Shown one piece after another: positions 1 through 64,000 of a stretch of 64,000 nucleotides of DNA (the stretch's first letter is position 1; the number at the start of each line of letters is the position of its first letter). The position numbers were made by a program, and so were the translations under genes. The DNA lies in assembly GCF_900142535.1 (NCBI RefSeq), contig NZ_FRBE01000012.1, positions 1 through 64,000 on the forward strand, given 5' to 3'. The stretch is from Fibrobacter sp. UWEL (GTDB taxonomy: Bacteria; Fibrobacterota; Fibrobacteria; Fibrobacterales; Fibrobacteraceae). The notes under the pieces are model-generated. The model saw nothing but the letters and a program-made list of their open reading frames with translations, ran no database searches and was not told the DNA's origin.

Positions 1-642
1 CTGCCCAATGCCGAGCGATGCGTGGACAGCTTCCATGTCGTACAGTGGGCGACGGATGCCCTGGACAAGGTCCGTGTGGAAGCCTGGAGGGAGGCCCGCA
101 AGGAACGCTGCAATCCGAAACGGGGCCGAGGCAGGCCCACGAAGGACAGCGTCCCGAAGGACCGCACCGCGGAGGGGATAAAGAACTCCAGGTACGCTCT
201 GGGCAAGGCTCCGGAGAACCTAAACGAAAGCCAGCAGAGAAAAATAGAGCTCATAGCCAGCCGCTATCCGCGTCTCTACAGGGCATACCAGCTCAAGGAG
301 GAGCTGCGCATCATCCTGAAGATGGGCTATGCCGATGCCAGGGAAAATCTGGACAGGTGGCTGTGGCGGGCAAGTCACTCACGCATCGGCCCAGTAAAGG
401 ATCTGTACGCAAAGATCAAGCGTAACTACGACGGAATCCTCAACACAATCAGGCTAGGCGTGTCAAACGCAAGGATCGAGGCGACGAACAACAAGATAAA
501 GCTACTGATACGGACTGCCTATGGCTTCAGGAATATGAACAACATGCTGTCGCTGATAATGTTGAGCTGTTCCTATGTAGATGTAAAGATTGCCTACGAA
601 TGGGAATCGGAATCGAGAGAATCATCTAGCAAGGCTGCCTAA
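1..642 (+). CDS. ISL3-family transposase, 3' part (cut by window edge)
   Basis: The frame is open from base 1 and ends with TAA at 640-642, so only the last 213 codons or so are present. The first residues, PNAERCVDSFHVVQW, match the ISL3 DDE-transposase segment in which an Asp is followed by the FHVV motif. A lysine/arginine-rich stretch follows, and the C-terminal part (SNARIEATNNKIKLLIRTAYGF) carries the NxxIExxNNKIK signature of the family, including the last catalytic acid. A GTG at 22 would give a 206-residue protein, but homology runs through it, so it is not the real start. No terminal inverted repeat could be paired because the left end lies outside the window. Whether the element is intact cannot be decided here. 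Confidence 0.9.
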   Translation: MPNAERCVDSFHVVQWATDALDKVRVEAWREARKERCNPKRGRGRPTKDSVPKDRTAEGIKNSRYALGKAPENLNESQQRKIELIASRYPRLYRAYQLKEELRIILKMGYADARENLDRWLWRASHSRIGPVKDLYAKIKRNYDGILNTIRLGVSNARIEATNNKIKLLIRTAYGFRNMNNMLSLIMLSCSYVDVKIAYEWESESRESSSKAA

Positions 643-720
643 ATGCTTCCACACATGTTGATGATGCCTCATAATTTTTGTGTAATATTTAAGAATAAAT
701 CTAAAATAACGTAATACAAG

Positions 721-755
721 GGCCGCGCCTTCATTGGTGCGGCCTTTAGATTTTT
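721..755 (+). terminator. Rho-independent terminator after the transposase
   Basis: Nine-base arms (721-729 and 736-744, one G.U pair) enclose a 6-nt loop and are followed by a T-rich tract. A near copy of the same hairpin lies at 1253-1284. Confidence 0.75.
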
Positions 756-765
756 GCCATAGAGT

Positions 766-1233
766 TTACGGTACTTCCCAGTAACCGCCCTTGTCGGGGC
801 CGACGCGCAGTAGCTTTCCGTTCTTTTTGAGTCTTGAAATCTGTTTTTCTACGGCCTTTGGGGTTATACCAATGGTTGCTGCGAGTTCTGATGTGGTCAT
901 CTTCGGGTTGTTTTTTAGGGTAGAAAGAATCTGAAAACTGGTTTTCTCCCCCCGTTTTTCTTTTTCTCCCCCCATTTCCGTGTTTTCTCCCACCATTTCG
1001 GTCGAATGGAGGAAGATGCTAATCTCATTTTCCAAATTCTTGGCCATGGAACCCATCATAAATTCAACAAATGGCTTTGGATCGGATTGTTCCTGGGATT
1101 GGGCGAGGCTCTTGACGTATTCTTCTTTGTCTTCCTTGAGAACTCTTGTTGGAATCAGATTGTTTTCGAACTGTATCTGGACTATGGCGTGATTTAATAA
1201 GAGGGTTATAATCCCCTCGAAAAAAAGATCCAA
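766..1233 (-). pseudogene. Fic-type protein C-terminal remnant with winged-helix domain
   Basis: The 155 residues have no good start; the first in-frame initiator is TTG and no Shine-Dalgarno precedes it. The first half (LNHAIVQIQ, then PTRVLKEDKEEYVKSL) resembles the helical region after the catalytic core of Fic-family proteins. The Fic signature HPFxxGNGRxxR is absent. The last 60 residues read as a winged helix (MTTSELAATIGITPKAVEKQISRLKKNGKL) and end in GPDKGGYWEV, a tail common in Fic and RecG-like regulators. A central segment rich in Gly, Glu and Lys links the two. The simplest reading is the 3' remainder of a decayed Fic/HTH gene. A stand-alone small regulator is possible but less likely. 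Confidence 0.55.
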
Positions 1234-1252
1234 AAGTAGAAACTAAAATCAG

Positions 1253-1284
1253 GGCCGCACCTTTGTTGGTACGGTCCTTTGATT
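1253..1284. terminator. Bidirectional hairpin, near copy of 721-755
   Basis: Arms 1253-1261 and 1268-1277 pair with G.U wobbles around the loop tttgtt, with T-rich flanks on both strands. Sequence and loop resemble the hairpin at 721-755, so the Fic remnant sits between two related hairpins. Confidence 0.55.
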
Positions 1285-1298
1285 TATCTGAGACCTTT

Positions 1299-1682
1299 TT
1301 ATCGTCCCGCAACCCAGCTTCCAAGATTGTTGTACACCACAACTCTGGCTCGTTTCAATTCCTTGCATTGCAAGGGGTGGGTAGAGGCAGGAATGACTTT
1401 GTCGGCGGAATCTAGGACATAAATTCCGTCAACACATTTACCGGGATGCTCTTGGAGCATCCTTTTTGTTTTGGCGATGTCGATGGAGCGCTGCATGTAG
1501 GCGGCGTCTTTCTTTGTGAAGGCTAGTTGGCCTTTGACGGCCTGGGTGTAAAGGTTCATTGCGAGGGTGAAGAAGATGCCGGAGACCGCCATGGTAACGA
1601 CTAATTCGATGAGTGTGAAACCATTCTTTTGAGATCCCGGCTCGAAGGCCGGGATGACATTGTGTGTGAAACCGCGGTTCAT
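1299..1682 (-). CDS. Type II/IV pseudopilin-like protein with interrupted leader
   Basis: This 127-residue protein starts at an ATG that overlaps the stop of the upstream 80-residue gene (ATGA). The class III prepilin motif GFTLIELVVTMAVSGIFF begins at residue 21: cleavage after Gly21 would expose Phe, and Glu5 of the mature protein is present, followed by the hydrophobic helix. The C-terminal part is a short globular region with two Cys. The leader is unusually long because it contains a REP-like palindrome in frame. Removing the 51-bp insertion would leave the ordinary short leader MNRGFTLIE. It probably belongs to a pseudopilus or type IV pilus-like export machine. No other pilus genes are in the window. 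A longer reading from 1802 is rejected because its first 40 residues overlap the neighbour and look non-native. Confidence 0.75.
   Translation of the reverse strand: MNRGFTHNVIPAFEPGSQKNGFTLIELVVTMAVSGIFFTLAMNLYTQAVKGQLAFTKKDAAYMQRSIDIAKTKRMLQEHPGKCVDGIYVLDSADKVIPASTHPLQCKELKRARVVVYNNLGSWVAGR
1613..1673 (-). repeat. 51-bp in-frame insertion with REP palindrome, flanked by 10-bp direct repeats
   Basis: GTGTGAAACC occurs at 1613-1622 and again at 1664-1673, exactly 51 bp apart. Between them lies the palindrome 1632-1658, in gene orientation GTCATCCCGG-CCTTCGAG-CCGGGATCT. The insertion is 17 codons long and keeps the reading frame of the pseudopilin gene. Confidence 0.85.
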
Positions 1683-1921
1683 TTGTGCCTCCGGTATTCG
1701 CATTTGTAGAGGGCGCGGGTTGTGTCGGCTTTGTTGCGGATGGAGGTTGCCTTGTAACAGGTTTCGTCGCCGGTATTTTGTGCCGTTATTACGGTTTCCC
1801 ATTCAACACCGATGGAATCCTTCTGTTCGATGACGGAGTCCTTTTCCAGTCCTTCGTTCAGGAAAAGGTTCAGCTTGCTTATATTGTGGCCATAGTCGTC
1901 GACCCATGCTTTCTGTGTCAT
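1679..1921 (-). CDS. Small hypothetical protein upstream of pseudopilin
   Basis: Eighty residues, acidic in the middle and basic at the end, with two Cys and no signal peptide or membrane segment. The stop codon overlaps the pseudopilin start by ATGA, which suggests translational coupling. The size and position fit the C-terminal part of another minor pilin that has lost its N-terminal helix, but no motif proves this. Only 43 bp separate its start from that of the divergent phosphoesterase, and no strong Shine-Dalgarno is visible. Function unknown; it could be a decayed gene. Confidence 0.5.
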   Translation of the reverse strand: MTQKAWVDDYGHNISKLNLFLNEGLEKDSVIEQKDSIGVEWETVITAQNTGDETCYKATSIRNKADTTRALYKCEYRRHK

Positions 1922-1951
1922 CTTGCTGGGGGAGATTGTTGGGACTTTTTA

Positions 1952-1959
1952 TATATTTC
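1952..1959 (+). promoter_or_regulatory. TAnnTTTG-like -7 element 5 nt before the phosphoesterase ATG
   Basis: TATATTTC is followed by 5 nt and then ATG at 1965, with no Shine-Dalgarno. This fits a leaderless transcript from an FCB-type promoter. Confidence 0.5.
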
Positions 1960-1964
1960 AAAAT

Positions 1965-2954
1965 ATGAACACTTCCATTGACTTCATTGGTGATATTCAC
2001 GGGCACTGCGAATGCTTGAAATCCTTGCTGAAAAAGCTTGGGTACGAGGAATCGGCAGGTGCTTTCCGCTATCCGGGCAATGAACGTATGGTTGTTTTCC
2101 TTGGCGATTACGTGGATCGCGGCCCCAATGTGCGAACCACGCTGAATCTGGTGCGAGCTATGCGTGATGCGGGCTCTGCCATCGCCCTGATGGGGAATCA
2201 TGAATTTAATATGCTCAGTTTCTGGCAGAAGAACGGAACTGGGGGCCGCTACTTGGAAAAGATTGGACCTGGCTACTTGAGGGAGCATACCTTCAACAAG
2301 GTGGCGGTTCATTCCAAGACGGTGAGTGATTTTGTAGGTCGCAAGGACGAATTCAAGGAAATGCAGGAATTCGCCAAGACGTTGCCCTTCTACTTGGAGA
2401 CGGATTTGTTCCGGGCCCAGCATGCAAGTTTCCACCCCCGTGCACTGGAACTGTTGAAGGCCGCCGGTGTGACTTGCTTTGCCGACGGAAGCTTTGACGA
2501 ACTGATTGTGCGAGCCAATGACGAAGACAACCAGTTTGGGGATTCGCTGTTCTGGCCCATCGATATGTTGCTGAAAGGCCCCGAGATGGAATTGCCCAAC
2601 CATCAGTTCTTCTTTGATGGGGAGAACGTGAAGCGCTTTAGGACCCGTTTGCGCTGGTGGGTGGACCCTGCCAAGGCAAGCCTGCAGGAATTGAGTCTGC
2701 AGCCTGGGGTGACCATGCCCGAGGGGTGCGATGTGGATCCGGAGATTCGCGAACGATCCTTCTATGGGGAAAACGAACGGCCCGTATTCTTTGGACATTA
2801 TTGGTTGACGGGAGAACCCCGCCTGATTCGTCACAACGTTTGCTGCCTCGACTTTAGTATTGCGGGGCACCTTGGTAACGGGCGGTTGGCCTGCTATCGC
2901 TTCGACGGGGAACAACAGCTGGACGAGTCTAAATTTGTCTGGGTCGGACGTTGA
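1965..2954 (+). CDS. Calcineurin-like metallophosphoesterase (Ser/Thr phosphatase type)
   Basis: This 329-residue protein carries the three N-terminal metallophosphatase blocks: GDIHGHCECL (residue 8 onward), FLGDYVDRGPN and MGNHEFN, and a later GHYW that supplies a metal-ligand His. The order and spacing match the PPP-like and ApaH/PrpE-like enzymes that use two metal ions to hydrolyse phosphoesters. Its substrate (phosphoprotein or diadenosine polyphosphate) cannot be told from sequence. The ATG at 1965 is chosen over one at 1923 because the extra 14 residues cover the promoter element and do not resemble the family. It is cytoplasmic and has no signal peptide. The next gene follows 58 bp later, with a REP-like repeat between them. 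Confidence 0.85.
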   Translation: MNTSIDFIGDIHGHCECLKSLLKKLGYEESAGAFRYPGNERMVVFLGDYVDRGPNVRTTLNLVRAMRDAGSAIALMGNHEFNMLSFWQKNGTGGRYLEKIGPGYLREHTFNKVAVHSKTVSDFVGRKDEFKEMQEFAKTLPFYLETDLFRAQHASFHPRALELLKAAGVTCFADGSFDELIVRANDEDNQFGDSLFWPIDMLLKGPEMELPNHQFFFDGENVKRFRTRLRWWVDPAKASLQELSLQPGVTMPEGCDVDPEIRERSFYGENERPVFFGHYWLTGEPRLIRHNVCCLDFSIAGHLGNGRLACYRFDGEQQLDESKFVWVGR

Positions 2955-2965
2955 ACGTCTTCTTT

Positions 2966-3002
2966 AGATTCCTCGATTTCGCTTCGCTACGCTCGGAATG
3001 AC
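2966..3002 (-). repeat. REP-like interspersed palindrome
   Basis: Read on the minus strand it starts GTCATTCCGAGCG and ends GGAATCT, the form of the interspersed GTCATyCynrr...rGGATCT family that recurs in this window (1632, 32232, 33459-33736, 42996, 47760, 52546). It lies between two co-oriented genes. Confidence 0.7.
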
Positions 3003-3012
3003 AATGTAGTCT

Positions 3013-5121
3013 ATGATTAGCTTTTTGAAGAAGTTTGCGTCGCTGAAAGTGACCTGCGTTTTGCTGGTGGCTTTTCTGCTGCTGACGTTCTGGGGAACCT
3101 TGGGGCAGGCTGCTGCTGGCAACGAGGGTGCTGCTCTTGCGGCGGACCGTTTTTTCGGTAGCTATTTCCTGTGGGTGCTTGGGGTGGTGCCGCTGCCCGC
3201 CTTTAAGTCGTTGGCGGTTGTGGGAGCGCTGCACTTGATTGCCTCCATGATGTACCGAATGCCCAAGATTTTCTCGCGGGATGAATCTGGAAAACTTGTT
3301 CCCTCGGGTTGGCGAAACCTTGGCCTCTATGGAATGCACATCGCATTGCTGGTGCTGCTGGTGGGTAGCCTTGTGGGTTCTGAATTCCGCCAGGAATATA
3401 ACGGCTTTGCTGCGGCGGAAAAAACCATCACTTATTACACCGTAGACGACAGCCTGAATACCTCCGCTGTAGAAGTGGGGGAGGGATATCCTTACTTCAC
3501 CTTCTACAAGGGGCAGGTGGATATGTTCGGCGTGAAGGTGGATCTTTATACGGCCACCTACGATCCCTTCAAGTTCGTGCCCTACGTGTTTTCTGTGCTG
3601 TTCTTGCTGAGTTTGGTTTTTCATTATGTGGTGCGGGTGCGACCAAGACGCAATGTGGCTACACAAGCATCAGGTTTGCCGAAAGCGCCGTTGGCCTTAT
3701 TGCTTGTGACGGCGGGTTTGTTTTGCTCTCCTTCTGCTTACGCATATGAATTGACCGAAGAGGAAATAGAATATGAAAGAAATAGACCCTCCCAGGATCT
3801 GATTCTTGTGGGAGAAACCTATCGTCCTTACGATTCTTTTGCCCGTGGTGTTCTGGATGATTTTTCCGGTCGGGTGACTTACAAGTGTCTGCCTGCAGAC
3901 GCATGTCAAGGAAAAATGCCTGCTTGGAAAGTGGTGGACGAAATAAGGTTTAATTATAACTATGTGAATGATCGTCGTTTGTTCAAGGTGCTCCGAGCCG
4001 ATGTACAACATGCCCTGAACATTCCAGAAAGCGATCGCTACGTTAGCTACAATCAGCTAAAAAAATATCGTAATGAACTTGAGGTTTATGCAAGCCGAAA
4101 GAATGATTATCCTGCTACTTTGGAAATACAACGCTTGCTGAAAAATGTCCAGTTGTATGAAGCGATTCAGCAGGATGCTTTCCCCATGCGGGTTGACGAA
4201 TTATACGAAACCAAAGCTAGTACAGAAGTCTTCTACAACAATGCCAACTTTGCCCTTATTGCCTTTATCTTGGCGTTCTTGGGTTGCATCTTGGCTGCGG
4301 TAAATTCCATTTTCAAGAAGCGTTCTCTTGATATTGCGGCGAACTTCATGGCGGCTGCGACGGCGGCAACGCTGACTATAGCCTTTGTCCTTCGTTTCTA
4401 CATTGCGGCCCGTCCGCCTCTTTCTAGTTTGTACGAAATAGTGCTGCTGGTGGCCCTGCTATTGGAAGCCTTTGAATTTGGTGCATTCCTGTTTTGTCGC
4501 AAGCGCACGTTCTCTCTGATTATTCCTGTAACCTTGATGGCTGCGGTTCTGCTATTCTTTGCCAAGTTCATTTTGGAACCGGGCGATTTGTTCCAGCCCA
4601 TTCCCGCTGTGTTGAATTCCGGAGTGTTCCTCACGCTACACGTTTTCACCATTGCCCTCGGCTTTGCGGGAATGATTCTTTCTGGTGTGGTGGCTCACGT
4701 TGCGCTTTTCCGCCCCACAGAAGCCCGCAATAAATTGCTGTTCGGTACTTTGATTTTTGGCGCTGGCTTTTCCATTTTGGGAACACTACTTGGTGGCGTG
4801 TGGGCGGATTACGCCTGGGGCCGTTTCTGGGGCTTTGACCCGAAGGAATGTGGAGCACTGTTTGTGTGCTTGTGGGCCATGCTTGCTTTGCACCTTCGCG
4901 ACGGCCGCTTGGTAAACGAACGAACCTTTGCCTTGATGAATTGTTTTAATGTAATCATCACATTCCTATGTTGGTTCGGAGTGAACCTTTTAGGCGTTGG
5001 CCTGCACAGTTACGGCTTCCAAACCGGCACAGTCATGTGGCTCGGTGGTTTTGTATTAGCGGACTCTCTTATCATCTTTGCCCTATCCCGCCAGTCGTAT
5101 CTCATAACTCGTAATTCATAA
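3013..5121 (+). CDS. ccsBA: CcsBA-type cytochrome c biogenesis protein (ResB-CcsA fusion)
   Basis: This 702-residue polytopic protein is the system II heme exporter and cytochrome c synthase, acting at the inner membrane. The N-terminal 210 residues resemble ResB/CcsB, with membrane segments near 12-32, 64-84, 105-123 and 190-207. Residues 240-400 form a soluble, probably periplasmic, segment rich in charged and aromatic residues. The last 300 residues are CcsA: a His in LTLHVF (about 542), the tryptophan-rich heme-handling motif WADYAWGRFWGFDPKE (596-611) and a His in GLHSYG (about 664). The fusion order is B then A, as in Helicobacter, Bacteroides and relatives. The last residues (LITRNS) and the stop are encoded by a short repeat also found at 7118. 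An upstream REP separates it from the phosphoesterase. Confidence 0.9.
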   Translation: MISFLKKFASLKVTCVLLVAFLLLTFWGTLGQAAAGNEGAALAADRFFGSYFLWVLGVVPLPAFKSLAVVGALHLIASMMYRMPKIFSRDESGKLVPSGWRNLGLYGMHIALLVLLVGSLVGSEFRQEYNGFAAAEKTITYYTVDDSLNTSAVEVGEGYPYFTFYKGQVDMFGVKVDLYTATYDPFKFVPYVFSVLFLLSLVFHYVVRVRPRRNVATQASGLPKAPLALLLVTAGLFCSPSAYAYELTEEEIEYERNRPSQDLILVGETYRPYDSFARGVLDDFSGRVTYKCLPADACQGKMPAWKVVDEIRFNYNYVNDRRLFKVLRADVQHALNIPESDRYVSYNQLKKYRNELEVYASRKNDYPATLEIQRLLKNVQLYEAIQQDAFPMRVDELYETKASTEVFYNNANFALIAFILAFLGCILAAVNSIFKKRSLDIAANFMAAATAATLTIAFVLRFYIAARPPLSSLYEIVLLVALLLEAFEFGAFLFCRKRTFSLIIPVTLMAAVLLFFAKFILEPGDLFQPIPAVLNSGVFLTLHVFTIALGFAGMILSGVVAHVALFRPTEARNKLLFGTLIFGAGFSILGTLLGGVWADYAWGRFWGFDPKECGALFVCLWAMLALHLRDGRLVNERTFALMNCFNVIITFLCWFGVNLLGVGLHSYGFQTGTVMWLGGFVLADSLIIFALSRQSYLITRNS

Positions 5122-5125
5122 TTTT
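5101..5125 (+). repeat. ACTCGTAA/ATTCATAA simple repeat at the ccsBA stop
   Basis: Alternating CTCATAACTCG and TAATTCATAA units span the ccsBA stop codon. The same units occur at 7118-7171 across the stop of the HAD gene. Confidence 0.7.
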
Positions 5126-5126
5126 C

Positions 5127-5134
5127 TATCTTTA
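5127..5134 (+). promoter_or_regulatory. -7 element 5 nt before dgt
   Basis: TATCTTTA, then 5 nt, then ATG at 5140. No Shine-Dalgarno is visible. Confidence 0.5.
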
Positions 5135-5139
5135 TCCCC

Positions 5140-6447
5140 ATGTTACAATGGGATACTTTGCTTTCTGCTACGCGTTACGGACACCCGGCTGATCCGGATC
5201 CGAACCGTTCTGATTTTCATCGCGATTACGACCGTATTGTTTTTTCTACCGCATTCCGTCGCCTAGGCCGCAAGACTCAGGTTCATCCTTTTTCTGTGAA
5301 TGACCACGTTCACAGCCGTTTGACTCATAGTATCGAAGTCAGTAGCGTGGGCCGTAGCTTGGCCATTACGGTTTATCATCTGATTAAGCAGCACTTGCCG
5401 AAGTATGTGAACGAATACCAGTTCGGTACTATCGTTCAGTCTGCTTGCCTGGCTCACGATATTGGCAATCCTCCCTTTGGTCATGCCGGCGAAGCGGCCA
5501 TCCGCGAATGGTTCCGTAAGAATCGTCAATCTCCCGCTATGCAGGACTTGAAACCGGACGAAATCGCTGACTTCGAAAATTTTGACGGTAACGCTCAAGG
5601 CCATCGAATCCTGAGTAAGCTGGAATACCACTTCCTGGATGGTGGCATGCGTCTGACTTACGCGACCATCGGGGCCATGATCAAGTATCCCCAGCTGGCT
5701 AAGTTCGGCACTCCCACCAGCCTATTCTCTACGGAAGCGGATCTTTATCGCATGACAGCCTACACTTTGGGTATTCCCGAACTGGAAACGGGCAAGTGGG
5801 CTCGTCACCCGTTGGTGTACCTGATGGAAGCCGCAGACGATATCTGCTACAGCATTTTGGACGTGGAAGATGCCATCGAACTGGGTATTCTTTCCTTTGG
5901 CGATGTGCGTAGCATGTTCAGCTATCTTTGCGGTCCCGATGTGGACATCGATCGGGAATATCAGGAAAACGGCCAGAACTTCCGCGACTTCCTCAGTAGT
6001 ATTCGTGGTCTTGCTATCCAGAACCTCATTGATGATGTGGCTGTGACTTTTGTAAAGCATTACGACGAGATTATGGCCGGTGCTCCCATCAAGCACCTGG
6101 TGGATCTTTCCCGCTCCGAAGTGATGGAAGGTATTCGCATTGCAAAGCGCCTGGGTGTGGAACGCATCTATCCGGACCGCCGCAAGACGGAACTGGAAGT
6201 GGGTAGCTATACCACCTTGAGTACGGTTCTGGATGCTTTCATTAACGGTGTCTATGATTTTCGTAAGAATGGCAAGAATTCCTATCGTGCAGACCGCATT
6301 GTCCGCTTGATTGGCCAGGCAAAGATAGGCCAGAGCGTTACCGCCGCCGAAGCCTACCATCAAGTCCTGGACTTTGTAAGCGGTATGACGGATAACTACG
6401 CTACCTACCTGGCTCGTCAGATTGGTGGCTTGGCCATGGGCTACTAA
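5140..6447 (+). CDS. dgt: Deoxyguanosinetriphosphate triphosphohydrolase (dGTPase)
   Basis: This 435-residue HD-superfamily enzyme hydrolyses dGTP (or other dNTPs) to the nucleoside and tripolyphosphate, controlling dNTP pools. Visible motifs are FSTAFRRLGRKTQV near residue 30, the first metal His in RLTHSIEVSSVGR, the HD pair in CLAHDIGNPPFGHAGE (about residue 107) and the distal Asp in MEAADDICYSILDVEDA. The length matches the short Dgt class. The start is fixed by the -7 element 5 nt upstream. It probably shares a transcript with the HAD phosphatase 8 bp downstream, which would place two nucleotide-pool enzymes together. Confidence 0.92.
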   Translation: MLQWDTLLSATRYGHPADPDPNRSDFHRDYDRIVFSTAFRRLGRKTQVHPFSVNDHVHSRLTHSIEVSSVGRSLAITVYHLIKQHLPKYVNEYQFGTIVQSACLAHDIGNPPFGHAGEAAIREWFRKNRQSPAMQDLKPDEIADFENFDGNAQGHRILSKLEYHFLDGGMRLTYATIGAMIKYPQLAKFGTPTSLFSTEADLYRMTAYTLGIPELETGKWARHPLVYLMEAADDICYSILDVEDAIELGILSFGDVRSMFSYLCGPDVDIDREYQENGQNFRDFLSSIRGLAIQNLIDDVAVTFVKHYDEIMAGAPIKHLVDLSRSEVMEGIRIAKRLGVERIYPDRRKTELEVGSYTTLSTVLDAFINGVYDFRKNGKNSYRADRIVRLIGQAKIGQSVTAAEAYHQVLDFVSGMTDNYATYLARQIGGLAMGY

Positions 6448-6455
6448 GGCTTTTT

Positions 6456-7139
6456 ATGATTTGGCTTTTTGATTACGATTTGACTTTGTACGGCGCCGAT
6501 GAACGTAACGTCCTGGATTCTTTGGACGAACGTATTTCAAAGTCCGTGCAGAATGCAACTGGGGTGGATTACGAAACTGCACATCAGATCCGCAAGGATT
6601 ATTTGCAGCGTTTCGGAACAACTCTAGCTGGCCTTCAGGCTATGCATGGGGTAAAGCCTGACGACTTTTTCGATTTCATTCATCAGCCGGAATTTCTCCA
6701 GTATCCTAAGGCCTCTCCCGCAAAGCGCAACTTGATTATGGGTCTTGAAGGACATCGTTTTGTGTTTACCAATGGACGTAGGGACTGGAGCGAAGCTGGT
6801 ATGGAACATATGGGTGTCCGTGACTGCTTCGAAGATGTATTTGACTTAAAGCAGATGGACTGGGTGGGTAAGCCTCACGAAAGCGCCTACGACAAGGTGG
6901 AGGCATATCTGGCCAAGCGCGTTCCCGAAGAATTTTTCATGAATGGAATGCCGGCAAATCCTTCCCATATCGTGCTTTTGGAAGATTCCGTACGTAATCT
7001 GGAACCCGCCCATCGACGCGGTTGGACTACGATCTTGGTAAATCCCATTCCCGATGTCCCCAGCTGGGTAAATTTCTACGTACCAAGTTTACTCCACCTA
7101 ACAACCATCCTGCCCGAACTCGTAACTCATAATTCATAA
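6456..7139 (+). CDS. HAD-family pyrimidine 5'-nucleotidase-like phosphatase
   Basis: This 227-residue HAD-IA enzyme has motif I as FDYDLTLYG (nucleophile Asp and general acid Asp), motif II as FTNGRRDWSE, the Lys in WVGKPHESAYDKV and motif IV as LLEDSVRNL. The overall pattern is that of SDT1/YjjG-like nucleotidases that dephosphorylate pyrimidine nucleotides. Substrate assignment is inferred. It lies 8 bp after dgt and is probably co-transcribed. Its last residues (LVTHNS) and stop come from the same simple repeat that ends ccsBA. Confidence 0.8.
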   Translation: MIWLFDYDLTLYGADERNVLDSLDERISKSVQNATGVDYETAHQIRKDYLQRFGTTLAGLQAMHGVKPDDFFDFIHQPEFLQYPKASPAKRNLIMGLEGHRFVFTNGRRDWSEAGMEHMGVRDCFEDVFDLKQMDWVGKPHESAYDKVEAYLAKRVPEEFFMNGMPANPSHIVLLEDSVRNLEPAHRRGWTTILVNPIPDVPSWVNFYVPSLLHLTTILPELVTHNS

Positions 7140-7171
7140 TTCATAACTCGTAAGTCATAACTCGTAAGTCA
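7118..7171 (+). repeat. ACTCGTAA/ATTCATAA simple repeat, coding and intergenic
   Basis: Units of AACTCATAATTCATAATTCAT are followed by two 14-bp copies of taactcgtaagtca. They cover the HAD stop codon and run up to 1 bp before the permease ATG, replacing any ribosome binding site. Confidence 0.8.
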
Positions 7172-7172
7172 A

Positions 7173-7979
7173 ATGCTCGATCTTCTGTCCATGGAATTTA
7201 TGCAGAACGCCCTGGTGGCCTCCGTACTGGTGGCTATTGCTTGTGGCGTCATGGGAACCTTTGTGGTGGTGAACCGCCTCACGTCCCTATCTGGTGGTGT
7301 GGCTCATGCGTCCTTCGGTGGGGTCGGTCTCGCTGCTTTGCTGGGCTTTTCTCCCATGCTGGGTTCTCTGGGTTTTGCTGTTGTCTGCGCCATGCTCATG
7401 GGCATTTTGACATGGCGTGACCGCAAGAAGTCCGATACCTTTATTGGTATTATCTGGGCTGGCGGTATGGCTCTTGGTGTCATCCTTACGGACATGACTC
7501 CCGGCTACAACGGGGAGATGATGAGTTTCCTGTTCGGTAGCTTGCTTACGGTTCCGACGGATTTGCTTTATTGGATGGGCGCCTTACTGGTGGTTATCTT
7601 GGTGGCGGTCATAGCCAAGTTCCGTAAGTTCCTGGCTATTTCCTACGATCCGGAATTTGCCCGCGTGCAGGGAATGCCTGTGTTGGCTTACTACATGACT
7701 CTTATCGCCCTCATTGCCCTTACGGTGGTGATTGCGGTTCAGGCGGTGGGTATGATTTTGGTGATTGCGCTTTTGACCATTCCCGCATACATTGCAGAAT
7801 GCTATTCCAAAAGTTTGACCCAGATGATTTTTATTTCCGTGATTGTTTCCTTGGTACTTGTGATTGCAGGCCTTTTATTGGCTTGTCAGTTTAATCTTGT
7901 GGTGGGCCCAACGATCATCGCTTGCGGTGTGCTGGTATATGCTCTTCACTTCCTGGTGAAAAAATTGCGGAAAGCATAA
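7173..7979 (+). CDS. ABC-3 family metal ABC transporter permease (ZnuB/MntB-like)
   Basis: This 268-residue inner-membrane protein has about eight hydrophobic segments. It carries ABC-3 hallmarks: the N-terminal NRLTSLSGGVAHASFGGVGLA, the FLFGSLLTV segment and the C-terminal QAVGMILVIALLTIPAYIA coupling region. Such permeases import Zn2+ or Mn2+ with an ATPase and a solute-binding lipoprotein. Neither partner lies within this window, so it is an orphan here. No Shine-Dalgarno is seen because the simple repeat abuts the ATG; translation may be coupled to the upstream gene. Confidence 0.85.
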   Translation: MLDLLSMEFMQNALVASVLVAIACGVMGTFVVVNRLTSLSGGVAHASFGGVGLAALLGFSPMLGSLGFAVVCAMLMGILTWRDRKKSDTFIGIIWAGGMALGVILTDMTPGYNGEMMSFLFGSLLTVPTDLLYWMGALLVVILVAVIAKFRKFLAISYDPEFARVQGMPVLAYYMTLIALIALTVVIAVQAVGMILVIALLTIPAYIAECYSKSLTQMIFISVIVSLVLVIAGLLLACQFNLVVGPTIIACGVLVYALHFLVKKLRKA

Positions 7980-7989
7980 GGACGTTTCT

Positions 7990-9102
7990 ATGAAAAACTT
8001 GCACTTGTCTTTTGCTGTGTTCCTTGTCCATTGCGCCTTGTTTGTGGCGTCCGTGTTTGCCATGCCTCCTGTGGCGGAACGTAATGGGTTTAGCAACATG
8101 ACGGTTACTACCGAGTATTCTGAGCTCATGCAGGAAAAGAATGCTCGTAATGATTCCTTGCTTCCGGCTTTGGATGGCGACAAGGCCTTTGAAGAAGTCC
8201 TTCGCATGAATCCCAACTTCTGGAGCCTGGGTGGCGTCATGAAGAAGGATGAATCCCTGGTGACCAAGCTGAATGCCAAGGTCATCTTTGTGGATGGTAT
8301 TCGTGAAGAACCCTTCTGCGATTTGGACAAGAATGGAAGTACCGCCGGTGAATGGAATGTGCGTATTGGTGTGGACTTCGTGTCTGCCGCTTCCAACACG
8401 GTCCATATCCACGTTCAGCAGTGCCTGGACTACATCCGCGACCAGATGGGCTTTGCCGTCAAGAAGGGCGACAAGGTGGTGGTCATTCCTCCCAAGAAGG
8501 TTCTGGATAAGATTGCCGAAAGCGAGATTCCTGATGCCATCGATGTGGACCTCCAGCAGACTTTGCTGAAAGCTCATGAGGATGTGAATCTTTCCGGCAA
8601 GTGCCCTAAGAATATTGAAGCCTACATTATCTTGATGGACGTGTACAATCAGGTGAAGAACATGAAGATGGACTATGTGGTGATCAATGACCAGCTGAAT
8701 AAACAGCGTAATGGTGGTGGTCGCATTCAGTCCTGTTCCTTCAGCCGCGAATGGAACAAGAAATATCAGGAAAGCGCCAGCTTTGAATGTGATATTGACC
8801 ATGATGAATGCCTCTACCGTCAGGAAAACGACGGCGATTCCAAATGGTCTATCAATTACGAGCAGGACCGTTTTGAATACATCAACAAGAAGTTCCTGTT
8901 CTTCAATTTGAATCCCAAGAGCATCCACAAGGGCGGGACCATGCTGGATTTGCGCCTTCTGCGCCTGTCTTCCTCCCTGTACCTGGAAGCCTATATCAAT
9001 ATGAAGGGCGAACCCGTGACATTGGGCTTGGTCATCGTTCCTGGAGAAAAAACTCTGGAAGATTACGATGATGGGGAAGAAGAAGACGTAATGATGGAGT
9101 AA
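7990..9102 (+). CDS. Secreted protein of unknown function
   Basis: This 370-residue protein starts with a signal peptide (KNLHLSFAVFLVHCALFVASVFA, cleavage after Ala24 or so), preceded by the Shine-Dalgarno AAGGACG. The mature part is mixed alpha/beta with several Cys in a central CSFSREW...CDIDHDECLYR region. The last 20 residues are strongly acidic (DYDDGEEEDVMME). I recognise no family. It follows the permease by 10 bp and precedes the PDZ protein, so an envelope role is likely by position only. Confidence 0.7.
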   Translation: MKNLHLSFAVFLVHCALFVASVFAMPPVAERNGFSNMTVTTEYSELMQEKNARNDSLLPALDGDKAFEEVLRMNPNFWSLGGVMKKDESLVTKLNAKVIFVDGIREEPFCDLDKNGSTAGEWNVRIGVDFVSAASNTVHIHVQQCLDYIRDQMGFAVKKGDKVVVIPPKKVLDKIAESEIPDAIDVDLQQTLLKAHEDVNLSGKCPKNIEAYIILMDVYNQVKNMKMDYVVINDQLNKQRNGGGRIQSCSFSREWNKKYQESASFECDIDHDECLYRQENDGDSKWSINYEQDRFEYINKKFLFFNLNPKSIHKGGTMLDLRLLRLSSSLYLEAYINMKGEPVTLGLVIVPGEKTLEDYDDGEEEDVMME

Positions 9103-9149
9103 TTGAGGGTAAAGACGCCCTTGTCCGTCACGTTTTGTTCAAAATGATG

Positions 9150-9157
9150 TATATTTC
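9150..9157 (+). promoter_or_regulatory. -7 element with a normal leader and SD
   Basis: TATATTTC is followed by a 29-nt leader containing AAGGAGA 7 nt before the ATG at 9187. It contrasts with the leaderless set. Confidence 0.45.
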
Positions 9158-9186
9158 CAATAGAAGATTTATTCAAGGAGAATCAC

Positions 9187-9993
9187 ATGAAGCGTTTGAT
9201 TAAGGCATCTCTGCTTGCTGCTCTGGTTGCAGCTCCTGCAATGGCTGATGAAGCTTTTGGTGGCATCGGCGTTACCATCTATCAGATTCGTAATGGCGTC
9301 AAGGTTGCCGAAGTTATTCCGAATACTCCCGCTGCTGATACCAAAATCCAGGCTGGTGACGTCATCATCGCTGTGGATGGTGTGAGCCTGAAGGGCCAGA
9401 ATATTGAATTCTCCAAGGAACAGCTCCGTGGTCAGGTGAACAAGCCCCTGGAAGTAACTTTCGTTAGCGGTGCTGACACCATGTCTACCGTTATTCGCCG
9501 CGCCCAGATTACCGTGAAGGATCTTGAAAGCGAAGGCGTGGAAGCCTGGTATGGTGACAAGACTGAATTTAATGCTCAGGAACTGGAAACCTACGCCAGC
9601 GCCAAGAGTGAAAAGCAGCTGGTCGCCGTGTTGAAGCACGGTCAGCGTGTTTCTGAAGGCACTGTCAATGCTGCTGGTCTGAACGGCATCTACATTGAAA
9701 AGGCTGATGAATTTGCTCCCAAGGCTCCGTCTCAGAACGTTGCTAAGGTTAGTTCCGCTACTCTCAAGGGCTTTAGCCGTAAGGCAGTTAGCTTTGAACT
9801 GAAGTCTGCCGGTCCCGCAATCATTACCATCATGAATGCTGATGGCGAACAGGTTGCTACCCTCCGTGCTGACAACGCTCAGGCTGGCTTCAACACTCTT
9901 GGCTGGAATTCCGAAAATGTTCCCAGCGGTCGTTATATGGTCACTATCGAACATAACGGCACCTTCAGCGGCAAGAATGCTGTATTGAAGTAA
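9187..9993 (+). CDS. Secreted PDZ-domain protein with C-terminal sorting-like domain
   Basis: This 268-residue protein has a signal peptide ending in APAMA (about residue 20). A PDZ domain follows (residues 24-115; GIGVTIYQIRNGVKVAEV, TPAADTKIQAGDVIIAVDG). The last 80 residues form an Ig-like domain of FlgD/type A sorting character (IITIMNADGEQVATLRADNAQ, then GRYMVTIEHNG and NAVLK). Such C-terminal domains route proteins through the type IX system in the FCB group. Whether this one does is inferred. There is no protease domain, so PDZ probably acts as a peptide-binding adaptor. A strong terminator follows, so it is likely monocistronic. Confidence 0.8.
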   Translation: MKRLIKASLLAALVAAPAMADEAFGGIGVTIYQIRNGVKVAEVIPNTPAADTKIQAGDVIIAVDGVSLKGQNIEFSKEQLRGQVNKPLEVTFVSGADTMSTVIRRAQITVKDLESEGVEAWYGDKTEFNAQELETYASAKSEKQLVAVLKHGQRVSEGTVNAAGLNGIYIEKADEFAPKAPSQNVAKVSSATLKGFSRKAVSFELKSAGPAIITIMNADGEQVATLRADNAQAGFNTLGWNSENVPSGRYMVTIEHNGTFSGKNAVLK

Positions 9994-10028
9994 CTCAGAT
10001 CGTTCGTTAGAACAAAGTAATTGAATAG

Positions 10029-10058
10029 CCTGCAGTGATATACTGCAGGTTATTTTTT
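10029..10058 (+). terminator. Rho-independent terminator after the PDZ gene
   Basis: Perfect 8-bp arms (CCTGCAGT / ACTGCAGG) with a 5-nt loop, followed by TTATTTTTT. Confidence 0.85.
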
Positions 10059-10112
10059 GTGTTGAACGCCCTTTTTATTCAGAACCTTGTAATCTTGCGG
10101 ACTCGTTTTATC

Positions 10113-10120
10113 TATTTTTC
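10113..10120 (+). promoter_or_regulatory. -7 element 8 nt before lptD
   Basis: TATTTTTC, then 8 nt, then GTG at 10129. No Shine-Dalgarno is visible. Confidence 0.45.
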
Positions 10121-10128
10121 GCCTCAAC

Positions 10129-12588
10129 GTGATTTTATCTAGAACCCATAGTCTTCTTTGGGCCGTTTTCGTGTTTATAATGGCCTTTGCGGCTCCTTCC
10201 GTATTCGGACAGGAGATGACTCGCTTTGAGCTGGAAGTGCAGGAAGACGTAGAAGAAGATACCACCGAAGTGGACTGGATGAATGATACTACGAGTACGG
10301 ATACGGTGGAATATCGTGCTGTGGATCTGGAGTATGATGTAGAGAACTCCACTTTCAACTTGAACAATACCGCCCAGCTGAAGTATCGTACGGCAACGCT
10401 GGATGCAGATACCATCTGGTTCGACCAGAAGAATAGCGTCCTTGCGGCTGCGGGGGATCCTATCCTGAGGGAATCCAAGAACCCGTCCTTGTCGGGTATG
10501 CGCCTGAAGTACAACATGAAGAGTAAGATTGGCGAAATCTATTACGCCACTACTTACCAGGATAACCAGCAGTTGAATGGTATGGAAGTCCGCCGTCTGC
10601 CGGATCAGCGTATCCAGATTGCTCGTGGCGACTTTAGTACCTGTAACGATTCCACGCATCAGCATTTCTATTTCTACGGCCGCCGTATGGTGGTGAAGCC
10701 CAAGGAAACCATTACCGCAAGACCCGTGGTGCTGAATATTGCAGATGTTCCTGTGGCCGTGCTTCCCATGATTGTGGCTCCCTTGAAGAGCGGTCGTAAG
10801 TCAGGTCTTTTGACGCCGAAGTTCGGTGGTGACCAGAAGCAAGGTTACTACATGAGTAACTTGGGCTTCTATTATGCGGCGAACGATTATTGGGATGCTA
10901 CCTTGAAGGGTGACCTGATTGAAGGCGAAGAAGCTCGATTTGAACGCTCCACGGTAACGGGTGAAATCCGCTATAAGAAGCGCTACTTGCTAGATGGAAA
11001 CATTTCCTACACAGCCTATCTGCAAGAATTTGATCTGGGTAATAGCGGCTATGACATTCGTTTTAATCACAAGCAGAATTTGACTCCCGACGGGAAACAT
11101 ACCTTAAGCGGTAGTGGTTCTTTCGTCAGTAGTTCCAAGGTCCGTAAGGACAATGCCCTGGATGCAGAAACCATCCTGGACCAGCAGGCTAAAGCTGCCT
11201 TGACCTACTCCGGCCGTTTCGGAAATAACAAGAGCCTTACGGTAAAGGCAAGTCAGGATCACAACCTGGTGACAGACCGCATGGAACGTAGCATTCCTGA
11301 TATCCAGTACAGCATGAGCGGCCCTCTCTTTGATTTTGAACTGGACGAAGACGACGTTGCCCGTGACGACAATTCCTTCATGAATTATTTGGAGAAGCTG
11401 AACTATAGCTTTAGTAACCGCTTTAACTATACTACGGTTCGTGCTCTGGATTCCTTGAATGATAAGGATACGACGGCCCAGTATGTGGGTTATACAGGTA
11501 ATTTCTCCCTGGATTATTCTGGTTCCCTGTTTGATGTGATTAACATTACCCCGAGGGCATCTTTTGCAGGTTATTGGACGGGAACGCAATGGATTAATCC
11601 GGAAGATTCCCTGAAGTATCGCAAGCGCATGCTGCTGGATCCGGAACACGATAACTACGGGCAGTTCGCCTATAATCATAACTATAGTATTTCTGCGGAT
11701 ACGAAACTGTACGGAATCTGGGTTCCTGAAATAGGCCGCTTTACGGGTATTCGTCATGTGCTTTCGCCTAAGATTTCCTATACCTACGCCCCTGAAATTG
11801 ATACGGTGAAAAGCTTTGCGCCCCATCCTTACTTGGGACAGAGCTTCTATCAGACTAAACAAAAGACGGTGGGCTTTGGGTTGAACAATGACTTTGATAT
11901 TAAGTACCTGAAGGTGGCGGGCTACAAGCCGGATACTACCAAGGGCGATACGGCGAAGGCCGTGGAGGATCAGTACGGCAATCGTCGTCTGTTCACGACT
12001 CGCCACAGCTTGTCCTACAATTTTGCAGCAGATTCCCTGCGGTTCTCCGACATTACCTCTTCCTTCGGTTTCCAGATTTTGCCGGACTATCTGTTTACGA
12101 TTAATACCCGTCACAGTTTCTACCACAAGTATACGGAAGAACCTAATAAGGTACAGGTTCCTGAGCTGACTTACTGGGGTTATGACTTCTCCAAACGCTT
12201 TAGTTGGAGTGGACAGTTCAATGGCGGTTTACCTTCCCAGATGGGTAAGTACGAAACCTTGAAGTGGTCCTTCGGTCTGGATTACAGCTATAGCTTTAGT
12301 AGCAGCCGTGTGGCTCGCGATTTGTTCCAGGATAAGGTGACTCATTCTACGGGTATTTCCGCAAGTCTGCAGCCCACCCGCAACTGGGAAATGACTTATA
12401 GCACCCGCTATAACTACAATGAAGGGCGCTTCGTGTCTCATGAGTTCACCTTCAATCGAGTGTTGCACTGCTGGCAGCTGGACTTCACTTGGACTCCTAC
12501 GGGACCTGCCGCGGGATGGAGCTTCTCCATCTATGTACGTGATTTGCCCGACATTAAGCTGAACGCCGGTAGTACGGATACTAAGTAA
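10129..12588 (+). CDS. lptD: LPS-assembly outer-membrane protein LptD-like
   Basis: This 819-residue protein starts at GTG and has a signal peptide ending in SVFG (about residue 27). An acidic linker follows, then an OstA/LptA-like domain of short beta repeats (LEYDVENSTFNLNNTAQLKYRTATLDADTIW). From about residue 190 the LptD barrel begins with VLNIADVPVAVLPMIVAPL and GRKSGLLTPKFG, and regular amphipathic strands run to the end. LptD inserts lipopolysaccharide into the outer leaflet with the lipoprotein LptE, which was not found here. The length fits the family. The GTG start is supported by the -7 box 8 nt upstream and by the signal peptide. Confidence 0.85.
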   Translation: MILSRTHSLLWAVFVFIMAFAAPSVFGQEMTRFELEVQEDVEEDTTEVDWMNDTTSTDTVEYRAVDLEYDVENSTFNLNNTAQLKYRTATLDADTIWFDQKNSVLAAAGDPILRESKNPSLSGMRLKYNMKSKIGEIYYATTYQDNQQLNGMEVRRLPDQRIQIARGDFSTCNDSTHQHFYFYGRRMVVKPKETITARPVVLNIADVPVAVLPMIVAPLKSGRKSGLLTPKFGGDQKQGYYMSNLGFYYAANDYWDATLKGDLIEGEEARFERSTVTGEIRYKKRYLLDGNISYTAYLQEFDLGNSGYDIRFNHKQNLTPDGKHTLSGSGSFVSSSKVRKDNALDAETILDQQAKAALTYSGRFGNNKSLTVKASQDHNLVTDRMERSIPDIQYSMSGPLFDFELDEDDVARDDNSFMNYLEKLNYSFSNRFNYTTVRALDSLNDKDTTAQYVGYTGNFSLDYSGSLFDVINITPRASFAGYWTGTQWINPEDSLKYRKRMLLDPEHDNYGQFAYNHNYSISADTKLYGIWVPEIGRFTGIRHVLSPKISYTYAPEIDTVKSFAPHPYLGQSFYQTKQKTVGFGLNNDFDIKYLKVAGYKPDTTKGDTAKAVEDQYGNRRLFTTRHSLSYNFAADSLRFSDITSSFGFQILPDYLFTINTRHSFYHKYTEEPNKVQVPELTYWGYDFSKRFSWSGQFNGGLPSQMGKYETLKWSFGLDYSYSFSSSRVARDLFQDKVTHSTGISASLQPTRNWEMTYSTRYNYNEGRFVSHEFTFNRVLHCWQLDFTWTPTGPAAGWSFSIYVRDLPDIKLNAGSTDTK

Positions 12589-12598
12589 GATGCAAGGG

Positions 12599-12757
12599 CT
12601 TTAAGGGGCTAGGGTCTAGGGGCTAGGGCTGCAAGATGCAAGTGCTGACGCCTCGGAATGTTACTCCTTTTTTTCATTAAGAGACGTTCTTTTTCGTCGA
12701 ACCACTAGTCTCTGATTTCTAGTTTCTAGTCTCTAAATCCTATACCCTGTACCCTGT
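12599..12757. repeat. Degenerate simple-repeat tract between lptD and rdgB
   Basis: Three short periodic blocks occur: ggggctagggtctagggg, ctagtctctgatttctag followed by tttctagtctct, and taccctgtaccctgtaccc. No ORF, hairpin terminator or RNA gene was recognised. It separates two convergent genes. Confidence 0.6.
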
Positions 12758-12760
12758 ACC

Positions 12761-13390
12761 CTAATTCTTAGATAATGCTGCTTTCAGGGCTCTGATGGCG
12801 TTGCCTCGGTGGCTGATGACTTTCTTTTCTTCCAGTTCCATCTGGGCGAAGGTTCTTGTTTCGCCGTTGGGAACGAAGAGGGGGTCGTAGCCGAAACCCA
12901 TGTCACCTACGGGAGCGTAGTTGATGTTACCGCGGCATTCCCCTTCGAAAATCTGGGGGTCAGTTACCATCAGTTTTCCGTCTGTACCGGGAATTACTTG
13001 CTGATAGGACAGGGCGCAAAAATAACGGGCGGCACGATCTTCGATTCCTTCCAGCTTGGCCATGAGCTTATCGTTATTGGCGTTGTCATTGCCGTGACCG
13101 CCGGCGTAACGGGCGCTGTAAATTCCCGGTTCGCCATTCAGGGCGAAAACTTCCAGGCCGGAGTCATCCGCAAGAACGGTTGCCTCGATACCGCGGGCGG
13201 CGAGCCATTGGGCGGTAACGCTGGATTTAATGATTGCGTTTGCCGCAAAGGAATTTCCATCTTCCACGATGTCTCCATCGAATCCGATGTCCTTCAGGGT
13301 TTTGAATTCCTTGTTTTCAGTTCCGAGAATATGGGCGAAGTCGCGGATCTTGCCTGCGCTGCCTGTTGCGATAACGAAAAGCTTTTTCAT
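12761..13390 (-). CDS. rdgB: XTP/dITP diphosphatase (RdgB/HAM1)
   Basis: This 209-residue enzyme removes non-canonical purine NTPs (XTP, ITP, dITP) by hydrolysis to the monophosphate. Visible motifs are the N-terminal VIATGSAGKIRDF, FAANAIIKS, the catalytic and metal region VLADDSGLEVFALNGEPGIYSARYAG, the PVGDMGFGYDPLFVP substrate loop and the C-terminal SHRGNAIRAL. The length is normal. The gene follows the TM2 protein by 13 bp on the same strand. No sequence anomaly was seen. Confidence 0.95.
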   Translation of the reverse strand: MKKLFVIATGSAGKIRDFAHILGTENKEFKTLKDIGFDGDIVEDGNSFAANAIIKSSVTAQWLAARGIEATVLADDSGLEVFALNGEPGIYSARYAGGHGNDNANNDKLMAKLEGIEDRAARYFCALSYQQVIPGTDGKLMVTDPQIFEGECRGNINYAPVGDMGFGYDPLFVPNGETRTFAQMELEEKKVISHRGNAIRALKAALSKN

Positions 13391-13403
13391 GGAAATAATT
13401 CGG

Positions 13404-13595
13404 TTAGTATTTTTCCGGTTTCAGAACAATCAGGATGGCGTCAATGACGATGCCTACGCCGCAAAGACCGCCGGTGCAGAGCCACAGGATTCCGGTCCAG
13501 ATTTTTCCTTCGTAAAAACGATGGAGACCGAGATAGCCCAGCAAAATGCAAAGGGCGAGAGCAATCCATTTGTTGTGTTCACCTTGTGCGACCAT
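13404..13595 (-). CDS. TM2-domain membrane protein
   Basis: This 63-residue protein has two hydrophobic helices separated by a short turn and the TM2 signature: LCILLGYLGLHRFYEGKIWTGILWL, then GIVIDAILI. The Asp in the second helix and the GxxGLHRFY motif are conserved. The biochemical role of the family is unknown in bacteria. An AAAGGAG Shine-Dalgarno lies 7 nt before the ATG, and a TATATTTC box lies farther upstream. It is probably co-transcribed with rdgB. Confidence 0.85.
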   Translation of the reverse strand: MVAQGEHNKWIALALCILLGYLGLHRFYEGKIWTGILWLCTGGLCGVGIVIDAILIVLKPEKY

Positions 13596-13709
13596 GTGCG
13601 CTCCTTTTTTTCGCGAGGAAATATAAAAATTCTCCTTTTACTATAACACCCTAATTAGCAAATGTGTTACCGCGATAAGCGAAAGGTTTTTATATATTCT
13701 TACGTGAAT

Positions 13710-15725
13710 ATGAAAAATTTTAAAGCAAATTGTTTTAAGGTCGGTGCCGCGTTAACTGCATCGGCTCTTTCTTTTGGTCTTGTAGCCTGCGCTGGAAGCA
13801 AGTCTGCGGATAACTCTGTTCCTCCTGCAGTTGCCGAGGCTAGGGCCGAGAGCGGTGTTCCTGCTGATTTGCCCCGTTATGTGGCTCCCAAGGCAGTAAC
13901 CGTTTTTGAAATGAAGGTGATTTCTGCGGATAAGCAGATTCGCGTGGTGGATAAACCTACTATGGCTGCTCTTGATTTTGCGGCTTACTTCAATAACCCG
14001 ATCCGTATGGCCGGCAAGGAAGATGTTCCGGAAGGATACAAGGGTGTGATGGCTGGAACCAAGATGGAAAACTATCCGTTCCCTATGTTGGACTCCCTTT
14101 CTGGCTATGAACCTAATGCTGTTTCTGGTGTGGAACCGATTGCTTGGGAACCCTTTGCGAAATTACTGTACTCCCAGACTGGATCGGATTCTCTATCGGT
14201 CTTGTTGAACGGAGTGGAAGCCGTCAAGTGGCAGGAGCCAGAGGTTTTCCGAGCGTTCCAGAGTGTCACTCGCCTGTGGGGTGTTCCTTCTTCCAATGCA
14301 AAAGCAGGATCCAACGCCATTGACTGGTGGGTAGAAGTGATGCCTGCCCAATGGACTGGCCGTAGCGCGTTTTACGGAAAGTTGAAGTTTACTTCTACAG
14401 GAGAAGTGGGGGAAATCCTCAACTACTACCTGACGGGTGAAATGAATTCTGACGATGCCATGAACTGGGCTCGTACCCTTTCTTCTTACTGGTATCCCAC
14501 TTTGAATACGGACCTGGAACCTCATACTGCTGGGGCTCCCTGGGAAAACGGCAGGCCTTTTGCGGTGATGCGCGGTAATCCTATGGGCACTCCCATGTGG
14601 ATTGGCTTTGAAACGCCCTTGTTCCGCATGACGGATGAAGATATTCGTGCAAAGAGAATTGCGGATTCCCTGATGGCTAACGGTGAAGTGATTCCTGTGG
14701 ATCGTCACTTGGATACCAGCTCCACGTTCCGTCTTGAAACTTTGAATTCCGTCAAGGGCTCTTGCCCGGCCAATGCCGCTACGGCTGCGTTCCGTAAGTC
14801 TTTGTCCGCTCAGATGGCTAAGCTTCCCAAGGAACAGAACGCCTGGGCGGAAGTGGATGCCAAGGGCAATAAGGTGGATGGTGGTTTCCTCTGGTTCCGT
14901 CGCAACGCCAATTACTTGCTGGCAGACAAGATTAGCAAGCAGGATTCCCTCCACAATCCGCTGCCCCGTATGGTGGAATTGAAAAACTATCTGGACTCTC
15001 TGGGTATCCAGCTGCTGGTTGTTCCTGTTCCCGTGAAGGAAGAAATCTACGGCGAGAAGATTGTGCCGGGTACAGCTGCGGATCTGTGTGTCAATCCTGA
15101 AGGTCGCGCTTTCACCCAGGAACTTCTGGAAGCGGGTATTGACGTGCTGGATATTTATCCTGCCTTGATGGCTGCCAAGGCCGGCGATGAACCGCCTCAT
15201 TACAGTTTCCAGCGTTATGATACCCACTGGGCTTTGCCTGGTGAGCTTGCCGCTATGGAACTTCTTGCTGGTCGTGTGACGCAGTATAGCTGGTATGCGG
15301 AATCCGGCGCACAGCCTGGTAGCCTGAACCTTCAGGAAACTCAAACTCTTCGTGAGGGGGACCTGGTGGCTCATTTGCCGGATGCGGAAAAGTCTAAGTA
15401 TCCTGCGGATAACTTGAACGTGATGAAAGTCTATCGCGGTACGGAAACCTATAAGGGCGGCAAGAATGCTCCGATACTCTTGATGGGGGATTCCTTTACG
15501 GGTGTCTTTGAAAGTGTGGATCAGAAGAGCGGTGGCCCGGGTTCCTTGCTGGCTTATGCAACTGGCTTGGACGTGCAGGTTCTTACCAGCTGGGGCGGCG
15601 GCCCCGGTGTTCGTAGCCGCATGATGAAGATGAAGAAGGATATGCAGAGCAAGAGACTTGTTGTCTATATGATGACCGCAAGAGACCTCTGGCAATCTCC
15701 GATGGAATGGGACGCACTTCGCTAG
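13710..15725 (+). CDS. Lipoprotein with AlgJ/AlgX-like SGNH domain
   Basis: This 671-residue protein has a lipoprotein signal with lipobox LVAC (Cys27). Residues 40-350 are unassigned. From about residue 360 it resembles the AlgJ/AlgX/DHHW family. Sequential motifs are NSVKGSC, a long FLWFRRNANYLLADKI segment, KNYLDSLGIQLLVVPVPVK, the Asp-His pair YDTHWALPG (about 503) and the Ser block LLMGDSFTG (about 592). In AlgX the DxHW pair and the later Ser form the acetyl-transfer triad, in the same order as here. It is therefore a candidate periplasmic or outer-membrane O-acetyltransferase or esterase acting on a polysaccharide. The start at 13710 fits the signal peptide; an earlier GTG/ATG start at 13662 would add non-signal residues. 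Confidence 0.8.
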   Translation: MKNFKANCFKVGAALTASALSFGLVACAGSKSADNSVPPAVAEARAESGVPADLPRYVAPKAVTVFEMKVISADKQIRVVDKPTMAALDFAAYFNNPIRMAGKEDVPEGYKGVMAGTKMENYPFPMLDSLSGYEPNAVSGVEPIAWEPFAKLLYSQTGSDSLSVLLNGVEAVKWQEPEVFRAFQSVTRLWGVPSSNAKAGSNAIDWWVEVMPAQWTGRSAFYGKLKFTSTGEVGEILNYYLTGEMNSDDAMNWARTLSSYWYPTLNTDLEPHTAGAPWENGRPFAVMRGNPMGTPMWIGFETPLFRMTDEDIRAKRIADSLMANGEVIPVDRHLDTSSTFRLETLNSVKGSCPANAATAAFRKSLSAQMAKLPKEQNAWAEVDAKGNKVDGGFLWFRRNANYLLADKISKQDSLHNPLPRMVELKNYLDSLGIQLLVVPVPVKEEIYGEKIVPGTAADLCVNPEGRAFTQELLEAGIDVLDIYPALMAAKAGDEPPHYSFQRYDTHWALPGELAAMELLAGRVTQYSWYAESGAQPGSLNLQETQTLREGDLVAHLPDAEKSKYPADNLNVMKVYRGTETYKGGKNAPILLMGDSFTGVFESVDQKSGGPGSLLAYATGLDVQVLTSWGGGPGVRSRMMKMKKDMQSKRLVVYMMTARDLWQSPMEWDALR

Positions 15726-15735
15726 ACGTTGGGAC

Positions 15736-15793
15736 GCTTCGGGGCTGATATTCCTGCGAAAACAAGGACGTCGCTTCGCTCCTTTATTGTTTT
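15736..15793 (+). repeat. 58-bp direct repeat, copy 1
   Basis: Begins gcttcggggctgatattcct and ends cctttattgtttt. A second copy lies 163 bp downstream, with a single C/T difference seen. Confidence 0.85.
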
Positions 15794-15898
15794 CTCCGGA
15801 ACATCAGTCCCCTTCGCTGAAACGGTCTAGCTTCAGAATGCGCGAACTAAGAACGTGAGGAAATTTCTGGATAGGAATGACTTCGCTAGAACGTCTTT

Positions 15899-15956
15899 GC
15901 TTCGGGGCTGATATTCCTGCGAAAACAAGGACGTCGCTTTGCTCCTTTATTGTTTT
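15899..15956 (+). repeat. 58-bp direct repeat, copy 2
   Basis: Near-identical to 15736-15793. Together they fill most of the 241-bp gap between the AlgJ-like gene and the transglutaminase-like gene. No ORF was found in the gap. Confidence 0.85.
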
Positions 15957-15966
15957 AAAATAACGT

Positions 15967-16701
15967 ATGGAAAAGTCTAAAACACGGGCTGTCTTGAATG
16001 CTTTTGCGGTGATTGCGTTTCTTGCGGTTGGCGCCGTAGGACTTTTTTTCCTGTGGGGTGGTCGTGGGGGAGACTTAAGCTATGTGGAGATGGCTTGCTC
16101 TATTGAGGGTAAGGAAATCTCTTGCGTTGACAACTTGCAGGACTGGAACGAAGGCCTTCGTTATTACGATTCTACTTTGTCTGTAACGAGCGATACTCTG
16201 GGTTCCTTGAAATCTCTTTTGTGGGAATACTGGACTATAGATTTTGCGGGGGCAGCGAATGCTTCTTCCTCTCAAGAAGTCATTTTCCCGTTGTCTGTTT
16301 TGCAGAATAAAAAATCCGGATGTGTGGGCCTTGCTTGGCTTGCCTTGATGGTGGCCGAGGTTCGTAATATCAACCTTCACGCAGTACTCTTGCCAGGCCA
16401 TGTTTTCCTGCAGTATGGTTCTCCAGAAAATGTTTCGAAAGTCAATCTGGAACCCAATCGCAGGGGGTATTCTTACACGGATGAAGAATACCGCCAGAAA
16501 TATAAAGCGGGACCTTGGACGGGGTTGGAATTCAAGCCTCTGGAGGCTCGCCAATTGGTTGGTCTCGCCGCTTTCGATGTGGGAAATCTCTACCTGAAAG
16601 AGGATGCATCCAAGGCGCTCAAGTGGTACCGTCTTGCAGAAGAATTTTTCCCTGAATTCCCGGGCATTTCAGCCAATCAGAACGTAGCGAAACAACGCTA
16701 A
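15967..16701 (+). CDS. Membrane-anchored SirB1/transglutaminase-like protein
   Basis: This 244-residue protein has an uncleaved N-terminal membrane helix (residues 10-31). Its core resembles the SirB1/Transglut_core2 family: a Cys in KKSGCVGLAWLALMVAEV (about 119), a His in LLPGHVFLQYG (about 140) and an acidic residue in VNLEPNRRGYSY, in the usual Cys-His-Asp/Glu order. A short TPR-like tail follows (AAFDVGNLYLKEDASKALKWY). Transglutaminase-like folds cleave or crosslink peptides, and the substrate here is unknown. It precedes the four TIGR02171-type genes by 18 bp, but a promoter element lies in that gap, so co-transcription is not assured. Confidence 0.65.
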   Translation: MEKSKTRAVLNAFAVIAFLAVGAVGLFFLWGGRGGDLSYVEMACSIEGKEISCVDNLQDWNEGLRYYDSTLSVTSDTLGSLKSLLWEYWTIDFAGAANASSSQEVIFPLSVLQNKKSGCVGLAWLALMVAEVRNINLHAVLLPGHVFLQYGSPENVSKVNLEPNRRGYSYTDEEYRQKYKAGPWTGLEFKPLEARQLVGLAAFDVGNLYLKEDASKALKWYRLAEEFFPEFPGISANQNVAKQR

Positions 16702-16706
16702 ATTGC

Positions 16707-16714
16707 TATTTTAG
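16707..16714 (+). promoter_or_regulatory. -7 element 5 nt before the first TIGR02171-type gene
   Basis: TATTTTAG, then 5 nt, then ATG at 16720. The same octamer and spacing occur before the deacetylase-like gene at 42102 on the minus strand. Confidence 0.45.
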
Positions 16715-16719
16715 GGCCG

Positions 16720-19473
16720 ATGAAGTGCAAAGCACTGTTTGCCTCTATTTTGGCAGCTCTGCTCAGTAGCTGCTCCGATGATTCGTCCTCCTCCAAGGCA
16801 GACGAAGTTTCTGTTCATGCTTCCGATATTCCTGGCTATATCCAGGTGAAGGCCGTAGGTAAATCTGTGGTCCTGGGGACCAATGATTCCACCGCCAAGG
16901 ATAATGAACGCCCCAAAATGAAGGTGACCTTTGACTATGATTTTGCTCTTGGCCGAAGCGAGGTTACCTGTGGTGAGTTTAACGAAATCATGGGGAAGGC
17001 TAATCTTCCAGAAGGGTTGATCACGAAGGTGGATTGCGAGGAGGATAACCTCCCTGCGGCTAATGTGACCTATTACGATATCATCCTTTTTGCCAATGCG
17101 AAAAGTGTTGCGGAAGGAATGGATACCGCATACTCCTATCAATCCATATCCCTGGATGGTGAGGGACATTGCAGTAATATGACCGGCCTTTCCCTGCGTA
17201 CGGGGGTGGATGCATTCCGCCTGCCTACGGAAGCGGAATGGATGGCTGCCGCTCAGATTCGCTGGAATCCGGACAATAGCTGGAATGCTGAAAATTCTGA
17301 CTATCGGTCTCATTCGGTTTGCGGCTTTGTTTCTGATTCCTTGCACTTCTGTGATCTGGAGGGGAACGTAAAGGAATTCGTGTACGGCTGGCTTGGGAAT
17401 TTCTCCGATACGACGGTATCCAATTTTATGGGCGCCCCTCAGGCGGATGGCTTGGGCCAGCGCGTGTTAAAGGGCAGTAGCTTTAAGCTGAACAAGGAAA
17501 CCGCAATGGCATACCGCCGTGGAGATGACTATGTGGTTACCTCTGCAACTCATGCGGATTACGTGGGCTTCCGCCTGGCTTATGGGGCGATTCCTGATCC
17601 TACTTGGATGAACGGCAATTCTGTGTCGACATCTAATACGGTGTCTCTGGTGAATTCCTTTGCCATGAAGAAACATCTGGGGACCATGCAGGCTAAGCTT
17701 GCGTTCCGGAATCATATTACTGGAAATCTGGAATTTATCGATTACTCTCTCGGTTCCAAGGTTTTTGAAATTGCGGACACCCTTACCGTATATCATCCAG
17801 ATATTTCCCCTAATGGCCAGTGGGTAGCGTTCTGTACGAGTATTGAAGGTGTGGACGCCCAGTCTAATGTTTATGTCCGCAGGTTGAATTACGCTGGTAC
17901 GGATTTAGTTAAGCTGAATGCCGAAAGGGCTGCAATTCCCCGCTGGAGAGTTACACCTGATGGCGACACGGTCCTTGTTTATGTGACCAATGCCGGCGAT
18001 AATTCGGATAAGAATGTCTTCTCTGGTCAAAGCACCTGGGAGGTTTCTTTCTCCGATGGAATGTTCGGAAGACCTCATAAGCTATTCGATGGCGCTTACC
18101 ACGGGGGCGTTTCCGCAGATGATCGTCTCGCCGTTACAGGATCCCGCCTGCTTCGCACTCGCACGGTTACGGATGACGGTGTGGTGGATTCCGTCTGGTA
18201 CAACAGCGAACAGGCTTGTAACGTAAGTCTTTCCAAGGATGACAGCAAGAGAACTCTGTTCCTGGATTTTGGCCGCAAGAGGGATAAGGAAAACAACATT
18301 GAAGGATACGGCGTTCATGAACGTATCCTGGTGGTGGATAGTACGGGAAGCGAGATTAAATATGTTTCTGCTCCCGACAATTTTGCATTTGACCATACCG
18401 AGTGGGCTACGGGAAATAGAGCCGTGGCTTCCTTGACCAACTACAATGGCGTTCATGAAAAGATTGTCCTGGTGGATATGTCTACGGATTCTGTGATGGC
18501 GTTGGCTGAAGGAAGTGAATTATGGCACCCCGCATTTTGGACGGAAGAAAGTGATTTTTACGAGGAGTCCGAGCTGGATCGTGATAGTGCCGGCGTGTAC
18601 CTAAATGAAAACGATGGATGGGCCTCTGTTCTCATGCGCTACAATATGGAACTGCTGTGGCGTTATGCAGATAGTGCAAATGTTGCCATTCTCGGTTCTT
18701 CCCGTCCCTTGTATTCCATCAGTCCAAGGCTTTTAAGTAAGGAATTCTTCGGGGTGAATTTCGCCCACACGCCCAATTCCTTATACTCCACTCGTGATTT
18801 CCTGGACAAGTACATTTTCAATCATTTGAAAAATTTGAAATATGTTGTCATCTCGCTGGATATGGATTTCTGGTGGAAAGTTGATGGTCAAAAGGGCGAT
18901 AATTTCTTTGTGAAGGATGTGAAGAAATATCCTGGCTACGTCTATGATGAAAATCATGATTACTGGAAGGATGGTATTCCTGCTGGGTTACTCCAGGTAA
19001 CGGAAAAATCTCTCGGCACAGAGGACGCTCTGGTCTATACTTTTGACAGAGGGCGTTACTTGGGAACTCTGTGTGGTTCATGGGGCAAGGTTCCCGAAAT
19101 TGAAGTGGACAGCACATTCTCGGATAAAGACGATTGCCTGGAAAATTCCCTAGAAACCTTGGAGGGGATTCTTAAGGAATGTGAGGAACGTGGTATTTCT
19201 GTTGTGGGAATTATTTTCCCCCAAAGTCCCGCTTATGCCAATACGGGAGCTTTCGGTCGCTACGGCCTTCGCAGAAGTGTCGCAAAGAAACTGATTGAAA
19301 AGATTGGTGGACTTTCAAAGACCTATCCGCATTTTGTTCTGATGGACGAAAATAAGATGGGTGATCATGATTATGGAGACGAAATGGCTGTGGACTTCGA
19401 TCACCTCTGCGATAAGGGGGCGGTACAGATAACTGCAAGGCTTGATTCCGTTCTTCAGGGGTTAGAAAAATAG
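16720..19473 (+). CDS. TIGR02171-type lipoprotein 1: FGE-like, beta-propeller, SGNH-like
   Basis: This 917-residue lipoprotein (lipobox LLSSC, Cys18) is the first of four tandem paralogs. Residues 45-290 resemble the FGE/SUMF1 fold (FRLPTEAEW at 166, CDLEGNVKEF, VLKGSSFK, VGFRLAYG), but the Cys pair of active formylglycine enzymes is not in its usual place. Residues 320-620 show TolB/PD40-like propeller repeats (HPDISPNGQWVAF at about 357). The last 270 residues look like an SGNH hydrolase: VAILGSSRP (block I Ser, about 658) and DFDHLCDKGA (block V Asp/His, about 893). I recall this family as a Fibrobacter paralogous group of unknown function. The domain reading, especially SGNH, is my inference. 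Confidence 0.8.
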   Translation: MKCKALFASILAALLSSCSDDSSSSKADEVSVHASDIPGYIQVKAVGKSVVLGTNDSTAKDNERPKMKVTFDYDFALGRSEVTCGEFNEIMGKANLPEGLITKVDCEEDNLPAANVTYYDIILFANAKSVAEGMDTAYSYQSISLDGEGHCSNMTGLSLRTGVDAFRLPTEAEWMAAAQIRWNPDNSWNAENSDYRSHSVCGFVSDSLHFCDLEGNVKEFVYGWLGNFSDTTVSNFMGAPQADGLGQRVLKGSSFKLNKETAMAYRRGDDYVVTSATHADYVGFRLAYGAIPDPTWMNGNSVSTSNTVSLVNSFAMKKHLGTMQAKLAFRNHITGNLEFIDYSLGSKVFEIADTLTVYHPDISPNGQWVAFCTSIEGVDAQSNVYVRRLNYAGTDLVKLNAERAAIPRWRVTPDGDTVLVYVTNAGDNSDKNVFSGQSTWEVSFSDGMFGRPHKLFDGAYHGGVSADDRLAVTGSRLLRTRTVTDDGVVDSVWYNSEQACNVSLSKDDSKRTLFLDFGRKRDKENNIEGYGVHERILVVDSTGSEIKYVSAPDNFAFDHTEWATGNRAVASLTNYNGVHEKIVLVDMSTDSVMALAEGSELWHPAFWTEESDFYEESELDRDSAGVYLNENDGWASVLMRYNMELLWRYADSANVAILGSSRPLYSISPRLLSKEFFGVNFAHTPNSLYSTRDFLDKYIFNHLKNLKYVVISLDMDFWWKVDGQKGDNFFVKDVKKYPGYVYDENHDYWKDGIPAGLLQVTEKSLGTEDALVYTFDRGRYLGTLCGSWGKVPEIEVDSTFSDKDDCLENSLETLEGILKECEERGISVVGIIFPQSPAYANTGAFGRYGLRRSVAKKLIEKIGGLSKTYPHFVLMDENKMGDHDYGDEMAVDFDHLCDKGAVQITARLDSVLQGLEK

Positions 19474-19477
19474 GTAA

Positions 19478-22276
19478 ATGATGAAACTGTGGAAACTTTT
19501 GCTTTGGTGCTTAGTCTGGATGTGCGCTTGTACCCATTCCGATGACTATGCGATTCGTTCGACAAGGGTGGACCTTGATGAGGATTCTTCTCATGACGGT
19601 TTGATTTATGTCCATGCGAAAGACGCCTACGTGACTTTGGGTGCCAAAGGAGCGACAGCCATCTTTAACGAAAAGCCTAAGATGGGTGTTCGTTTTGATT
19701 ATGATTTCTCCTTGGGTAAACACGAAGTGACTTTGGGCGAGTTCCGGAAGTACACCTCTGAAAACTGGGGCTTTTTTGCAGATGCCATTGGCGATAGCCT
19801 GCCTGTGACGGACTTGACCTACTATGATGCCATCCTTTATGCCAATGCCCGTAGTAAGGCAGAAGGCTATGATACTGCCTATACCTATACCTCTGCCCAG
19901 ATCAATGTGGATGGAAGATGCTCGGGCATGGAAGCTCTCGTGTTTTCTCCGGAAGTAGATGCGTACCGTTTGCCTACGGAAGCCGAATGGATGTTGGTAG
20001 CAAGCCAGGATTGGGATGTGGAAAAGGCCTGGACCATGGAGAATGCCATGAGCCGAGTTCATAATGTTTGCTCCATTGGTGAAAATCGTGATGGCTTCTG
20101 TGATATGGCTGGTAACGCCATGGAATGGATGAATGACTGGCTTGGCTTCTATAAGGATACCGTTGTCTTTGATTATGCTGGTGGTCCTGATGGTGCTCTT
20201 TCTGGAACGCGTGTGGTGAAGGGGGGAGGCTTTACTACGCCTAAGGAATACACCAATTTCCATAGTAGGGGGGATACCTATGACGTGGTTTCCAATACGC
20301 ACTCCGTTTATGTTGGATTCCGTCTTGCATTCGGTCGCATTCCCAATGCCATGTGGTTAAGCAATGATGGTGTCTCCGTGGAAGATCGACTGATTCCCAA
20401 GATTAGCGTTCGCGCCATTCGTTCCCTAGTAGGTACCATTCGCTCCAAGCTGGTGTTCCGTAATGAATTGACTCGCAATCTCGCCTTCGTGGACTATTCT
20501 TATGCACCCCAGATGGCTATTGAAATCAAGGATACCTTGAACTGCTTCCACCCGGATATTTCTCCCGATGGAAGTCTGGTTGCTTTCTCCACAGGTTCAG
20601 AAGGTATTGACGGCCCTTCCTCCGTTTATGTGAGACAGTTGGCTGTTAACGGAGATAGCCTGGTCAAGCTGGATGTCAAGAATGCTGCCATTCCTCGCTG
20701 GCGCGTGACCGAAGACGGGGACACGGTAATCGTATACGTTACCAACGCGGGGGATAACACTAGCGATGGAAACTTTAAGAGTTGGAGCACTTGGCAGGTT
20801 CCTTTCAGCAATTACCATTTTGGAACTCCGGAAAAACTTTTCGATGGAGCCTATCATGGGGGAATCAGCTACGATAATCGTCTGGCCGTTTCTGGTGCAA
20901 GACGTCTTCGTGCAAGGATTGCGGATTCCGATTCTTCTAGCACGGTGATGGATGGTTCCGCTCTGGATACGATTTGGTACAATGAGGAACAGGCCTGCAA
21001 CGCCTCCCTAGCTAAGGATAGCAGTAAGCGTACTTTGTTCCTTGACTTTGCTAGTAAAACAGGCGAGGAATTTGTTGGTCAGTCCTATTCCAGGCATGAA
21101 TACATCCTGATTGCGGATAGTACGGGCAAGCTGATTCATTCTGTGGCTGCTCCCAAGGGTTATACCTTTGACCATACGGAATGGGCTTTGGGCGGTTACA
21201 TGACGGTGAAATCCAGATACCAGCCCTTTATTGTTACTAGCCTTACCACTAACAACGGGGCTCATGAAAAAATTGCCCTGGTGAATCTGCTGGATAGCTC
21301 CGTTACGGATCTGATTGAAGGCACCGAAGTTTGGCATCCTTCTTTCTGGGTGGAAAAAGGCTCCCTCATTGACGACGAAAGATTGAATGAATTGGACCGT
21401 GATAGTGCAGCTGTTTATTACGAAGGTGTGGATTCCAAACTGATTGCATCCAAGATGAATGTGTTCTGGAATAAGTGCGACTACTTGAAGGTGGTCGCAT
21501 TAGGTTCCTCCCGTATGAGCCTAGGCTTTATCTCGAATCGCATTTCCTATGGAGCCTCCTTCAATATGGCAACCATCCCGTCCGATATGGATGTGTCCCG
21601 CTATTTTGCAGTGAATTACGCCTTGAATCACTGCAAGAAACTGAAGTTCCTTGTGGTCGGCATCGATATGGATTTGTGGGGCGAAGTCCCTGGCGAAAAT
21701 ATCAGCCAGAATTTAGGGAGCGTTCCGGGACTGTTCTACGATGCCCATCATAATTTCTGGGTGGAAGAAGGCCATGAATTGCTGAAAAAGCTGAGCAGCC
21801 GCTACATTCAGGAAAGTAGCCATCTTCGCTTTATTAGCCAGAAGAATGGCTGGATGGAATATGATGACGATACCCGTTCCTGGAGGGAAGGTATCGCTCT
21901 GGTGGCCGATTCTACCTGGAGTGACAATTCCAATTTCATCAAGAATGCCATTTCCCAGCTGACTGAAATTATTGAGAAAGCAAATGAAAAGGGTGTTTCT
22001 GTGTTGGGCGTGATTTTCCCACAGAGTCCCTATTACAAGAAGACGGGTTCTTTCGGTCGACATGGCATGCGTAGATCTCACGCCCTGAAGACCATCGAAA
22101 TGCTTCGTGACATGGAAAAGGATTATTCCAATTTCTACCTGCTGGATGAAAATCTGATGGGTGACCATGATTATGGGGATAGTCTTGCTTATGACTATGA
22201 CCACTTGAATAGCAAGGGCGCTTACCAGGTTACAGCACGAATTGATACGGTTCTCAATAAAATCGGGGGCAAGTAA
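19478..22276 (+). CDS. TIGR02171-type lipoprotein 2: FGE-like, beta-propeller, SGNH-like
   Basis: This 932-residue paralog lies 4 bp after copy 1. The lipobox is MCAC (Cys18). The FGE-like part has YRLPTEAEWM (about 165), FCDMAGNAMEW and VVKGGGF. The propeller has HPDISPDGSLVAF and the recurrent FDGAYHGG and FDHTEW motifs shared by all four copies. The SGNH-like part has VALGSSRM (about 676) and YDYDHLNSKGA (about 905). Copies 1 and 2 are clearly homologous end to end but well diverged, so the duplication is old. Predicted location is the outer membrane or periplasmic face. Function unknown. Confidence 0.8.
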   Translation: MMKLWKLLLWCLVWMCACTHSDDYAIRSTRVDLDEDSSHDGLIYVHAKDAYVTLGAKGATAIFNEKPKMGVRFDYDFSLGKHEVTLGEFRKYTSENWGFFADAIGDSLPVTDLTYYDAILYANARSKAEGYDTAYTYTSAQINVDGRCSGMEALVFSPEVDAYRLPTEAEWMLVASQDWDVEKAWTMENAMSRVHNVCSIGENRDGFCDMAGNAMEWMNDWLGFYKDTVVFDYAGGPDGALSGTRVVKGGGFTTPKEYTNFHSRGDTYDVVSNTHSVYVGFRLAFGRIPNAMWLSNDGVSVEDRLIPKISVRAIRSLVGTIRSKLVFRNELTRNLAFVDYSYAPQMAIEIKDTLNCFHPDISPDGSLVAFSTGSEGIDGPSSVYVRQLAVNGDSLVKLDVKNAAIPRWRVTEDGDTVIVYVTNAGDNTSDGNFKSWSTWQVPFSNYHFGTPEKLFDGAYHGGISYDNRLAVSGARRLRARIADSDSSSTVMDGSALDTIWYNEEQACNASLAKDSSKRTLFLDFASKTGEEFVGQSYSRHEYILIADSTGKLIHSVAAPKGYTFDHTEWALGGYMTVKSRYQPFIVTSLTTNNGAHEKIALVNLLDSSVTDLIEGTEVWHPSFWVEKGSLIDDERLNELDRDSAAVYYEGVDSKLIASKMNVFWNKCDYLKVVALGSSRMSLGFISNRISYGASFNMATIPSDMDVSRYFAVNYALNHCKKLKFLVVGIDMDLWGEVPGENISQNLGSVPGLFYDAHHNFWVEEGHELLKKLSSRYIQESSHLRFISQKNGWMEYDDDTRSWREGIALVADSTWSDNSNFIKNAISQLTEIIEKANEKGVSVLGVIFPQSPYYKKTGSFGRHGMRRSHALKTIEMLRDMEKDYSNFYLLDENLMGDHDYGDSLAYDYDHLNSKGAYQVTARIDTVLNKIGGK

Positions 22277-25050
22277 TGATGGGTAAATTTGCAAAATATG
22301 CGGGGGCGCTAGGTCTGGCGGCGTTCACTGTTTCCTGTACCCATCACGATGCCAATCCGATGTATCAGGACGATTATGATGTTTCTGAAGTGGAGTATGG
22401 AAAGGATGAAGCCCATGAGGGACTTATCCATATTCAGTCTGCAGGGCACTATACATACGTAGGCACCAATAAGGTCAATGCCAACAAGAAAGAAATGCCT
22501 GCGATGAAGGTTAAGTTTGATTATGACTTCTCCATTGGCGAACACGAAGTGACTCAGGCCGAATATGCTTCGGTGATGGGCGGCGAACCTGCTCCTGGTT
22601 GCGAAAATCTTCCCATTGCCAATGTGACCTTTGGTGACATGGTCATGTATGCCAATAACCGCTCTAAGCTGGAAGGCTACGATACAGTTTATACATTCAC
22701 TGCAGTGGATTATGATAGTCTTCATCATGTGAATGGCTTTGAAAACTTCGTGTTCAATCCCGAAGTGGATGGATATCGACTGCCTACGGAAGCGGAATGG
22801 ATTTTTGCAGCCTCCCATGGCTGGGATGTTTCTGATGGCTGGAATTTGACCAATTCCGGTGAACAGGCTCATGATGTTTGTTCCAAGGCAAGGAACAATC
22901 TGGGTATTTGTGATATGGCGGGTAACCTTGCTGAATGGGTAAGCGATTGGCTTGGCTATTTCAAGGATACTACCGTTACGAATTTTGTAGGCGCTCCCGA
23001 TGGCGGCTCCCTTGGGGAACGAGTCCTTAAGGGCGGTAGCTTCAAGCATAGTGTGGCCCGCACGAATCTTCATTCCCGTTTAGACACCTATACGGTGATT
23101 TCCAAAAACAGGGATAACTATGTGGGCGGCCGTATCGCCTTCGGTAAAATTGAGAAGCCGGTCTGGATGGCTGCCGATGGTTCCACATCCTCTTCTATTA
23201 TGAAGTCTCTGGTAAAGGCCTCTACCCTCAAGAAAAAGCTGGGAACCCTCCGTGCAAAGATGGCCTTTGTGAACCGTCTGACCGACAATTTGGTCTACAT
23301 GAATTTTAATGAAAGTTCCTTTACGGTGAAGGAAATCAAGGATTCTCTGGGCATCAAGGTGCGCCATCCGGATATTTCTCCCGACGGGGAGTGGGTCGCA
23401 TTCTCCACAGGTGGGGAAGGTATTTCCGGCAAATCTGAACTGTATGTTCGTCGCCTCAATCTGGCTGGTACCGACTTGGTGAAGCTGGATGTGGAATCTG
23501 CTGCAATTCCCCGCTTTCAGGTGACGGACGCCGGAGATACGGTCATTGTCTACGTGACTACCGCTGACGTGAATACGGATTCTGAATTCTTCAAGACCAC
23601 AAGCACCTGGCAGGTGCCATTCTCTGGTGGAAAATTTGGTACTCCCGAAAAGCTTTTTGACGGAAACTACCACGGGGGCGTTTCTCCCGATGGAAAGCTT
23701 GCTGTTACTGGCGCTCGCATCCTGAGGGCACGTATTCAACATGAGGAATCCTACACGGATACCGTCTGGTTTGACAGCGTTCAGGCTTGTAACGCCTCCC
23801 TTTCTCAGGATGGAACCAAACGAACCCTGTTCCTGGATTTCGCGAAGAGGAATGGTCCTGGTCGTGAATTCGTGGGGAAGGACTATGGCGTTCACGAACG
23901 GATGTTCGTTGCTGATAGTACTGGTAACCTTCTTCAGAGTGTTGGTGCTCCTGGTGATCTCGCTTTTGACCATACGGAATGGATTAACGGTAAGAATCTT
24001 GCTGTAGCCTCTGTCTATGACGTGAACGGTAGCCATACAAAGCTTGTATTGATTGACTTGCAGGATAGTTCCGTAACCGACCTGGTAAAGGGTGATGAAC
24101 TTTGGGATCCTTGCTTACGTGTATTGAACGTGAATCTTCCGGAAGATGAAAAATTCCTGAATCTGGATAGTGCGGGCGTGTACATGACTGCCACCTCGGA
24201 TATTACCACTCGCATTATGAAAATCAAGATGGAGTATTTCTGGCAGTATCGTGAAGTAACGGAAGTGGCCGTCATAGGTTCTTCTCGTTCCTTCTCTGGC
24301 TTGGATCCAACTGCGGTGACCTCTCACTTTACCATCAATCTGGCTTATTCCGCAGAAGATCTTACTGCGACGAACTTCTTTGTGTCTAATTATATCTTGC
24401 CCTTAATGCCGAAACTGAAGGCTGTTGTGATCACTCTAGATTACGATCGCTGGTTTGTGAAGGATGAAAATTGGAAGGCTTGGTTTGGCGATATTCCTGG
24501 ATATCGTTATGACGAAAATCATGACTTCTGGAAGGATGGAGTTCCCAAGAGCATGCTGAACTTGACTCGCAGCGCCATGACTCCGGATGATGAGGAATCC
24601 TATACCTTTGGCTATAACAATGGCTTGTACCATTCTGAATCTGAAGGCTGGGTGGATGAAAATCCGGAAGTTTCCTGGGATGTGAATTGGTATCGCAATA
24701 ATCCCGATGCCTATGCATACAATCGCGAAAAGCTAGTTGCAATTCTGAAGGCCGCAAAGGAAAAGGGCATTCTCGTGATTGGCGCAGTGTTCCCTCAGTC
24801 TCCCTATTACGTCAAGAAAAACGTATGGGGCCGTTATGGCCTTACCTTGGATCACACCAAAGAAATCCAGGATGACATGAAATCCCTGCAGGAAGAATAT
24901 GGCAATTTCATCATCTTTGACGAATACAAGGATGGCGTGAACGATTATGTGTATGAAGACTTCTCCAATGAGGATCACTTGGGCTTGCAAGGTGCAGTGA
25001 AGGTGGCTGAACGTCTGGATTCCCTGCTGATGAAGGAACTGGATCCGTAA
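22276..25050 (+). CDS. TIGR02171-type lipoprotein 3: FGE-like, beta-propeller, SGNH-like
   Basis: This 924-residue paralog has a start codon that overlaps the stop of copy 2 by one base (TAATG), suggesting translational coupling. The lipobox is TVSC (Cys21). It keeps YRLPTEAEWI, ICDMAGNLAEW and VLKGGSF in the FGE-like part, HPDISPDGEWVAF in the propeller, and VIGSSRS (about 667) with NEDHLGLQGA (about 900) in the SGNH-like part. A Ser/Thr-to-Glu change beside the block V His is the main difference from the other copies. The spacing of all conserved blocks is kept. Confidence 0.8.
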   Translation: MMGKFAKYAGALGLAAFTVSCTHHDANPMYQDDYDVSEVEYGKDEAHEGLIHIQSAGHYTYVGTNKVNANKKEMPAMKVKFDYDFSIGEHEVTQAEYASVMGGEPAPGCENLPIANVTFGDMVMYANNRSKLEGYDTVYTFTAVDYDSLHHVNGFENFVFNPEVDGYRLPTEAEWIFAASHGWDVSDGWNLTNSGEQAHDVCSKARNNLGICDMAGNLAEWVSDWLGYFKDTTVTNFVGAPDGGSLGERVLKGGSFKHSVARTNLHSRLDTYTVISKNRDNYVGGRIAFGKIEKPVWMAADGSTSSSIMKSLVKASTLKKKLGTLRAKMAFVNRLTDNLVYMNFNESSFTVKEIKDSLGIKVRHPDISPDGEWVAFSTGGEGISGKSELYVRRLNLAGTDLVKLDVESAAIPRFQVTDAGDTVIVYVTTADVNTDSEFFKTTSTWQVPFSGGKFGTPEKLFDGNYHGGVSPDGKLAVTGARILRARIQHEESYTDTVWFDSVQACNASLSQDGTKRTLFLDFAKRNGPGREFVGKDYGVHERMFVADSTGNLLQSVGAPGDLAFDHTEWINGKNLAVASVYDVNGSHTKLVLIDLQDSSVTDLVKGDELWDPCLRVLNVNLPEDEKFLNLDSAGVYMTATSDITTRIMKIKMEYFWQYREVTEVAVIGSSRSFSGLDPTAVTSHFTINLAYSAEDLTATNFFVSNYILPLMPKLKAVVITLDYDRWFVKDENWKAWFGDIPGYRYDENHDFWKDGVPKSMLNLTRSAMTPDDEESYTFGYNNGLYHSESEGWVDENPEVSWDVNWYRNNPDAYAYNREKLVAILKAAKEKGILVIGAVFPQSPYYVKKNVWGRYGLTLDHTKEIQDDMKSLQEEYGNFIIFDEYKDGVNDYVYEDFSNEDHLGLQGAVKVAERLDSLLMKELDP

Positions 25051-25054
25051 TCTT

Positions 25055-27688
25055 ATGAAATTTCTTCTGGGCCTTTTCCTGCTATTGCTTGCTGCCTGTA
25101 GCGATTCGGAATCTTCCGCACCGTCTTCTTCGGGGAAGGACCTAGAGGGCTTTATTTTAATGCCTGCTCCCAAGGATGGTGTGATTCTTGGTACTGATTC
25201 TGAAAAGGCGCAGCCTATGGATCGCCCTCAGATGAAGGTGATGCTTAATTATGATTTCCATATTGCCCAGCATGAAGTGACCTGCCAGGATTTTGCGGAC
25301 TATCCGGATGTTCTTCCTAATTTGTCTTGCGAAGGTAATCATGTCATTACGGGAATTACCTATTACGATGCAGTTCTTCTTTCCAATGCCAAGAGTAAGG
25401 CGGAAAAACGGGACACAGTATATTCCTATTCCAAGATTGTTCGAGATCAGGAAGGATATTGCGTTAATTTAGTAGGTTTTAGGTTTAATCCTGAAGCAGA
25501 AGGCTATCGCTTGCCTACGGAGGCGGAATGGGTTTACGCATTTAGCGTTCATTACGATTCAAAGCAAATCAATGAAGATTTTACCTTTTTTGCCAAAGAG
25601 TGGGTCAATGATTGGCTCGGACGCTTTAGGGATACTACTGTAACCAATTATGTCGGGGCTCCTAATGGAGGCTCCTTTGATGAACATGTGGTGAAAGGGG
25701 GTAACTTTAGTGCGGGTACACCTGTCATTGACTTGTATAGTCGAGGAGATATTTATGTGGTTTCCGCATCTTCCCGCGCCCAGTATATCGGATTTCGTCT
25801 AGCGATTGGGAAAATTCCATCTGCAGTTTGGTTAGACAATGACGGTGTGGCTGTACATAACTCTCAATCCATTCTTTTGACTCAACCAGAAGTGCGGGCG
25901 GCTACAGGTTCTTATCAGGTAAAGCTGGTGTACAGGGATAACGTTAGTGAGAATCTTGTATATGTAGATTTCAATAACGGTAAACCTACTTTGGTGGAAG
26001 TGGATGATTCCTTAAACAATTTCCATCCGGACATTTCTCCGGATGGTCAATGGGTGGTGTTCTCCACGGGAATGGAAGGCGTTACCGGAGAATCGCAAGT
26101 TTTTGCAACACGGTTTGGATCTAGCGCAATCTCTGTCAAATTGAATGTCGAAAATGCTGCTCTTCCTCGATTCCGTGTGACTGCAGAAGGGGATACCGTA
26201 GTTGTGTATGTTACCGATGGCGGTGATAATTCCGCTGAAGGTAATTTCCTCGCACAGAGTACCTGGCAGGTCCCTTTCTCCAAAGGGGTATTTGGAACGC
26301 CCGAGAAATTGTTTGATGGCGCATATCATGGGGGAGTCCGCAGGGACAATCAGTTTGCTGTTACAGGCGCAAGGCTGTTGCGTTCCCGTGTAGGTGATAA
26401 GCATCTGGTCTGGTATGATTCTGCCCAGGCTTGCAATGTTTCTTTATCCCAGGACGGTTCCAATCGTACCTTGTTCCTGGATTTTGGCGGAAAGCCTGGA
26501 CGGGAATTTGCTGGAACCAAGTATGGTGTTCATGAACAGATTCTGATTGCAGATAGTACCGGCAAGTTGATTCAAATGATTCCTGCTCCGGAGGGCTATT
26601 CCTTTGATCATACGGAATGGGTAAAAGGGGCTCATCTGATTGTCGCCTCCTTAACCAATCCTTCGGGCAATCATGAAAAGGTGGTGCTGATCAACACTGC
26701 AGATAGTAGCATAACGGATTTCGTAGGTGGAGACGATCTGTACCATCCCTGTATGTGGATTGAAAATGGTTTAGGAAATCTGGATATTGATGATTCTCTG
26801 GATCCCGACAGTGCGGGACTTTACCTCGGTAGCAAATTCTTGCAGGAGGATATTTTTTGGCGCTATAAGATGGAACTGCTTTGGAAGTATCGGGATAGTG
26901 CCGATGTAGCCGTAGTGGGGTCGTCAAGAGCTGTGGATGGCGTTCGCCCCCGCATTATGGATTCCTCGGGATTTGTGTTGAATTTGGCTCAGATTCCTAA
27001 CTCAATTTTTACCACCAGGGATTTTGTCAAGAATTATGTCTTGCCCCATTTAAATAAACTGAAATATTTGGTGGTTTCCTTGGATATTGACTTCTGGTGG
27101 AAAGGGGATGACGAAGGGGATAACTTCTTCATTCAGTCCTACAAGGAATATCCTGGTTTCGTTTATGATGAAAATCATAATTACTGGAGGGATGGATACC
27201 CTAAGGGTCTCTACGAGTTGACGAACCTCGCTCCAGGTGTAGCAAATGGAAGTAGCCAATACCTTAAGGAATATGGCTTTACAGGACAAAGCTGTGTTGA
27301 CTGGGGTGAAGAACCTCCTGCTATTGCCACGGACACCACAAACGTGCAGGATTCAATCTTGCTGGAACGTAGCTTTGAGGCCCTTCAGGAAATGGTTGAA
27401 TTCGCCCGTCAGAAAGATGTGATTGTTATCGGCGCCATATTCCCTCAGTCTCCGGCCTATAAGAATACGGGAGCTTATGGAAGACATGGTGTACGTCGCA
27501 GCCTTGCATCCCATATGATCGCTCGTCTTAAGAGTTTTGAATCCAGTAACTTTGTTCTTCTGGATGAAAATAAGATGGGTGAGCATGATTATAGTTCCAA
27601 TATGTTTGAGAACTATGATCATCTGTGCTTTGGCGGTGCAAAACGTTTTAGTAATCGTCTAGACTCCTTGATTGCTTCTCTCGAGTAG
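25055..27688 (+). CDS. TIGR02171-type lipoprotein 4, shortened FGE-like domain
   Basis: This 877-residue paralog has lipobox LAAC (Cys15) and lies 4 bp after copy 3. Between YRLPTEAEWV and KEWVNDWLG it has 22 residues where copy 3 has 44. The missing part contains the CDMAGN turn that normally precedes the EW motif of FGE-like domains. The propeller (HPDISPDGQWVVF, FDGAYHGG, FDHTEW) and SGNH-like part (VVGSSRA at about 621, NYDHLCFGGA at about 853) are intact. Loss of the FGE turn with retention of the other parts suggests that the SGNH and propeller functions are the conserved ones. Confidence 0.8.
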   Translation: MKFLLGLFLLLLAACSDSESSAPSSSGKDLEGFILMPAPKDGVILGTDSEKAQPMDRPQMKVMLNYDFHIAQHEVTCQDFADYPDVLPNLSCEGNHVITGITYYDAVLLSNAKSKAEKRDTVYSYSKIVRDQEGYCVNLVGFRFNPEAEGYRLPTEAEWVYAFSVHYDSKQINEDFTFFAKEWVNDWLGRFRDTTVTNYVGAPNGGSFDEHVVKGGNFSAGTPVIDLYSRGDIYVVSASSRAQYIGFRLAIGKIPSAVWLDNDGVAVHNSQSILLTQPEVRAATGSYQVKLVYRDNVSENLVYVDFNNGKPTLVEVDDSLNNFHPDISPDGQWVVFSTGMEGVTGESQVFATRFGSSAISVKLNVENAALPRFRVTAEGDTVVVYVTDGGDNSAEGNFLAQSTWQVPFSKGVFGTPEKLFDGAYHGGVRRDNQFAVTGARLLRSRVGDKHLVWYDSAQACNVSLSQDGSNRTLFLDFGGKPGREFAGTKYGVHEQILIADSTGKLIQMIPAPEGYSFDHTEWVKGAHLIVASLTNPSGNHEKVVLINTADSSITDFVGGDDLYHPCMWIENGLGNLDIDDSLDPDSAGLYLGSKFLQEDIFWRYKMELLWKYRDSADVAVVGSSRAVDGVRPRIMDSSGFVLNLAQIPNSIFTTRDFVKNYVLPHLNKLKYLVVSLDIDFWWKGDDEGDNFFIQSYKEYPGFVYDENHNYWRDGYPKGLYELTNLAPGVANGSSQYLKEYGFTGQSCVDWGEEPPAIATDTTNVQDSILLERSFEALQEMVEFARQKDVIVIGAIFPQSPAYKNTGAYGRHGVRRSLASHMIARLKSFESSNFVLLDENKMGEHDYSSNMFENYDHLCFGGAKRFSNRLDSLIASLE

Positions 27689-27692
27689 GCCT

Positions 27693-29270
27693 GTGGAACG
27701 ATTACGTGGAAAAATTCTCTTGCTCCTGTTGCCGGTAATCGCGGCGGTTTTCGCTGTTTTCCCCCTGACGGATACGGACATCTGGTGGCACTTGGCTTGC
27801 GCTCGTGAGTGGGTAACTACATGGACTCCTGTGCGGGAGCCCGTGGTGAATGTCCATGAATATTTTCAGCAGGTGGTCTATGCTGTGTATGGGGCCGCAG
27901 GTGCTCAAGGTCTTGTTTTTTTTAAGGCCCTCCTGTGGGGAACCGTTTTTGCCCTCTTTATGAATCCGTTCTCAGACTCCCGTCGAAACGTTTCCATGGC
28001 GGGTATTTGCGTCGCGGCTTTATTGTTGTTCCTGTTCCGCTATCAGTTTGAAATGCGGCCGATAGTTTTTAGCCTGTTGTTTCTGGGGATTTACTGGAAT
28101 GTGATACCGTGGCTTGCGATGGGCTATGATGATCGAAAAAAGCGTTGGCTTGCGGCGATAGGTATTTTGTGCCTGCAGTGGATTTGGTGCAGATGTCAAG
28201 GACTGTATATTCTGGGACCGATTTTTGCGTTGGCCACCATTGTGGTTTACTTCGACAGGAATAACCTTGATCGACTTGCGTTATTGGCATTATTTGTCTT
28301 GGCTTTGTTTGGAATGCCTTTCTTGCATAGGGATGGCCTGCTGTTAGCGGTTTACCCCTTTGAACTTCTGAATCGCTTAGTGGGTTTGAGTCCCTCAGCC
28401 ACCATCTTTGCAAAGGAGATTGCAGAAAATCGTTCGCCCTTGACGTTGCTTTTGGAAGGGGAGAATGTCTGGACATCTCTCTTGATGATAGTTTGCTCGA
28501 TGGCAGGACTGGCTTATGTCATCAAGCAGTTTGTTGGAATGTTTAGGTCCAAGACCTTGCGCAACGAAGATTCATTGCTTAAGCTGGTGGTGCTTTGTGC
28601 CACGGCAATCTTGGCTCTGCTGGCAGAACGCAATTTTGTACTGTATCTGCCTGTATTTCTTTGTTTCCTAGGTGATGTGAAATTATGGAATGCCCCAGTA
28701 TTGGCAAAGCCTGCTGTAAAGCTGGTTGCTGTGATGGTGGTGATGTTTGTTCTTGGCCTCTGGCTTCGTTCCCTTCAGGCTTACGATGGCTCCATGGTTT
28801 CCTTCCAGCGGGTTCCGGTACGTGCCGCCCAATGGATGAAGGAGAATCCTCATAAGGGCCGCCTCTTTAACGATGATCGTGCCGGTGGATATCTGGCTTT
28901 CGTGAACCCTCAGGATTCTACATACATCGATGGTCGCTTCATCCTAAAGACCGCAGATTTCTTTGATCAGTACCTGCACTTTGCGGAAGACCCGTCCGCC
29001 TTTATCCGCTACGCCGATTCAGCCGGAATCGACCGGACCATCTTCCCCCTGCGTTACTACGCCCGCTGGGAAAAGCTGATTAACGCGTTAGGTCAAACTT
29101 ATCTTGATCGAGCAGCTCCCGGTCTTGAATCCCGAGTGGGACGGGGGGCGTGGCTCCCTGTTTATAAAGATGACGATTACGTTATTTTTGACTACGATGT
29201 TTTTTCCATGGATTCAAATCCCTTTCGTTGGGACAATCGTCGGTATTTTACTCCCGATTTCGCTTTTTAA
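27693..29270 (+). CDS. Polytopic membrane protein, GT-C glycosyltransferase-like
   Basis: This protein of about 525 residues has about ten hydrophobic segments. The N-terminus carries FPLTDTDIWWHLACAREWV, the acidic WWHL motif found in the first periplasmic loop of GT-C-type proteins. The soluble C-terminal part (residues 380-525) has GRLFNDDRAGGYLAF followed by YIDGRF, a pattern also found at the end of such proteins. GT-C enzymes transfer sugars from polyprenyl phosphate carriers at the outer face of the inner membrane. The GTG at 27693, 4 bp after the previous stop, is chosen; a TTG at 27672 would overlap copy 4. It is the last gene of the block. Confidence 0.7.
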   Translation: MERLRGKILLLLLPVIAAVFAVFPLTDTDIWWHLACAREWVTTWTPVREPVVNVHEYFQQVVYAVYGAAGAQGLVFFKALLWGTVFALFMNPFSDSRRNVSMAGICVAALLLFLFRYQFEMRPIVFSLLFLGIYWNVIPWLAMGYDDRKKRWLAAIGILCLQWIWCRCQGLYILGPIFALATIVVYFDRNNLDRLALLALFVLALFGMPFLHRDGLLLAVYPFELLNRLVGLSPSATIFAKEIAENRSPLTLLLEGENVWTSLLMIVCSMAGLAYVIKQFVGMFRSKTLRNEDSLLKLVVLCATAILALLAERNFVLYLPVFLCFLGDVKLWNAPVLAKPAVKLVAVMVVMFVLGLWLRSLQAYDGSMVSFQRVPVRAAQWMKENPHKGRLFNDDRAGGYLAFVNPQDSTYIDGRFILKTADFFDQYLHFAEDPSAFIRYADSAGIDRTIFPLRYYARWEKLINALGQTYLDRAAPGLESRVGRGAWLPVYKDDDYVIFDYDVFSMDSNPFRWDNRRYFTPDFAF

Positions 29271-29274
29271 TCCA

Positions 29275-29305
29275 TAAAAAAGGCCCGGCGATTGCTCACC
29301 GGACC
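29275..29305 (-). terminator. Terminator downstream of the GH5 gene
   Basis: Ten-base arms (29282-29291 / 29296-29305) with a 4-nt loop. The minus strand continues into TTTTTT. It lies between the convergent GT-C-like and GH5 genes. Confidence 0.8.
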
Positions 29306-29333
29306 TTCTCTCTCTTTACATGAATTCGTTTAG

Positions 29334-30818
29334 TTACTTCAGGGTAATTGCCTGCACCTTGCTTGCAGAACCGCTGGAGACCTTCACCAGGTACTGACCC
29401 GCCGGAATCATTGCCAGGGAAAGGGTGCCGCGAACGCCGTCCACCTTCATGAGCTTGTGGCCCTTCAGGTCGAACAGTTCCACGTCAGCTGCGTTCACGC
29501 CGGAAACTTCCAGTGCCTTGCCGGAGAATGCCACATTCAGGCTGGCTGCAGACTGGATGCCTGCGATTGCCCAAGGATTCTGGTTGGGATCGGTGGTCTG
29601 GCCGCCCTGCTGTCCCTGGTTGGGATCGGTAGTCTGGCCGCCCTGCTGACCCTGGTTGGGATCGGTAGTCTGACCGCCCTGGCTTGCAGTAGAACACTTG
29701 GTGTAGGTAGTGGGGTTGGTTGCCAGATAGCCCTTCACCATGTTTCCAGATGCGGTATACTGGAGGCTATTCTTGTTTGAACCGCTGGTAAATGCCGCGG
29801 TACCTTCTTCAATCCTGGATGCGGACCAGTTTGCCCAGGACAGTTTATACTTGTTGATGTAAGTCTGCCATTCATCATTCTTGCTCTGACCCGGAGTGCC
29901 ACCGCCATCGGCTGTACCGGTACCCCATTCAGAGATGAACACAGAAAGGCCTGCCTTAATAGCCTTCTCGCCCTTGACTCCTTCACAAGCGTCGTTTGTA
30001 CCATCACCCCAACCGTAAGTTCCGCTGACGCAGTGGCTCATGGCATAGTAGTGAAGGGTGTAGGCTGTGTTCTTGCCACTGTCAGTGACTTCGTTTCCAA
30101 TAGCGTCGTTGGGATTCTGGTCCCACTTGGGGTTACCCACGAGAATCAGGTTGTCGGAGTATTGGCGAATTACAGGAACGATCTGGTCGGCGTAGCCCTT
30201 CACGGTACTCCAGGAAACTTCCTTCGGTTCGTTGAACAGCTCGAAAATCACATGGTCGTACTGACCGTAGGCCTGGGCCATTTCTCCGAAGAACTTCTTT
30301 GCGTTTGCAACTTCTTCGTGAGCCTGGTGAGAATGCCAGTCGATAATGACGTAAATGTCATTCTTGATGGCGGCTTCAACCACGGTCTTCATCAGGTTTG
30401 TCTGATAACTCGGATCAGATGCGTAGCCAGTGATGTGCTTGGATTTGTCGTCGCCGCAGCTCTTGGTAAGATCTTTGCAGCCCCACCAGTCTTCGGAGGT
30501 AGTAGCCATGGCGGCACGAACGATCTGGACGTTCATGTCTTTTACCATTGAGGCCACACCTTCTTCGCTCCAAAATTCAACTGCTTCGGGCAAAAGACTC
30601 CAGTAAAGGCTCATACCGCGAACCTGGACTTCGGCGCCGTCCTTGACGCCTTCGCAGGAACCATAAATGCGGCCTTCGCCGGCGGAATTCTTGCCGGTCA
30701 TAAGCTGGCCGTACTGGCTAACGGGACCCACGCGGGAGGGGGTGATGGTCTGTGCGGAGGCCAGGCCAAAACCTAAAGTCATGGCGCAGGCGAGAGCAGG
30801 AATAGACAGAATTTTCAT
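29334..30818 (-). CDS. GH5 endoglucanase (cellulase) with repeat linker and C-terminal domain
   Basis: This 494-residue secreted enzyme has a signal peptide ending in LASAQ (about residue 23). The GH5 barrel spans about residues 45-380: RAAMAT, VIIDWHSH, the acid/base Glu in VIFELFNEP (about 197) and the nucleophile Glu in FISEWGTG (about 295), a pattern of subfamily GH5_2. It cuts internal beta-1,4-glucan bonds. A linker of GGQTTDPNQGQQ units (36-bp period) follows. The final 70 residues form a sorting-like domain (VELFDLKGHKLMKVDG, GQYLVKVSSG). The start at 30818 has GAGGA 6 nt upstream and directly begins the signal peptide; the earlier ATG at 30863 has neither. Confidence 0.92.
   Translation of the reverse strand: MKILSIPALACAMTLGFGLASAQTITPSRVGPVSQYGQLMTGKNSAGEGRIYGSCEGVKDGAEVQVRGMSLYWSLLPEAVEFWSEEGVASMVKDMNVQIVRAAMATTSEDWWGCKDLTKSCGDDKSKHITGYASDPSYQTNLMKTVVEAAIKNDIYVIIDWHSHQAHEEVANAKKFFGEMAQAYGQYDHVIFELFNEPKEVSWSTVKGYADQIVPVIRQYSDNLILVGNPKWDQNPNDAIGNEVTDSGKNTAYTLHYYAMSHCVSGTYGWGDGTNDACEGVKGEKAIKAGLSVFISEWGTGTADGGGTPGQSKNDEWQTYINKYKLSWANWSASRIEEGTAAFTSGSNKNSLQYTASGNMVKGYLATNPTTYTKCSTASQGGQTTDPNQGQQGGQTTDPNQGQQGGQTTDPNQNPWAIAGIQSAASLNVAFSGKALEVSGVNAADVELFDLKGHKLMKVDGVRGTLSLAMIPAGQYLVKVSSGSASKVQAITLK
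29581..29690 (-). repeat. 36-bp tandem repeat coding the GH5 linker
   Basis: About three copies of a 36-bp unit encode GGQTTDPNQGQQ. The copies differ by a few bases (gtggtct/gtagtct, ctgtccc/ctgaccc). Confidence 0.9.
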
Positions 30819-30976
30819 AACATCCTCATATTTTTTCCCATAAGATATATCCATATGGTTCAAAGTGGATACAATGTAAGTTTTTTGGTGTTTACGGAAA
30901 GAAACAAGTGTGTTCTAATTCAACATAGTTTAGGTTCAAATGGTACGTTTTGTCCTAATTTTTCGTACTTTGTTAC

Positions 30977-30984
30977 TATCTTTA
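30977..30984 (+). promoter_or_regulatory. -7 element upstream of the TolB-like gene
   Basis: TATCTTTA with a TTTG 5-8 nt upstream. The predicted leader is about 40 nt and contains the hairpin at 30996-31018 and an SD. Confidence 0.4.
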
Positions 30985-30995
30985 TAAATGACTAG

Positions 30996-31018
30996 GAAGG
31001 CGGAAGCCTTCTGTTTTT
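30996..31018 (+). promoter_or_regulatory. Terminator-like hairpin in the leader of the TolB-like gene
   Basis: GAAGGC-GGAA-GCCTTC (GNRA tetraloop) is followed by TGTTTTT and then directly by the AGAGG Shine-Dalgarno. It could act as an attenuator or as a transcript-stabilising 5' hairpin. Confidence 0.45.
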
Positions 31019-31028
31019 AGAGGTTCTT

Positions 31029-32228
31029 ATGAAAATGATGAAGTTTGCGAAGGCATCCTTGATTGCCGCATTGGCTTGTTCTTCTGTTTTTGCCCAGCAG
31101 GGTGCCCCCAAGGGTGCTGCCGTGGATCCTACAGCCGATGAACAGAAGGCTCTGGATGCTTTAAAGGGTAAGGTGGAAGGCGTAATCGCCTGGTCTACCA
31201 GCCGAGCAAATTCTCATCACGATATTTGGCTTATGAATGCCGATGGTTCCAATGCCCATGCATTGACCAATAGCGACAATGTGGACTGGTTCCCCCGTAT
31301 TTCTCCTGATGGCTCCAAGGTGCTCTTTAACCGCAGTAAGGGCGGTTGGGTTCCCGAAAATGATGCTAACTACCCGGAGAAATGGGAACTCTGGACCATG
31401 GATATTGACGGGTCCAATCAGGTGAAGGTTGTGGATAACGCTACCTGGGGCACCTGGCGTCCTGATGGCAAGACCATCGTCTTTAGCCGTGCCGGCAAGG
31501 TCTTTACCATGGATCTCTCTTCCAAGGCAGAATCCCTGGTTCTGGATGGAGAAGTTGCCTTCAATAAGAAGGATGTGATTCTCCAGGAACCCAACATGAG
31601 TCCGGATGGCAAGCACTTGGCTATTACCCTCCGCGGTTCCATGCGTGAAACAGGTGTTTGGGATCTGGAAAAGAAGAGCTGGACTAAGTCCGGTGACGGT
31701 TGCCAGATTGACTGGAATTTTGATGGCTCCAAGCTCTACCGCGTAAATCCCACGGGTAACGGTGGTACTGCCGCTCCTAGCGAAATCCTGTGGTTCTCCG
31801 CCAAGGATGGTAAGCAGGTGGAAAAGGTGGGCTTCTTCGGTATTCCCAAGAATGTTCGTCTCATGGACCTGCCCGGTCGTCGCAGTCATGAATATTTCCC
31901 CCGCCTCTCACCCGATGGACAGTGGCTGGTCTGGGGTGCTACCGACAAGGGTCACGACCACGATATGTTCGACTATGAACTGTACATGTGGAAGATTGGT
32001 GAACCGGTGGAAACTGCTACCCGTATTACCTACCACTCTGGTAACGACCGCTGGCCTGATATCTGGCTGGGCAAGGTTCCTGTGAAGGAAACTCCCGCGG
32101 CTGCAGTGGCTGACGTGAAAGCTCAGGCTGTTACGGCCATTGCCGGCGGTGTCAGCGAAGCCAAAATGGATGAATTGATCCAGGCCATCGACCGCCTGAC
32201 CGAAGCTGTTAAGGCTTTGAATAAGTAA
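31029..32228 (+). CDS. Secreted TolB/PD40-like beta-propeller protein
   Basis: This 399-residue protein has a signal peptide ending in SVFAQ (about residue 23). Six or so PD40 repeats follow: DIWLMNADGSNAHALT, RISPDGSKVLF, WRPDGKTIVFSR, NMSPDGKHLAI and RLSPDGQWLVWGA. The C-terminus ends in an Ala-rich stretch and a predicted amphipathic helix (KMDELIQAIDRLTEAVKAL). TolB-like propellers bind partner proteins or peptides in the periplasm. It is not beside other Tol-Pal genes, so tolB itself is not claimed. The repeats resemble the middle domain of the four TIGR02171-type proteins upstream. Confidence 0.8.
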   Translation: MKMMKFAKASLIAALACSSVFAQQGAPKGAAVDPTADEQKALDALKGKVEGVIAWSTSRANSHHDIWLMNADGSNAHALTNSDNVDWFPRISPDGSKVLFNRSKGGWVPENDANYPEKWELWTMDIDGSNQVKVVDNATWGTWRPDGKTIVFSRAGKVFTMDLSSKAESLVLDGEVAFNKKDVILQEPNMSPDGKHLAITLRGSMRETGVWDLEKKSWTKSGDGCQIDWNFDGSKLYRVNPTGNGGTAAPSEILWFSAKDGKQVEKVGFFGIPKNVRLMDLPGRRSHEYFPRLSPDGQWLVWGATDKGHDHDMFDYELYMWKIGEPVETATRITYHSGNDRWPDIWLGKVPVKETPAAAVADVKAQAVTAIAGGVSEAKMDELIQAIDRLTEAVKALNK

Positions 32229-32231
32229 ATC

Positions 32232-32299
32232 GTCATCCTGAATCGAATGAAGTGGAAAAGCGTCATCCTGAGCGGAACGACGTGGAGTCGAAGGATCTA
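32232..32299 (+). repeat. REP-like repeats, one partial and one full unit
   Basis: Two starts of the form cGTCATCCTGA (32231 and 32261), the second running to GAAGGATCTAG. They fill the gap before the methyltransferase gene, and the last bases touch its start region. Confidence 0.75.
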
Positions 32300-32303
32300 G
32301 TCG

Positions 32304-33059
32304 ATGTTCTCTGAAAAGAAATTTCTAGCAACGAAGGAAACCTCCAAATACAAACGTTTGGCGGAACTCCTCCGTGTTATCATTTTGCAGTTAGGTGATG
32401 ACGTTCCCCGCGCTCGTCGTGAATTCGAGACCTATGCGGAATGGATGAAGCTTCCTGCAGAGGAAACTCTGGTGGGCAAGAATCAGGCACAGATGATTGA
32501 CCTGTACAAGACTTTCCGTACCCGCGCAGGCCTTGGCTTTGAACGTGACGTTTATCTGGAGCAGGAACCGGGCGACCGCGAAGTGGCTAACGAAAAGCCG
32601 ATCCAGTTTGCGGTTCTGGTCCACAACCTTCGTAGCGCCTTTAACGTGGGTTCCATTATCCGTAGTACCGACTGCTTCGGCTTGGAAGGCGTACACCTTA
32701 GCGGATATAGCTGCAGTCCCGATCATGTGACTGTGAAAAGTGCTGCTCGCGGTTGCCAGGAATGGATTCCCATCAAGCGCTGGGAAGATCCCTTTGACTG
32801 CATCAACTGGCACAAGGAAAACGGCTACGAGATTATCGCCCTTGAAACCGGCGAAGACATTCCCGATATAAACAAAGTAACGTGGCCGGAAAAGGGCCTG
32901 ATTATCTTGGGAAACGAAGAACTTGGTATCGCTCCCGAAATCATGGCCGCAACTACTATGAAGGTGACCATTCCTATGGCAGGTCGCAAGGCCAGCATGA
33001 ATGTGGCAGGAGCATTCGCCATTATGGCGTTTAAAATCCGCTCAAGCTATTCTGCATAA
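32304..33059 (+). CDS. TrmH/SpoU-family RNA 2'-O-methyltransferase
   Basis: This 251-residue enzyme has an N-terminal helical region (1-95) followed by the SPOUT domain. Motif 1 is LVHNLRSAFNVGSIIRSTDCFG, motif 2 is LIILGNEELGIAPEI and motif 3 is IPMAGRKASMNVAGAFAIMAF, together forming the knotted SAM-binding fold. These enzymes methylate the 2'-OH of tRNA or rRNA nucleosides; the exact target is unknown. The ATG at 32304 directly follows the REP repeat and no clear Shine-Dalgarno is visible. Confidence 0.85.
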   Translation: MFSEKKFLATKETSKYKRLAELLRVIILQLGDDVPRARREFETYAEWMKLPAEETLVGKNQAQMIDLYKTFRTRAGLGFERDVYLEQEPGDREVANEKPIQFAVLVHNLRSAFNVGSIIRSTDCFGLEGVHLSGYSCSPDHVTVKSAARGCQEWIPIKRWEDPFDCINWHKENGYEIIALETGEDIPDINKVTWPEKGLIILGNEELGIAPEIMAATTMKVTIPMAGRKASMNVAGAFAIMAFKIRSSYSA

Positions 33060-33110
33060 TAACAGAGGCTGTTCTTGAAACTCGCTGAAATTTTTGCAAG
33101 GAAATGGAAA

Positions 33111-34487
33111 ATGAAAAAGAATTTCTTGACAAGTGTTGCTTTTGCGCTGACTTTGGGCCTTGTGGCCTGCGGCGATGATGGTTCCTCCAATTCGGTGACG
33201 AATGGGGAAAAGGGCGAAGTGATTACCCTGGCTGATGGCAGTGGAGAAAAGGTTTGTGACGACAAGCTGGATGGCTGGGTGGCTGAGGCTGTCGGCAAGG
33301 ATTTCCGCCGTTGCCAGAATGGCGAATGGATAAAGATAACTGCAAACGAAGCTTCTGCCGAAGACGAAATCATCGGCGGGGTGACTGTGTTGCAGAGTTC
33401 GTCTTCTGAAACCATTCCAGGTTCCTCTTCCAGCGTCACCCTGAGCTCCTCCTCCAGTGTCATCCCCGACCCCGATCGGGGATCTAGCAGTTCTAGCGAG
33501 ATTCCCGGTCAAGCCGGGAATGACATTGAATCATCATCCTCGGTATTGACGCTCTCGTCATCCTCGGTCCCAATCGAGGATCCTGGCAGTTCTTCCTCTA
33601 GTGTCATTACGAGCGAAGCGAAGCAATCCAGTAGTTCTATAGCAAGTTCCTGCTCTGTAGTTTCCTCTAGTTCCGTGGAGTCATCTTCGTCGGTTGTAAG
33701 TTCTTCTTCGTCATCCTCGGTCCTGATCGAGGATCTCAGCAGCAGCTCTGTTGCATCTTCCAGCTCCGCGAAGTCTTCGTCGTCGGTAGCAAGTAGTTCC
33801 TCGGTAAAGAGTAGTAGCAGTGTAGTTGTTGTAAAGGGGTCCATGACCGATTCTCGCGACGGTCAAGCCTACAAGACAGTCACCATCGGCACCCAGACCT
33901 GGATGGCAGAGAATTTGAACTACGCCTATAAGGGAGTGAAGTACAACTATGACGGTTACACCTCCGATTCCACCAGTTGGTGCGGTGGCGGCAGTAGTAC
34001 AACTGCTGGTGACTGTTCCATATACGGTCGCCTTTATACCTGGAGTGCCGTGATGGATAGTGCTGCCCAGTTCAATGTAAATGTAGGAACCAAGTGTGGC
34101 AATGGCAAGACCTGTACCCCCAATAGCCCCCATCGCGGCATTTGCCCAGAAGGCTGGCATGTGCCCACGAACGAGGAGTACAGCACTCTGTACACCTATG
34201 TTGGTGGGACTGGCTCTGCCGGTCAGAAGCTGAAGGCCAACACAAGCCTGTGGTACAGCAATACGGGTACGGACGAGTACGGCTTCTCGGTGCTCCCCGC
34301 CGGTTACAGGGACTACAGTGGCAAATTCTACCGTGAGGGCGACAACGCCATCTTGTGGTCTGCCTCTGAGGACAATTACAACGTCGCGTGGGCGTGGGGC
34401 CAGGACTTCGGCTACAGTGACGACGACGCATACCAAGACAACTACAGCAAGTACAACGGTCGGAGTTTGCGTTGCCTCAAGGACTAA
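33111..34487 (+). CDS. FISUMP-domain lipoprotein with serine-rich linker
   Basis: This 458-residue lipoprotein has lipobox LVAC (Cys20). A compact N-terminal domain (residues 25-95) precedes a linker of about 145 residues made almost entirely of Ser with Val, Ala and Ile (95-240). The FISUMP domain (Fibrobacter major paralogous domain, TIGR02145) starts at about 243: MTDSRDGQAYKTVTIGTQ, WMAENLNYAY, ICPEGWHVPTNEEY, LPAGYRDYSG, ILWSASED and RSLRCLKD. Family proteins are thought to sit on the cell surface; function is unknown. Five short palindromes of the REP-like family lie in frame within the linker and encode stretches such as VIPDPDRGS and VITSEAKQS. The start at 33111 has AAGGAAA upstream. 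Confidence 0.9.
   Translation: MKKNFLTSVAFALTLGLVACGDDGSSNSVTNGEKGEVITLADGSGEKVCDDKLDGWVAEAVGKDFRRCQNGEWIKITANEASAEDEIIGGVTVLQSSSSETIPGSSSSVTLSSSSSVIPDPDRGSSSSSEIPGQAGNDIESSSSVLTLSSSSVPIEDPGSSSSSVITSEAKQSSSSIASSCSVVSSSSVESSSSVVSSSSSSSVLIEDLSSSSVASSSSAKSSSSVASSSSVKSSSSVVVVKGSMTDSRDGQAYKTVTIGTQTWMAENLNYAYKGVKYNYDGYTSDSTSWCGGGSSTTAGDCSIYGRLYTWSAVMDSAAQFNVNVGTKCGNGKTCTPNSPHRGICPEGWHVPTNEEYSTLYTYVGGTGSAGQKLKANTSLWYSNTGTDEYGFSVLPAGYRDYSGKFYREGDNAILWSASEDNYNVAWAWGQDFGYSDDDAYQDNYSKYNGRSLRCLKD
33459..33736 (+). repeat. Cluster of five REP-like palindromes inside the FISUMP linker
   Basis: Units are at 33459-33486, 33499-33524 (reverse orientation), 33557-33584, 33603-33629 and 33710-33736. Each begins GTCATyCyCGr or GTCATTACGAGCG and ends with (G)GATCT or CAATCC. 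All keep the reading frame and are separated by serine codons. Confidence 0.8.
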
Positions 34488-34644
34488 ATCGAACTTATAA
34501 CCGAACCTGAGCGTAGGCAACGCCAATCCAGGCTGCCAAGCCGCAAGGCAAGGCTGCCCGATTTTTTAGGTAATTCCACAAAAATCGTTTGCTTTATTTG
34601 AAAGTTTTGCAAAAAGTGTACTTGACTACCATTTTTACAAAATT

Positions 34645-34652
34645 TATATTTG
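34645..34652 (+). promoter_or_regulatory. -7 element 4 nt before the DUF4143 ATPase gene
   Basis: TATATTTG, then 4 nt, then ATG at 34657. A TTGAC lies 18 bp upstream. No Shine-Dalgarno is visible. Confidence 0.5.
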
Positions 34653-34656
34653 AGGC

Positions 34657-35796
34657 ATGATTAGGCGCCAAATCAAAGACTTCCTGTTAAAGTCTGCTTC
34701 GCAATACCCGGTCGTTCTGGTTCATGGTCCCAGGCAATCCGGCAAAACAACCCTTTGTCGCGATACATTCGCCGACAAACCCTACATTTCTCTAGAAAAT
34801 CCTGACACTAGGGAACGGGCCTTACAGGATCCACGGGGGTTCTTCAAAAGTATCCCGAACGGGGCCATTCTTGACGAAATTCAAAATGTTCCCCATTTGC
34901 TATCCTATATGCAGCAGATTGTGGATGAATCAAATCAAAAGGGTTTGTTCATCGTTACGGGCAGTAATAATTTTGCATTACAGCAAGCTGTGACTCAGAC
35001 TCTTGCCGGTCGTGTCGCCATGCTTAAACTGCTGCCATTTTCCTTGGACGAAATCAAGGAATTGAACGCAAGTGATTCCATCGACAGTCTTATTCTTTCT
35101 GGAGGGTACCCCCGCTATATAACGGAACGCCCAGACAGGTTCTTCTTTTACCAGAATTACATTTCCACCTATGTTGAGCGGGATGTTCGCCAAATTGTCA
35201 ATATAAAGGATGCGGCTCTTTTTCATAGATTCCTTGTTCTTTGTGCAGGGCGAATTGGCTCCATATTGGATTACACTTCTCTTTCTAACGATTGCGGAAT
35301 CAATGTTAGAACAGCAAAGGAATGGCTGTCGATTCTTGAAGCTTCGTTTATCGGTTTCACGTTAAATCCGTGGTACATGAATAGGACAAAACGCTTGATA
35401 AAATCGCCCAAGTTCTATTTCTACGATACTGGGCTTGCATGCGCCTTGCTAGGAATTGCCGAAGAGTCGCAATTTAACCGCGATCCCTTGCGAGGCAATC
35501 TTTTTGAAAACCTTGTGATTCTTGAAAGAATGAAGCATTCGTTTAATTGCGCGGAGCAGAAAAATTTCTGGTATTATAGAACTAGTGACGGCAAGGAAAT
35601 TGACCTTGTTGAAGAAACTGGAAGAATCTTGACTCCTTTTGAAATAAAGTCTTCGGAAACATTCAATTCGGAATTCGTCAAAAACTTTGGTGTTTTTGAA
35701 AAGGAATATCCCGAAATGTGTGGCGAAAAAACTGTGGTTTATGCAGGCAAAGAAAGTTTTGAATTCAAGGGTGTTCTGGTCAAGAATTTTAGATAA
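34657..35796 (+). CDS. AAA_14/DUF4143 ATPase
   Basis: This 379-residue protein has a Walker A as VHGPRQSGKTTL (about 22-33), a Walker B as GAILDEIQNVP and a sensor-like GLFIVTGSNNF. The C-terminal DUF4143 part carries FYFYDTGLACALLGI and, near the end, FWYYRTSDGKEIDLVEE, which looks like a PD-(D/E)xK-like strand pair. This common family is mobile, often truncated and of unknown biological role; links to defence or toxin-antitoxin functions have been suggested. It is not in an operon here. Its base composition looks slightly more AT-rich than that of its neighbours, which suggests transfer. Confidence 0.85.
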   Translation: MIRRQIKDFLLKSASQYPVVLVHGPRQSGKTTLCRDTFADKPYISLENPDTRERALQDPRGFFKSIPNGAILDEIQNVPHLLSYMQQIVDESNQKGLFIVTGSNNFALQQAVTQTLAGRVAMLKLLPFSLDEIKELNASDSIDSLILSGGYPRYITERPDRFFFYQNYISTYVERDVRQIVNIKDAALFHRFLVLCAGRIGSILDYTSLSNDCGINVRTAKEWLSILEASFIGFTLNPWYMNRTKRLIKSPKFYFYDTGLACALLGIAEESQFNRDPLRGNLFENLVILERMKHSFNCAEQKNFWYYRTSDGKEIDLVEETGRILTPFEIKSSETFNSEFVKNFGVFEKEYPEMCGEKTVVYAGKESFEFKGVLVKNFR

Positions 35797-35894
35797 AAGT
35801 TTGCGTTCTAGTTTTCTCAAAAAAACACCCCTAAAAACACCCCAAAATGGGCGCTTTTTTTGCCAGCTTTTGAAGTAGCTGATTCGCTTTTTTC

Positions 35895-35902
35895 TATCTT
35901 TG
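35895..35902 (+). promoter_or_regulatory. -7 element 7 nt before surE
   Basis: TATCTTTG, then 7 nt, then ATG at 35910. A TTTG lies 22 bp upstream of the box. No Shine-Dalgarno is visible. Confidence 0.5.
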
Positions 35903-35909
35903 TAAAAGC

Positions 35910-36782
35910 ATGCAAAATACCCCTAGAACACGAGTTCTCATCGTAAACGACGATGGGTTTAAGAGCGGCAATCTTCGCGCTCTTGCGGCAGCCTTGTCCA
36001 AGGTGGCTGATGTGTTCGTTTTTGCCCCCGAAACGGAGCAAAGCGGGGTCAGTCAGGCCTTTACCGTGCGCAGAGGTTTGCGCGTCAAACAGGTGCCCGT
36101 GGATGAAACCACTCCCGTGGCAGCCGACGGTACAAAAGCCTGGCCTTATGAATTCTATTCCGTATCTGGCACACCTGCCGACTGCGCCAAGTTTGCCCTA
36201 GGTCATTTCGCGAAATTCGGGCTTTCTTTGGAACCCGAAGGCTGCACTGGTGTAAGCTCTGCCGCAGGTGAATTTGACGTCTGTTTCTCCGGCGTGAACG
36301 TTGGCGAAAATTCCGGCGTCTCGTCCTTGTATTCCGGTACGGTTGCCGGTGCCCGCGAAGCCGCCCTGTGGGGTGTTCCCGGCGTTGCACTTTCCCTCCG
36401 CGGTTGTGGGGGAGACCTGCTGGAAACTGCTGTGGATTTTGCCGTTCGTGTAGTCAAGGAACGACTTTTTGAAGGTATTGCGCCCGGAACCTTTTGGAAC
36501 GTGAACTTCCCCAAGGTAAAACCTGCAGACTTCAAGGGCTACAAGTCCACGAAGATGGCCCACGAAATGTTTACGGACCACTACAGCCTGGTGGATGCCG
36601 ACGATGGCTCTGGCGACAAGCTGTGGTTGCTTGATGGCGACAAATTATGGAACGAATCCCCTGTGGATAGTGATGACTATCTGTTGAACCAGGGGTATGC
36701 CACCATCACGGCCCACCGCATCGACCAGACCGATTACGAAAGTTTGAAATTAATAGATGAAACGATAAATGGGCTGGGTTAA
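35910..36782 (+). CDS. surE: 5'/3'-nucleotidase SurE
   Basis: This 290-residue metal-dependent phosphatase hydrolyses nucleoside monophosphates. Motifs seen: VLIVNDDGFKSGNLRALA (metal Asp pair), VFAPETEQSGVSQAFT, YSVSGTPADCAKFAL, the FSGVNVGENSGVSSLYSGTVAGAREAAL core and FWNVNFPKV. It is longer than the E. coli enzyme by a C-terminal tail. It is followed by gyrA after 25 bp and may be co-transcribed with it. Confidence 0.92.
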   Translation: MQNTPRTRVLIVNDDGFKSGNLRALAAALSKVADVFVFAPETEQSGVSQAFTVRRGLRVKQVPVDETTPVAADGTKAWPYEFYSVSGTPADCAKFALGHFAKFGLSLEPEGCTGVSSAAGEFDVCFSGVNVGENSGVSSLYSGTVAGAREAALWGVPGVALSLRGCGGDLLETAVDFAVRVVKERLFEGIAPGTFWNVNFPKVKPADFKGYKSTKMAHEMFTDHYSLVDADDGSGDKLWLLDGDKLWNESPVDSDDYLLNQGYATITAHRIDQTDYESLKLIDETINGLG

Positions 36783-36807
36783 CCCCCGACCCAAAGAAGG
36801 ATAAGTA

Positions 36808-39510
36808 ATGTCAGAAGAAATGCTCCCAGGCAAGCAGTTCAAGTCCTTGATCGAAAAGGATATGCAGGACTGCTACCTCCGCTACTCCATGAGCGTGATT
36901 GTGGCTCGTGCACTTCCCGACGCCCGCGACGGCTTTAAGCCGGTGCACCGTCGTGTGATGTACAGTATGCACAAGCTGGGCGTGGTGCCCAATAAGCCCA
37001 CTGTGAAGTCTGCCCGTATCGTGGGTGACGTGATCGGTAAGTACCACCCCCATGGTGACTCCGCCGTATATGAAACCTTGGTCCGTATGGCTCAGGAATT
37101 CTCCCTGCGCTATCCGCTGGTTTTCGGCCAGGGTAACTTCGGTTCTATCGATGGCGATGGCGCCGCTGCAATGCGTTATACCGAAGCCAAGATGAACAAT
37201 CTGGGCATGCTCATGCTGGAAGATCTTGAAAAAGATACCGTGGACATGGGCCCCAACTATGACGAATCCTTGGAAGAACCGAAGGTTCTGCCCTCCGCCA
37301 TTCCCAACATGCTGGTGAATGGTACCACAGGTATTGCTGTGGGTATGGCAACCTCCATGGCTCCCCATAACCTTCGCGAAATTGCAAATGCAATCCATGC
37401 TGTGGCTGAAAATCCGGATATTTCCGGCGAAGACCTGCTGGGTTACGTTTCTGGTCCGGATTTCCCCACTGGTGGTGTGATCTGCGGCCGCGCTGGTATC
37501 CGTGACGCCTACCTGACCGGCCATGGCCGTGCTCGCGTTCGTGCCCGCACCGAAATTGACGTGGATGGCCGCGGCAAACCCCGCATCATCGTGTCCGAAA
37601 TTCCCTACATGGTGAACAAGGCTGAACTGTGTAAGAAGATTGGCGAACTGGTTCGCGAAAAGCGTATCGACGGTATTACCGACATTCGCGATGAATCTAA
37701 CCGTGAAGGTATCCGCGTGGTCATTGAACTGCGTAAGGATGCTGTTGCAGAAGTGGTGCTGAACAACCTGTTCAAGAACACCCAGATGCAGACTACGTTC
37801 AGTATTTATAACCTGGCTCTGGTGAACGGCCTGCCCAAGGTTCTCACTCTCAAGGACTTGATCCAGATTTACATCGATCATCGTCTGGATGTGATTACCC
37901 GTGCAACCCAGTTCGACTTGAACAAGGCAGAAGCACGTCTTCACATTATTGAAGGCTTGCGCATTGCCACCCAGAACATCGACGAAGTGGTGCAGATCAT
38001 CAAGTCTAGCGCTACTACGGAATTGGCTAAGAAGGGCTTGCAGGACCGCTTCAACCTGGATGAAATTCAGTCTCAGGCCATTGTGGACATGCGTCTTGCC
38101 CAGCTCACCGGCCTGAATCTGGAAAAGTTGGAAAACGAATACAACGAACTGGTTGCCCTCGTTGCTGACTTGAAGGATATCCTGGCTAAGCGTGAACGCC
38201 GCCTGGCAATCGTACTTGAAAAGCTGGATGCTGTTGTGGCCAAGTTCGGTGACGAACGCCGCACCTCCATCGAAGATGCTGTAGATGATTATGACTACGA
38301 AGACCTGATTGCTGAAGAAGAACAGGTCATTACCCTGAGTAAGGAAGGCTACATCAAGCGTCTTCCCATCGATACCTTCAAGGCTCAGACCCGCGGTGGT
38401 AAGGGCGTTGTGGGTACCGGCCTCAAGGACGATGACGACGTGGATCAGATCTTTACCGCAAGCACCCATAGCTACTTGCTGGTGTTCACTAACAAGGGCC
38501 GTGCCTACTGGACTAAGGTTTACCGCCTGCCCGAAGGCAACCGCAATAGCAAGGGCCGTCCCATTATCAACTTTATCGGCCTCACCGAAGGCGAAAAGGT
38601 TCAGGCAATCGTTCCTGTCCGTAAGTTCGGCGGTTACTTCTGCCTGGTGTTCGCTACCAAGAAGGGTATCGTCAACAAGATGGATCTGACCCTCTTCAGC
38701 CGTCCCCGTAAGGCTGGCGTCAACGCCATCAGTCTGGATGAAGACGATGAATTGGTGAAGGTTCAGTTGGTGGGTATGTCCGCCGAAGAATTCAACGCCT
38801 CTCAGGGCGACGAAGCTGACGAATCCGCAGATGTTCAGACCGCTGCTGAAGCTCAGGTTGCTGAGTCCGAAGATGCTGATGATACTGCTGCTCAGCCCAT
38901 CGCAAAGGACCTGCTGATGCTCGCCACCAAGAACGGTCAGGCTGTTACATTCCCCATCAGTTGCATGCGCTCCATGGGGCGTGGCACTCACGGCGTGAAG
39001 GGTATTACCCTTGCCGAAGGTGACGAAGTCATCTCCCTCATCTGGCTGAAGGAAGGCAACAAGATCGTGACCATTACCGAAAAGGGCTTTGGTAAGCGTT
39101 CTCAGCCTAGCTCTTACCGCGTGACCAAGCGCGGCAGCAAGGGTGTTCGTAACCTCAGTGCAGACGGTATGGAAAAGACCGGTCCGGCAGTATTCGTGGA
39201 AAGCGTCGCTGACGATTATGACTTGATCATTACCAGTAAGGAAGGTCAGGTTATCCGTATCGAAGCTGAAACCATCCGTTTGACCAACCGTAGTGCAATC
39301 GGCGTGAAGTGCATTCGCTTGAACGATGGCGACACCGTTCAGGATGCAACCGCACTTCCCAGCGTGGAAGACATCGAACACGATTCCGCTGAAGCCAAGG
39401 AAACCTTCGACCATGTGGAAGGCGTAGAAGTGGATGACGATTCTGTTGAAAAGTCCAACGAAACCGAACAGCAGATTGGCCTCCCTTCCGAAGGCGGCGA
39501 TAACGAATAA
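36808..39510 (+). CDS. gyrA: DNA gyrase subunit A
   Basis: This 900-residue type IIA topoisomerase breakage-reunion subunit introduces negative supercoils with GyrB. Motifs are the N-terminal LRYSMSVIVARALPDARDG, the quinolone region HPHGDSAVYETLVRMAQ (Ser kept; Glu where E. coli has Asp87) and the catalytic Tyr in AMRYTEAKM (about 124). The C-terminal pinwheel has the GyrA box as QTRGGKG (527-533), a variant of QRRGGKG. An acidic Ala/Glu/Asp-rich insertion lies in the C-terminal domain at about 661-700, and the tail is acidic. The SD AAGGA lies 8 nt before the ATG. A strong terminator follows. Confidence 0.95.
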   Translation: MSEEMLPGKQFKSLIEKDMQDCYLRYSMSVIVARALPDARDGFKPVHRRVMYSMHKLGVVPNKPTVKSARIVGDVIGKYHPHGDSAVYETLVRMAQEFSLRYPLVFGQGNFGSIDGDGAAAMRYTEAKMNNLGMLMLEDLEKDTVDMGPNYDESLEEPKVLPSAIPNMLVNGTTGIAVGMATSMAPHNLREIANAIHAVAENPDISGEDLLGYVSGPDFPTGGVICGRAGIRDAYLTGHGRARVRARTEIDVDGRGKPRIIVSEIPYMVNKAELCKKIGELVREKRIDGITDIRDESNREGIRVVIELRKDAVAEVVLNNLFKNTQMQTTFSIYNLALVNGLPKVLTLKDLIQIYIDHRLDVITRATQFDLNKAEARLHIIEGLRIATQNIDEVVQIIKSSATTELAKKGLQDRFNLDEIQSQAIVDMRLAQLTGLNLEKLENEYNELVALVADLKDILAKRERRLAIVLEKLDAVVAKFGDERRTSIEDAVDDYDYEDLIAEEEQVITLSKEGYIKRLPIDTFKAQTRGGKGVVGTGLKDDDDVDQIFTASTHSYLLVFTNKGRAYWTKVYRLPEGNRNSKGRPIINFIGLTEGEKVQAIVPVRKFGGYFCLVFATKKGIVNKMDLTLFSRPRKAGVNAISLDEDDELVKVQLVGMSAEEFNASQGDEADESADVQTAAEAQVAESEDADDTAAQPIAKDLLMLATKNGQAVTFPISCMRSMGRGTHGVKGITLAEGDEVISLIWLKEGNKIVTITEKGFGKRSQPSSYRVTKRGSKGVRNLSADGMEKTGPAVFVESVADDYDLIITSKEGQVIRIEAETIRLTNRSAIGVKCIRLNDGDTVQDATALPSVEDIEHDSAEAKETFDHVEGVEVDDDSVEKSNETEQQIGLPSEGGDNE

Positions 39511-39559
39511 ACTAACTAGTTTATTCTAAATCGTATTCGAAAATACGGAATGAATTAAA

Positions 39560-39595
39560 GTCCGCTCTCGTGAAAAACGAGAGCGGACTTTTTTT
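39560..39595 (+). terminator. Strong Rho-independent terminator after gyrA
   Basis: Perfect 12-bp arms (GTCCGCTCTCGT / ACGAGAGCGGAC), loop gaaaa, then seven T. Confidence 0.95.
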
Positions 39596-39649
39596 GCTTT
39601 GTAAACTTTTTGGCGTTGTAAAGTGCGACAACGGAACATTATGTTGGAG

Positions 39650-39716
39650 TATTCCTGTTTGGAGGGCAATAACCTAATTTAAGATCATAAACAAATAGGG
39701 ATGAAAAACAGGAGTA
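39650..39716 (+). promoter_or_regulatory. Possible SD-sequestering helix before the xylanase gene
   Basis: TATTCCTGTTT (39650-39660) can pair over 11 bp, with one G.U, with AAACAGGAGTA (39706-39716), which contains the xylanase Shine-Dalgarno AGGAG. The loop is 45 nt. It forms only if transcription starts upstream of 39650. Confidence 0.4.
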
Positions 39717-39720
39717 TCTC

Positions 39721-41280
39721 ATGAATAAAAAGATGATTAAGGCTAGCCTTTTCTTGGCATTCGGTCTTGCAGCAACATCTGTTTACGCGGCAGATGCATG
39801 TAAAGATGAAATGGCTAAACCTCGAGGCAGTGCACACACTGTGAATGGTAACTCTACAGGTTCCATTTCTGGAACCCCGTGGGGCTTCGAACAGTGGTCT
39901 GGCGGTGGTTCCAACAGCATGAAGTACTATGATAACGGTACTTTCGAAGCCACCTGGTCCAACAACTCTGACTACCTGGCTCGCGTGGGCTACCGTTATG
40001 GTGACAACGGTTCTGGTGTGGATCACAAGACTAAGCACTATACCGTGGATTACAAGTATACTAAGAGTGGTACTGCTCAGTATGGTTACATCGGTGTTTA
40101 TGGTTGGACCGTGAACCCGCAGGTTGAATATTACATCGTTGATGACTGGTACAGCAAGCCCAGCGAACAGTATATCGGTGCTTCTCGTGGCACTATTACC
40201 GTTGATGGCGCAACTTATACTATCCATGCTTACCTCCGTCAGCAGGAACCTTCCAAGACTGGTACCTCTACCTTCTTGCAGATCTTTAGCGTTCGTCAGT
40301 CTCCCCGTCAGTGCGGCCATATTGATATTTCCGCACACTTCAACAAGTGGGACGAACTGTTCACCGGTCAGACTGCACAGCTTTCCGGTTCTAAGGGCGG
40401 TGGCAGCACTACTCTGAAGTTCGGTCGCGTTACCGAAGTGATGTTGATGAACGAAGCAGGTGGTAATGCAACTGGTTCTGTGAACTACACCTACTTTGAC
40501 ATGAGCGATAACGGTGAAGCTTCTGTAATTGTTCCGCCGAAGGATATCGAACGTTCTCCGTTCAAGAGCCTCAGCATTCCGGGTACTGTTGAAGCTGAAG
40601 ACTTCGACAATGGTAACTCTGGAGTTGTTTACGAAGGCGCAACTGGTCAGTCTGGTGATGATGGCGACCATGAATATCGCGGTGAAGACTATGCTCAGGT
40701 TGACATTGTGAAGAATGGTACCGGTCGTGCAATTGGTTACACCGCTGCTGACGAATGGCTGGAATACACCGTGAACGTTGCAGAAGCTGGCGAATACGAT
40801 GTGACCGCTTCCGTTGCTAACGGTTCTGGTGCTGGTTCTGTCACCGTTAAGGTTGGCTCTGCTTCCGCTAAGCTCAGCTTCACCGGTACTTCCAACGACT
40901 GGGATGCCTATGAAAATGCAACTGGCAAGATCACTCTTGCCGCTGGTAAGCAGACCATGCGCATCACCATCAACAATGCTAACACCAACATTGACTTTGT
41001 GAAGTTTGCTAAGGCTGGCTCTGCTGAAGTTACTCCGACAAGCTCCGCTTCTCAGGAACCTGCATCTTCCGAAAGCAAGGATGCTCTGATTTCCAGTGTT
41101 CAGTTCGTCAACTCCGGCAAGACTTTCCAGGTGTTCGATATGCAGGGCAAGTTCATGGGCCGTGTGGATGTCGTGAACGGCGCTTCTCTCCAGGACGCTC
41201 TCATGGCTAAGTTCCAGAAGGCTGGTGTCTACATGGTTCGCCAGGGCAACCGCTTCCAGAAGGTCTCTGTAGTCAAGTAA
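39721..41280 (+). CDS. GH11 endo-1,4-beta-xylanase with CBM6-like module
   Basis: This 519-residue secreted enzyme has a signal peptide ending in SVYAA (about residue 23). The GH11 jelly roll spans about 35-260: GYIGVYGWTVNPQVEYYIV with the nucleophile Glu at 136, YTIHAYLRQQEPSKTGTSTF, and the acid/base Glu in EVMLMNEAGG (245). A CBM6-like module spans about 284-435 (IPGTVEAEDFD, GRAIGYTAADEWLEYTVNV, TNIDFVKFAK). After a Ser-rich linker the last 70 residues form a sorting-like domain (FQVFDMQGKFMGRVDV, GVYMVRQGNRFQKVSVV). It hydrolyses xylan. The upstream region may fold over the SD (see 39650-39716). Confidence 0.92.
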   Translation: MNKKMIKASLFLAFGLAATSVYAADACKDEMAKPRGSAHTVNGNSTGSISGTPWGFEQWSGGGSNSMKYYDNGTFEATWSNNSDYLARVGYRYGDNGSGVDHKTKHYTVDYKYTKSGTAQYGYIGVYGWTVNPQVEYYIVDDWYSKPSEQYIGASRGTITVDGATYTIHAYLRQQEPSKTGTSTFLQIFSVRQSPRQCGHIDISAHFNKWDELFTGQTAQLSGSKGGGSTTLKFGRVTEVMLMNEAGGNATGSVNYTYFDMSDNGEASVIVPPKDIERSPFKSLSIPGTVEAEDFDNGNSGVVYEGATGQSGDDGDHEYRGEDYAQVDIVKNGTGRAIGYTAADEWLEYTVNVAEAGEYDVTASVANGSGAGSVTVKVGSASAKLSFTGTSNDWDAYENATGKITLAAGKQTMRITINNANTNIDFVKFAKAGSAEVTPTSSASQEPASSESKDALISSVQFVNSGKTFQVFDMQGKFMGRVDVVNGASLQDALMAKFQKAGVYMVRQGNRFQKVSVVK

Positions 41281-41352
41281 TTTTTCTTGAAAACAAACTC
41301 CTAAAAACTTCAAGAAAAAATCCTGCAGCCGTAAGGTTGCAGGATTTTTTTT
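41281..41352 (+). terminator. Double hairpin terminator after the xylanase gene
   Basis: A first inverted repeat (TTTTTCTTGAA / TTCAAGAAAAA, 41281-41319) is followed by a GC-rich hairpin (TCCTGCAGCC / GGTTGCAGGA, 41321-41344) with eight T. The second is a standard terminator. Confidence 0.85.
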
Positions 41353-41373
41353 ATGGAAAAATATAAAGGAAAT

Positions 41374-42102
41374 TTAAAGATCGCGATAGTAAGAGATTTT
41401 ACTGGAAAGTCGCGCTAGCTGGATTAACTGGATGATTTCCGTCTTGAGTCTTGGAAAATCACAGGGATGTAATGCGATGCGGGGTCGCCCAAAGGGTAGC
41501 TTGAGCATAAGCTTCCCGAATACAAAAGCCAGTTTTTCCATGGAACGTGGAATACCGGCAAAGCTTACTACGGGAGAAAAAATCGGGTTGCCGATGATGG
41601 GTTCCAGCGTAAAGCGGGATTCGAACTTCAAATTGGATTTGCGGGCTTGTCCGGAAAGATAGGGATTGCCGTACCAGGTGGGCGGTACAAATGCCGCGGG
41701 ATGGATTCTCTGGCCTAGGCATTCTCCCTGATTAATCAAGTAGTTCCAGGCTTCGATGCTTCTGTTCAGGACGAGTCGGGATTTGCTCTTGTTAAGGCCT
41801 GCAAATTCAGCTTCGTTGTTCGTCATTTTCAGCTGGAAGTGGCCCTTGTAGCTACGGCTGTAGCTCATGTTGGCTTTATGCTGAAAACCATGGAGGGCTA
41901 GTTCAAAACCTTCCTGATGGAGCTGCAAAAGAACCTTCTGGAAATCCTTGATTTGGGATTCTGTTGCCCCTCGAACATCGGGGATGACAAGAACGCTACA
42001 GGGGGCGCCAGCAACTTCCTTCAGTTCGTGAAGGAGCGGGGTGACTTCCTGGTAGTTCCAAATGCTGTAATCGTGAAAGCAAAGTAGGTACTTGTGGCTC
42101 AT
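41374..42102 (-). CDS. Polysaccharide deacetylase-like protein (DUF2334 type)
   Basis: This 242-residue protein has the N-terminal strand LLCFHDYSIWNYQEVTPLL with the HD pair, the catalytic zinc site LALHGFQHKA (HxxxH-like), and a late HPCDF that matches the final His motif of the NodB/DUF2334 group. Such enzymes remove acetyl groups from envelope polysaccharides. There is no signal peptide, which would place it in the cytoplasm or leave it to act on precursors. The ATG at 42102 is chosen because a -7 box sits exactly 5 nt upstream; the longer reading from 42264 would overlap uppP. It is divergent from uppP, with 34 bp between start codons. Confidence 0.75.
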   Translation of the reverse strand: MSHKYLLCFHDYSIWNYQEVTPLLHELKEVAGAPCSVLVIPDVRGATESQIKDFQKVLLQLHQEGFELALHGFQHKANMSYSRSYKGHFQLKMTNNEAEFAGLNKSKSRLVLNRSIEAWNYLINQGECLGQRIHPAAFVPPTWYGNPYLSGQARKSNLKFESRFTLEPIIGNPIFSPVVSFAGIPRSMEKLAFVFGKLMLKLPFGRPRIALHPCDFPRLKTEIIQLIQLARLSSKISYYRDL

Positions 42103-42107
42103 ACAAG

Positions 42108-42115
42108 CTAAAATA
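42108..42115 (-). promoter_or_regulatory. -7 element 5 nt before the deacetylase-like gene
   Basis: TATTTTAG on the minus strand, then 5 nt, then ATG at 42102. It faces away from the uppP box at 42124-42131. Confidence 0.45.
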
Positions 42116-42123
42116 AAAAATTC

Positions 42124-42131
42124 TATATTTG
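42124..42131 (+). promoter_or_regulatory. -7 element 5 nt before uppP
   Basis: TATATTTG, then 5 nt, then ATG at 42137. The whole divergent promoter region is only 34 bp. Confidence 0.5.
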
Positions 42132-42136
42132 ACGCC

Positions 42137-42988
42137 ATGATCGAATCTATCATTTTAGGCCTGTTGCAGGGCCTCGCTGAATTTCTCCCCATTTCTAGTT
42201 CTGGCCATCTGGTTCTTGGCGAAAAGCTCTTGAACATGAAGGAAGCAGGAATGTTCTTTGACATTATGCTTCACGCTGGAACTCTCCTTTCCATCTTTGT
42301 CGTGTTCCGCAAGAAGATTGTGGACATGATCGTGGGCTGTATCCGTCGCGATCCGGCTCAGCTAAAGGAAGTTGGCTACATCGTGCTGGCTTCTATCCCC
42401 ACCGCCATTATCGGCATTGGCTTCAAGAAACCTCTGGAAAGCCTGTTTGAAAATCCCAAGGCAGTTTGCTGCGCTATGCTGTTTACCGCAACCTTGCTGT
42501 TTGTCTCCCAGTGGGGCAAGACCGGCAGCAAGCATCCGGATAATGACGGAGTCCAGATGAACTGGTGGCGCGCTCTTGTAACGGGTGTGGTTCAGGGCGT
42601 TGCCTGCATCCCCGGCATTAGCCGCAGCGGTTCTACCATCAGTGGCATGATTTTCCTGGGCGTCAACCGTAAGTACGCCGGCGAGTTCAGCTTCCTCATG
42701 AGCATTCCCGCTGTGGGCGGTGCTGCCCTCCTGGATTGCATCAAGTGGATCAAGTGCCAGGATCCCGAAACGGTGGCCCGTTATGCGATTGAAAAGCCTG
42801 AAAAGGCATTGGCCTGTGCGGACGCTAGCGGTTTCACTCCGGAACTTCTGGTGGGCATGATTGTGGCATTCATCTTTGGTATTATCGCCTTGAAGTGGCT
42901 GATGGCCTTTGTTCAGAAGGGTAAGTTCCATTACTTCAGCTACTACCTGTGGGCTGCAGGTATCCTGGGCTTGATCTTTATCAAGTAA
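42137..42988 (+). CDS. uppP: Undecaprenyl-diphosphatase UppP/BacA
   Basis: This 283-residue integral membrane enzyme recycles undecaprenyl pyrophosphate to the monophosphate carrier used for peptidoglycan and other envelope glycans. The two signature motifs are present: GLLQGLAEFLPISSSGHLVL near the N-terminus and GVACIPGISRSGSTISG near residue 160. About eight hydrophobic segments are visible. The ATG at 42137 is fixed by the motif position and by the -7 box 5 nt upstream. Divergent from the deacetylase-like gene. Confidence 0.95.
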   Translation: MIESIILGLLQGLAEFLPISSSGHLVLGEKLLNMKEAGMFFDIMLHAGTLLSIFVVFRKKIVDMIVGCIRRDPAQLKEVGYIVLASIPTAIIGIGFKKPLESLFENPKAVCCAMLFTATLLFVSQWGKTGSKHPDNDGVQMNWWRALVTGVVQGVACIPGISRSGSTISGMIFLGVNRKYAGEFSFLMSIPAVGGAALLDCIKWIKCQDPETVARYAIEKPEKALACADASGFTPELLVGMIVAFIFGIIALKWLMAFVQKGKFHYFSYYLWAAGILGLIFIK

Positions 42989-42995
42989 CACATTC

Positions 42996-43023
42996 GTCAT
43001 TCCGAACTAGTTTCGGAATCGAC
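42996..43023 (+). repeat. REP-like palindrome after uppP
   Basis: GTCATTCCGAA-ctag-TTTCGGAATCGAC, a short member of the interspersed family. Confidence 0.7.
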
Positions 43024-43032
43024 TTTGGCTAT

Positions 43033-43069
43033 AAAAAAGACCGCAACATTTTAATGTTGCGGTCTTTTT
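43033..43069. terminator. Bidirectional terminator between convergent genes
   Basis: Long arms AAAAAGACCGCAACATT / AATGTTGCGGTCTTTTT give T tracts on both strands. It serves uppP and the lipoprotein gene at 43084. Confidence 0.92.
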
Positions 43070-43083
43070 AGTATCTAATGTTT

Positions 43084-44616
43084 TTATTTCAAATCATCTC
43101 GGTTAACGCCGTACATTCGAATGTCATCGATCCATATGTCGTGTCCATTCCTTGCAAAGACGGAGAACGTAGTGACCTTGTATTTCACATAGTCCCAGCC
43201 GTAGTTTCCAAAGATGGAGTCTGCAGGCGAGAAATCCTGGGGACGAATGGCAATTCTGGACCAACCGGATGTGCAGGCTCCCTTATGCAGGGCCTTAGCT
43301 CCTTCGGATGTGGAATCTTTAAGGTCTTCAAGAGCTACATAGAAATCCCCGTCTCCGCGAATCCATAGTTCAAGAGAATCTAATTGGGCCAAGCTTCTTT
43401 CGCCGTTAGAAAGGGTTGTTCCAAAGACGGCGTATTCCGGGTCGATTGCTGTGTAGCTAAAGTGGGCGGCTCTTCCTGCGCGACCGCTATCGGCTTGTTC
43501 AATGGGGTAGGCAATTGGGTCGTCCGCTGCGGGGGATATGGTGCCGCCCTCGCTTGCGGATTGGTACCAGAAATTCACTGGGATGGGGCTGGGCAAGCCG
43601 TTCTGGCGGGTGTCGTATTCAAAGGTTCCCAAGACAAGCGTGTTCAGGGCTTTATACAGGGAGTCGGATGCGCCTTCCCAGACATCGACGGATGTTTCGG
43701 CGGCGTCATTCAGTTCAACTAGACTATAATACCCAGCGGTATCGGACAATTCAGAAATTCTCACCTGCAGGATGCCTCTTGCGTTGGTGGAATCCCAGTA
43801 AGTCACCTTCATGGGGACAATCTGGTCTTTCTGATTCTGAAGAACCAGGTTCTTTCCGCCATTCTTGATTTGGGCGAAATCCAGGTTGGAGGAATCCAGA
43901 CGAACGGTCAAGGCCATGGGGCTCTGGAGAGGACGCATCCAGTCGGAAATGTAATCCTTGAGGCTTAATTCCATCACGGTTATGGGTTCCGGAATGGAAT
44001 CGGAGCCAGAAACGTTCACAAAGGTGACTTCGTCGGGCTTGATCAAAGAAGAAATACTTCCCAAGTCATCCATTTCGACGGAACTTGCAGCGCCGAAGTC
44101 CAGATATGCTCCGGAGGGGACGTTTTCCATAAAGAAGCGTCCGGTGGAGTCAGTCTTGACAATGCGGTCCGTGCCGTTGACAAATACCCAGGCGAAAGAA
44201 TCCCCTTCAGGTAAGTTCACATGTCCCGTGACGCGGCCAGATTTCTGCAGGATGATTTCATCGGAACGTTCGGTAGAATCCTGAACGCTATAGGCGAAAG
44301 CACTCAAGAGAGAATCCTTCTGGAATTCGATGAGGAAGTTTCCTGCCTGATGCTTCTCCAGGACGATGTTGCCCTTGGAATCGCTCTGGCCGTAATACAG
44401 ATAATCTTTGTCAGAAAGTCGCTGGAGGGTGTCTGCCCTGAATTCGCTGGACAGAACCTTATAGGCGACATTTCCTAAAACGGCGCCTTTGGAATCCCTC
44501 ACCTGGAAGGCGATGGCGTTTTCCGTTTCCGTGGAGTTGCCACCGGCGGTGTCGGTGTTGCCGCAACCCCAAAATACAAGGGGCAGGGTGAAGCATAATG
44601 CGTAGATGTACTTCAT
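43084..44616 (-). CDS. Lipoprotein with carbohydrate-binding-like C-terminus, paired with TIGR02147
   Basis: This 510-residue lipoprotein has lipobox FWGC (Cys18). Residues 35-180 contain two carboxypeptidase-regulatory-like beta-sandwich repeats (VRDSKGAVLGNVAYKVL; VFVNGTDRIVKTDSTGRFFMENVPSGAY). The last 180 residues resemble CBM11/CIA30-like jelly rolls: RAAHFSYT, LDSLELWIRGDGDFYVAL and a terminal HDIWIDDIRMYG. A glycan-binding surface protein is likely. The start overlaps the stop of the TIGR02147 gene by one base, so the two are co-translated. I recall TIGR02147 genes in Fibrobacter often preceding such lipoproteins, but that is from memory. Confidence 0.75.
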   Translation of the reverse strand: MKYIYALCFTLPLVFWGCGNTDTAGGNSTETENAIAFQVRDSKGAVLGNVAYKVLSSEFRADTLQRLSDKDYLYYGQSDSKGNIVLEKHQAGNFLIEFQKDSLLSAFAYSVQDSTERSDEIILQKSGRVTGHVNLPEGDSFAWVFVNGTDRIVKTDSTGRFFMENVPSGAYLDFGAASSVEMDDLGSISSLIKPDEVTFVNVSGSDSIPEPITVMELSLKDYISDWMRPLQSPMALTVRLDSSNLDFAQIKNGGKNLVLQNQKDQIVPMKVTYWDSTNARGILQVRISELSDTAGYYSLVELNDAAETSVDVWEGASDSLYKALNTLVLGTFEYDTRQNGLPSPIPVNFWYQSASEGGTISPAADDPIAYPIEQADSGRAGRAAHFSYTAIDPEYAVFGTTLSNGERSLAQLDSLELWIRGDGDFYVALEDLKDSTSEGAKALHKGACTSGWSRIAIRPQDFSPADSIFGNYGWDYVKYKVTTFSVFARNGHDIWIDDIRMYGVNRDDLK

Positions 44617-45446
44617 TAGTCTTCCCCCTTATAGTCTTCAGTGACGGGGAACAAAGCCATATTCAACTGAACTACGCGGGTGGGCGTAGGACATTCGTCG
44701 ATTCGAATCTGGATTTGTCTGCGAAATTCTTGAAGCATACCTTTAATGTCCTCGACGCAATCTTCGTCGATGGCCATTGTCAATGTAGAAATATCTCGCT
44801 GGTTGGGCGGAACTTCTTCAAGAGAAGCCTTGGCTAAGGTCATTACTTGCGCCTGGAACTCGCGGATCGCCTTTGTTTTTTCAGGACCGGCGCTAATGGT
44901 CAAGTGGGCGTCTGCCAAATTGACTCGGCCGTGGGCTGCTTTACGGATAAAACCTAAATTTTTTAACAAAGTCAGGCTGTCTTTCACCTGATCCTTGGTT
45001 ACCTGGGGGCGGAGGTATTTAGCGATGTTTTCGGGGTCAGTTCTTCCCTGGTTGATTTGCAGGAAGGAGCGGACGACGACGGTCCACCATTGCCTGAGGT
45101 AGGACAGCTGGTCGTTTTCGATGGAACGACGCTGGATATCCTTCAGCTGGAAAGCCTCTGCCATAAGTCGTTCACGTTCCTTCACCCTCTTGGTGCGGGA
45201 GGCTGCTAACAGCAGGTCGAAATATTGGGAGGCTCGCCCTGTAAGGCCAAGACATTTTTTAGCCGCGGGAGCACACCTTACAGGAAGATGAAGCTTTTTT
45301 TCTAGAACGCAAAAAAGGGAACTTGGTGAAATATCCAGTTTCTTGCCGAACATCTGATAAGAGAAAAAGGGGTGTTCCTTCTTTTTCTCTTCATAATAGA
45401 GTTTCAAATAATCACGGTAGTCCGAAAATTCAAAAATCGAATTCAT
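44616..45446 (-). CDS. TIGR02147/DUF4423 family putative regulator
   Basis: This 276-residue protein starts IFEFSDYRDYLKLYYEEKK, the standard opening of the family, followed by an HTH-like segment (FSYQMFGKKLDISPSSLFCVLEKK). The middle is helical and the rest reads as the DUF4423 domain (YLRPQVTKDQVKDSLTLLKNLGFIRK, resembling a second winged helix; then FRRQIQIRIDE). The family is expanded in Fibrobacter and Bdellovibrio and is thought to regulate transcription; no target is proven. It is translationally coupled to the downstream lipoprotein (TAATG), so the lipoprotein may be its partner or target. Confidence 0.8.
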   Translation of the reverse strand: MNSIFEFSDYRDYLKLYYEEKKKEHPFFSYQMFGKKLDISPSSLFCVLEKKLHLPVRCAPAAKKCLGLTGRASQYFDLLLAASRTKRVKERERLMAEAFQLKDIQRRSIENDQLSYLRQWWTVVVRSFLQINQGRTDPENIAKYLRPQVTKDQVKDSLTLLKNLGFIRKAAHGRVNLADAHLTISAGPEKTKAIREFQAQVMTLAKASLEEVPPNQRDISTLTMAIDEDCVEDIKGMLQEFRRQIQIRIDECPTPTRVVQLNMALFPVTEDYKGED

Positions 45447-45695
45447 AACTTCACCAAACAGATATTCAAATAATACTCTTTTCTAAATAAAATTGAGTGG
45501 CTAATGGGCAAAATTAGCCACCCAATGTGTCCGGGAACACTCCGAACCCGGATTCTTTACAGACTGGGAACTAAAACAGGAGTAATCCTTACGCGAACCA
45601 AACGTTCCCTTTGCCCTCTGTAAAAACACAGATCTTTTATACCATGAAATATATCTTTGATTCCTTGCCTAAAAAAGTAGGGGAAGAACACTTAT

Positions 45696-45714
45696 CGTTT
45701 GTAATTTGCAAACG
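45696..45714. promoter_or_regulatory. Inverted repeat upstream of the htpG sigma-54 promoter
   Basis: CGTTTG-taatttg-CAAACG lies about 59 bp upstream of the -24 element. It is a candidate activator-binding site. Confidence 0.35.
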
Positions 45715-45772
45715 GCATGACGGATTCATCCCATTTCCTCCTTTGTGCTTTAACCTTTCTACTCTCCGCTAA

Positions 45773-45790
45773 TTGGCACGGTTCTTGCAT
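45773..45790 (+). promoter_or_regulatory. Sigma-54 (-24/-12) promoter for htpG
   Basis: TTGGCACGGTTCTTGCAT matches the RpoN consensus TGGCACr-N4-TTGCw, with GG and GC dinucleotides separated by exactly 10 nt. It lies 80 bp upstream of the htpG ATG. Confidence 0.8.
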
Positions 45791-45870
45791 TTATACCTGC
45801 GAAAACAAAGAAAAATACAGAAAATGTTTCAAACTGAAACACTTTACTGTTTAAAATGGAGACAAATATA

Positions 45871-47754
45871 ATGGCAACTGAAAAAATGGAGTTCCAAACT
45901 GAAGTTCGCGACATGCTGAACTTGATGATCAACTCTCTTTATAGCAACAAGGAAATCTTCCTCCGTGAACTGGTTTCTAACGCTGCTGACGCATTGGATA
46001 AGCGTCGTTTCCTTTCTCTCTCTAACGCAGATTTGCTGCCCCAGGGCACTCAGCTTCGCATCGACATTGATGTGAACAAGGAACAGAAGAAGCTGACCAT
46101 TACCGATAACGGTATCGGTATGAACAAGGAAGACTTGATCAACTGCCTGGGTACCATCGCCCGTTCCGGCACCAAGAACTTCATCAAGAATCTCAAGGAC
46201 TCCGACAAGGCTAGCGTTGATCTCATCGGTCAGTTCGGCGTGGGATTCTACTCCATCTTTATGGTGGCCAAGAAGGTTGAAGTTTTGACCCTGAAGGCTG
46301 GTGAAAGCCAGGGTTATTTGTGGACCTCCGAAGGTACCGGCGAATTTGAAATTACTGAATGCCCCCGTAACGATGTGGGCACCAAGATTACCCTGTACCT
46401 GAAGGATGACGAAGATTCCGAAGAATTTACCAGCGAATGGAAGATCAAGGATATCGTCAAGAAGTACAGCGGTTTCGTAAACTATGGCATCTATTTCCAT
46501 CCGGAACAGACCACCAACGACAAGGGCGAAATCGAAGTTAAGGAAGAAGAAAAGCTTAACGACAAGACCGCTCTGTGGCGCCAGTCCGAAAAGGAAGTGA
46601 AGGAAGAAGAATACAAGGAATTCTACAACGTGATTTGCCACGATGGTGGCGAACCCGCTTGCTGGAACCACAACCATGCTGAAGGTTCCCTGGAATTCTG
46701 GAGCCTGGTCTATATTCCGTCCAAGGCTCCCTACAACATTTGGCAGAACGACGCCCTCCATGGCTTGAAGCTCTACGTGAAGAAGACCTTCATCATGGAC
46801 GATTGCAAGGACTTGCTGCCGCCTTGGCTCCGCTTTGTTCGCGGCGTGGTAGAATCCGAAGATCTGCCCCTGAACGTTAGCCGTGAAATTTTGCAGTCCA
46901 ACAAGATTGTTACTGCAATCCGCAAGAACGTGATCAAGAAGACTTTGGAAGCCTTGCAGAACATGTCCAAGGACGAAGACAAGTACAACGCCTGGTGGAA
47001 GGAACTGGGCATGGTCCTTAAGGAAGGCTTCTACATGAACTGGGAACATCTTGATGAACTGAAGAAGCTGATCCGCTTCGAAAGCACCAAGACTGAAGAA
47101 GGCAAGCTTGTTAGCCTGCAGCAGTATGTAGATAACATGCCGGAAGGCCAGAAGGAAATCTACTACCTCATTGGCGACAAGAACGCCGTGAAGTCCAACC
47201 CTATGCTTGAAGCTTTCAAGGCCAAGGGCTACGAAGTGCTCCTCATGAGCGATGGCATCGATGAATTCATGATGTCCAGCCTTACCGAATTCGGCGATAA
47301 GAAGTTCCACGACATCTCCCGCGGTGACGTTGACTTCGACAAGACCGAAGACGAAAAGAAGGCTGAAGAAGAAAACAAGGGCATCTTCAAGGGTCTTTGC
47401 GAAAACCTCCAGAAGGCTCTGGACGAAAGCATTTCTGAAGTCCGCGTGTCTAGCCGTCTGAAGGACAGCCCCTGCTGCCTCGTCACCAGCGAAGATGCCA
47501 TGAGCGCCCAGATGGAACGCATGATGAAGGCCATGGGCCAGACCAACGTTCCTAAGTCCAAGCGTATTCTTGAAATCAACCCGACGCACCCCATTTGCGA
47601 AATGCTGAAGGCCAAGGCTGAAGCTAACGCCGACCTGGGCGATTGGCCCAAGGCTCTCTACGGTCAGGCTCTCCTGGCTGAAGGTAGCCCGCTGCCCAAC
47701 CCGGCTGAATACGTTGCTGCGATTACAAAACTGCTCACTGCTGCTGCTAAATAA
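45871..47754 (+). CDS. htpG: Molecular chaperone HtpG (Hsp90)
   Basis: This 627-residue chaperone has the GHKL ATPase domain: IFLRELVSNAADALDK, ITDNGIGMNKEDL, GTIARSGTKNF and IGQFGVGFYSIFMVA. The middle domain has the catalytic-loop region PLNVSREILQ, and the C-terminal dimerisation domain ends the protein. The length is normal. The ATG at 45871 is preceded by GGAGA; an ATG at 45856 lacks an SD. A perfect sigma-54 promoter lies upstream, which is unusual for htpG, normally controlled by sigma-32 or HrcA-type systems. Confidence 0.95.
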   Translation: MATEKMEFQTEVRDMLNLMINSLYSNKEIFLRELVSNAADALDKRRFLSLSNADLLPQGTQLRIDIDVNKEQKKLTITDNGIGMNKEDLINCLGTIARSGTKNFIKNLKDSDKASVDLIGQFGVGFYSIFMVAKKVEVLTLKAGESQGYLWTSEGTGEFEITECPRNDVGTKITLYLKDDEDSEEFTSEWKIKDIVKKYSGFVNYGIYFHPEQTTNDKGEIEVKEEEKLNDKTALWRQSEKEVKEEEYKEFYNVICHDGGEPACWNHNHAEGSLEFWSLVYIPSKAPYNIWQNDALHGLKLYVKKTFIMDDCKDLLPPWLRFVRGVVESEDLPLNVSREILQSNKIVTAIRKNVIKKTLEALQNMSKDEDKYNAWWKELGMVLKEGFYMNWEHLDELKKLIRFESTKTEEGKLVSLQQYVDNMPEGQKEIYYLIGDKNAVKSNPMLEAFKAKGYEVLLMSDGIDEFMMSSLTEFGDKKFHDISRGDVDFDKTEDEKKAEEENKGIFKGLCENLQKALDESISEVRVSSRLKDSPCCLVTSEDAMSAQMERMMKAMGQTNVPKSKRILEINPTHPICEMLKAKAEANADLGDWPKALYGQALLAEGSPLPNPAEYVAAITKLLTAAAK

Positions 47755-47759
47755 TCGAC

Positions 47760-47794
47760 GTCATTCTGGAGGGCCCATAGGCCCGATAGAATCC
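47760..47794 (+). repeat. REP-like element after htpG
   Basis: GTCATTCTGGAGGGCCC-atag-GCCCGATAGAATCC, a degenerate member of the interspersed family with a GGGCCC core. Confidence 0.65.
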
Positions 47795-47822
47795 AGTGAA
47801 AGGAATCTAAAAACGCAAAAAA

Positions 47823-47851
47823 ATCCTGCGATGAACTCGCAGGATTTTTTT
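47823..47851 (+). terminator. Rho-independent terminator after htpG
   Basis: Nine-base arms ATCCTGCGA / TCGCAGGAT, 5-nt loop, T tract on the plus strand and A tract before it, so it can serve both convergent genes. Confidence 0.9.
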
Positions 47852-47872
47852 GTGTTTAAATACGTAACCTTG

Positions 47873-48709
47873 TTACTTGCGGATCTTCAAGGTAGAGATT
47901 TTCTTGGAAGCCTTCTTGGACTTCTTCAGGGAGAAAATGCTGCCATCTTCTTCATCGTCGCCCATAAGATCGCTCAAGCTCGTTTTGCAGGCTTCCTGGA
48001 ATTCTTCGTACATTTCTGCACGAGCTTCGCTGGTGACGTACTTGGTGACGGTTGTTTCCTTACGAATCAGTTTGGAACCTTCGCAGCGAGCTTCTACGAT
48101 GGTTTCTTCGTCCAGTTCTTCATCGTCTTCTTCAAGAGCTTCCTTACAGGTCTTTTCGGTAAGGAGATCTGCAGTGGATTCGTCTACGGTGGTTACGGTA
48201 GTTCCGTCAAAGGTCACGGTAGATTTTGAAACGGCGCTGGTGAAGCCCATGTCGAAGGTGACGTTCATGATCCATTCATCATCGTTCAGTTCGCCGGAAC
48301 AGCTGTTTTCGAATTCCGGTTCGGATTCCATTGCTTCAAAGAGCTTTACAATGACTTCTACGTATTCTTCCTTGGTCATGCCCATTTCTTCAAGAGCCTT
48401 GTTCAGATCTTCCTGGGGAACCTTGTCCAAAGCGGCGATGATGTCTTCCTTGGTCATGTTGGACGGATCCATATCACCAAAATCGAAATCTAGACCGAGG
48501 TCTTCGCTGGATATTGCGGTGGAAGAACTGGACTTGTTGTCCTTTGCAGCAGAGTTGCTGGAAGTGGGAACCTTGTTGTCGTCATCCTTAACGACGCTGG
48601 AACCATTGTCGCCACTGGGTGCTGCGGGGGAAGAGCTGTCGTCATCGCAGGCGGTGAGACCGAATGCTGCAACCAGAGCGACTGCACAACCAAACTTCTT
48701 GAAATTCAT
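47873..48709 (-). CDS. Acidic lipoprotein of unknown function
   Basis: This 278-residue protein has lipobox LTAC (Cys21) followed by an Asp/Ser-rich low-complexity stretch (residues 22-70). A helical segment follows (MTKEDIIAALDKVPQEDLNKAL, then MTKEEYVEVIVKLFEAM), then a beta-rich part with a Cys pair and a basic C-terminal tail (LKKSKKASKKISTLKI). The layout (lipobox, acidic Ser linker, globular domain) recurs in Fibrobacter surface lipoproteins. An AAAGGAG SD 6 nt before the ATG at 48709 sets the start. No family recognised. Confidence 0.7.
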   Translation of the reverse strand: MNFKKFGCAVALVAAFGLTACDDDSSSPAAPSGDNGSSVVKDDDNKVPTSSNSAAKDNKSSSSTAISSEDLGLDFDFGDMDPSNMTKEDIIAALDKVPQEDLNKALEEMGMTKEEYVEVIVKLFEAMESEPEFENSCSGELNDDEWIMNVTFDMGFTSAVSKSTVTFDGTTVTTVDESTADLLTEKTCKEALEEDDEELDEETIVEARCEGSKLIRKETTVTKYVTSEARAEMYEEFQEACKTSLSDLMGDDEEDGSIFSLKKSKKASKKISTLKIRK

Positions 48710-48820
48710 ATGTTCTCCTTTGATTATTTTCACATGTAATGTAATTTGCAAAGAAATATACTAATACAAATGCCTAAAAGTTCTATTTTTGTTACAAACT
48801 TCCTAATGAAGGTGTTTTTC

Positions 48821-49855
48821 ATGGATTTTATCAAGGCTTTTTTAGTTTTTTCGTCAATGGCCGTGCTTGCCGCCTGTGCGGGAAGTGGTTCTAATACTGA
48901 ACCCGCTGTTGCACAGGAGCCTGTAAAGACAATTTCCTTGAATAAGTTCGTCTGTCCGGAAGATCAGTCTTATATCCGTGGGGAAGGTATTGGTAATTCT
49001 GCAGATGAAGCTTTGGTGCTTGCTCAGAGACAAATCGCCAATCGCATTCAGTCTACGGTGGAATCCAGCTCGAACTTAAAACGCGTTCAGTCTGAAGATG
49101 ATAAGGGTCGTGAGGCTGTTTCCTCTAGCTATGAAGTGAACTCCCTGGTTTATTCCCGTCTGGAAAATGCCCAGGCTGCTCGTCAGGTGGGCAAGGTTGA
49201 AGCGGATGGTAGGGTAGGTGTGGTGGCTTGCATGTCTATTGAGCATGCCATGGCTCCCTTCAGGAATGATTACATTGGCGGCTCGGTTGATGTGATTACA
49301 AAGGGTGCTATCTTTGAAAATGAAAAGCACCCTCTTACCAGATTGGCTGCATTTGATTCCGCAAAGGTATCTTATGCAAAGATGGTTGCCGCCCGTGAAG
49401 TGATGGATATGTTCCATTACAAAACCTACGAAAACAACACGGTTAATGTGGATTCCATTTATAAAAATCTTGTCGAAGTTTATCGCGACTTTAGATCCCA
49501 CTATGCCTTCTACTATAACGCGGGTAACGGCGGTGAAGGGGAACGAGCTATCTTTGGCCGTCTTTCCCAGAAGTATCATGTTGTGGCTGGTGAATGTCAG
49601 GGTGGGGTTCTGCTTGCTGTGAATGCTACTGAACCGGATTGCAAGGACGGAAGTTTTGGGACGACTTGCTCTTCTATGCTCACTCTTACGGGATCATCCT
49701 GCGGGGGCGAAAGTTATTTTGTTCAAAAGACCATGGTTAAGGGTACAGGAAAGTATGGCAGGGATGAAGCTATTGGTCGCCTTGTTCAGAATATTGCCGA
49801 TGGAGAATGGTTTACCTTGTGGACCAAGGTTCTTGACCAGTGGAACGTGAAATGA
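48821..49855 (+). CDS. LPP20-like lipoprotein
   Basis: This 344-residue lipoprotein has lipobox LAAC (Cys19). Residues 45-150 match the LPP20 pattern: RGEGIGNSADEALVLAQRQIANRIQ (helix rich in Ala), then SSNLKRVQ, VNSLVYSRLENAQAARQV and GRVGVVACMSIEHA. The remaining part has two Cys pairs and is unassigned. LPP20-domain proteins are outer-membrane lipoproteins of unclear role. The ATG at 48821 has GAAGG 8 nt upstream; an in-frame ATG at 48806 is the alternative. A TATTTTTG box lies at 48784-48791. Its end overlaps the thioredoxin-like gene by ATGA. Confidence 0.7.
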   Translation: MDFIKAFLVFSSMAVLAACAGSGSNTEPAVAQEPVKTISLNKFVCPEDQSYIRGEGIGNSADEALVLAQRQIANRIQSTVESSSNLKRVQSEDDKGREAVSSSYEVNSLVYSRLENAQAARQVGKVEADGRVGVVACMSIEHAMAPFRNDYIGGSVDVITKGAIFENEKHPLTRLAAFDSAKVSYAKMVAAREVMDMFHYKTYENNTVNVDSIYKNLVEVYRDFRSHYAFYYNAGNGGEGERAIFGRLSQKYHVVAGECQGGVLLAVNATEPDCKDGSFGTTCSSMLTLTGSSCGGESYFVQKTMVKGTGKYGRDEAIGRLVQNIADGEWFTLWTKVLDQWNVK

Positions 49856-50400
49856 GAAAGTTTTTTAGTGTTTTGATTTTGGCTCTTGCGTCGGTTGCCT
49901 TTGCCCAGTCCGAGTCTTTGACCGCTCAGCTGATGCTACCCAGTGCAATCAAGGATTCCTTGCCGTGGTTTGCCGTACGTGAAATCAATGAGGCCAGTTC
50001 TCCTTTTACCAAGGTTTTCCTGTCCAGGGAAACTGCAAAGGCGGAACGTACTGCTCTGGTCTTTTTTGCTACCTGGTGCAATCCCTGCAAGGCTGGCATT
50101 AAGCGTTTAGCAAACGCCCAGGCGGAATTGAAGGAACATAAGGTCAATGTAATCCTGGTAAACATCGGCGTTCGAGAAGTGGAAGAAAAGAAAATCCGCT
50201 CTTGGGTCAATAGTATTGGCGCAGGTACCTTCAAGTTGATTATCGATCCCTTCAAGGTCATGACCGAAGGCTTTGGACTTGTGGGTAAGTCTGGTGAAAT
50301 CGCGCTGCCTAAGACTCTGGTCGTGGACCAGAAGATGAAACCTGTAAAGCTCCTTGGACAAGAAGGATCTGATTGGCCTCAGATTCTTTGGGAAGACTAG
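49852..50400 (+). CDS. Secreted thioredoxin-fold (TlpA-like) protein
   Basis: This 182-residue protein has a signal peptide ending in SVAFAQ (about residue 18). The thioredoxin motif is FFATWCNPCKAGIKRL with the redox pair CNPC. The strand VNVILVNIG, the region GTFKLIIDPFKV and the cis-Pro site LPKTLVVD follow. It is likely a periplasmic disulfide reductase or oxidase, possibly for cytochrome c maturation, but it is far from ccsBA. It is translationally coupled to the LPP20-like gene by a 4-bp overlap. Confidence 0.8.
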   Translation: MRKFFSVLILALASVAFAQSESLTAQLMLPSAIKDSLPWFAVREINEASSPFTKVFLSRETAKAERTALVFFATWCNPCKAGIKRLANAQAELKEHKVNVILVNIGVREVEEKKIRSWVNSIGAGTFKLIIDPFKVMTEGFGLVGKSGEIALPKTLVVDQKMKPVKLLGQEGSDWPQILWED

Positions 50401-50421
50401 TCATTAAAAAAGTAGGTTGTT

Positions 50422-50973
50422 ATGTACTTAATCGTTGGTCTTGGAAATCCTGGCACTCAGTATGCCAATACGCATCATAACGCAGGCTTTATGGCTGTGG
50501 AAAAATTGGCAAATTCTGATGACTGGAAATCTGAACACAAGGCCTTGACTCAGAAGGTGACCATCGGTGGTCAGGAATGCCTGCTGGCAAAGCCTCAGAC
50601 CTATATGAACCTGTCTGGGGAATCCGTTCAGGCCTTGATGACCTGGTACAAGATTAAGCCGGAACAACTGCTTGTGTTTAGCGATGACATTAATTTGGAT
50701 GTAGGTCGTATTCGTTGCCGCGCCAATGGTAGCCACGGTGGTCAGAACGGCCTCCGCAACATTATTGAAAAGATTGGCGACAAGTTCCCTCGCATCCGTT
50801 TCGGCGTGGGCAAGTGTCCACCAAAATTTGACCTCAGCAACTGGGTGTTGGCTAAGTTCCCTCCTGAAGATCGCCCTGTTTTTGACGAAGCCCTGGAGAA
50901 GGTGAAGCCTTTGGTGGAGTGCTACTTCAAATTTGGCATTGAAAAGTGCATGGAACGCTATAATGGAAAGTGA
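50422..50973 (+). CDS. pth: Peptidyl-tRNA hydrolase
   Basis: This 183-residue enzyme releases peptides from stalled peptidyl-tRNA. Motifs: LIVGLGNPGTQYANTHHNAGF with the catalytic His at 19 and Asn at 9, LLAKPQTYMNLSGESVQ, the Asp in FSDDINLDVGRIR and GSHGGQNGLRNI. The length and motif spacing are typical. It lies between the thioredoxin-like gene (21 bp upstream) and guaB (69 bp downstream). Confidence 0.95.
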   Translation: MYLIVGLGNPGTQYANTHHNAGFMAVEKLANSDDWKSEHKALTQKVTIGGQECLLAKPQTYMNLSGESVQALMTWYKIKPEQLLVFSDDINLDVGRIRCRANGSHGGQNGLRNIIEKIGDKFPRIRFGVGKCPPKFDLSNWVLAKFPPEDRPVFDEALEKVKPLVECYFKFGIEKCMERYNGK

Positions 50974-51021
50974 CCGCTGGTCACTTTTTTTCTATATATG
51001 TATTGCAAAAAGAACCGATAA

Positions 51022-52500
<1,479 letters not shown>

Positions 52501-52545
52501 TTAATGCGTGAACGTCGCAGGCATTAACCGCCCGCGAATGGACAT

Positions 52546-52590
52546 GTCATCCCGAGCGCAGCGCCGAAGGCGCGAAGCCGAGGGATCTAG
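52546..52590 (+). repeat. REP-like palindrome after guaB
   Basis: GTCATCCCGAGCGCAGCGCC ... GGCGCGAAGCCGAGGGATCT, a full-length member with GC-rich arms. Confidence 0.8.
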
Positions 52591-52600
52591 TAATTAAAAG

Positions 52601-52636
52601 TCCCGCTGCAGTTTAGAGACTGCCGCGGGATTTTTT
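52601..52636. terminator. Terminator between convergent guaB and abiEii
   Basis: TCCCGCTGCAGT / ACTGCCGCGGGA arms (one mismatch), 6-nt loop, six T on the plus strand and an A-rich flank on the other side. Confidence 0.9.
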
Positions 52637-52654
52637 CGTTATTGCTAAAATGAG

Positions 52655-53467
52655 TTAAGCTTCAAGACGGTCGTTGGTGATGCTTACGAAAAATTCAGGA
52701 CTCCACAGATCCAGCTTTCGCTGGTCGTTTATAAACTTGGATACATCGTTCTTGGCGTCCACAAAGTCTATCGTCTCAAATCTTTCACAGAGCATTTGTT
52801 TTAGTTTATCTATAGTCAGCTCGCCCTGCTGCGTAGCTTGCCAGTGACCGCTTTGCTCCAGACGATTTTGCAAGTGGTTCAGGTTCACCCTGATGCCTTT
52901 GGATAAATACCACACGTAATCGTAAAAGTCTCGCCCCTTTACGCGGTTCTGCCAGGCTCTGCAAAGTACCGCATGGAGCTTTCCCGCAAACAGGGATGGC
53001 TCGTCGTGCAGTCGCACTGCGAAGGGCGAGGGGAGTAGGGCGTACTTATTCTGGTATGAGGCTCCTGCGGGGGGATTGGTGTCCACCTCAAATTTTATTT
53101 TCAAAGTTTCGTTATTGGGTACTCGTACGAGTGGCGTTGCCTTTAGCGTCCAATGATTTTTGGATTTTGCTTCAATGGTAATTTCAAAGCCTGTGGCTTC
53201 CAGTTCATCCTTCAATGCAGAAAAATACTTGGTCAAGTCAAATTCTGCATCAGGAGCTTTCAAGGAAAAATCCATGTCTTCGGAAAAACGGTCCAGCCCA
53301 TAGAATATGCGAAGCGCAGTTCCTCCATAGAATGCTGCCTTCTCGAAAAATCCACCACGGGACAGACCACATAACGCGACTTCCTGGATGATTTCTTTTA
53401 GAGCGTTTCGGTAATCTACAACATTCTTGCAGTTGTATTTTGCAAGCATACTTTCGATAGCGTTCAT
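52655..53467 (-). CDS. AbiEii-type nucleotidyltransferase toxin
   Basis: This 270-residue protein has the nucleotidyltransferase signature AAFYGGTALRIFYGLDRFSEDMDFSL (the GGT-A core and the two Asp), then VEVDTNPP-like strand FEVDTNPPAG and the late lysine/Asp motif GRDFYDYVWYL. This matches the AbiEii/AbiGii toxin group, in which the enzyme adds nucleotides to tRNA and so stops growth, giving phage abortive infection or plasmid stabilisation. The start overlaps the end of the antitoxin gene by 4 bp. Activity here is inferred. Confidence 0.88.
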   Translation of the reverse strand: MNAIESMLAKYNCKNVVDYRNALKEIIQEVALCGLSRGGFFEKAAFYGGTALRIFYGLDRFSEDMDFSLKAPDAEFDLTKYFSALKDELEATGFEITIEAKSKNHWTLKATPLVRVPNNETLKIKFEVDTNPPAGASYQNKYALLPSPFAVRLHDEPSLFAGKLHAVLCRAWQNRVKGRDFYDYVWYLSKGIRVNLNHLQNRLEQSGHWQATQQGELTIDKLKQMLCERFETIDFVDAKNDVSKFINDQRKLDLWSPEFFVSITNDRLEA

Positions 53468-54045
53468 GGTTCCCTCATTCTAGTCAGAAGTTGCAGGTTC
53501 CTTTTGGTGTATAGCGCGGCAAGGCTAAACAGCTTGTCCTTATCCAAGTTGTTGAAAACGTCCTTATCAATACGGAGGTCTTCGAACATTAGGGTCTGTA
53601 AAGCCTTGATGCTTCCCACGGGGCGTTCCTTGTATAAGGTATCGCAAAGTGCTTTTTCGGGAAGTGCGACCTGGAAAACTTGCCCATTTTCTTCTTCCAA
53701 AGTAACCTCGTGCGGGTACGCTAAAGCGGGTATGTCGCTGTAGCTGAACGTCCCAAAAGGGGTCTCGTATGTTTTGTTCTTGCCTTTGCGATATGTGGCG
53801 GAGGTAATGGTTGATACGCGCTCGGGAATGAGCCCATAACGAGATAGAGCGTATTCAAAAGAAATGTAAGAAGGACCATAGATTGCTCCTGCCAACAGGT
53901 ACGGCGGCGTTGAACGGTCTTCTTCGTAAAGCCCGCGAATGACCTTGATCAGCTCGCCCTTTTTGACCATTTGCTTGAGCTTGATGTCGGGCTGCTTATA
54001 TTCGCAAGACAGTTTTTCTAGTATTTCCCATGACCTAAAATGCAT
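53464..54045 (-). CDS. AbiEi-type antitoxin and autorepressor
   Basis: This 193-residue protein begins with an HTH-like segment (ILEKLSCEYKQPDIKLKQMVKKGELIKVIRGLYE) typical of the AbiEi family winged helix, followed by the AbiEi C-terminal domain (PPYLLAGAIYGPSYISFEYALSRYGLIPE, then FQVALPEKALCDTLY). It neutralises AbiEii in a type IV manner and represses its own promoter. The ATG at 54045 has GGAG 9 nt upstream, lying inside the palindromic operator at 54053-54087. The toxin gene follows with a 4-bp overlap. Confidence 0.88.
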   Translation of the reverse strand: MHFRSWEILEKLSCEYKQPDIKLKQMVKKGELIKVIRGLYEEDRSTPPYLLAGAIYGPSYISFEYALSRYGLIPERVSTITSATYRKGKNKTYETPFGTFSYSDIPALAYPHEVTLEEENGQVFQVALPEKALCDTLYKERPVGSIKALQTLMFEDLRIDKDVFNNLDKDKLFSLAALYTKRNLQLLTRMREP

Positions 54046-54052
54046 TAGTTTT

Positions 54053-54087
54053 CTCCAGTAACTATAAAAATAATATAGTTATTGGAG
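54053..54087. promoter_or_regulatory. Operator palindrome of the AbiE operon
   Basis: Arms CTCCAGTAACTATA (54053-54066) and TATAGTTATTGGAG (54074-54087) pair with one mismatch around a 7-bp AT-rich spacer. The proximal arm contains the antitoxin GGAG, and the spacer region overlaps a TATTTTTA box. Confidence 0.75.
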
Positions 54088-54152
54088 GAAATCAAGTATT
54101 TTTGATATAAATAAGTATACGTGAATGCTGATTGTTTTTTGTTCGTTTTTTT

Positions 54153-54160
54153 TACATTTG
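54153..54160 (+). promoter_or_regulatory. -7 element before the small lipoprotein gene
   Basis: TACATTTG, 28 nt before the ATG at 54189. A second ACATTTGT lies 20 bp downstream. Confidence 0.4.
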
Positions 54161-54188
54161 TAACGCGACAATAACATTTGTGGGTTAT

Positions 54189-54785
54189 ATGAGAGGTTTA
54201 TTTTATTCGGGGCTGTTCTTGCTGGTTGCCGCTTGCCTAACGTCCTGCTTGGTTGTTGATAGCGGTGACGATCCCGAAGTTGTGGGGACCGCATACAGCA
54301 AGCTTGTGGGCTGCTGGGTGAATAACGCACCTTTGTGCGAAGAATGTGCAAAGATTGCCTGTAGGGAAATTTGTTTTAGGGAAGACACCTCGTTTACCTA
54401 TGTTTCCAATGTCTCCGACTCCGTTGCGGAAGTCTATGGTAAATTTACGGATGATGGCGTCGTTGACAAATTCGGACTTGTTAAACGGATGCGAAGTCTT
54501 CGTGCTGTTGGTGCTGACCATATCCGTAATTACAAAGGGAGTGGCCAGTTTTACGCTTCTGTGGAAAATGGCTCCTTAAAGATTCCGGATATTTCGTTCT
54601 ATTTTTATGAAGATGAATTTTCTGGAAAGGTTGGGGGACAATCCGTTCATTTTTATAGCGGAGAGTCTTATCTTGATGCCACCTTTGTGACTTACGGGCG
54701 AACCGCTGATCCGTCTGAATGCGGTATATTCGGAACGTTCATCCACCTCGATGCCGCTGCGGCAAGCGTAATGGAGGAAAAGTGA
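54189..54785 (+). CDS. Small Cys-rich lipoprotein
   Basis: This 198-residue lipoprotein has lipobox LTSC (Cys20). The N-terminal mature part is Cys-rich (GCWVNNAPLCEECAKIACREICF), possibly one disulfide cluster. The rest is beta-rich and resembles no family I know. An ATG at 54189 directly begins the signal sequence; longer readings from 54132 add a non-signal stretch. It overlaps the next gene by TGATG. The pair may form an outer-membrane unit. Confidence 0.65.
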   Translation: MRGLFYSGLFLLVAACLTSCLVVDSGDDPEVVGTAYSKLVGCWVNNAPLCEECAKIACREICFREDTSFTYVSNVSDSVAEVYGKFTDDGVVDKFGLVKRMRSLRAVGADHIRNYKGSGQFYASVENGSLKIPDISFYFYEDEFSGKVGGQSVHFYSGESYLDATFVTYGRTADPSECGIFGTFIHLDAAAASVMEEK

Positions 54786-55375
54786 TGAACCGCTTTTTGA
54801 TGATTGCCCTGTTTGCTGTTTCCTGCGCGATTGCTCAAGAGGATTTGGCATCTAAGTCACGTTTTGTTGTGCAGACTGAAATTGCCTATTCTGTGATGGA
54901 CGTTCATAGAAATGGCATGGTTTATGACGAAATGAGTTATACGGGCAATGGGGATTTCTGGCTGCAGTTTGGTCGAGAATTTCGATTCGCAAAGCATTTC
55001 TCCTGGACCCCTTCTGTGGGTATCAACCGCAATGGCTGGGATTTCACTCTCTACAGTCACGAAGGGAAAATGTCCTACATTGACCCCTTTGTAGCGGCGT
55101 CCATCAATGCCCATCCCTTTGGCATGGGATACGTTGATTTTGGCTTCAGGTATGGTCGCCCCACCTACTGCTTCGGCGAATTGGATGGCGAAAAGACTAC
55201 CGATGACGAAGGTTGGTTTGCCGCCTATAGCGTGGAAGGCTTTGCCCATCTAGGCGTCGATTTTAAGGAACACTTCAGGGCAGGCGCTGTCACTCGCCTG
55301 ACTATGATGGACGGTGAAGCAGAGCCCCACATTGATATGTTCCATGTGGGAGTGTTTGCCTCTTATCTGTTCTAG
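54785..55375 (+). CDS. Probable outer-membrane beta-barrel protein
   Basis: This 196-residue protein has a signal peptide ending in CAIAQ (about residue 17). The mature part alternates short amphipathic strands (FVVQTEIAYSVMDV, DFWLQFGREFRF, FGMGYVDFGFRYGRP, FHVGVFASYLF) and ends in Phe, as expected for a BAM-inserted barrel. About eight strands are predicted. The function is unknown. It is co-translated with the upstream lipoprotein. A 14-bp-arm hairpin follows. Confidence 0.65.
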   Translation: MNRFLMIALFAVSCAIAQEDLASKSRFVVQTEIAYSVMDVHRNGMVYDEMSYTGNGDFWLQFGREFRFAKHFSWTPSVGINRNGWDFTLYSHEGKMSYIDPFVAASINAHPFGMGYVDFGFRYGRPTYCFGELDGEKTTDDEGWFAAYSVEGFAHLGVDFKEHFRAGAVTRLTMMDGEAEPHIDMFHVGVFASYLF

Positions 55376-55380
55376 GACTA

Positions 55381-55411
55381 ACAAATCCAGTCTCGTAGAG
55401 ACTGGATTTGT
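55381..55411. terminator. Hairpin between convergent genes
   Basis: Perfect 14-bp arms ACAAATCCAGTCTC / GAGACTGGATTTGT with a 3-nt loop. The T tracts are short, so it is a weak but plausible bidirectional terminator. Confidence 0.7.
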
Positions 55412-55431
55412 TCATTGATGGATATGTTGGT

Positions 55432-56976
55432 TTAGAACTGTTCGAAGAACTTGTGAACTTCCTCGGGAACCCAAGTACTTTCCCAGTTCCAGCCTACGCT
55501 CATGTTTCCGGTGTCGTGAGCGGTCCACTGATGGCCACCGGGCCAGGTGCAGAACTTGATGGGGAAACGTTCGTCAACATTCTTGAAATCGTAGCAGAGA
55601 TGACCGGTACTGCCCTGATTTTCCTGGAGAATTTCGGAGCTTGCATCGGTAAACTGGCTGTCACCATCGGAAGCCTTGCCATTCTTCTTGAGCATGCGGG
55701 GGAGGGCGCTGTTCTTTGCCTTGTCGAAAGTGCAACGGTCATCGTTGACTCCGTGGACGTTCATCCAGGCGATAGGCAGGTTCTTGTCCATGCCTTTTTC
55801 CTGAGGGAGCCAGATGTTGTAATCGGCCACAGCGTAGGTTGCTGCAGCGCGAACGCGGTCCTGATAATCCTGGGCAAGAGAGTAGGAGAACATGGCGCCG
55901 TAGCTAAATCCTGTAATGAACACTCGGCTGGTGTCAATGCAGTAGTTGTCCTCGATGGTAGTCAGTGCCTTGCCGAAGAAATCATGATCTTCCTGACCCT
56001 TGTTCCAGAGGCCGCCTACGGCCTGGAGAGAAGCGAAAATGTAGTCGCCGTTCTTGTCCAGAACTTGCTGGCCATAATACGGGGTAGGATGGTCGTAGTC
56101 CGGAGTGTGGTGGACGAAATCTTCGGCGGAACTGCCATAGCAATGTAGCGCAATCAAGAGCTTATACTGCTTGGTGTTATCGTAATTTGTGGGCAGGGTG
56201 ATGAAGTATTCTCGGTTGGTGCCGTTGACATTTACCACATGATGTTCGCCGTTTTCCACCTTCTTATCGGTCTTTAAAGTGGTGTTAGTTCCGCAGCCCT
56301 TACTGGGAGTTGGTGTATTCTTTAATGCATATCCGAACTTGTATGTGGGTTCTGGCGGAATGCTCTTTTCCAGAGATAGCGCTAGGGTGGTATCCAAATT
56401 GTTCAAGGTGACATTCAAGGTGTCGTAACCATCGGCGATTACCTGGAGCTTGTCCGTATCACCAGCTTTCAATAGTGCGGACTTTGTTTTGGAGGTGCTG
56501 TAGGCGCTTGCGTTACCATCGGTGGTAAACTTGATGTTTTGAGTGGCGGATCCAACGTGGACTTTTGCGAAATAAGTTCCCTTCGCGTTGATTCCTTGGC
56601 GCAGGTCCACGGATCCGGTTCCATAAAGTGTTTTGCTGGATACGAGATTGCCCATAAGGTCAAAAACTTTGACCTGGACAGGGCCGCTGCTTTGTGAATA
56701 GTGGAGAACACCTTGGCTTAAGTTGACGAAGCCAACGGCCTGTTGGTTGTGAATGCCGGTAGAGGTGGTGTCCTGTTCATCTTCGTGAATGGTGAATTTT
56801 CCATCTTGATCCGTCTTTGCGGATTTGCCTTTCTGAAGAAGACTGACAGAGGCGTCTGCGATTGCCTTGCCGTCTGCCTTACTGGTGACGGTCCCTTGTA
56901 CCGTATAGGCGAAAGCTGTGGTGCACAGGGCTGTTGAGAGCACCATGGGCGCAACTCGTAAAATGGATTTATTCAT
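55432..56976 (-). CDS. Secreted CE1-type esterase (feruloyl esterase/depolymerase-like)
   Basis: This 514-residue enzyme has a signal peptide ending in TAFA (about residue 23). A carboxypeptidase-regulatory-like domain follows (VQGTVTSKADGKAIADASVSLL). A sorting-like repeat then sits in the middle (VQVKVFDLMGNLVSSKTLYG, GTYFAKVHVGS, IKFTTDG), whereas other proteins in this window carry it at the C-terminus. Residues 220-514 form the alpha/beta hydrolase: LLIALHCYGSS oxyanion, nucleophile Ser in FITGFSYGAMFSYSLA (about 355) and the His in WPGGHQW. This matches polyhydroxybutyrate depolymerase/feruloyl esterase-like CE1 enzymes that de-esterify hemicellulose. The ATG at 56976 has AGGAGTG upstream. 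Confidence 0.85.
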   Translation of the reverse strand: MNKSILRVAPMVLSTALCTTAFAYTVQGTVTSKADGKAIADASVSLLQKGKSAKTDQDGKFTIHEDEQDTTSTGIHNQQAVGFVNLSQGVLHYSQSSGPVQVKVFDLMGNLVSSKTLYGTGSVDLRQGINAKGTYFAKVHVGSATQNIKFTTDGNASAYSTSKTKSALLKAGDTDKLQVIADGYDTLNVTLNNLDTTLALSLEKSIPPEPTYKFGYALKNTPTPSKGCGTNTTLKTDKKVENGEHHVVNVNGTNREYFITLPTNYDNTKQYKLLIALHCYGSSAEDFVHHTPDYDHPTPYYGQQVLDKNGDYIFASLQAVGGLWNKGQEDHDFFGKALTTIEDNYCIDTSRVFITGFSYGAMFSYSLAQDYQDRVRAAATYAVADYNIWLPQEKGMDKNLPIAWMNVHGVNDDRCTFDKAKNSALPRMLKKNGKASDGDSQFTDASSEILQENQGSTGHLCYDFKNVDERFPIKFCTWPGGHQWTAHDTGNMSVGWNWESTWVPEEVHKFFEQF

Positions 56977-57101
56977 TCTTTCACTCCTTTTATATCCCAA
57001 CAGGTTTTGAATGTTCTGTGTAACAATAAACTAATCTGAAATGGGACTGATATAGCGGGGCGTTACGGACGTGTTGTTGATAAATCGTCTATAACTAAAT
57101 G

Positions 57102-57132
57102 TTTACAATCTGCCTTTTGTGAATGTTGTAAA
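57102..57132. promoter_or_regulatory. Weak inverted repeat upstream of the GLUG gene
   Basis: TTTACAA (57102-57108) and TTGTAAA (57126-57132) with a 17-bp spacer, in the divergent region between the esterase and GLUG genes. It is a possible operator. Confidence 0.25.
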
Positions 57133-57186
57133 AAATGTTTTCCAATTGGCTTGTGAATTTGTTTGAATAGGGCTTTGTTAAATTTT

Positions 57187-57194
57187 TAAATTTG
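57187..57194 (+). promoter_or_regulatory. -7 element before the GLUG gene
   Basis: TAAATTTG, 25 nt before the ATG at 57220. Confidence 0.4.
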
Positions 57195-57219
57195 GTATGC
57201 TGAGTTTTGAGGGTTGGTT

Positions 57220-59913
57220 ATGTTGTTGCGGAAGTTAATCACTTCAGTTCTTTTACTTGTCTTGTCGGGGCTTGCCTCTGATGGCAAATTGCTTGGTGAT
57301 GGCAGTGCTGAAAATCCATGGCAGATTGCCGATTATGAGGATTTGAAGGTTGTCGGTACAGATGTATATCCTCTTACTGGCTTTTACATCCTGACGGGTG
57401 ATATTGATGCTTCCGCTTCGGTCAATGAAAATTGCGAGGAAGAGGGGTGCAAGGGCTTTATTCCTTTGGCAATGGGTTCTTCATTTTCGGGATCTCTGGA
57501 TGGCCAGGGGCATTCCATTAACCACTTGTATATTTGGGAACCTTCCAAGGATTATGTGGGATTTATTTCCAGGCTGGTGGGAACCCTTACGAATTTGAAG
57601 TTTGACGATCTCAGTGTTACCGGTAGCTTCAAGTATTCTGACCATGTAGGCGGTGTAGTGGGTGCCGTGACGGAAAACGGTAAAGTTTCCAATGTCCATG
57701 TGACCAACGGATTCGTCTATGGATATCGTTACGTTGGAGGCGTGGCGGGCCTTGTTTCTACAACGGATGAATACACGGTAGATTACTCTCTGGAGGATGT
57801 TTCTTATCAGGGGAGGGCTGTGGGTAAAAGAGATGTTGGCGGAATTGCGGGCTATGTAAGGGCCAATGTCAAGAAGGCTGTGTCGGATGTTTCAGTTTAT
57901 GTGAAGGTGGAAAATGCCGGTGGAATCGCTGGCGATATGATTGCCTATAGCGATGGCTCCTGCTCTGTTGTGGAAAGTCAATCCAGGGTTGTTTTCCATT
58001 CGCTGGACTGGGGCATCGATAATGTGGGCGGAATTGCGGGTCGAGCAGACAATTGCGATTTGTATTTGAATAAGGCCAATGTGGATTTCAATGTGGTCAA
58101 TCCATTTAGCCAGTATCCTATAGAAAGCAGCGTAGGTGGCCTTGTGGGATATTCTGACAATGGTCGAATTTATTTCTCCCGAGCTCAAGGTTCAGTATTT
58201 GGCCGGGCAACTGTAGGTGGCCTGGTGGGGAATAACGAAGGATCTCTTGCCTATTCTTACTTTATGGGTAACGTCAATGGCGGTAAGGTTGTAGGTGGCC
58301 TTGTGGGTATGAATAACAAGTCTGTGAACAATTGCTATGCCGTTGCTGCCATCTACGGAAATAAGGATGTGGGAAACCTGGTGGGGGACGGAAGTGAGCC
58401 GAAGAATTCTTTCTGGAATAAGGATGTTTCCAATTTGACGGTTGGCGATTATGGACTGTCTACAGAAGGGATGATCCAGTCTGCCGCTGATATAGGGAAG
58501 GAACTTGATAGTGAATCCTGGAGTTTTGAAATTGTCCCGGTTGCCATGCCTACTGCAGGTGGAAAGAGACCTGAGTCTCCGGAAGTAAAAGTTGCTGTTG
58601 GTGGCGATCACGAATTGTTTGGACAGTGGCTGGACTGGGCTGTATTCAATAAGGCTAGGGATTCCATCTACTTCGCCTATCGTGTGGGATACGTTTCTGG
58701 TATTGATACCATCTGGGGGACGTCCAGCTATATGGCCGTTCCTAACAAGATTGAAATTTCATCTTTTGAGGAGCTGGGTAAGATTGGTCGCGATGCGGCT
58801 TACCCGTTGGCCGCTCGATATGAATTGACTGCAGATATTGATGGGGCGGATATTCTCTTTACGCCTATTGGCGACACTCTGGATCCATTTACGGGAATCT
58901 TTAACGGGAACGGACATGCCATCAGTAACTTGAAAATCAATGAGCCCCGTCGTAACTATACAGGCTTGTTTGGGGTGACTAGTTACGGGACTATTGAAAA
59001 CTTGAAACTTCATAATGCAGATGTGAATGGCTCTGTTGCTGTTGGCGCCTTGGTGGGTAATTCTAAGGATGCCATTATTCGTAATGTGAAGTCCGTTGAC
59101 GGAAATGTGGTTGGCGTAGATTCCGTAGGTGGATTAGTAGGTGTACTTGGTTGGATTGACGAAGATGCTGGCTTTATGAATCAGGTTTCTGCAACAGGTA
59201 AGGTCACCGGACGTAACTGTGTGGGAGGGCTTGCCGGAACCAATACTTTCGTGGATGTGCAAAATTCCTATGCCATCGGCCTTGTGAAGGGCGTAAGCGA
59301 TGTGGGCGGCTTGGTTGGCTTCAATTACGGCAACGCCCAATGGGCCAATGTCCAGACCTCCTATTTTGCTGGCGCAGTAGAAGGTAAAAACACCCAGGGT
59401 GTTGTTGGCTTTGAGGGGGATTCCAGGGATACTTTATGCTATTTCAATAAGGACCTGGTGAGAAATGATGATGATGCGTCTGGATTGACTACCAACGAAA
59501 TGGTCCAGCAGGCATCCTTCAAGGGATTTGACTTTGATAATGTCTGGGAAATCCAGGAAGGAGTTTCTTATCCCTATTTCAAGGATATGGACGCTGTCAT
59601 GCCTGGCGCCATGGGCGAAAGCGTTCGTCCTGAGAAGACGATGAACCTTGCGGAACCTGTTCCTGAGAATAAAACGCTTGTTGTTCTTCGCAAAGGCGTT
59701 AAGGCCAACGTGATGTTTGAAATCCCGCGAGAAGGTGAAGTCTCCTTCGCGGTCGTGGATGTGCAGGGACGTGAAATTCTCCGTAAGAATATGGGCCGCT
59801 TATCCGTAGGACCCCATGTGAAAATGATGAGCCTGGAAGATGCTGCGCAGGGGCGCTTTGTTGCCGTTCTTTCCTTGGATGGCGAAACAATAGAAAGCGT
59901 AACGCTGAAATAA
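57220..59913 (+). CDS. Large secreted GLUG-repeat protein with C-terminal sorting-like domain
   Basis: This 897-residue protein has a signal peptide ending in GLAS (about residue 18). The body is a right-handed-helix-type repeat array. Two halves (about 30-390 and 500-770) each start with a NPWQIADYEDL / KIEISSFEELGKIG-like capping region and run through GLUG-like repeats such as VGGVVGAVTENGKVSNVHV, VGGLVGYSDNGRIYFSRA and VGGLVGFNYGNAQWANV. The last 80 residues are a sorting-like domain (FAVVDVQGREILRKNMG, RFVAVLSLDGE). GLUG proteins are surface adhesins or fibre-binding proteins. The ATG at 57220 is chosen; the TTG at 57214 is 6 nt earlier. Confidence 0.8.
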   Translation: MLLRKLITSVLLLVLSGLASDGKLLGDGSAENPWQIADYEDLKVVGTDVYPLTGFYILTGDIDASASVNENCEEEGCKGFIPLAMGSSFSGSLDGQGHSINHLYIWEPSKDYVGFISRLVGTLTNLKFDDLSVTGSFKYSDHVGGVVGAVTENGKVSNVHVTNGFVYGYRYVGGVAGLVSTTDEYTVDYSLEDVSYQGRAVGKRDVGGIAGYVRANVKKAVSDVSVYVKVENAGGIAGDMIAYSDGSCSVVESQSRVVFHSLDWGIDNVGGIAGRADNCDLYLNKANVDFNVVNPFSQYPIESSVGGLVGYSDNGRIYFSRAQGSVFGRATVGGLVGNNEGSLAYSYFMGNVNGGKVVGGLVGMNNKSVNNCYAVAAIYGNKDVGNLVGDGSEPKNSFWNKDVSNLTVGDYGLSTEGMIQSAADIGKELDSESWSFEIVPVAMPTAGGKRPESPEVKVAVGGDHELFGQWLDWAVFNKARDSIYFAYRVGYVSGIDTIWGTSSYMAVPNKIEISSFEELGKIGRDAAYPLAARYELTADIDGADILFTPIGDTLDPFTGIFNGNGHAISNLKINEPRRNYTGLFGVTSYGTIENLKLHNADVNGSVAVGALVGNSKDAIIRNVKSVDGNVVGVDSVGGLVGVLGWIDEDAGFMNQVSATGKVTGRNCVGGLAGTNTFVDVQNSYAIGLVKGVSDVGGLVGFNYGNAQWANVQTSYFAGAVEGKNTQGVVGFEGDSRDTLCYFNKDLVRNDDDASGLTTNEMVQQASFKGFDFDNVWEIQEGVSYPYFKDMDAVMPGAMGESVRPEKTMNLAEPVPENKTLVVLRKGVKANVMFEIPREGEVSFAVVDVQGREILRKNMGRLSVGPHVKMMSLEDAAQGRFVAVLSLDGETIESVTLK

Positions 59914-59916
59914 TCG

Positions 59917-60303
59917 TTATTGCTTTTTTCGTAGCTCCCGCATGGCTTGACTTGCCAATTCGTGCACTTGTTGCTGCTGGGAAAACTTGTGGAAAGGAAG
60001 AATCCGTAGGTCCACAAGATCCTGTTTTTCAAAGTTCAGTATGTACTGAACGTTGGATAGAAAGACGATTCTCTGTCCGGCGAATTTCTTGACGGCATGG
60101 TTCATGGCGGAAAAGATCATCTTGAATTCTGTGGTATTGAATTCTGAACAGGAGAAGGTGTCTATGGCTTTTCCGTCGGTGCTGTTTTTGGATTCATTGT
60201 CGAATATCTGAGCAATGTAGGCCCCGCCGCCGGCACGCTCCTTATGTCCATAATCGCAGCTGCCGCCTACCCAGACATAGATAATTTCTTTTTCGAATTT
60301 CAT
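59917..60303 (-). CDS. Degenerate RNase H-like protein
   Basis: This 128-residue protein aligns by eye to RNase HI. VWVGGSCDYG corresponds to the FTDGSC strand, GGGAYIAQI to the GGYGAIL turn, NTTEFKMIFSAMNHAV to NNRMELMAAIVAL and IVFLSNVQYILN to VILSTDSQYV. The first catalytic Asp is replaced by Gly and the third by Asn, while the Glu is kept. Loss of two of the metal-binding carboxylates argues against nuclease activity. It could be a nucleic-acid-binding or regulatory remnant. The start overlaps the HAD gene stop by ATGA. Confidence 0.6.
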   Translation of the reverse strand: MKFEKEIIYVWVGGSCDYGHKERAGGGAYIAQIFDNESKNSTDGKAIDTFSCSEFNTTEFKMIFSAMNHAVKKFAGQRIVFLSNVQYILNFEKQDLVDLRILPFHKFSQQQQVHELASQAMRELRKKQ

Positions 60304-60983
60304 CGCAGCTCGGCCACCCAGTCATAATCGGGGGTAACATGAATGGTGCTGATCCCGCAGGATGCTGCTGCATAAATATTAGCCTTGTTGTCGTCCAGGA
60401 AAACTGTGTTTTGGGCGTTGGGAAGATCGCTTGCTGTCAAAGTGAAAATCTTCTGGAATGAACGGATGTAAATTTCCGGATTGGGCTTTTCCAGGTGCAA
60501 TTCCTGACTGAGGAAAGTGTGATGGAAGCAATCGTTCACATTGTTGGGGCCATGGGCTCCTACGCCAACATTAAACCAATGGTCCAAGCAATATTTCCAG
60601 TGAAGGTCATTGGTGTTGCTCAATAGGAATACATTAGCCTGTTTTTTTATGGCACAGAGGGCGTCAATCTTTCGCTGGGGAATATTTAAACAAATGGAAT
60701 TCCAGGCGTCAGCGACTTGCTGACGAGTCGGCTTCGTCTGACAATCCCCATGATTCATTGGGTTGGCTGCGTTGGGTTTGCATCTTGCAATAATGGCGTC
60801 GCAGAACTGTTCAGTGGTCAATTTTCCAAGTTGATAGTTCTGCATAATCTTTGCTGTTTCACCAGCGTCAAATCGCAGTTCTTCTTCAGGAACTCCCAGT
60901 GCCTTAAATCCATCCAGAGCTTTCTGCATGTTGATGTCCAGAATGACACCGCCTAAGTCGAAGATGTAGTTTGTGAACTTCAT
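60300..60983 (-). CDS. HAD-family phosphatase (YihX-like)
   Basis: This 227-residue enzyme has motif I as FDLGGVILDIN (nucleophile Asp; the second Asp is replaced by Gly, as in YihX-like sugar-phosphate phosphatases), motif II as VFLLSNTNDLH, the Lys in HLEKPNPEIYI and motif IV as VFLDDNKANI. The cap insertion (residues 15-90) contains the low-complexity stretch MNHGDCQTKPTRQQ. The substrate is unknown; alpha-glucose-1-phosphate is a guess from the family. It is translationally coupled to the RNase H-like gene downstream. Confidence 0.8.
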   Translation of the reverse strand: MKFTNYIFDLGGVILDINMQKALDGFKALGVPEEELRFDAGETAKIMQNYQLGKLTTEQFCDAIIARCKPNAANPMNHGDCQTKPTRQQVADAWNSICLNIPQRKIDALCAIKKQANVFLLSNTNDLHWKYCLDHWFNVGVGAHGPNNVNDCFHHTFLSQELHLEKPNPEIYIRSFQKIFTLTASDLPNAQNTVFLDDNKANIYAAASCGISTIHVTPDYDWVAELR

Positions 60984-61004
60984 GTTTAAATACTTGCGCC
61001 TAGT

Positions 61005-61139
61005 TTATGTGCGATCAATATTAAAAAATTTCAGGGCCATTTCGTATTGCGTGGTGATGGCATCGAAAAGATTGGGGAGGCAAAGACTAAGGTGTCGGCT
61101 GTTGCAAGGGTTGCCAACGAGAATTAAAACCTTACTCAT
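61005..61139 (-). pseudogene. Small ORF, possible flavodoxin-fold remnant
   Basis: A 44-codon ORF begins MSKVLILVGNPCNSRHL, like the first strand and phosphate-binding loop of flavodoxin-like NAD(P)H/FMN oxidoreductases, then ends after FFNIDRT. It may be a decayed gene; a genuine small protein cannot be excluded. It lies between the HAD and gatA genes. Confidence 0.3.
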
Positions 61140-61225
61140 AATTGAACGCTAGAAAGAATTCGCGGATGTAAAAAAGAACTTGCTCCGAAGAACAAGTTCC
61201 TTTCAAATGGAAGAATCTTGAACGA

Positions 61226-62644
61226 TTACTTGTTCAACTTCTCGGTTGCAGCTGCGACGGAGAGCAGGTCGGCTTCCTGGAAGGGCTTGCCAATCCACTG
61301 GAGGCCAACGGGCAGGCCGCCGGCCTTGCCGCAAGGAACGCTAACGCCGGGGAGACCAGCCAGGTTCAAGCTAACGGTGTAGATGTCGCTCAGGTAAACT
61401 GCCATGGGATCGCTTTCGTTCATGCCGCACTTCAGGGGGAGACCCGGCATAGTGGGGCTGGCGATTACGTCGCATTCTTCGAATGCCTTGTTGAAGTCGT
61501 CAGTAATGAGGCGGCGAACCTTCTGGGCCTGGACGTAGTAAGCGTCGTAGAAACCTGCAGAGAGAACGTAGCTACCCAAGAGAATGCGGCGCTGGACTTC
61601 CTTACCGAAGGCTTCGCTGCGGCTCATGGAGTACAGGTCGATAAGCTTGCGGGCATCCTTGCTGCGGTAACCGTAGCGAACGCCATCGTAGCGGCTCAGG
61701 TTGGAACTTGCTTCTGCAGTTGCAATGATGTAGTAGCTGGAGACTGCGTTACCGATGTTGGGGAGGCTCACTTCCTTGATGGTTGCGCCTTCTGCTTCCA
61801 ACTTCTTCAGCATGGCTTCGATAGCAGCCTTGCATTCCGGGTCCAGACCTTCGGCGAAGTATTCCTTAGGAACACCGATGACCTTGCCCTTAACGCCAGC
61901 GTCCAGCTTGGCGGTAAAGTCTTCTGCAGGGCGGGTGCTGGTGGTGTTATCGTGAGCGTCAACGCCGACGATTGCGTTCAGCAAGAGGGCTGCATCCTTA
62001 ACGGTAGAACCGAAGGGGCCAATCTGGTCCAGGGAGCTAGCGTAAGCCAACAGGCCGTAACGGGAAACGCGACCATAGGTGGGCTTCAGGCCAACAACGC
62101 CAGTGCAGGCTGCCGGCTGACGGATAGATCCACCAGTGTCAGAACCCAGAGCGCAGGAAACAGTGCCGCTGGCAACTGCAACTGCGGAACCACCGGAGGA
62201 ACCACCCGGCACGCGGGTTTCGTCCAGAGGATTCTTTACGGGGCCGAAATAAGAAGTTTCATTGGAAGAACCCATGGCGAATTCGTCCATGTTGGTCTTA
62301 CCGATGATGATGGCGCCTGCTGCTTCCAGCTTTTCGACTGCGGTAGCGGTGTAGGGAGCCACAAAGTTTTCCAGAATCTTGGAGGCTGCGGTAGTGCGAG
62401 TTCCTTCAAGGCACATGTTGTCCTTGATGGCCACGGGAATGCCGTCCAAGGCGCCCAGAGTCTTGCCTTCTGCACGACGCTTGTCGGATTCAGCGGCCTT
62501 TGCAAGGGCGCGTTCATTCAGAACGGAAATATATGCGTTTAAATTCTTAGTTGCATCAACCTTAGCGAGAGCTTCTTCAGTGAGCTTCACAGAAGTGGTG
62601 GCTCCGCTAGCCAGCTGAGCTTGCAATTCGTCGATAGTAATCAT
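61226..62644 (-). CDS. gatA: Glu-tRNA(Gln)/Asp-tRNA(Asn) amidotransferase subunit A
   Basis: This 472-residue amidase-signature enzyme releases ammonia from glutamine for the GatB transamidation of misacylated tRNA. Its Ser-cisSer-Lys triad is visible: Lys in VAIKDNMCL, the Ser-rich PGGSSGGSAVAVASG and CALGSDTGGSIRQPAACTG. Normal length. The partner genes gatB and gatC are not in the window. The start at 62644, coupled to the DUF4321 gene by TAATG and preceded by GGAGAAAGG, is preferred over 62662. Confidence 0.93.
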   Translation of the reverse strand: MITIDELQAQLASGATTSVKLTEEALAKVDATKNLNAYISVLNERALAKAAESDKRRAEGKTLGALDGIPVAIKDNMCLEGTRTTAASKILENFVAPYTATAVEKLEAAGAIIIGKTNMDEFAMGSSNETSYFGPVKNPLDETRVPGGSSGGSAVAVASGTVSCALGSDTGGSIRQPAACTGVVGLKPTYGRVSRYGLLAYASSLDQIGPFGSTVKDAALLLNAIVGVDAHDNTTSTRPAEDFTAKLDAGVKGKVIGVPKEYFAEGLDPECKAAIEAMLKKLEAEGATIKEVSLPNIGNAVSSYYIIATAEASSNLSRYDGVRYGYRSKDARKLIDLYSMSRSEAFGKEVQRRILLGSYVLSAGFYDAYYVQAQKVRRLITDDFNKAFEECDVIASPTMPGLPLKCGMNESDPMAVYLSDIYTVSLNLAGLPGVSVPCGKAGGLPVGLQWIGKPFQEADLLSVAAATEKLNK

Positions 62645-62967
62645 TACCTTTCTCCGGACCATTTCATAATATAAATGCCGACAACCATGCCGATGACGCT
62701 GGCAAAGTTAATCTTGAAACTGAAACCAAAGGCCAGTTTAATCATGTACAAGTCCAGAACCACGGGTTCCGGCTTGTCGGGAAAACCGATATTGAAGGGG
62801 AAGGAGGATACAAAGACGTTATGAACGATGTTGTTGTAACCGCCCGCATTCATCAATTCACCCAGCTGACCGAACAGCACGCCCAGGCATTCGCCAAGTA
62901 CGCCACCGATAATCAGGCCCAGGACAATAAAAAGCACAAGACGTGCAAATGTGTTCTTTCTATTCAT
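62644..62967 (-). CDS. DUF4321-domain membrane protein
   Basis: This 107-residue protein has two hydrophobic helices: LVLFIVLGLIIGGVLGECLGVLF near the N-terminus and FASVIGMVVGIYIMKW at the end. Between them lies a stretch of about 40 residues (FPFNIGFPDKPEPVVLDLYMIKLAFGFSFK) matching the DUF4321 pattern. Function unknown. The ATG at 62967 is fixed by a TATATTTG box exactly 5 nt upstream. It precedes gatA with a 1-bp overlap. Confidence 0.75.
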   Translation of the reverse strand: MNRKNTFARLVLFIVLGLIIGGVLGECLGVLFGQLGELMNAGGYNNIVHNVFVSSFPFNIGFPDKPEPVVLDLYMIKLAFGFSFKINFASVIGMVVGIYIMKWSGER

Positions 62968-62972
62968 GGGAA

Positions 62973-62980
62973 CAAATATA
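62973..62980 (-). promoter_or_regulatory. -7 element 5 nt before the DUF4321 gene
   Basis: TATATTTG on the minus strand, then TTCCC, then ATG at 62967. No Shine-Dalgarno is visible. Confidence 0.5.
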
Positions 62981-63002
62981 AAAAAAGCGGGTCTAGCCCG
63001 CT
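62981..63002 (-). terminator. Terminator of ung, abutting the next promoter
   Basis: AGCGGG-ctaga-CCCGCT is followed on the minus strand by a T tract that runs straight into the TATATTTG box of the DUF4321 gene. Confidence 0.75.
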
Positions 63003-63049
63003 CGTATTGGAACAAGAATTAGGATTAAAACTTCCCTAATGAAGGCTAG

Positions 63050-63727
63050 TTACTTAATGCTCCAGTCAATTGTTTCCAGACCTTTACTTTCTAGGTAGGC
63101 GTTGGCCTTGCTGAAGTGTTTACAACCAAAGAAACCACGGTAAGCGGAAAGGGGGCTGGGGTGAGGGGCGGTTAGAATGAGATGACCCCGATTGGGAGCT
63201 ACAAGCTCCTGTTTTTTTATGGCAAAGCTACCCCATAACAGGAATACCAAGTTTTCCCTCGTCTCGGAAAGGCGCTTGATGATGGTATCTGTAAACTGCT
63301 GCCAACCGATTCCCGCATGGCTGGCTGCCTGGTGGGCGCGTACCGTGAGGGAGGCGTTCAGCAGTAAAATTCCCTGCTGGGCCCAGGATTCCAGGTTGCC
63401 GTGGGGAGGGGGATTCAACCCCAGGTCATCGTGCAGTTCCTTAAAGATGTTAATGAGGGAAGGCGGAGGCTCAATCCCCATAGGGACGGAAAAGCAAAGC
63501 CCGTGGGCCTGTCCCGGATTATGGTAGGGGTCTTGCCCGATAATGACCGCTTTTACCTTTTCCACCGGGCAGAAGTCCAGTGCGGCGAAAATCTTGGAAC
63601 CAGGAGGATAAATCACTTGTCCTGCGGCTTTTTCCTTTACCAGCGTGTCCTTGATCTGATGGAAGTAGGGCTGTTCGAACTGGTCTGCTAGCAGGTTCAG
63701 CCAGGATTCTTCAAGTTTTACGGTCAT
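63050..63727 (-). CDS. ung: Uracil-DNA glycosylase (family 1)
   Basis: This 225-residue repair enzyme removes uracil from DNA. Motifs: VIIGQDPYHNPGQAHGLCFSV with the catalytic Asp, LLLNASLTVRAHQAASHAGIGWQQF, and LTAPHPSPLSAYRGFFGCKHFS with the catalytic His. Normal length. The ATG at 63727 is chosen because AAGGAAAC precedes it; the longer reading from 63763 overlaps the upstream gene. Confidence 0.95.
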   Translation of the reverse strand: MTVKLEESWLNLLADQFEQPYFHQIKDTLVKEKAAGQVIYPPGSKIFAALDFCPVEKVKAVIIGQDPYHNPGQAHGLCFSVPMGIEPPPSLINIFKELHDDLGLNPPPHGNLESWAQQGILLLNASLTVRAHQAASHAGIGWQQFTDTIIKRLSETRENLVFLLWGSFAIKKQELVAPNRGHLILTAPHPSPLSAYRGFFGCKHFSKANAYLESKGLETIDWSIK

Positions 63728-63737
63728 GGAAGTTTCC

Positions 63738-64000
63738 TTAGATTCGCTTGGCAAGAATGGCAATCTTTTCGCCCTTAAAGCGGGTGTAGAAAAGAATGGC
63801 GGATTCCTTGCCCTTGGGTTTTAGACGTTTGATTTCCTCGTCGGGATCCAGCTTTACGCCACGCAATTTCATAGTGAGCTTTCCCACGTTATGGCGTTTC
63901 AGCATGTCGCGTACAGCGCTAGTGGCGATCTCGCACTTGTCAAGAATCTGGAAGTTTGCAAATGCGGGTGCGGGCAGCGGGCTATCGCTTGTCACATAGG
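63738..64000 (-). CDS. C-terminal part of a PG_1098-like methyltransferase (THUMP-like domain), cut by window edge
   Basis: The frame is open to the window edge, so only the last 87 codons or so are seen. The sequence (YVTSDSPLP, VRDMLKRHNVGKLTMKLRGVKLDPDEEIKRL, ESAILFYTRFKGEKIAIL) matches the THUMP-like C-terminal domain of class I SAM-dependent methyltransferases of the PG_1098 type. The catalytic SAM domain lies beyond the edge. The internal GTG at 63995 is not the true start. Confidence 0.75.
   Translation of the reverse strand, partial: YVTSDSPLPAPAFANFQILDKCEIATSAVRDMLKRHNVGKLTMKLRGVKLDPDEEIKRLKPKGKESAILFYTRFKGEKIAILAKRI

Follow-up and report, generated by a model that had tools for sequence, protein, structure and literature searches.

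A co-oriented envelope gene block in Fibrobacter sp. UWEL as the likely variable half of a phylum-wide glycan transfer and acylation pathway

The window, a stretch of 64,000 nucleotides of contig NZ_FRBE01000012.1 from Fibrobacter sp. UWEL, contains a block of seven open reading frames in one orientation (Table 1). The block encodes an AlgX/AlgJ-like lipoprotein (A), a transglutaminase-like protein (B), four tandem lipoproteins of the TIGR02171 family (C1 to C4) and a predicted glycosyltransferase (D). A gene for a PD40 propeller protein lies beyond D, with a GH5 cellulase gene on the opposite strand between the two. The longest reading frame for A begins at 13662, upstream of the ATG listed. 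The gaps are 241 bp between A and B, 18 bp between B and C1, and +4, -1 and +4 bp from C1 to C4, followed by +4 bp between C4 and D if D starts at the GTG; the spacing of -1 to +4 bp given for the last five genes in an earlier, sequence-only reading thus agrees with ours. Predicted promoters and terminators did not exceed the counts in shuffled sequences, so the limits of the operon are set by spacing only. No RNA genes were found in the window.

Table 1 Features of the block and its surroundings (window coordinates).
Feature	Position	Strand	Description
A	13710..15725	+	AlgX/AlgJ-like SGNH lipoprotein, 671 aa; ATG start; PF16822
Direct repeat, A-B gap	15741..15938	+	Exact 35-base cores 15741-15775 and 15904-15938
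B	15967..16701	+	Membrane-anchored transglutaminase-like protein, 244 aa; PF13369
C1	16720..19473	+	TIGR02171 lipoprotein, 917 aa; 1157.7 bits; PF03781
C2	19478..22276	+	TIGR02171 lipoprotein, 932 aa; 1095 bits
C3	22276..25050	+	TIGR02171 lipoprotein, 924 aa; 1040.7 bits
C4	25055..27688	+	TIGR02171 lipoprotein, 877 aa; 1023.7 bits
D	27672..29270	+	GT-C-fold membrane glycosyltransferase (predicted); start TTG 27672 or GTG 27693
PD40 gene	31029..32228	+	TolB-like propeller protein; PF07676, 61 bits

Protein A scores 71.3 bits against the Pfam ALGX family (gathering threshold 26.5), and its profile matches the solved structures of AlgJ (4o8v, 4e-13), AlgX (4knc, 2e-7) and PatB1 (5v8e, 6e-6). In an alignment of 23 diverse sequences, Asp504-x-His506 and Ser595 are invariant and the residues of the DTHW and GDSFT motifs are kept phylum-wide, which bears out the initial description of A as an AlgJ/AlgX-like lipoprotein with these motifs. 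A is predicted to be a periplasmic acetyltransferase. Outside Fibrobacterota it occurs only on two MAG contigs that carry the label Deltaproteobacteria. Protein B matches the Transglut_core2 family (E 6e-8), with Cys119, His145 and Glu162 invariant in an alignment of 22 homologues, and its distant homologues carry C-terminal TPRs. B had been described as a membrane-anchored SirB1/transglutaminase-like protein; the transglutaminase-like part stands, but at 14.7 bits B falls short of the NCBIfam SirB1 equivalog cut-off of 391 bits.

C1 to C4 are full-length members of TIGR02171 (1024-1158 bits against an NCBIfam cut-off of 544.35). C1 consists of an FGE-like domain (residues ~49-287), a PD40/TolB-like propeller (~291-604) and an SGNH domain (605-917), and C2, which is 44% identical to C1, has the same architecture. 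The N-terminal domain of the C proteins is of the FGE-sulfatase type (PF03781, E 8e-12 to 1e-26). A formylglycine-generating activity was rejected: an alignment of 49 C proteins shows no conserved Cys pair in the region covered, and what they have in common with FGE is the fold only. No PDB sequence relatives of the C-terminal domain were found. Its AlphaFold model in C1 has a pLDDT of 94.4, and Foldseek matches the modelled domain to PAF-acetylhydrolases (E 1e-5) and GDSL lipases with a probability of 1.00 and to PatB with 0.97-0.99. As modelled, the C-terminal domain has an SGNH fold, in keeping with the original description of four tandem TIGR02171 lipoproteins with SGNH-like C-termini. Of the catalytic triad anticipated there, Ser57 and His291 are found in the expected places in 95/95 sequences, but the third residue is ambiguous: position -3 to the His is Asn in 51/95 and Asp in 41/95, and position -1 is Asp in 93/95. 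Homology between this domain and A was rejected at the profile level (hhalign probability 0.4%), so the two belong to separate SGNH families. The C proteins are homologous to a DUF1574-like SGNH protein that adjoins an MBOAT gene at another locus.

Several further TIGR02171 copies are encoded elsewhere in the UWEL genome. A lectin reading with diversification by a DGR was discarded, as neither of the two reverse transcriptases of this genome, which lie on two contigs, adjoins any of the TIGR02171 copies found. Elsewhere, a GH16-lectin gene adjoins an FGE-SGNH protein. TIGR02171 is not named in any open-access paper found by our literature search, and the glycosylation and lipoprotein passages of F. 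succinogenes envelope proteomics papers contain nothing naming this system.

Sequence searches of Pfam, NCBIfam and the PDB found no match to protein D. Its AlphaFold2 model (pLDDT 87.4, pTM 0.88) is matched by Foldseek to DPY19 (2e-7), and DPY19, STT3, PglB and ArnT all have a probability of 1.00; AglB and arabinosyltransferases are also among the matches. By this model D is a GT-C-fold protein of the DPY19/OST/ArnT-like kind, in line with its first description as a GT-C-like membrane protein with the WWHL motif. In its first periplasmic loop, D34-x-D36 precedes WWHL, with D34 conserved in at least 90% of sequences and D36 invariant.

Every reading frame of the co-oriented block originally described is present, and genomes throughout the genus Fibrobacter keep the order A-B-(C)n-D. 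In distant Fibrobacterota families the genes form one operon, MBOAT-AlgJ-A-B-D-PD40, which lacks C, and D adjoins the PD40 gene in five loci. The PD40 gene is part of this ancestral operon, in which it follows D immediately, and the four C lipoproteins are a later insertion rather than part of the core. In UWEL itself, the orthologous MBOAT (548 bits) and AlgJ genes are unlinked to the block, on two contigs. This MBOAT ends in NPFLYFQF and the other eight in PFLYFQF (all C-termini examined), and FLYFQF fits FXYXXF, the acyl-tyrosine shuttle motif described at the acyltransferase C-terminus (PMC12148441).

A pentose enzyme gene and a DPM1/ArnC-like GT2 gene, adjacent in UWEL, form a module that is fused with MBOAT-AlgJ in two other loci and directly followed by a B homologue in two more. 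In UWEL the pentose enzyme is encoded at positions 289355-290359 of the genome contig designated C2. The closest solved structure to the pentose enzyme is UDP-apiose/xylose synthase (6h0n, 1e-69, versus ~1e-53 for ArnA). The position of AXS1 Cys100 is Cys in 12/12 aligned Fibrobacterota homologues and that of Cys140 is Ser in all but one; both AXS1 residues are catalytic. The GT2 homologue in one of the fused loci (L128) matches both dolichol-phosphate-mannose synthase (DPMS) and ArnC. The UWEL GT2 also matches DPMS, but other GT2 enzymes match it at least as well, so its polyprenyl acceptor is presumptive.

The genes for A, D, MBOAT, AlgJ and the pentose enzyme, although unlinked, are nearly always present or absent together in the 168 genomes compared (Fisher tests, p ~1e-35, a value that overstates independence because the genomes share ancestry). 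The presence/absence counts are 94/2/5/67 for A and D, 95/1/8/64 for A with either MBOAT or AlgJ, and 95/1/9/63 for A and the pentose enzyme; at the genus level p ranges from 2e-8 to 8e-11. SprA, used as a control and present in 156/168 genomes, does not track A (p = 0.37). The system is found in several classes of the phylum, with sources that include sediments, bogs and fens and not only gut Fibrobacter; F. intestinalis is one of the cultured species that have it. Divergence is much higher in B, C and D than in the flanking genes, forming a valley limited to B-C-D, and the number of C copies ranges from one to seven; both would be expected if the locus is surface-exposed and diversifying.

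Taken together, we consider it likely that the block supplies the variable half of an extracytoplasmic pathway for glycan transfer and acylation that spans the phylum. This pathway probably links an unusual pentose to the cell surface and acetylates surface sugars. From gene content, co-occurrence, folds, conserved residues and the C-terminal motif we infer each chemical step, the step order and the localisation as follows. (i) The UDP-apiose/xylose-synthase-like enzyme would convert UDP-glucuronate to a UDP-pentose, apiose or xylose. (ii) The DPM1/ArnC-like GT2 would place the pentose on polyprenyl phosphate. (iii) In the periplasm, D would pass the pentose on to an acceptor, which may be a glycan, a lipid or a protein. 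(iv) MBOAT would accept the acetyl group of acetyl-CoA on the Tyr of FLYFQF, and the AlgJ-like protein and A would carry it on to the glycan. (v) The TIGR02171 lipoproteins, probably in the outer membrane, may bind the product and acylate or de-acylate it, diversifying with D. B could take part in acceptor processing or assembly. The surface glycan transfer and acylation proposed in the sequence-only reading is thus strongly supported by MBOAT, AlgJ, the UDP-pentose synthase and the polyprenyl-phosphate-type GT2; its statement that no substrate is visible is revised, as a UDP-pentose donor can be predicted. A more specific scheme is decidedly speculative: an O-acetylated surface glycan containing apiose, or a related UDP-glucuronate-derived pentose, made via polyprenyl-phosphate-pentose, with B-C-D as a cassette that diversifies through joint change of the GT-C and the one to seven FGE-propeller-SGNH lipoproteins, as in O-antigen loci.

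The TIGR02171 lipoproteins could be independent surface adhesins or lectins with an FGE/C-type-lectin fold, like Treponema TvpA, with SGNH domains unrelated to A-MBOAT-D and an incidental position between B and D, which we regard as a serious, if less than even, prospect. The N-terminal domain has a PDB match to T. denticola variable protein 1, additional copies lie elsewhere in the genome, and TIGR02171 genes are unlinked to the operon in most distant families examined. The association with A is also looser (90/6/9/63): TIGR02171 is kept without A in three genomes, among them the incomplete G066, in which a TIGR02171 gene lies right after rdgB and A and B are missing, and five genomes have A without a full-length TIGR02171 protein. 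Nevertheless, co-occurrence with A is pronounced (p 5e-29; genus level 18/3/1/19), C genes lie between B and D or beside D family-wide, and the SGNH Ser and His are invariant.

A rather unlikely reading is that D glycosylates proteins, in the manner of DPY19/OST, and that the block makes O-acetylated glycoproteins, with the lipoproteins as acceptors rather than enzymes. Structurally, D comes closest to DPY19 and oligosaccharyltransferase subunits, and D and the lipoproteins diverge together, but ArnT and arabinosyltransferases match D as well and the ancestral operon has no TIGR02171 gene between B and D. We find it improbable that the SGNH domains serve a scavenging system that de-acetylates plant hemicellulose at the cell surface. 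Carbohydrate esterases occur among SGNH proteins, and the neighbouring GH5 cellulase and the GH16-lectin gene mentioned above would suit such a role, but MBOAT with its acyl-shuttle motif, the GT-C protein and the UDP-pentose synthase are biosynthetic, and the system extends to sediment, bog and fen genomes in several classes. Membership of a type IX secretion system, with FGE-fold lipoproteins like GldJ/GldK and a propeller like PorE, was rejected as very improbable, since the NCBIfam matches (GldK 5e-7, GldJ 2e-5, PorE 0.0015) are far under the cut-offs (GldK 29 versus 350 bits), SprA, though encoded in UWEL, does not co-vary with A, and secretion of this type does not involve MBOAT, AlgJ or the pentose enzyme.

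The proposed glycan transfer and acylation pathway matters in several respects: (i) It gives testable roles to a lipoprotein family that is expanded in Fibrobacter and had no assigned function. (ii) For a major group of cellulose degraders with little-known surface chemistry, it predicts which donor supplies the sugar of a surface glycan and by which route acyl groups reach it. (iii) Within the phylum the genes come or go as one unit, which allows natural comparisons between species that have them and species that lack them. (iv) A GT-C enzyme that diverges together with surface lipoproteins provides a case in which surface diversification can be tested. (v) Should the donor prove to be apiose, the pathway would represent a new route to apiose in bacteria, one whose genes have conserved neighbours.

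Among known systems, the predicted acyl transfer is of the MBOAT-SGNH kind seen in alginate O-acetylation by AlgI-AlgJ-AlgX and in PatA-PatB, WssFGHI and DltB-DltD. As in the alginate system, SGNH proteins of the AlgJ and AlgX types are accompanied by an MBOAT with C-terminal FXYXXF, and in distant Fibrobacterota a single operon encodes all three. In contrast to it, no polymer synthase is seen adjoining the Fibrobacterota operon, the set is joined to a GT-C protein, a transglutaminase-like protein and a UDP-pentose/GT2 module, and A has ~380 additional residues at its N-terminus. The UDP-glucuronate decarboxylase-type enzyme, the ArnC/DPM1-like GT2 and the ArnT-like GT-C fold recall the Arn pathway (ArnA-ArnC-ArnT) and polyprenyl-phosphate-pentose systems; unlike in Arn, the proposed pathway is coupled to acylation, the pentose enzyme is nearer to UDP-apiose/xylose synthase than to ArnA, and an aminotransferase/formyltransferase was not identified in the Fibrobacterota clusters. 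The pentose enzyme shares the Cys100 equivalent with UDP-apiose synthases but differs in the predominant Ser at the Cys140 position and in its conserved neighbours, whereas published bacterial UDP-apiose synthase genes show no conserved operon (PMC5607165). TIGR02171, a paralogous lipoprotein family of Fibrobacter, here acquires a three-domain architecture and an association with a pathway.

The seven genes of the block lie where the sequence-only reading had placed them, and the families proposed for them hold: A matches PF16822 (AlgX), B matches Transglut_core2, and C1–C4 are full members of TIGR02171. The membrane protein D has zero matches in Pfam, NCBIfam or PDB sequences; its AlphaFold2 model (pLDDT 87) has the GT-C fold suggested earlier, with DPY19, oligosaccharyltransferases and ArnT closest by Foldseek, and D36, W39, L41 and many polar residues are invariant. 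The A–B gap carries an exact 35-base direct repeat within a longer imperfect one, absent from all other loci examined.

The neighbourhood is conserved: Fibrobacter and close genera have A-B-(C)n-D or, in the F. intestinalis group, A-B-D-(C)n. Distant families carry an operon MBOAT-AlgJ-A-B-D-PD40 (L124, L133, L134, L203, L206, L208), with TIGR02171 absent between B and D. Thus, the run of lipoprotein genes was acquired or enlarged at a later stage, and MBOAT and AlgJ became separated from A in Fibrobacter, where MBOAT is still ~8–10 kb upstream of A in several genomes. In many Fibrobacter genomes, D and the PD40 gene are separated by a convergent insertion, the GH5 cellulase gene, whose product has a weak C-terminal match to a T9SS-sorting domain. 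Immediately downstream of the methyltransferase gene, a lipoprotein-like product is encoded whose long linker repeats are acidic and rich in Ser.

Coordinates of features (window, other contigs of the same genome G000, or loci numbered L)
Feature	Location
A, AlgX/AlgJ-like SGNH lipoprotein	13710-15725
35-base repeat	15741-15775; 15904-15938
B, membrane-anchored transglutaminase-like	15967-16701
C1–C4, TIGR02171 lipoproteins	16720-27688
D, GT-C-like	27672 or 27693 to 29270
GH5 cellulase	29334-30863 (-)
PD40, TolB-like propeller	31029-32228
Ser-rich lipoprotein-like	33075-34487
Own MBOAT	G000 C22:1013-2431
Own AlgJ-like gene	G000 C1:180167-181780
Further TIGR02171 gene	G000 C6 ~106.2-108.95 kb (L105:9221-11987)
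GH16-lectin and FGE-SGNH genes	G000 C24 (L107:8167-11534)
TIGR02171 gene after rdgB	G066 (L266:3870-6347)
MBOAT with DUF1574-like gene	G154 (L268:14097-16470)
A homologues, Deltaproteobacteria label	L215:2455-4311; L221
~370-400 aa module neighbour	L281:7475-8581; L128:1318-2475; L289:3910-5019; L290:10584-11693; L291:1540-2718

Of 168 Fibrobacterota genomes, 106 had a match to A and 99 a match to D at E ≤ 0.001. Scanning GTDB genomes with the A profile gave 70 loci; all but two belong to Fibrobacterota, and the two exceptions are MAG contigs with a Deltaproteobacteria label, possibly misassigned Fibrobacterota. For the co-occurrence statistics, A was scored present only with a clear orthologue (96 genomes). 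So scored, A agrees with D in 161, with MBOAT in 159, with AlgJ in 159 and with the pentose enzyme (UDP-apiose/xylose-synthase-like) in 158 of the 168 genomes, which are not independent (Fisher p ≤ 4e-35 for each). When the 41 genera are counted instead, D, MBOAT and AlgJ give p values from 2e-8 to 8e-11 and the pentose enzyme gives 9e-10; sister contrasts recur (g14 versus g15, G165 versus G164, G006 versus G005, and inside Fibrobacter). Incomplete assemblies do not account for this, since the control SprA, found in 156 genomes, has no association with A (p = 0.37). TIGR02171 tracks A less tightly (90 genomes with both, 6 with A only, 9 with TIGR02171 only, 63 with neither). In G066, which is without A, MBOAT, AlgJ and the pentose enzyme, a TIGR02171 gene directly follows rdgB, as if A and B were deleted; the contig ends inside it.

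Each C protein has an FGE-sulfatase-like domain, a propeller and a C-terminal portion of ~310 residues. All 49 aligned proteins keep the lipobox Cys but lack the catalytic Cys pair that formylglycine-generating enzymes have. C1–C4 are 41–46% identical and therefore old paralogues rather than recent duplicates; mean identity by domain is lowest in SGNH (0.38), then FGE (0.51) and propeller (0.57). The SGNH-like C-terminus is borne out by an AlphaFold2 model of that of C1 (95 input sequences, pLDDT 94), for which Foldseek returned PAF-acetylhydrolase (E 1e-5), GDSL lipases and the peptidoglycan O-acetyltransferase PatB. Of the expected Ser-His-Asp triad, two residues are invariant and sit in the usual SGNH places: Ser57, within a GSS that follows the first strand, and His291, within a DHL that precedes the last helix. 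Which residue would serve as the acid is uncertain: position −3, the canonical one, has Asn in 51 of the 95 sequences and Asp in 41, and position −1 has Asp in 93. An enzymatic role within the pathway proposed below is conceivable, at somewhat less than an even chance.

Compared with the close relative G070, identity is 92–100% for the flanking genes (LptD 93, RdgB 93, PD40 93, GyrA 100) and 75% for the GH5 gene; within the block A retains 90%, B 77%, C1–C3 78–85%, C4 62% and D 60%. Against G089 the values are 90 (A), 64 (B), 53–57 (C) and 56% (D). Both dN and dS, the latter often saturated, are raised in the diverged genes, as would be expected more from an exchange of old alleles than from amino-acid selection alone. 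With C copy number ranging from one to seven, the B-C-D divergence matches what an exposed surface locus under diversification would show. Elsewhere in the genome, a further TIGR02171 gene is frame-disrupted, split and pseudogene-like, and a GH16-lectin gene precedes one for an FGE-SGNH protein without propeller.

The UDP-pentose module (pentose enzyme plus DPM1/ArnC-like GT2) is kept in many lineages, even when standing apart. Its two genes adjoin in this genome (C2, L280), and a B homologue lies directly 3' of it in L284 and L287. Beside it recurs a conserved protein, seemingly an outer-membrane barrel, with no Pfam match and an invariant TPW..(I/V)GGCGAGGSGG after the signal peptide. From the gene content, co-occurrence, folds, residues and motif observed directly, we infer a pathway, including its every reaction, acceptor and localisation, in which UDP-pentose would yield polyprenyl-phosphate-pentose for transfer by the GT-C enzyme, MBOAT-AlgJ-A acetylation would be coupled to this transfer on the same surface glycan, and the TIGR02171 lipoproteins would act on or recognise that glycan. 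This is the best-supported account, and the pathway as a whole is probable.

The own pentose enzyme scores 236 against PRK11908, under the cut-off of 294; among solved structures, Arabidopsis UDP-apiose/UDP-xylose synthase comes nearest to it (E 1e-69, compared with 1e-53 for ArnA). All 12 Fibrobacterota homologues share the Cys of AXS1 Cys100, whereas ArnA has Ala there; at AXS1 Cys140 all but one have Ser. The predicted donor is therefore a UDP-glucuronate-derived pentose, which may be xylose or apiose. Every MBOAT examined, the own copy included, ends in PFLYFQF, resembling the C-terminal FXYXXF-like motif of PatA, whose Tyr bears an acetyl group and passes it to an SGNH partner, a shuttle also proposed for alginate and cellulose systems (PMC12148441). 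SGNH partners are therefore expected, and by this analogy AlgJ and A should be the obvious ones. In G154, an MBOAT gene overlaps the gene of a small DUF1574-like SGNH protein homologous (44 bits) to the C-terminal domain of TIGR02171, and a divergent TIGR02171 gene lies a few genes away. The individual parts belong to known kinds, but no description of MBOAT/AlgJ/A acylation, the UDP-pentose module, D and TIGR02171 together was found in the literature searched.
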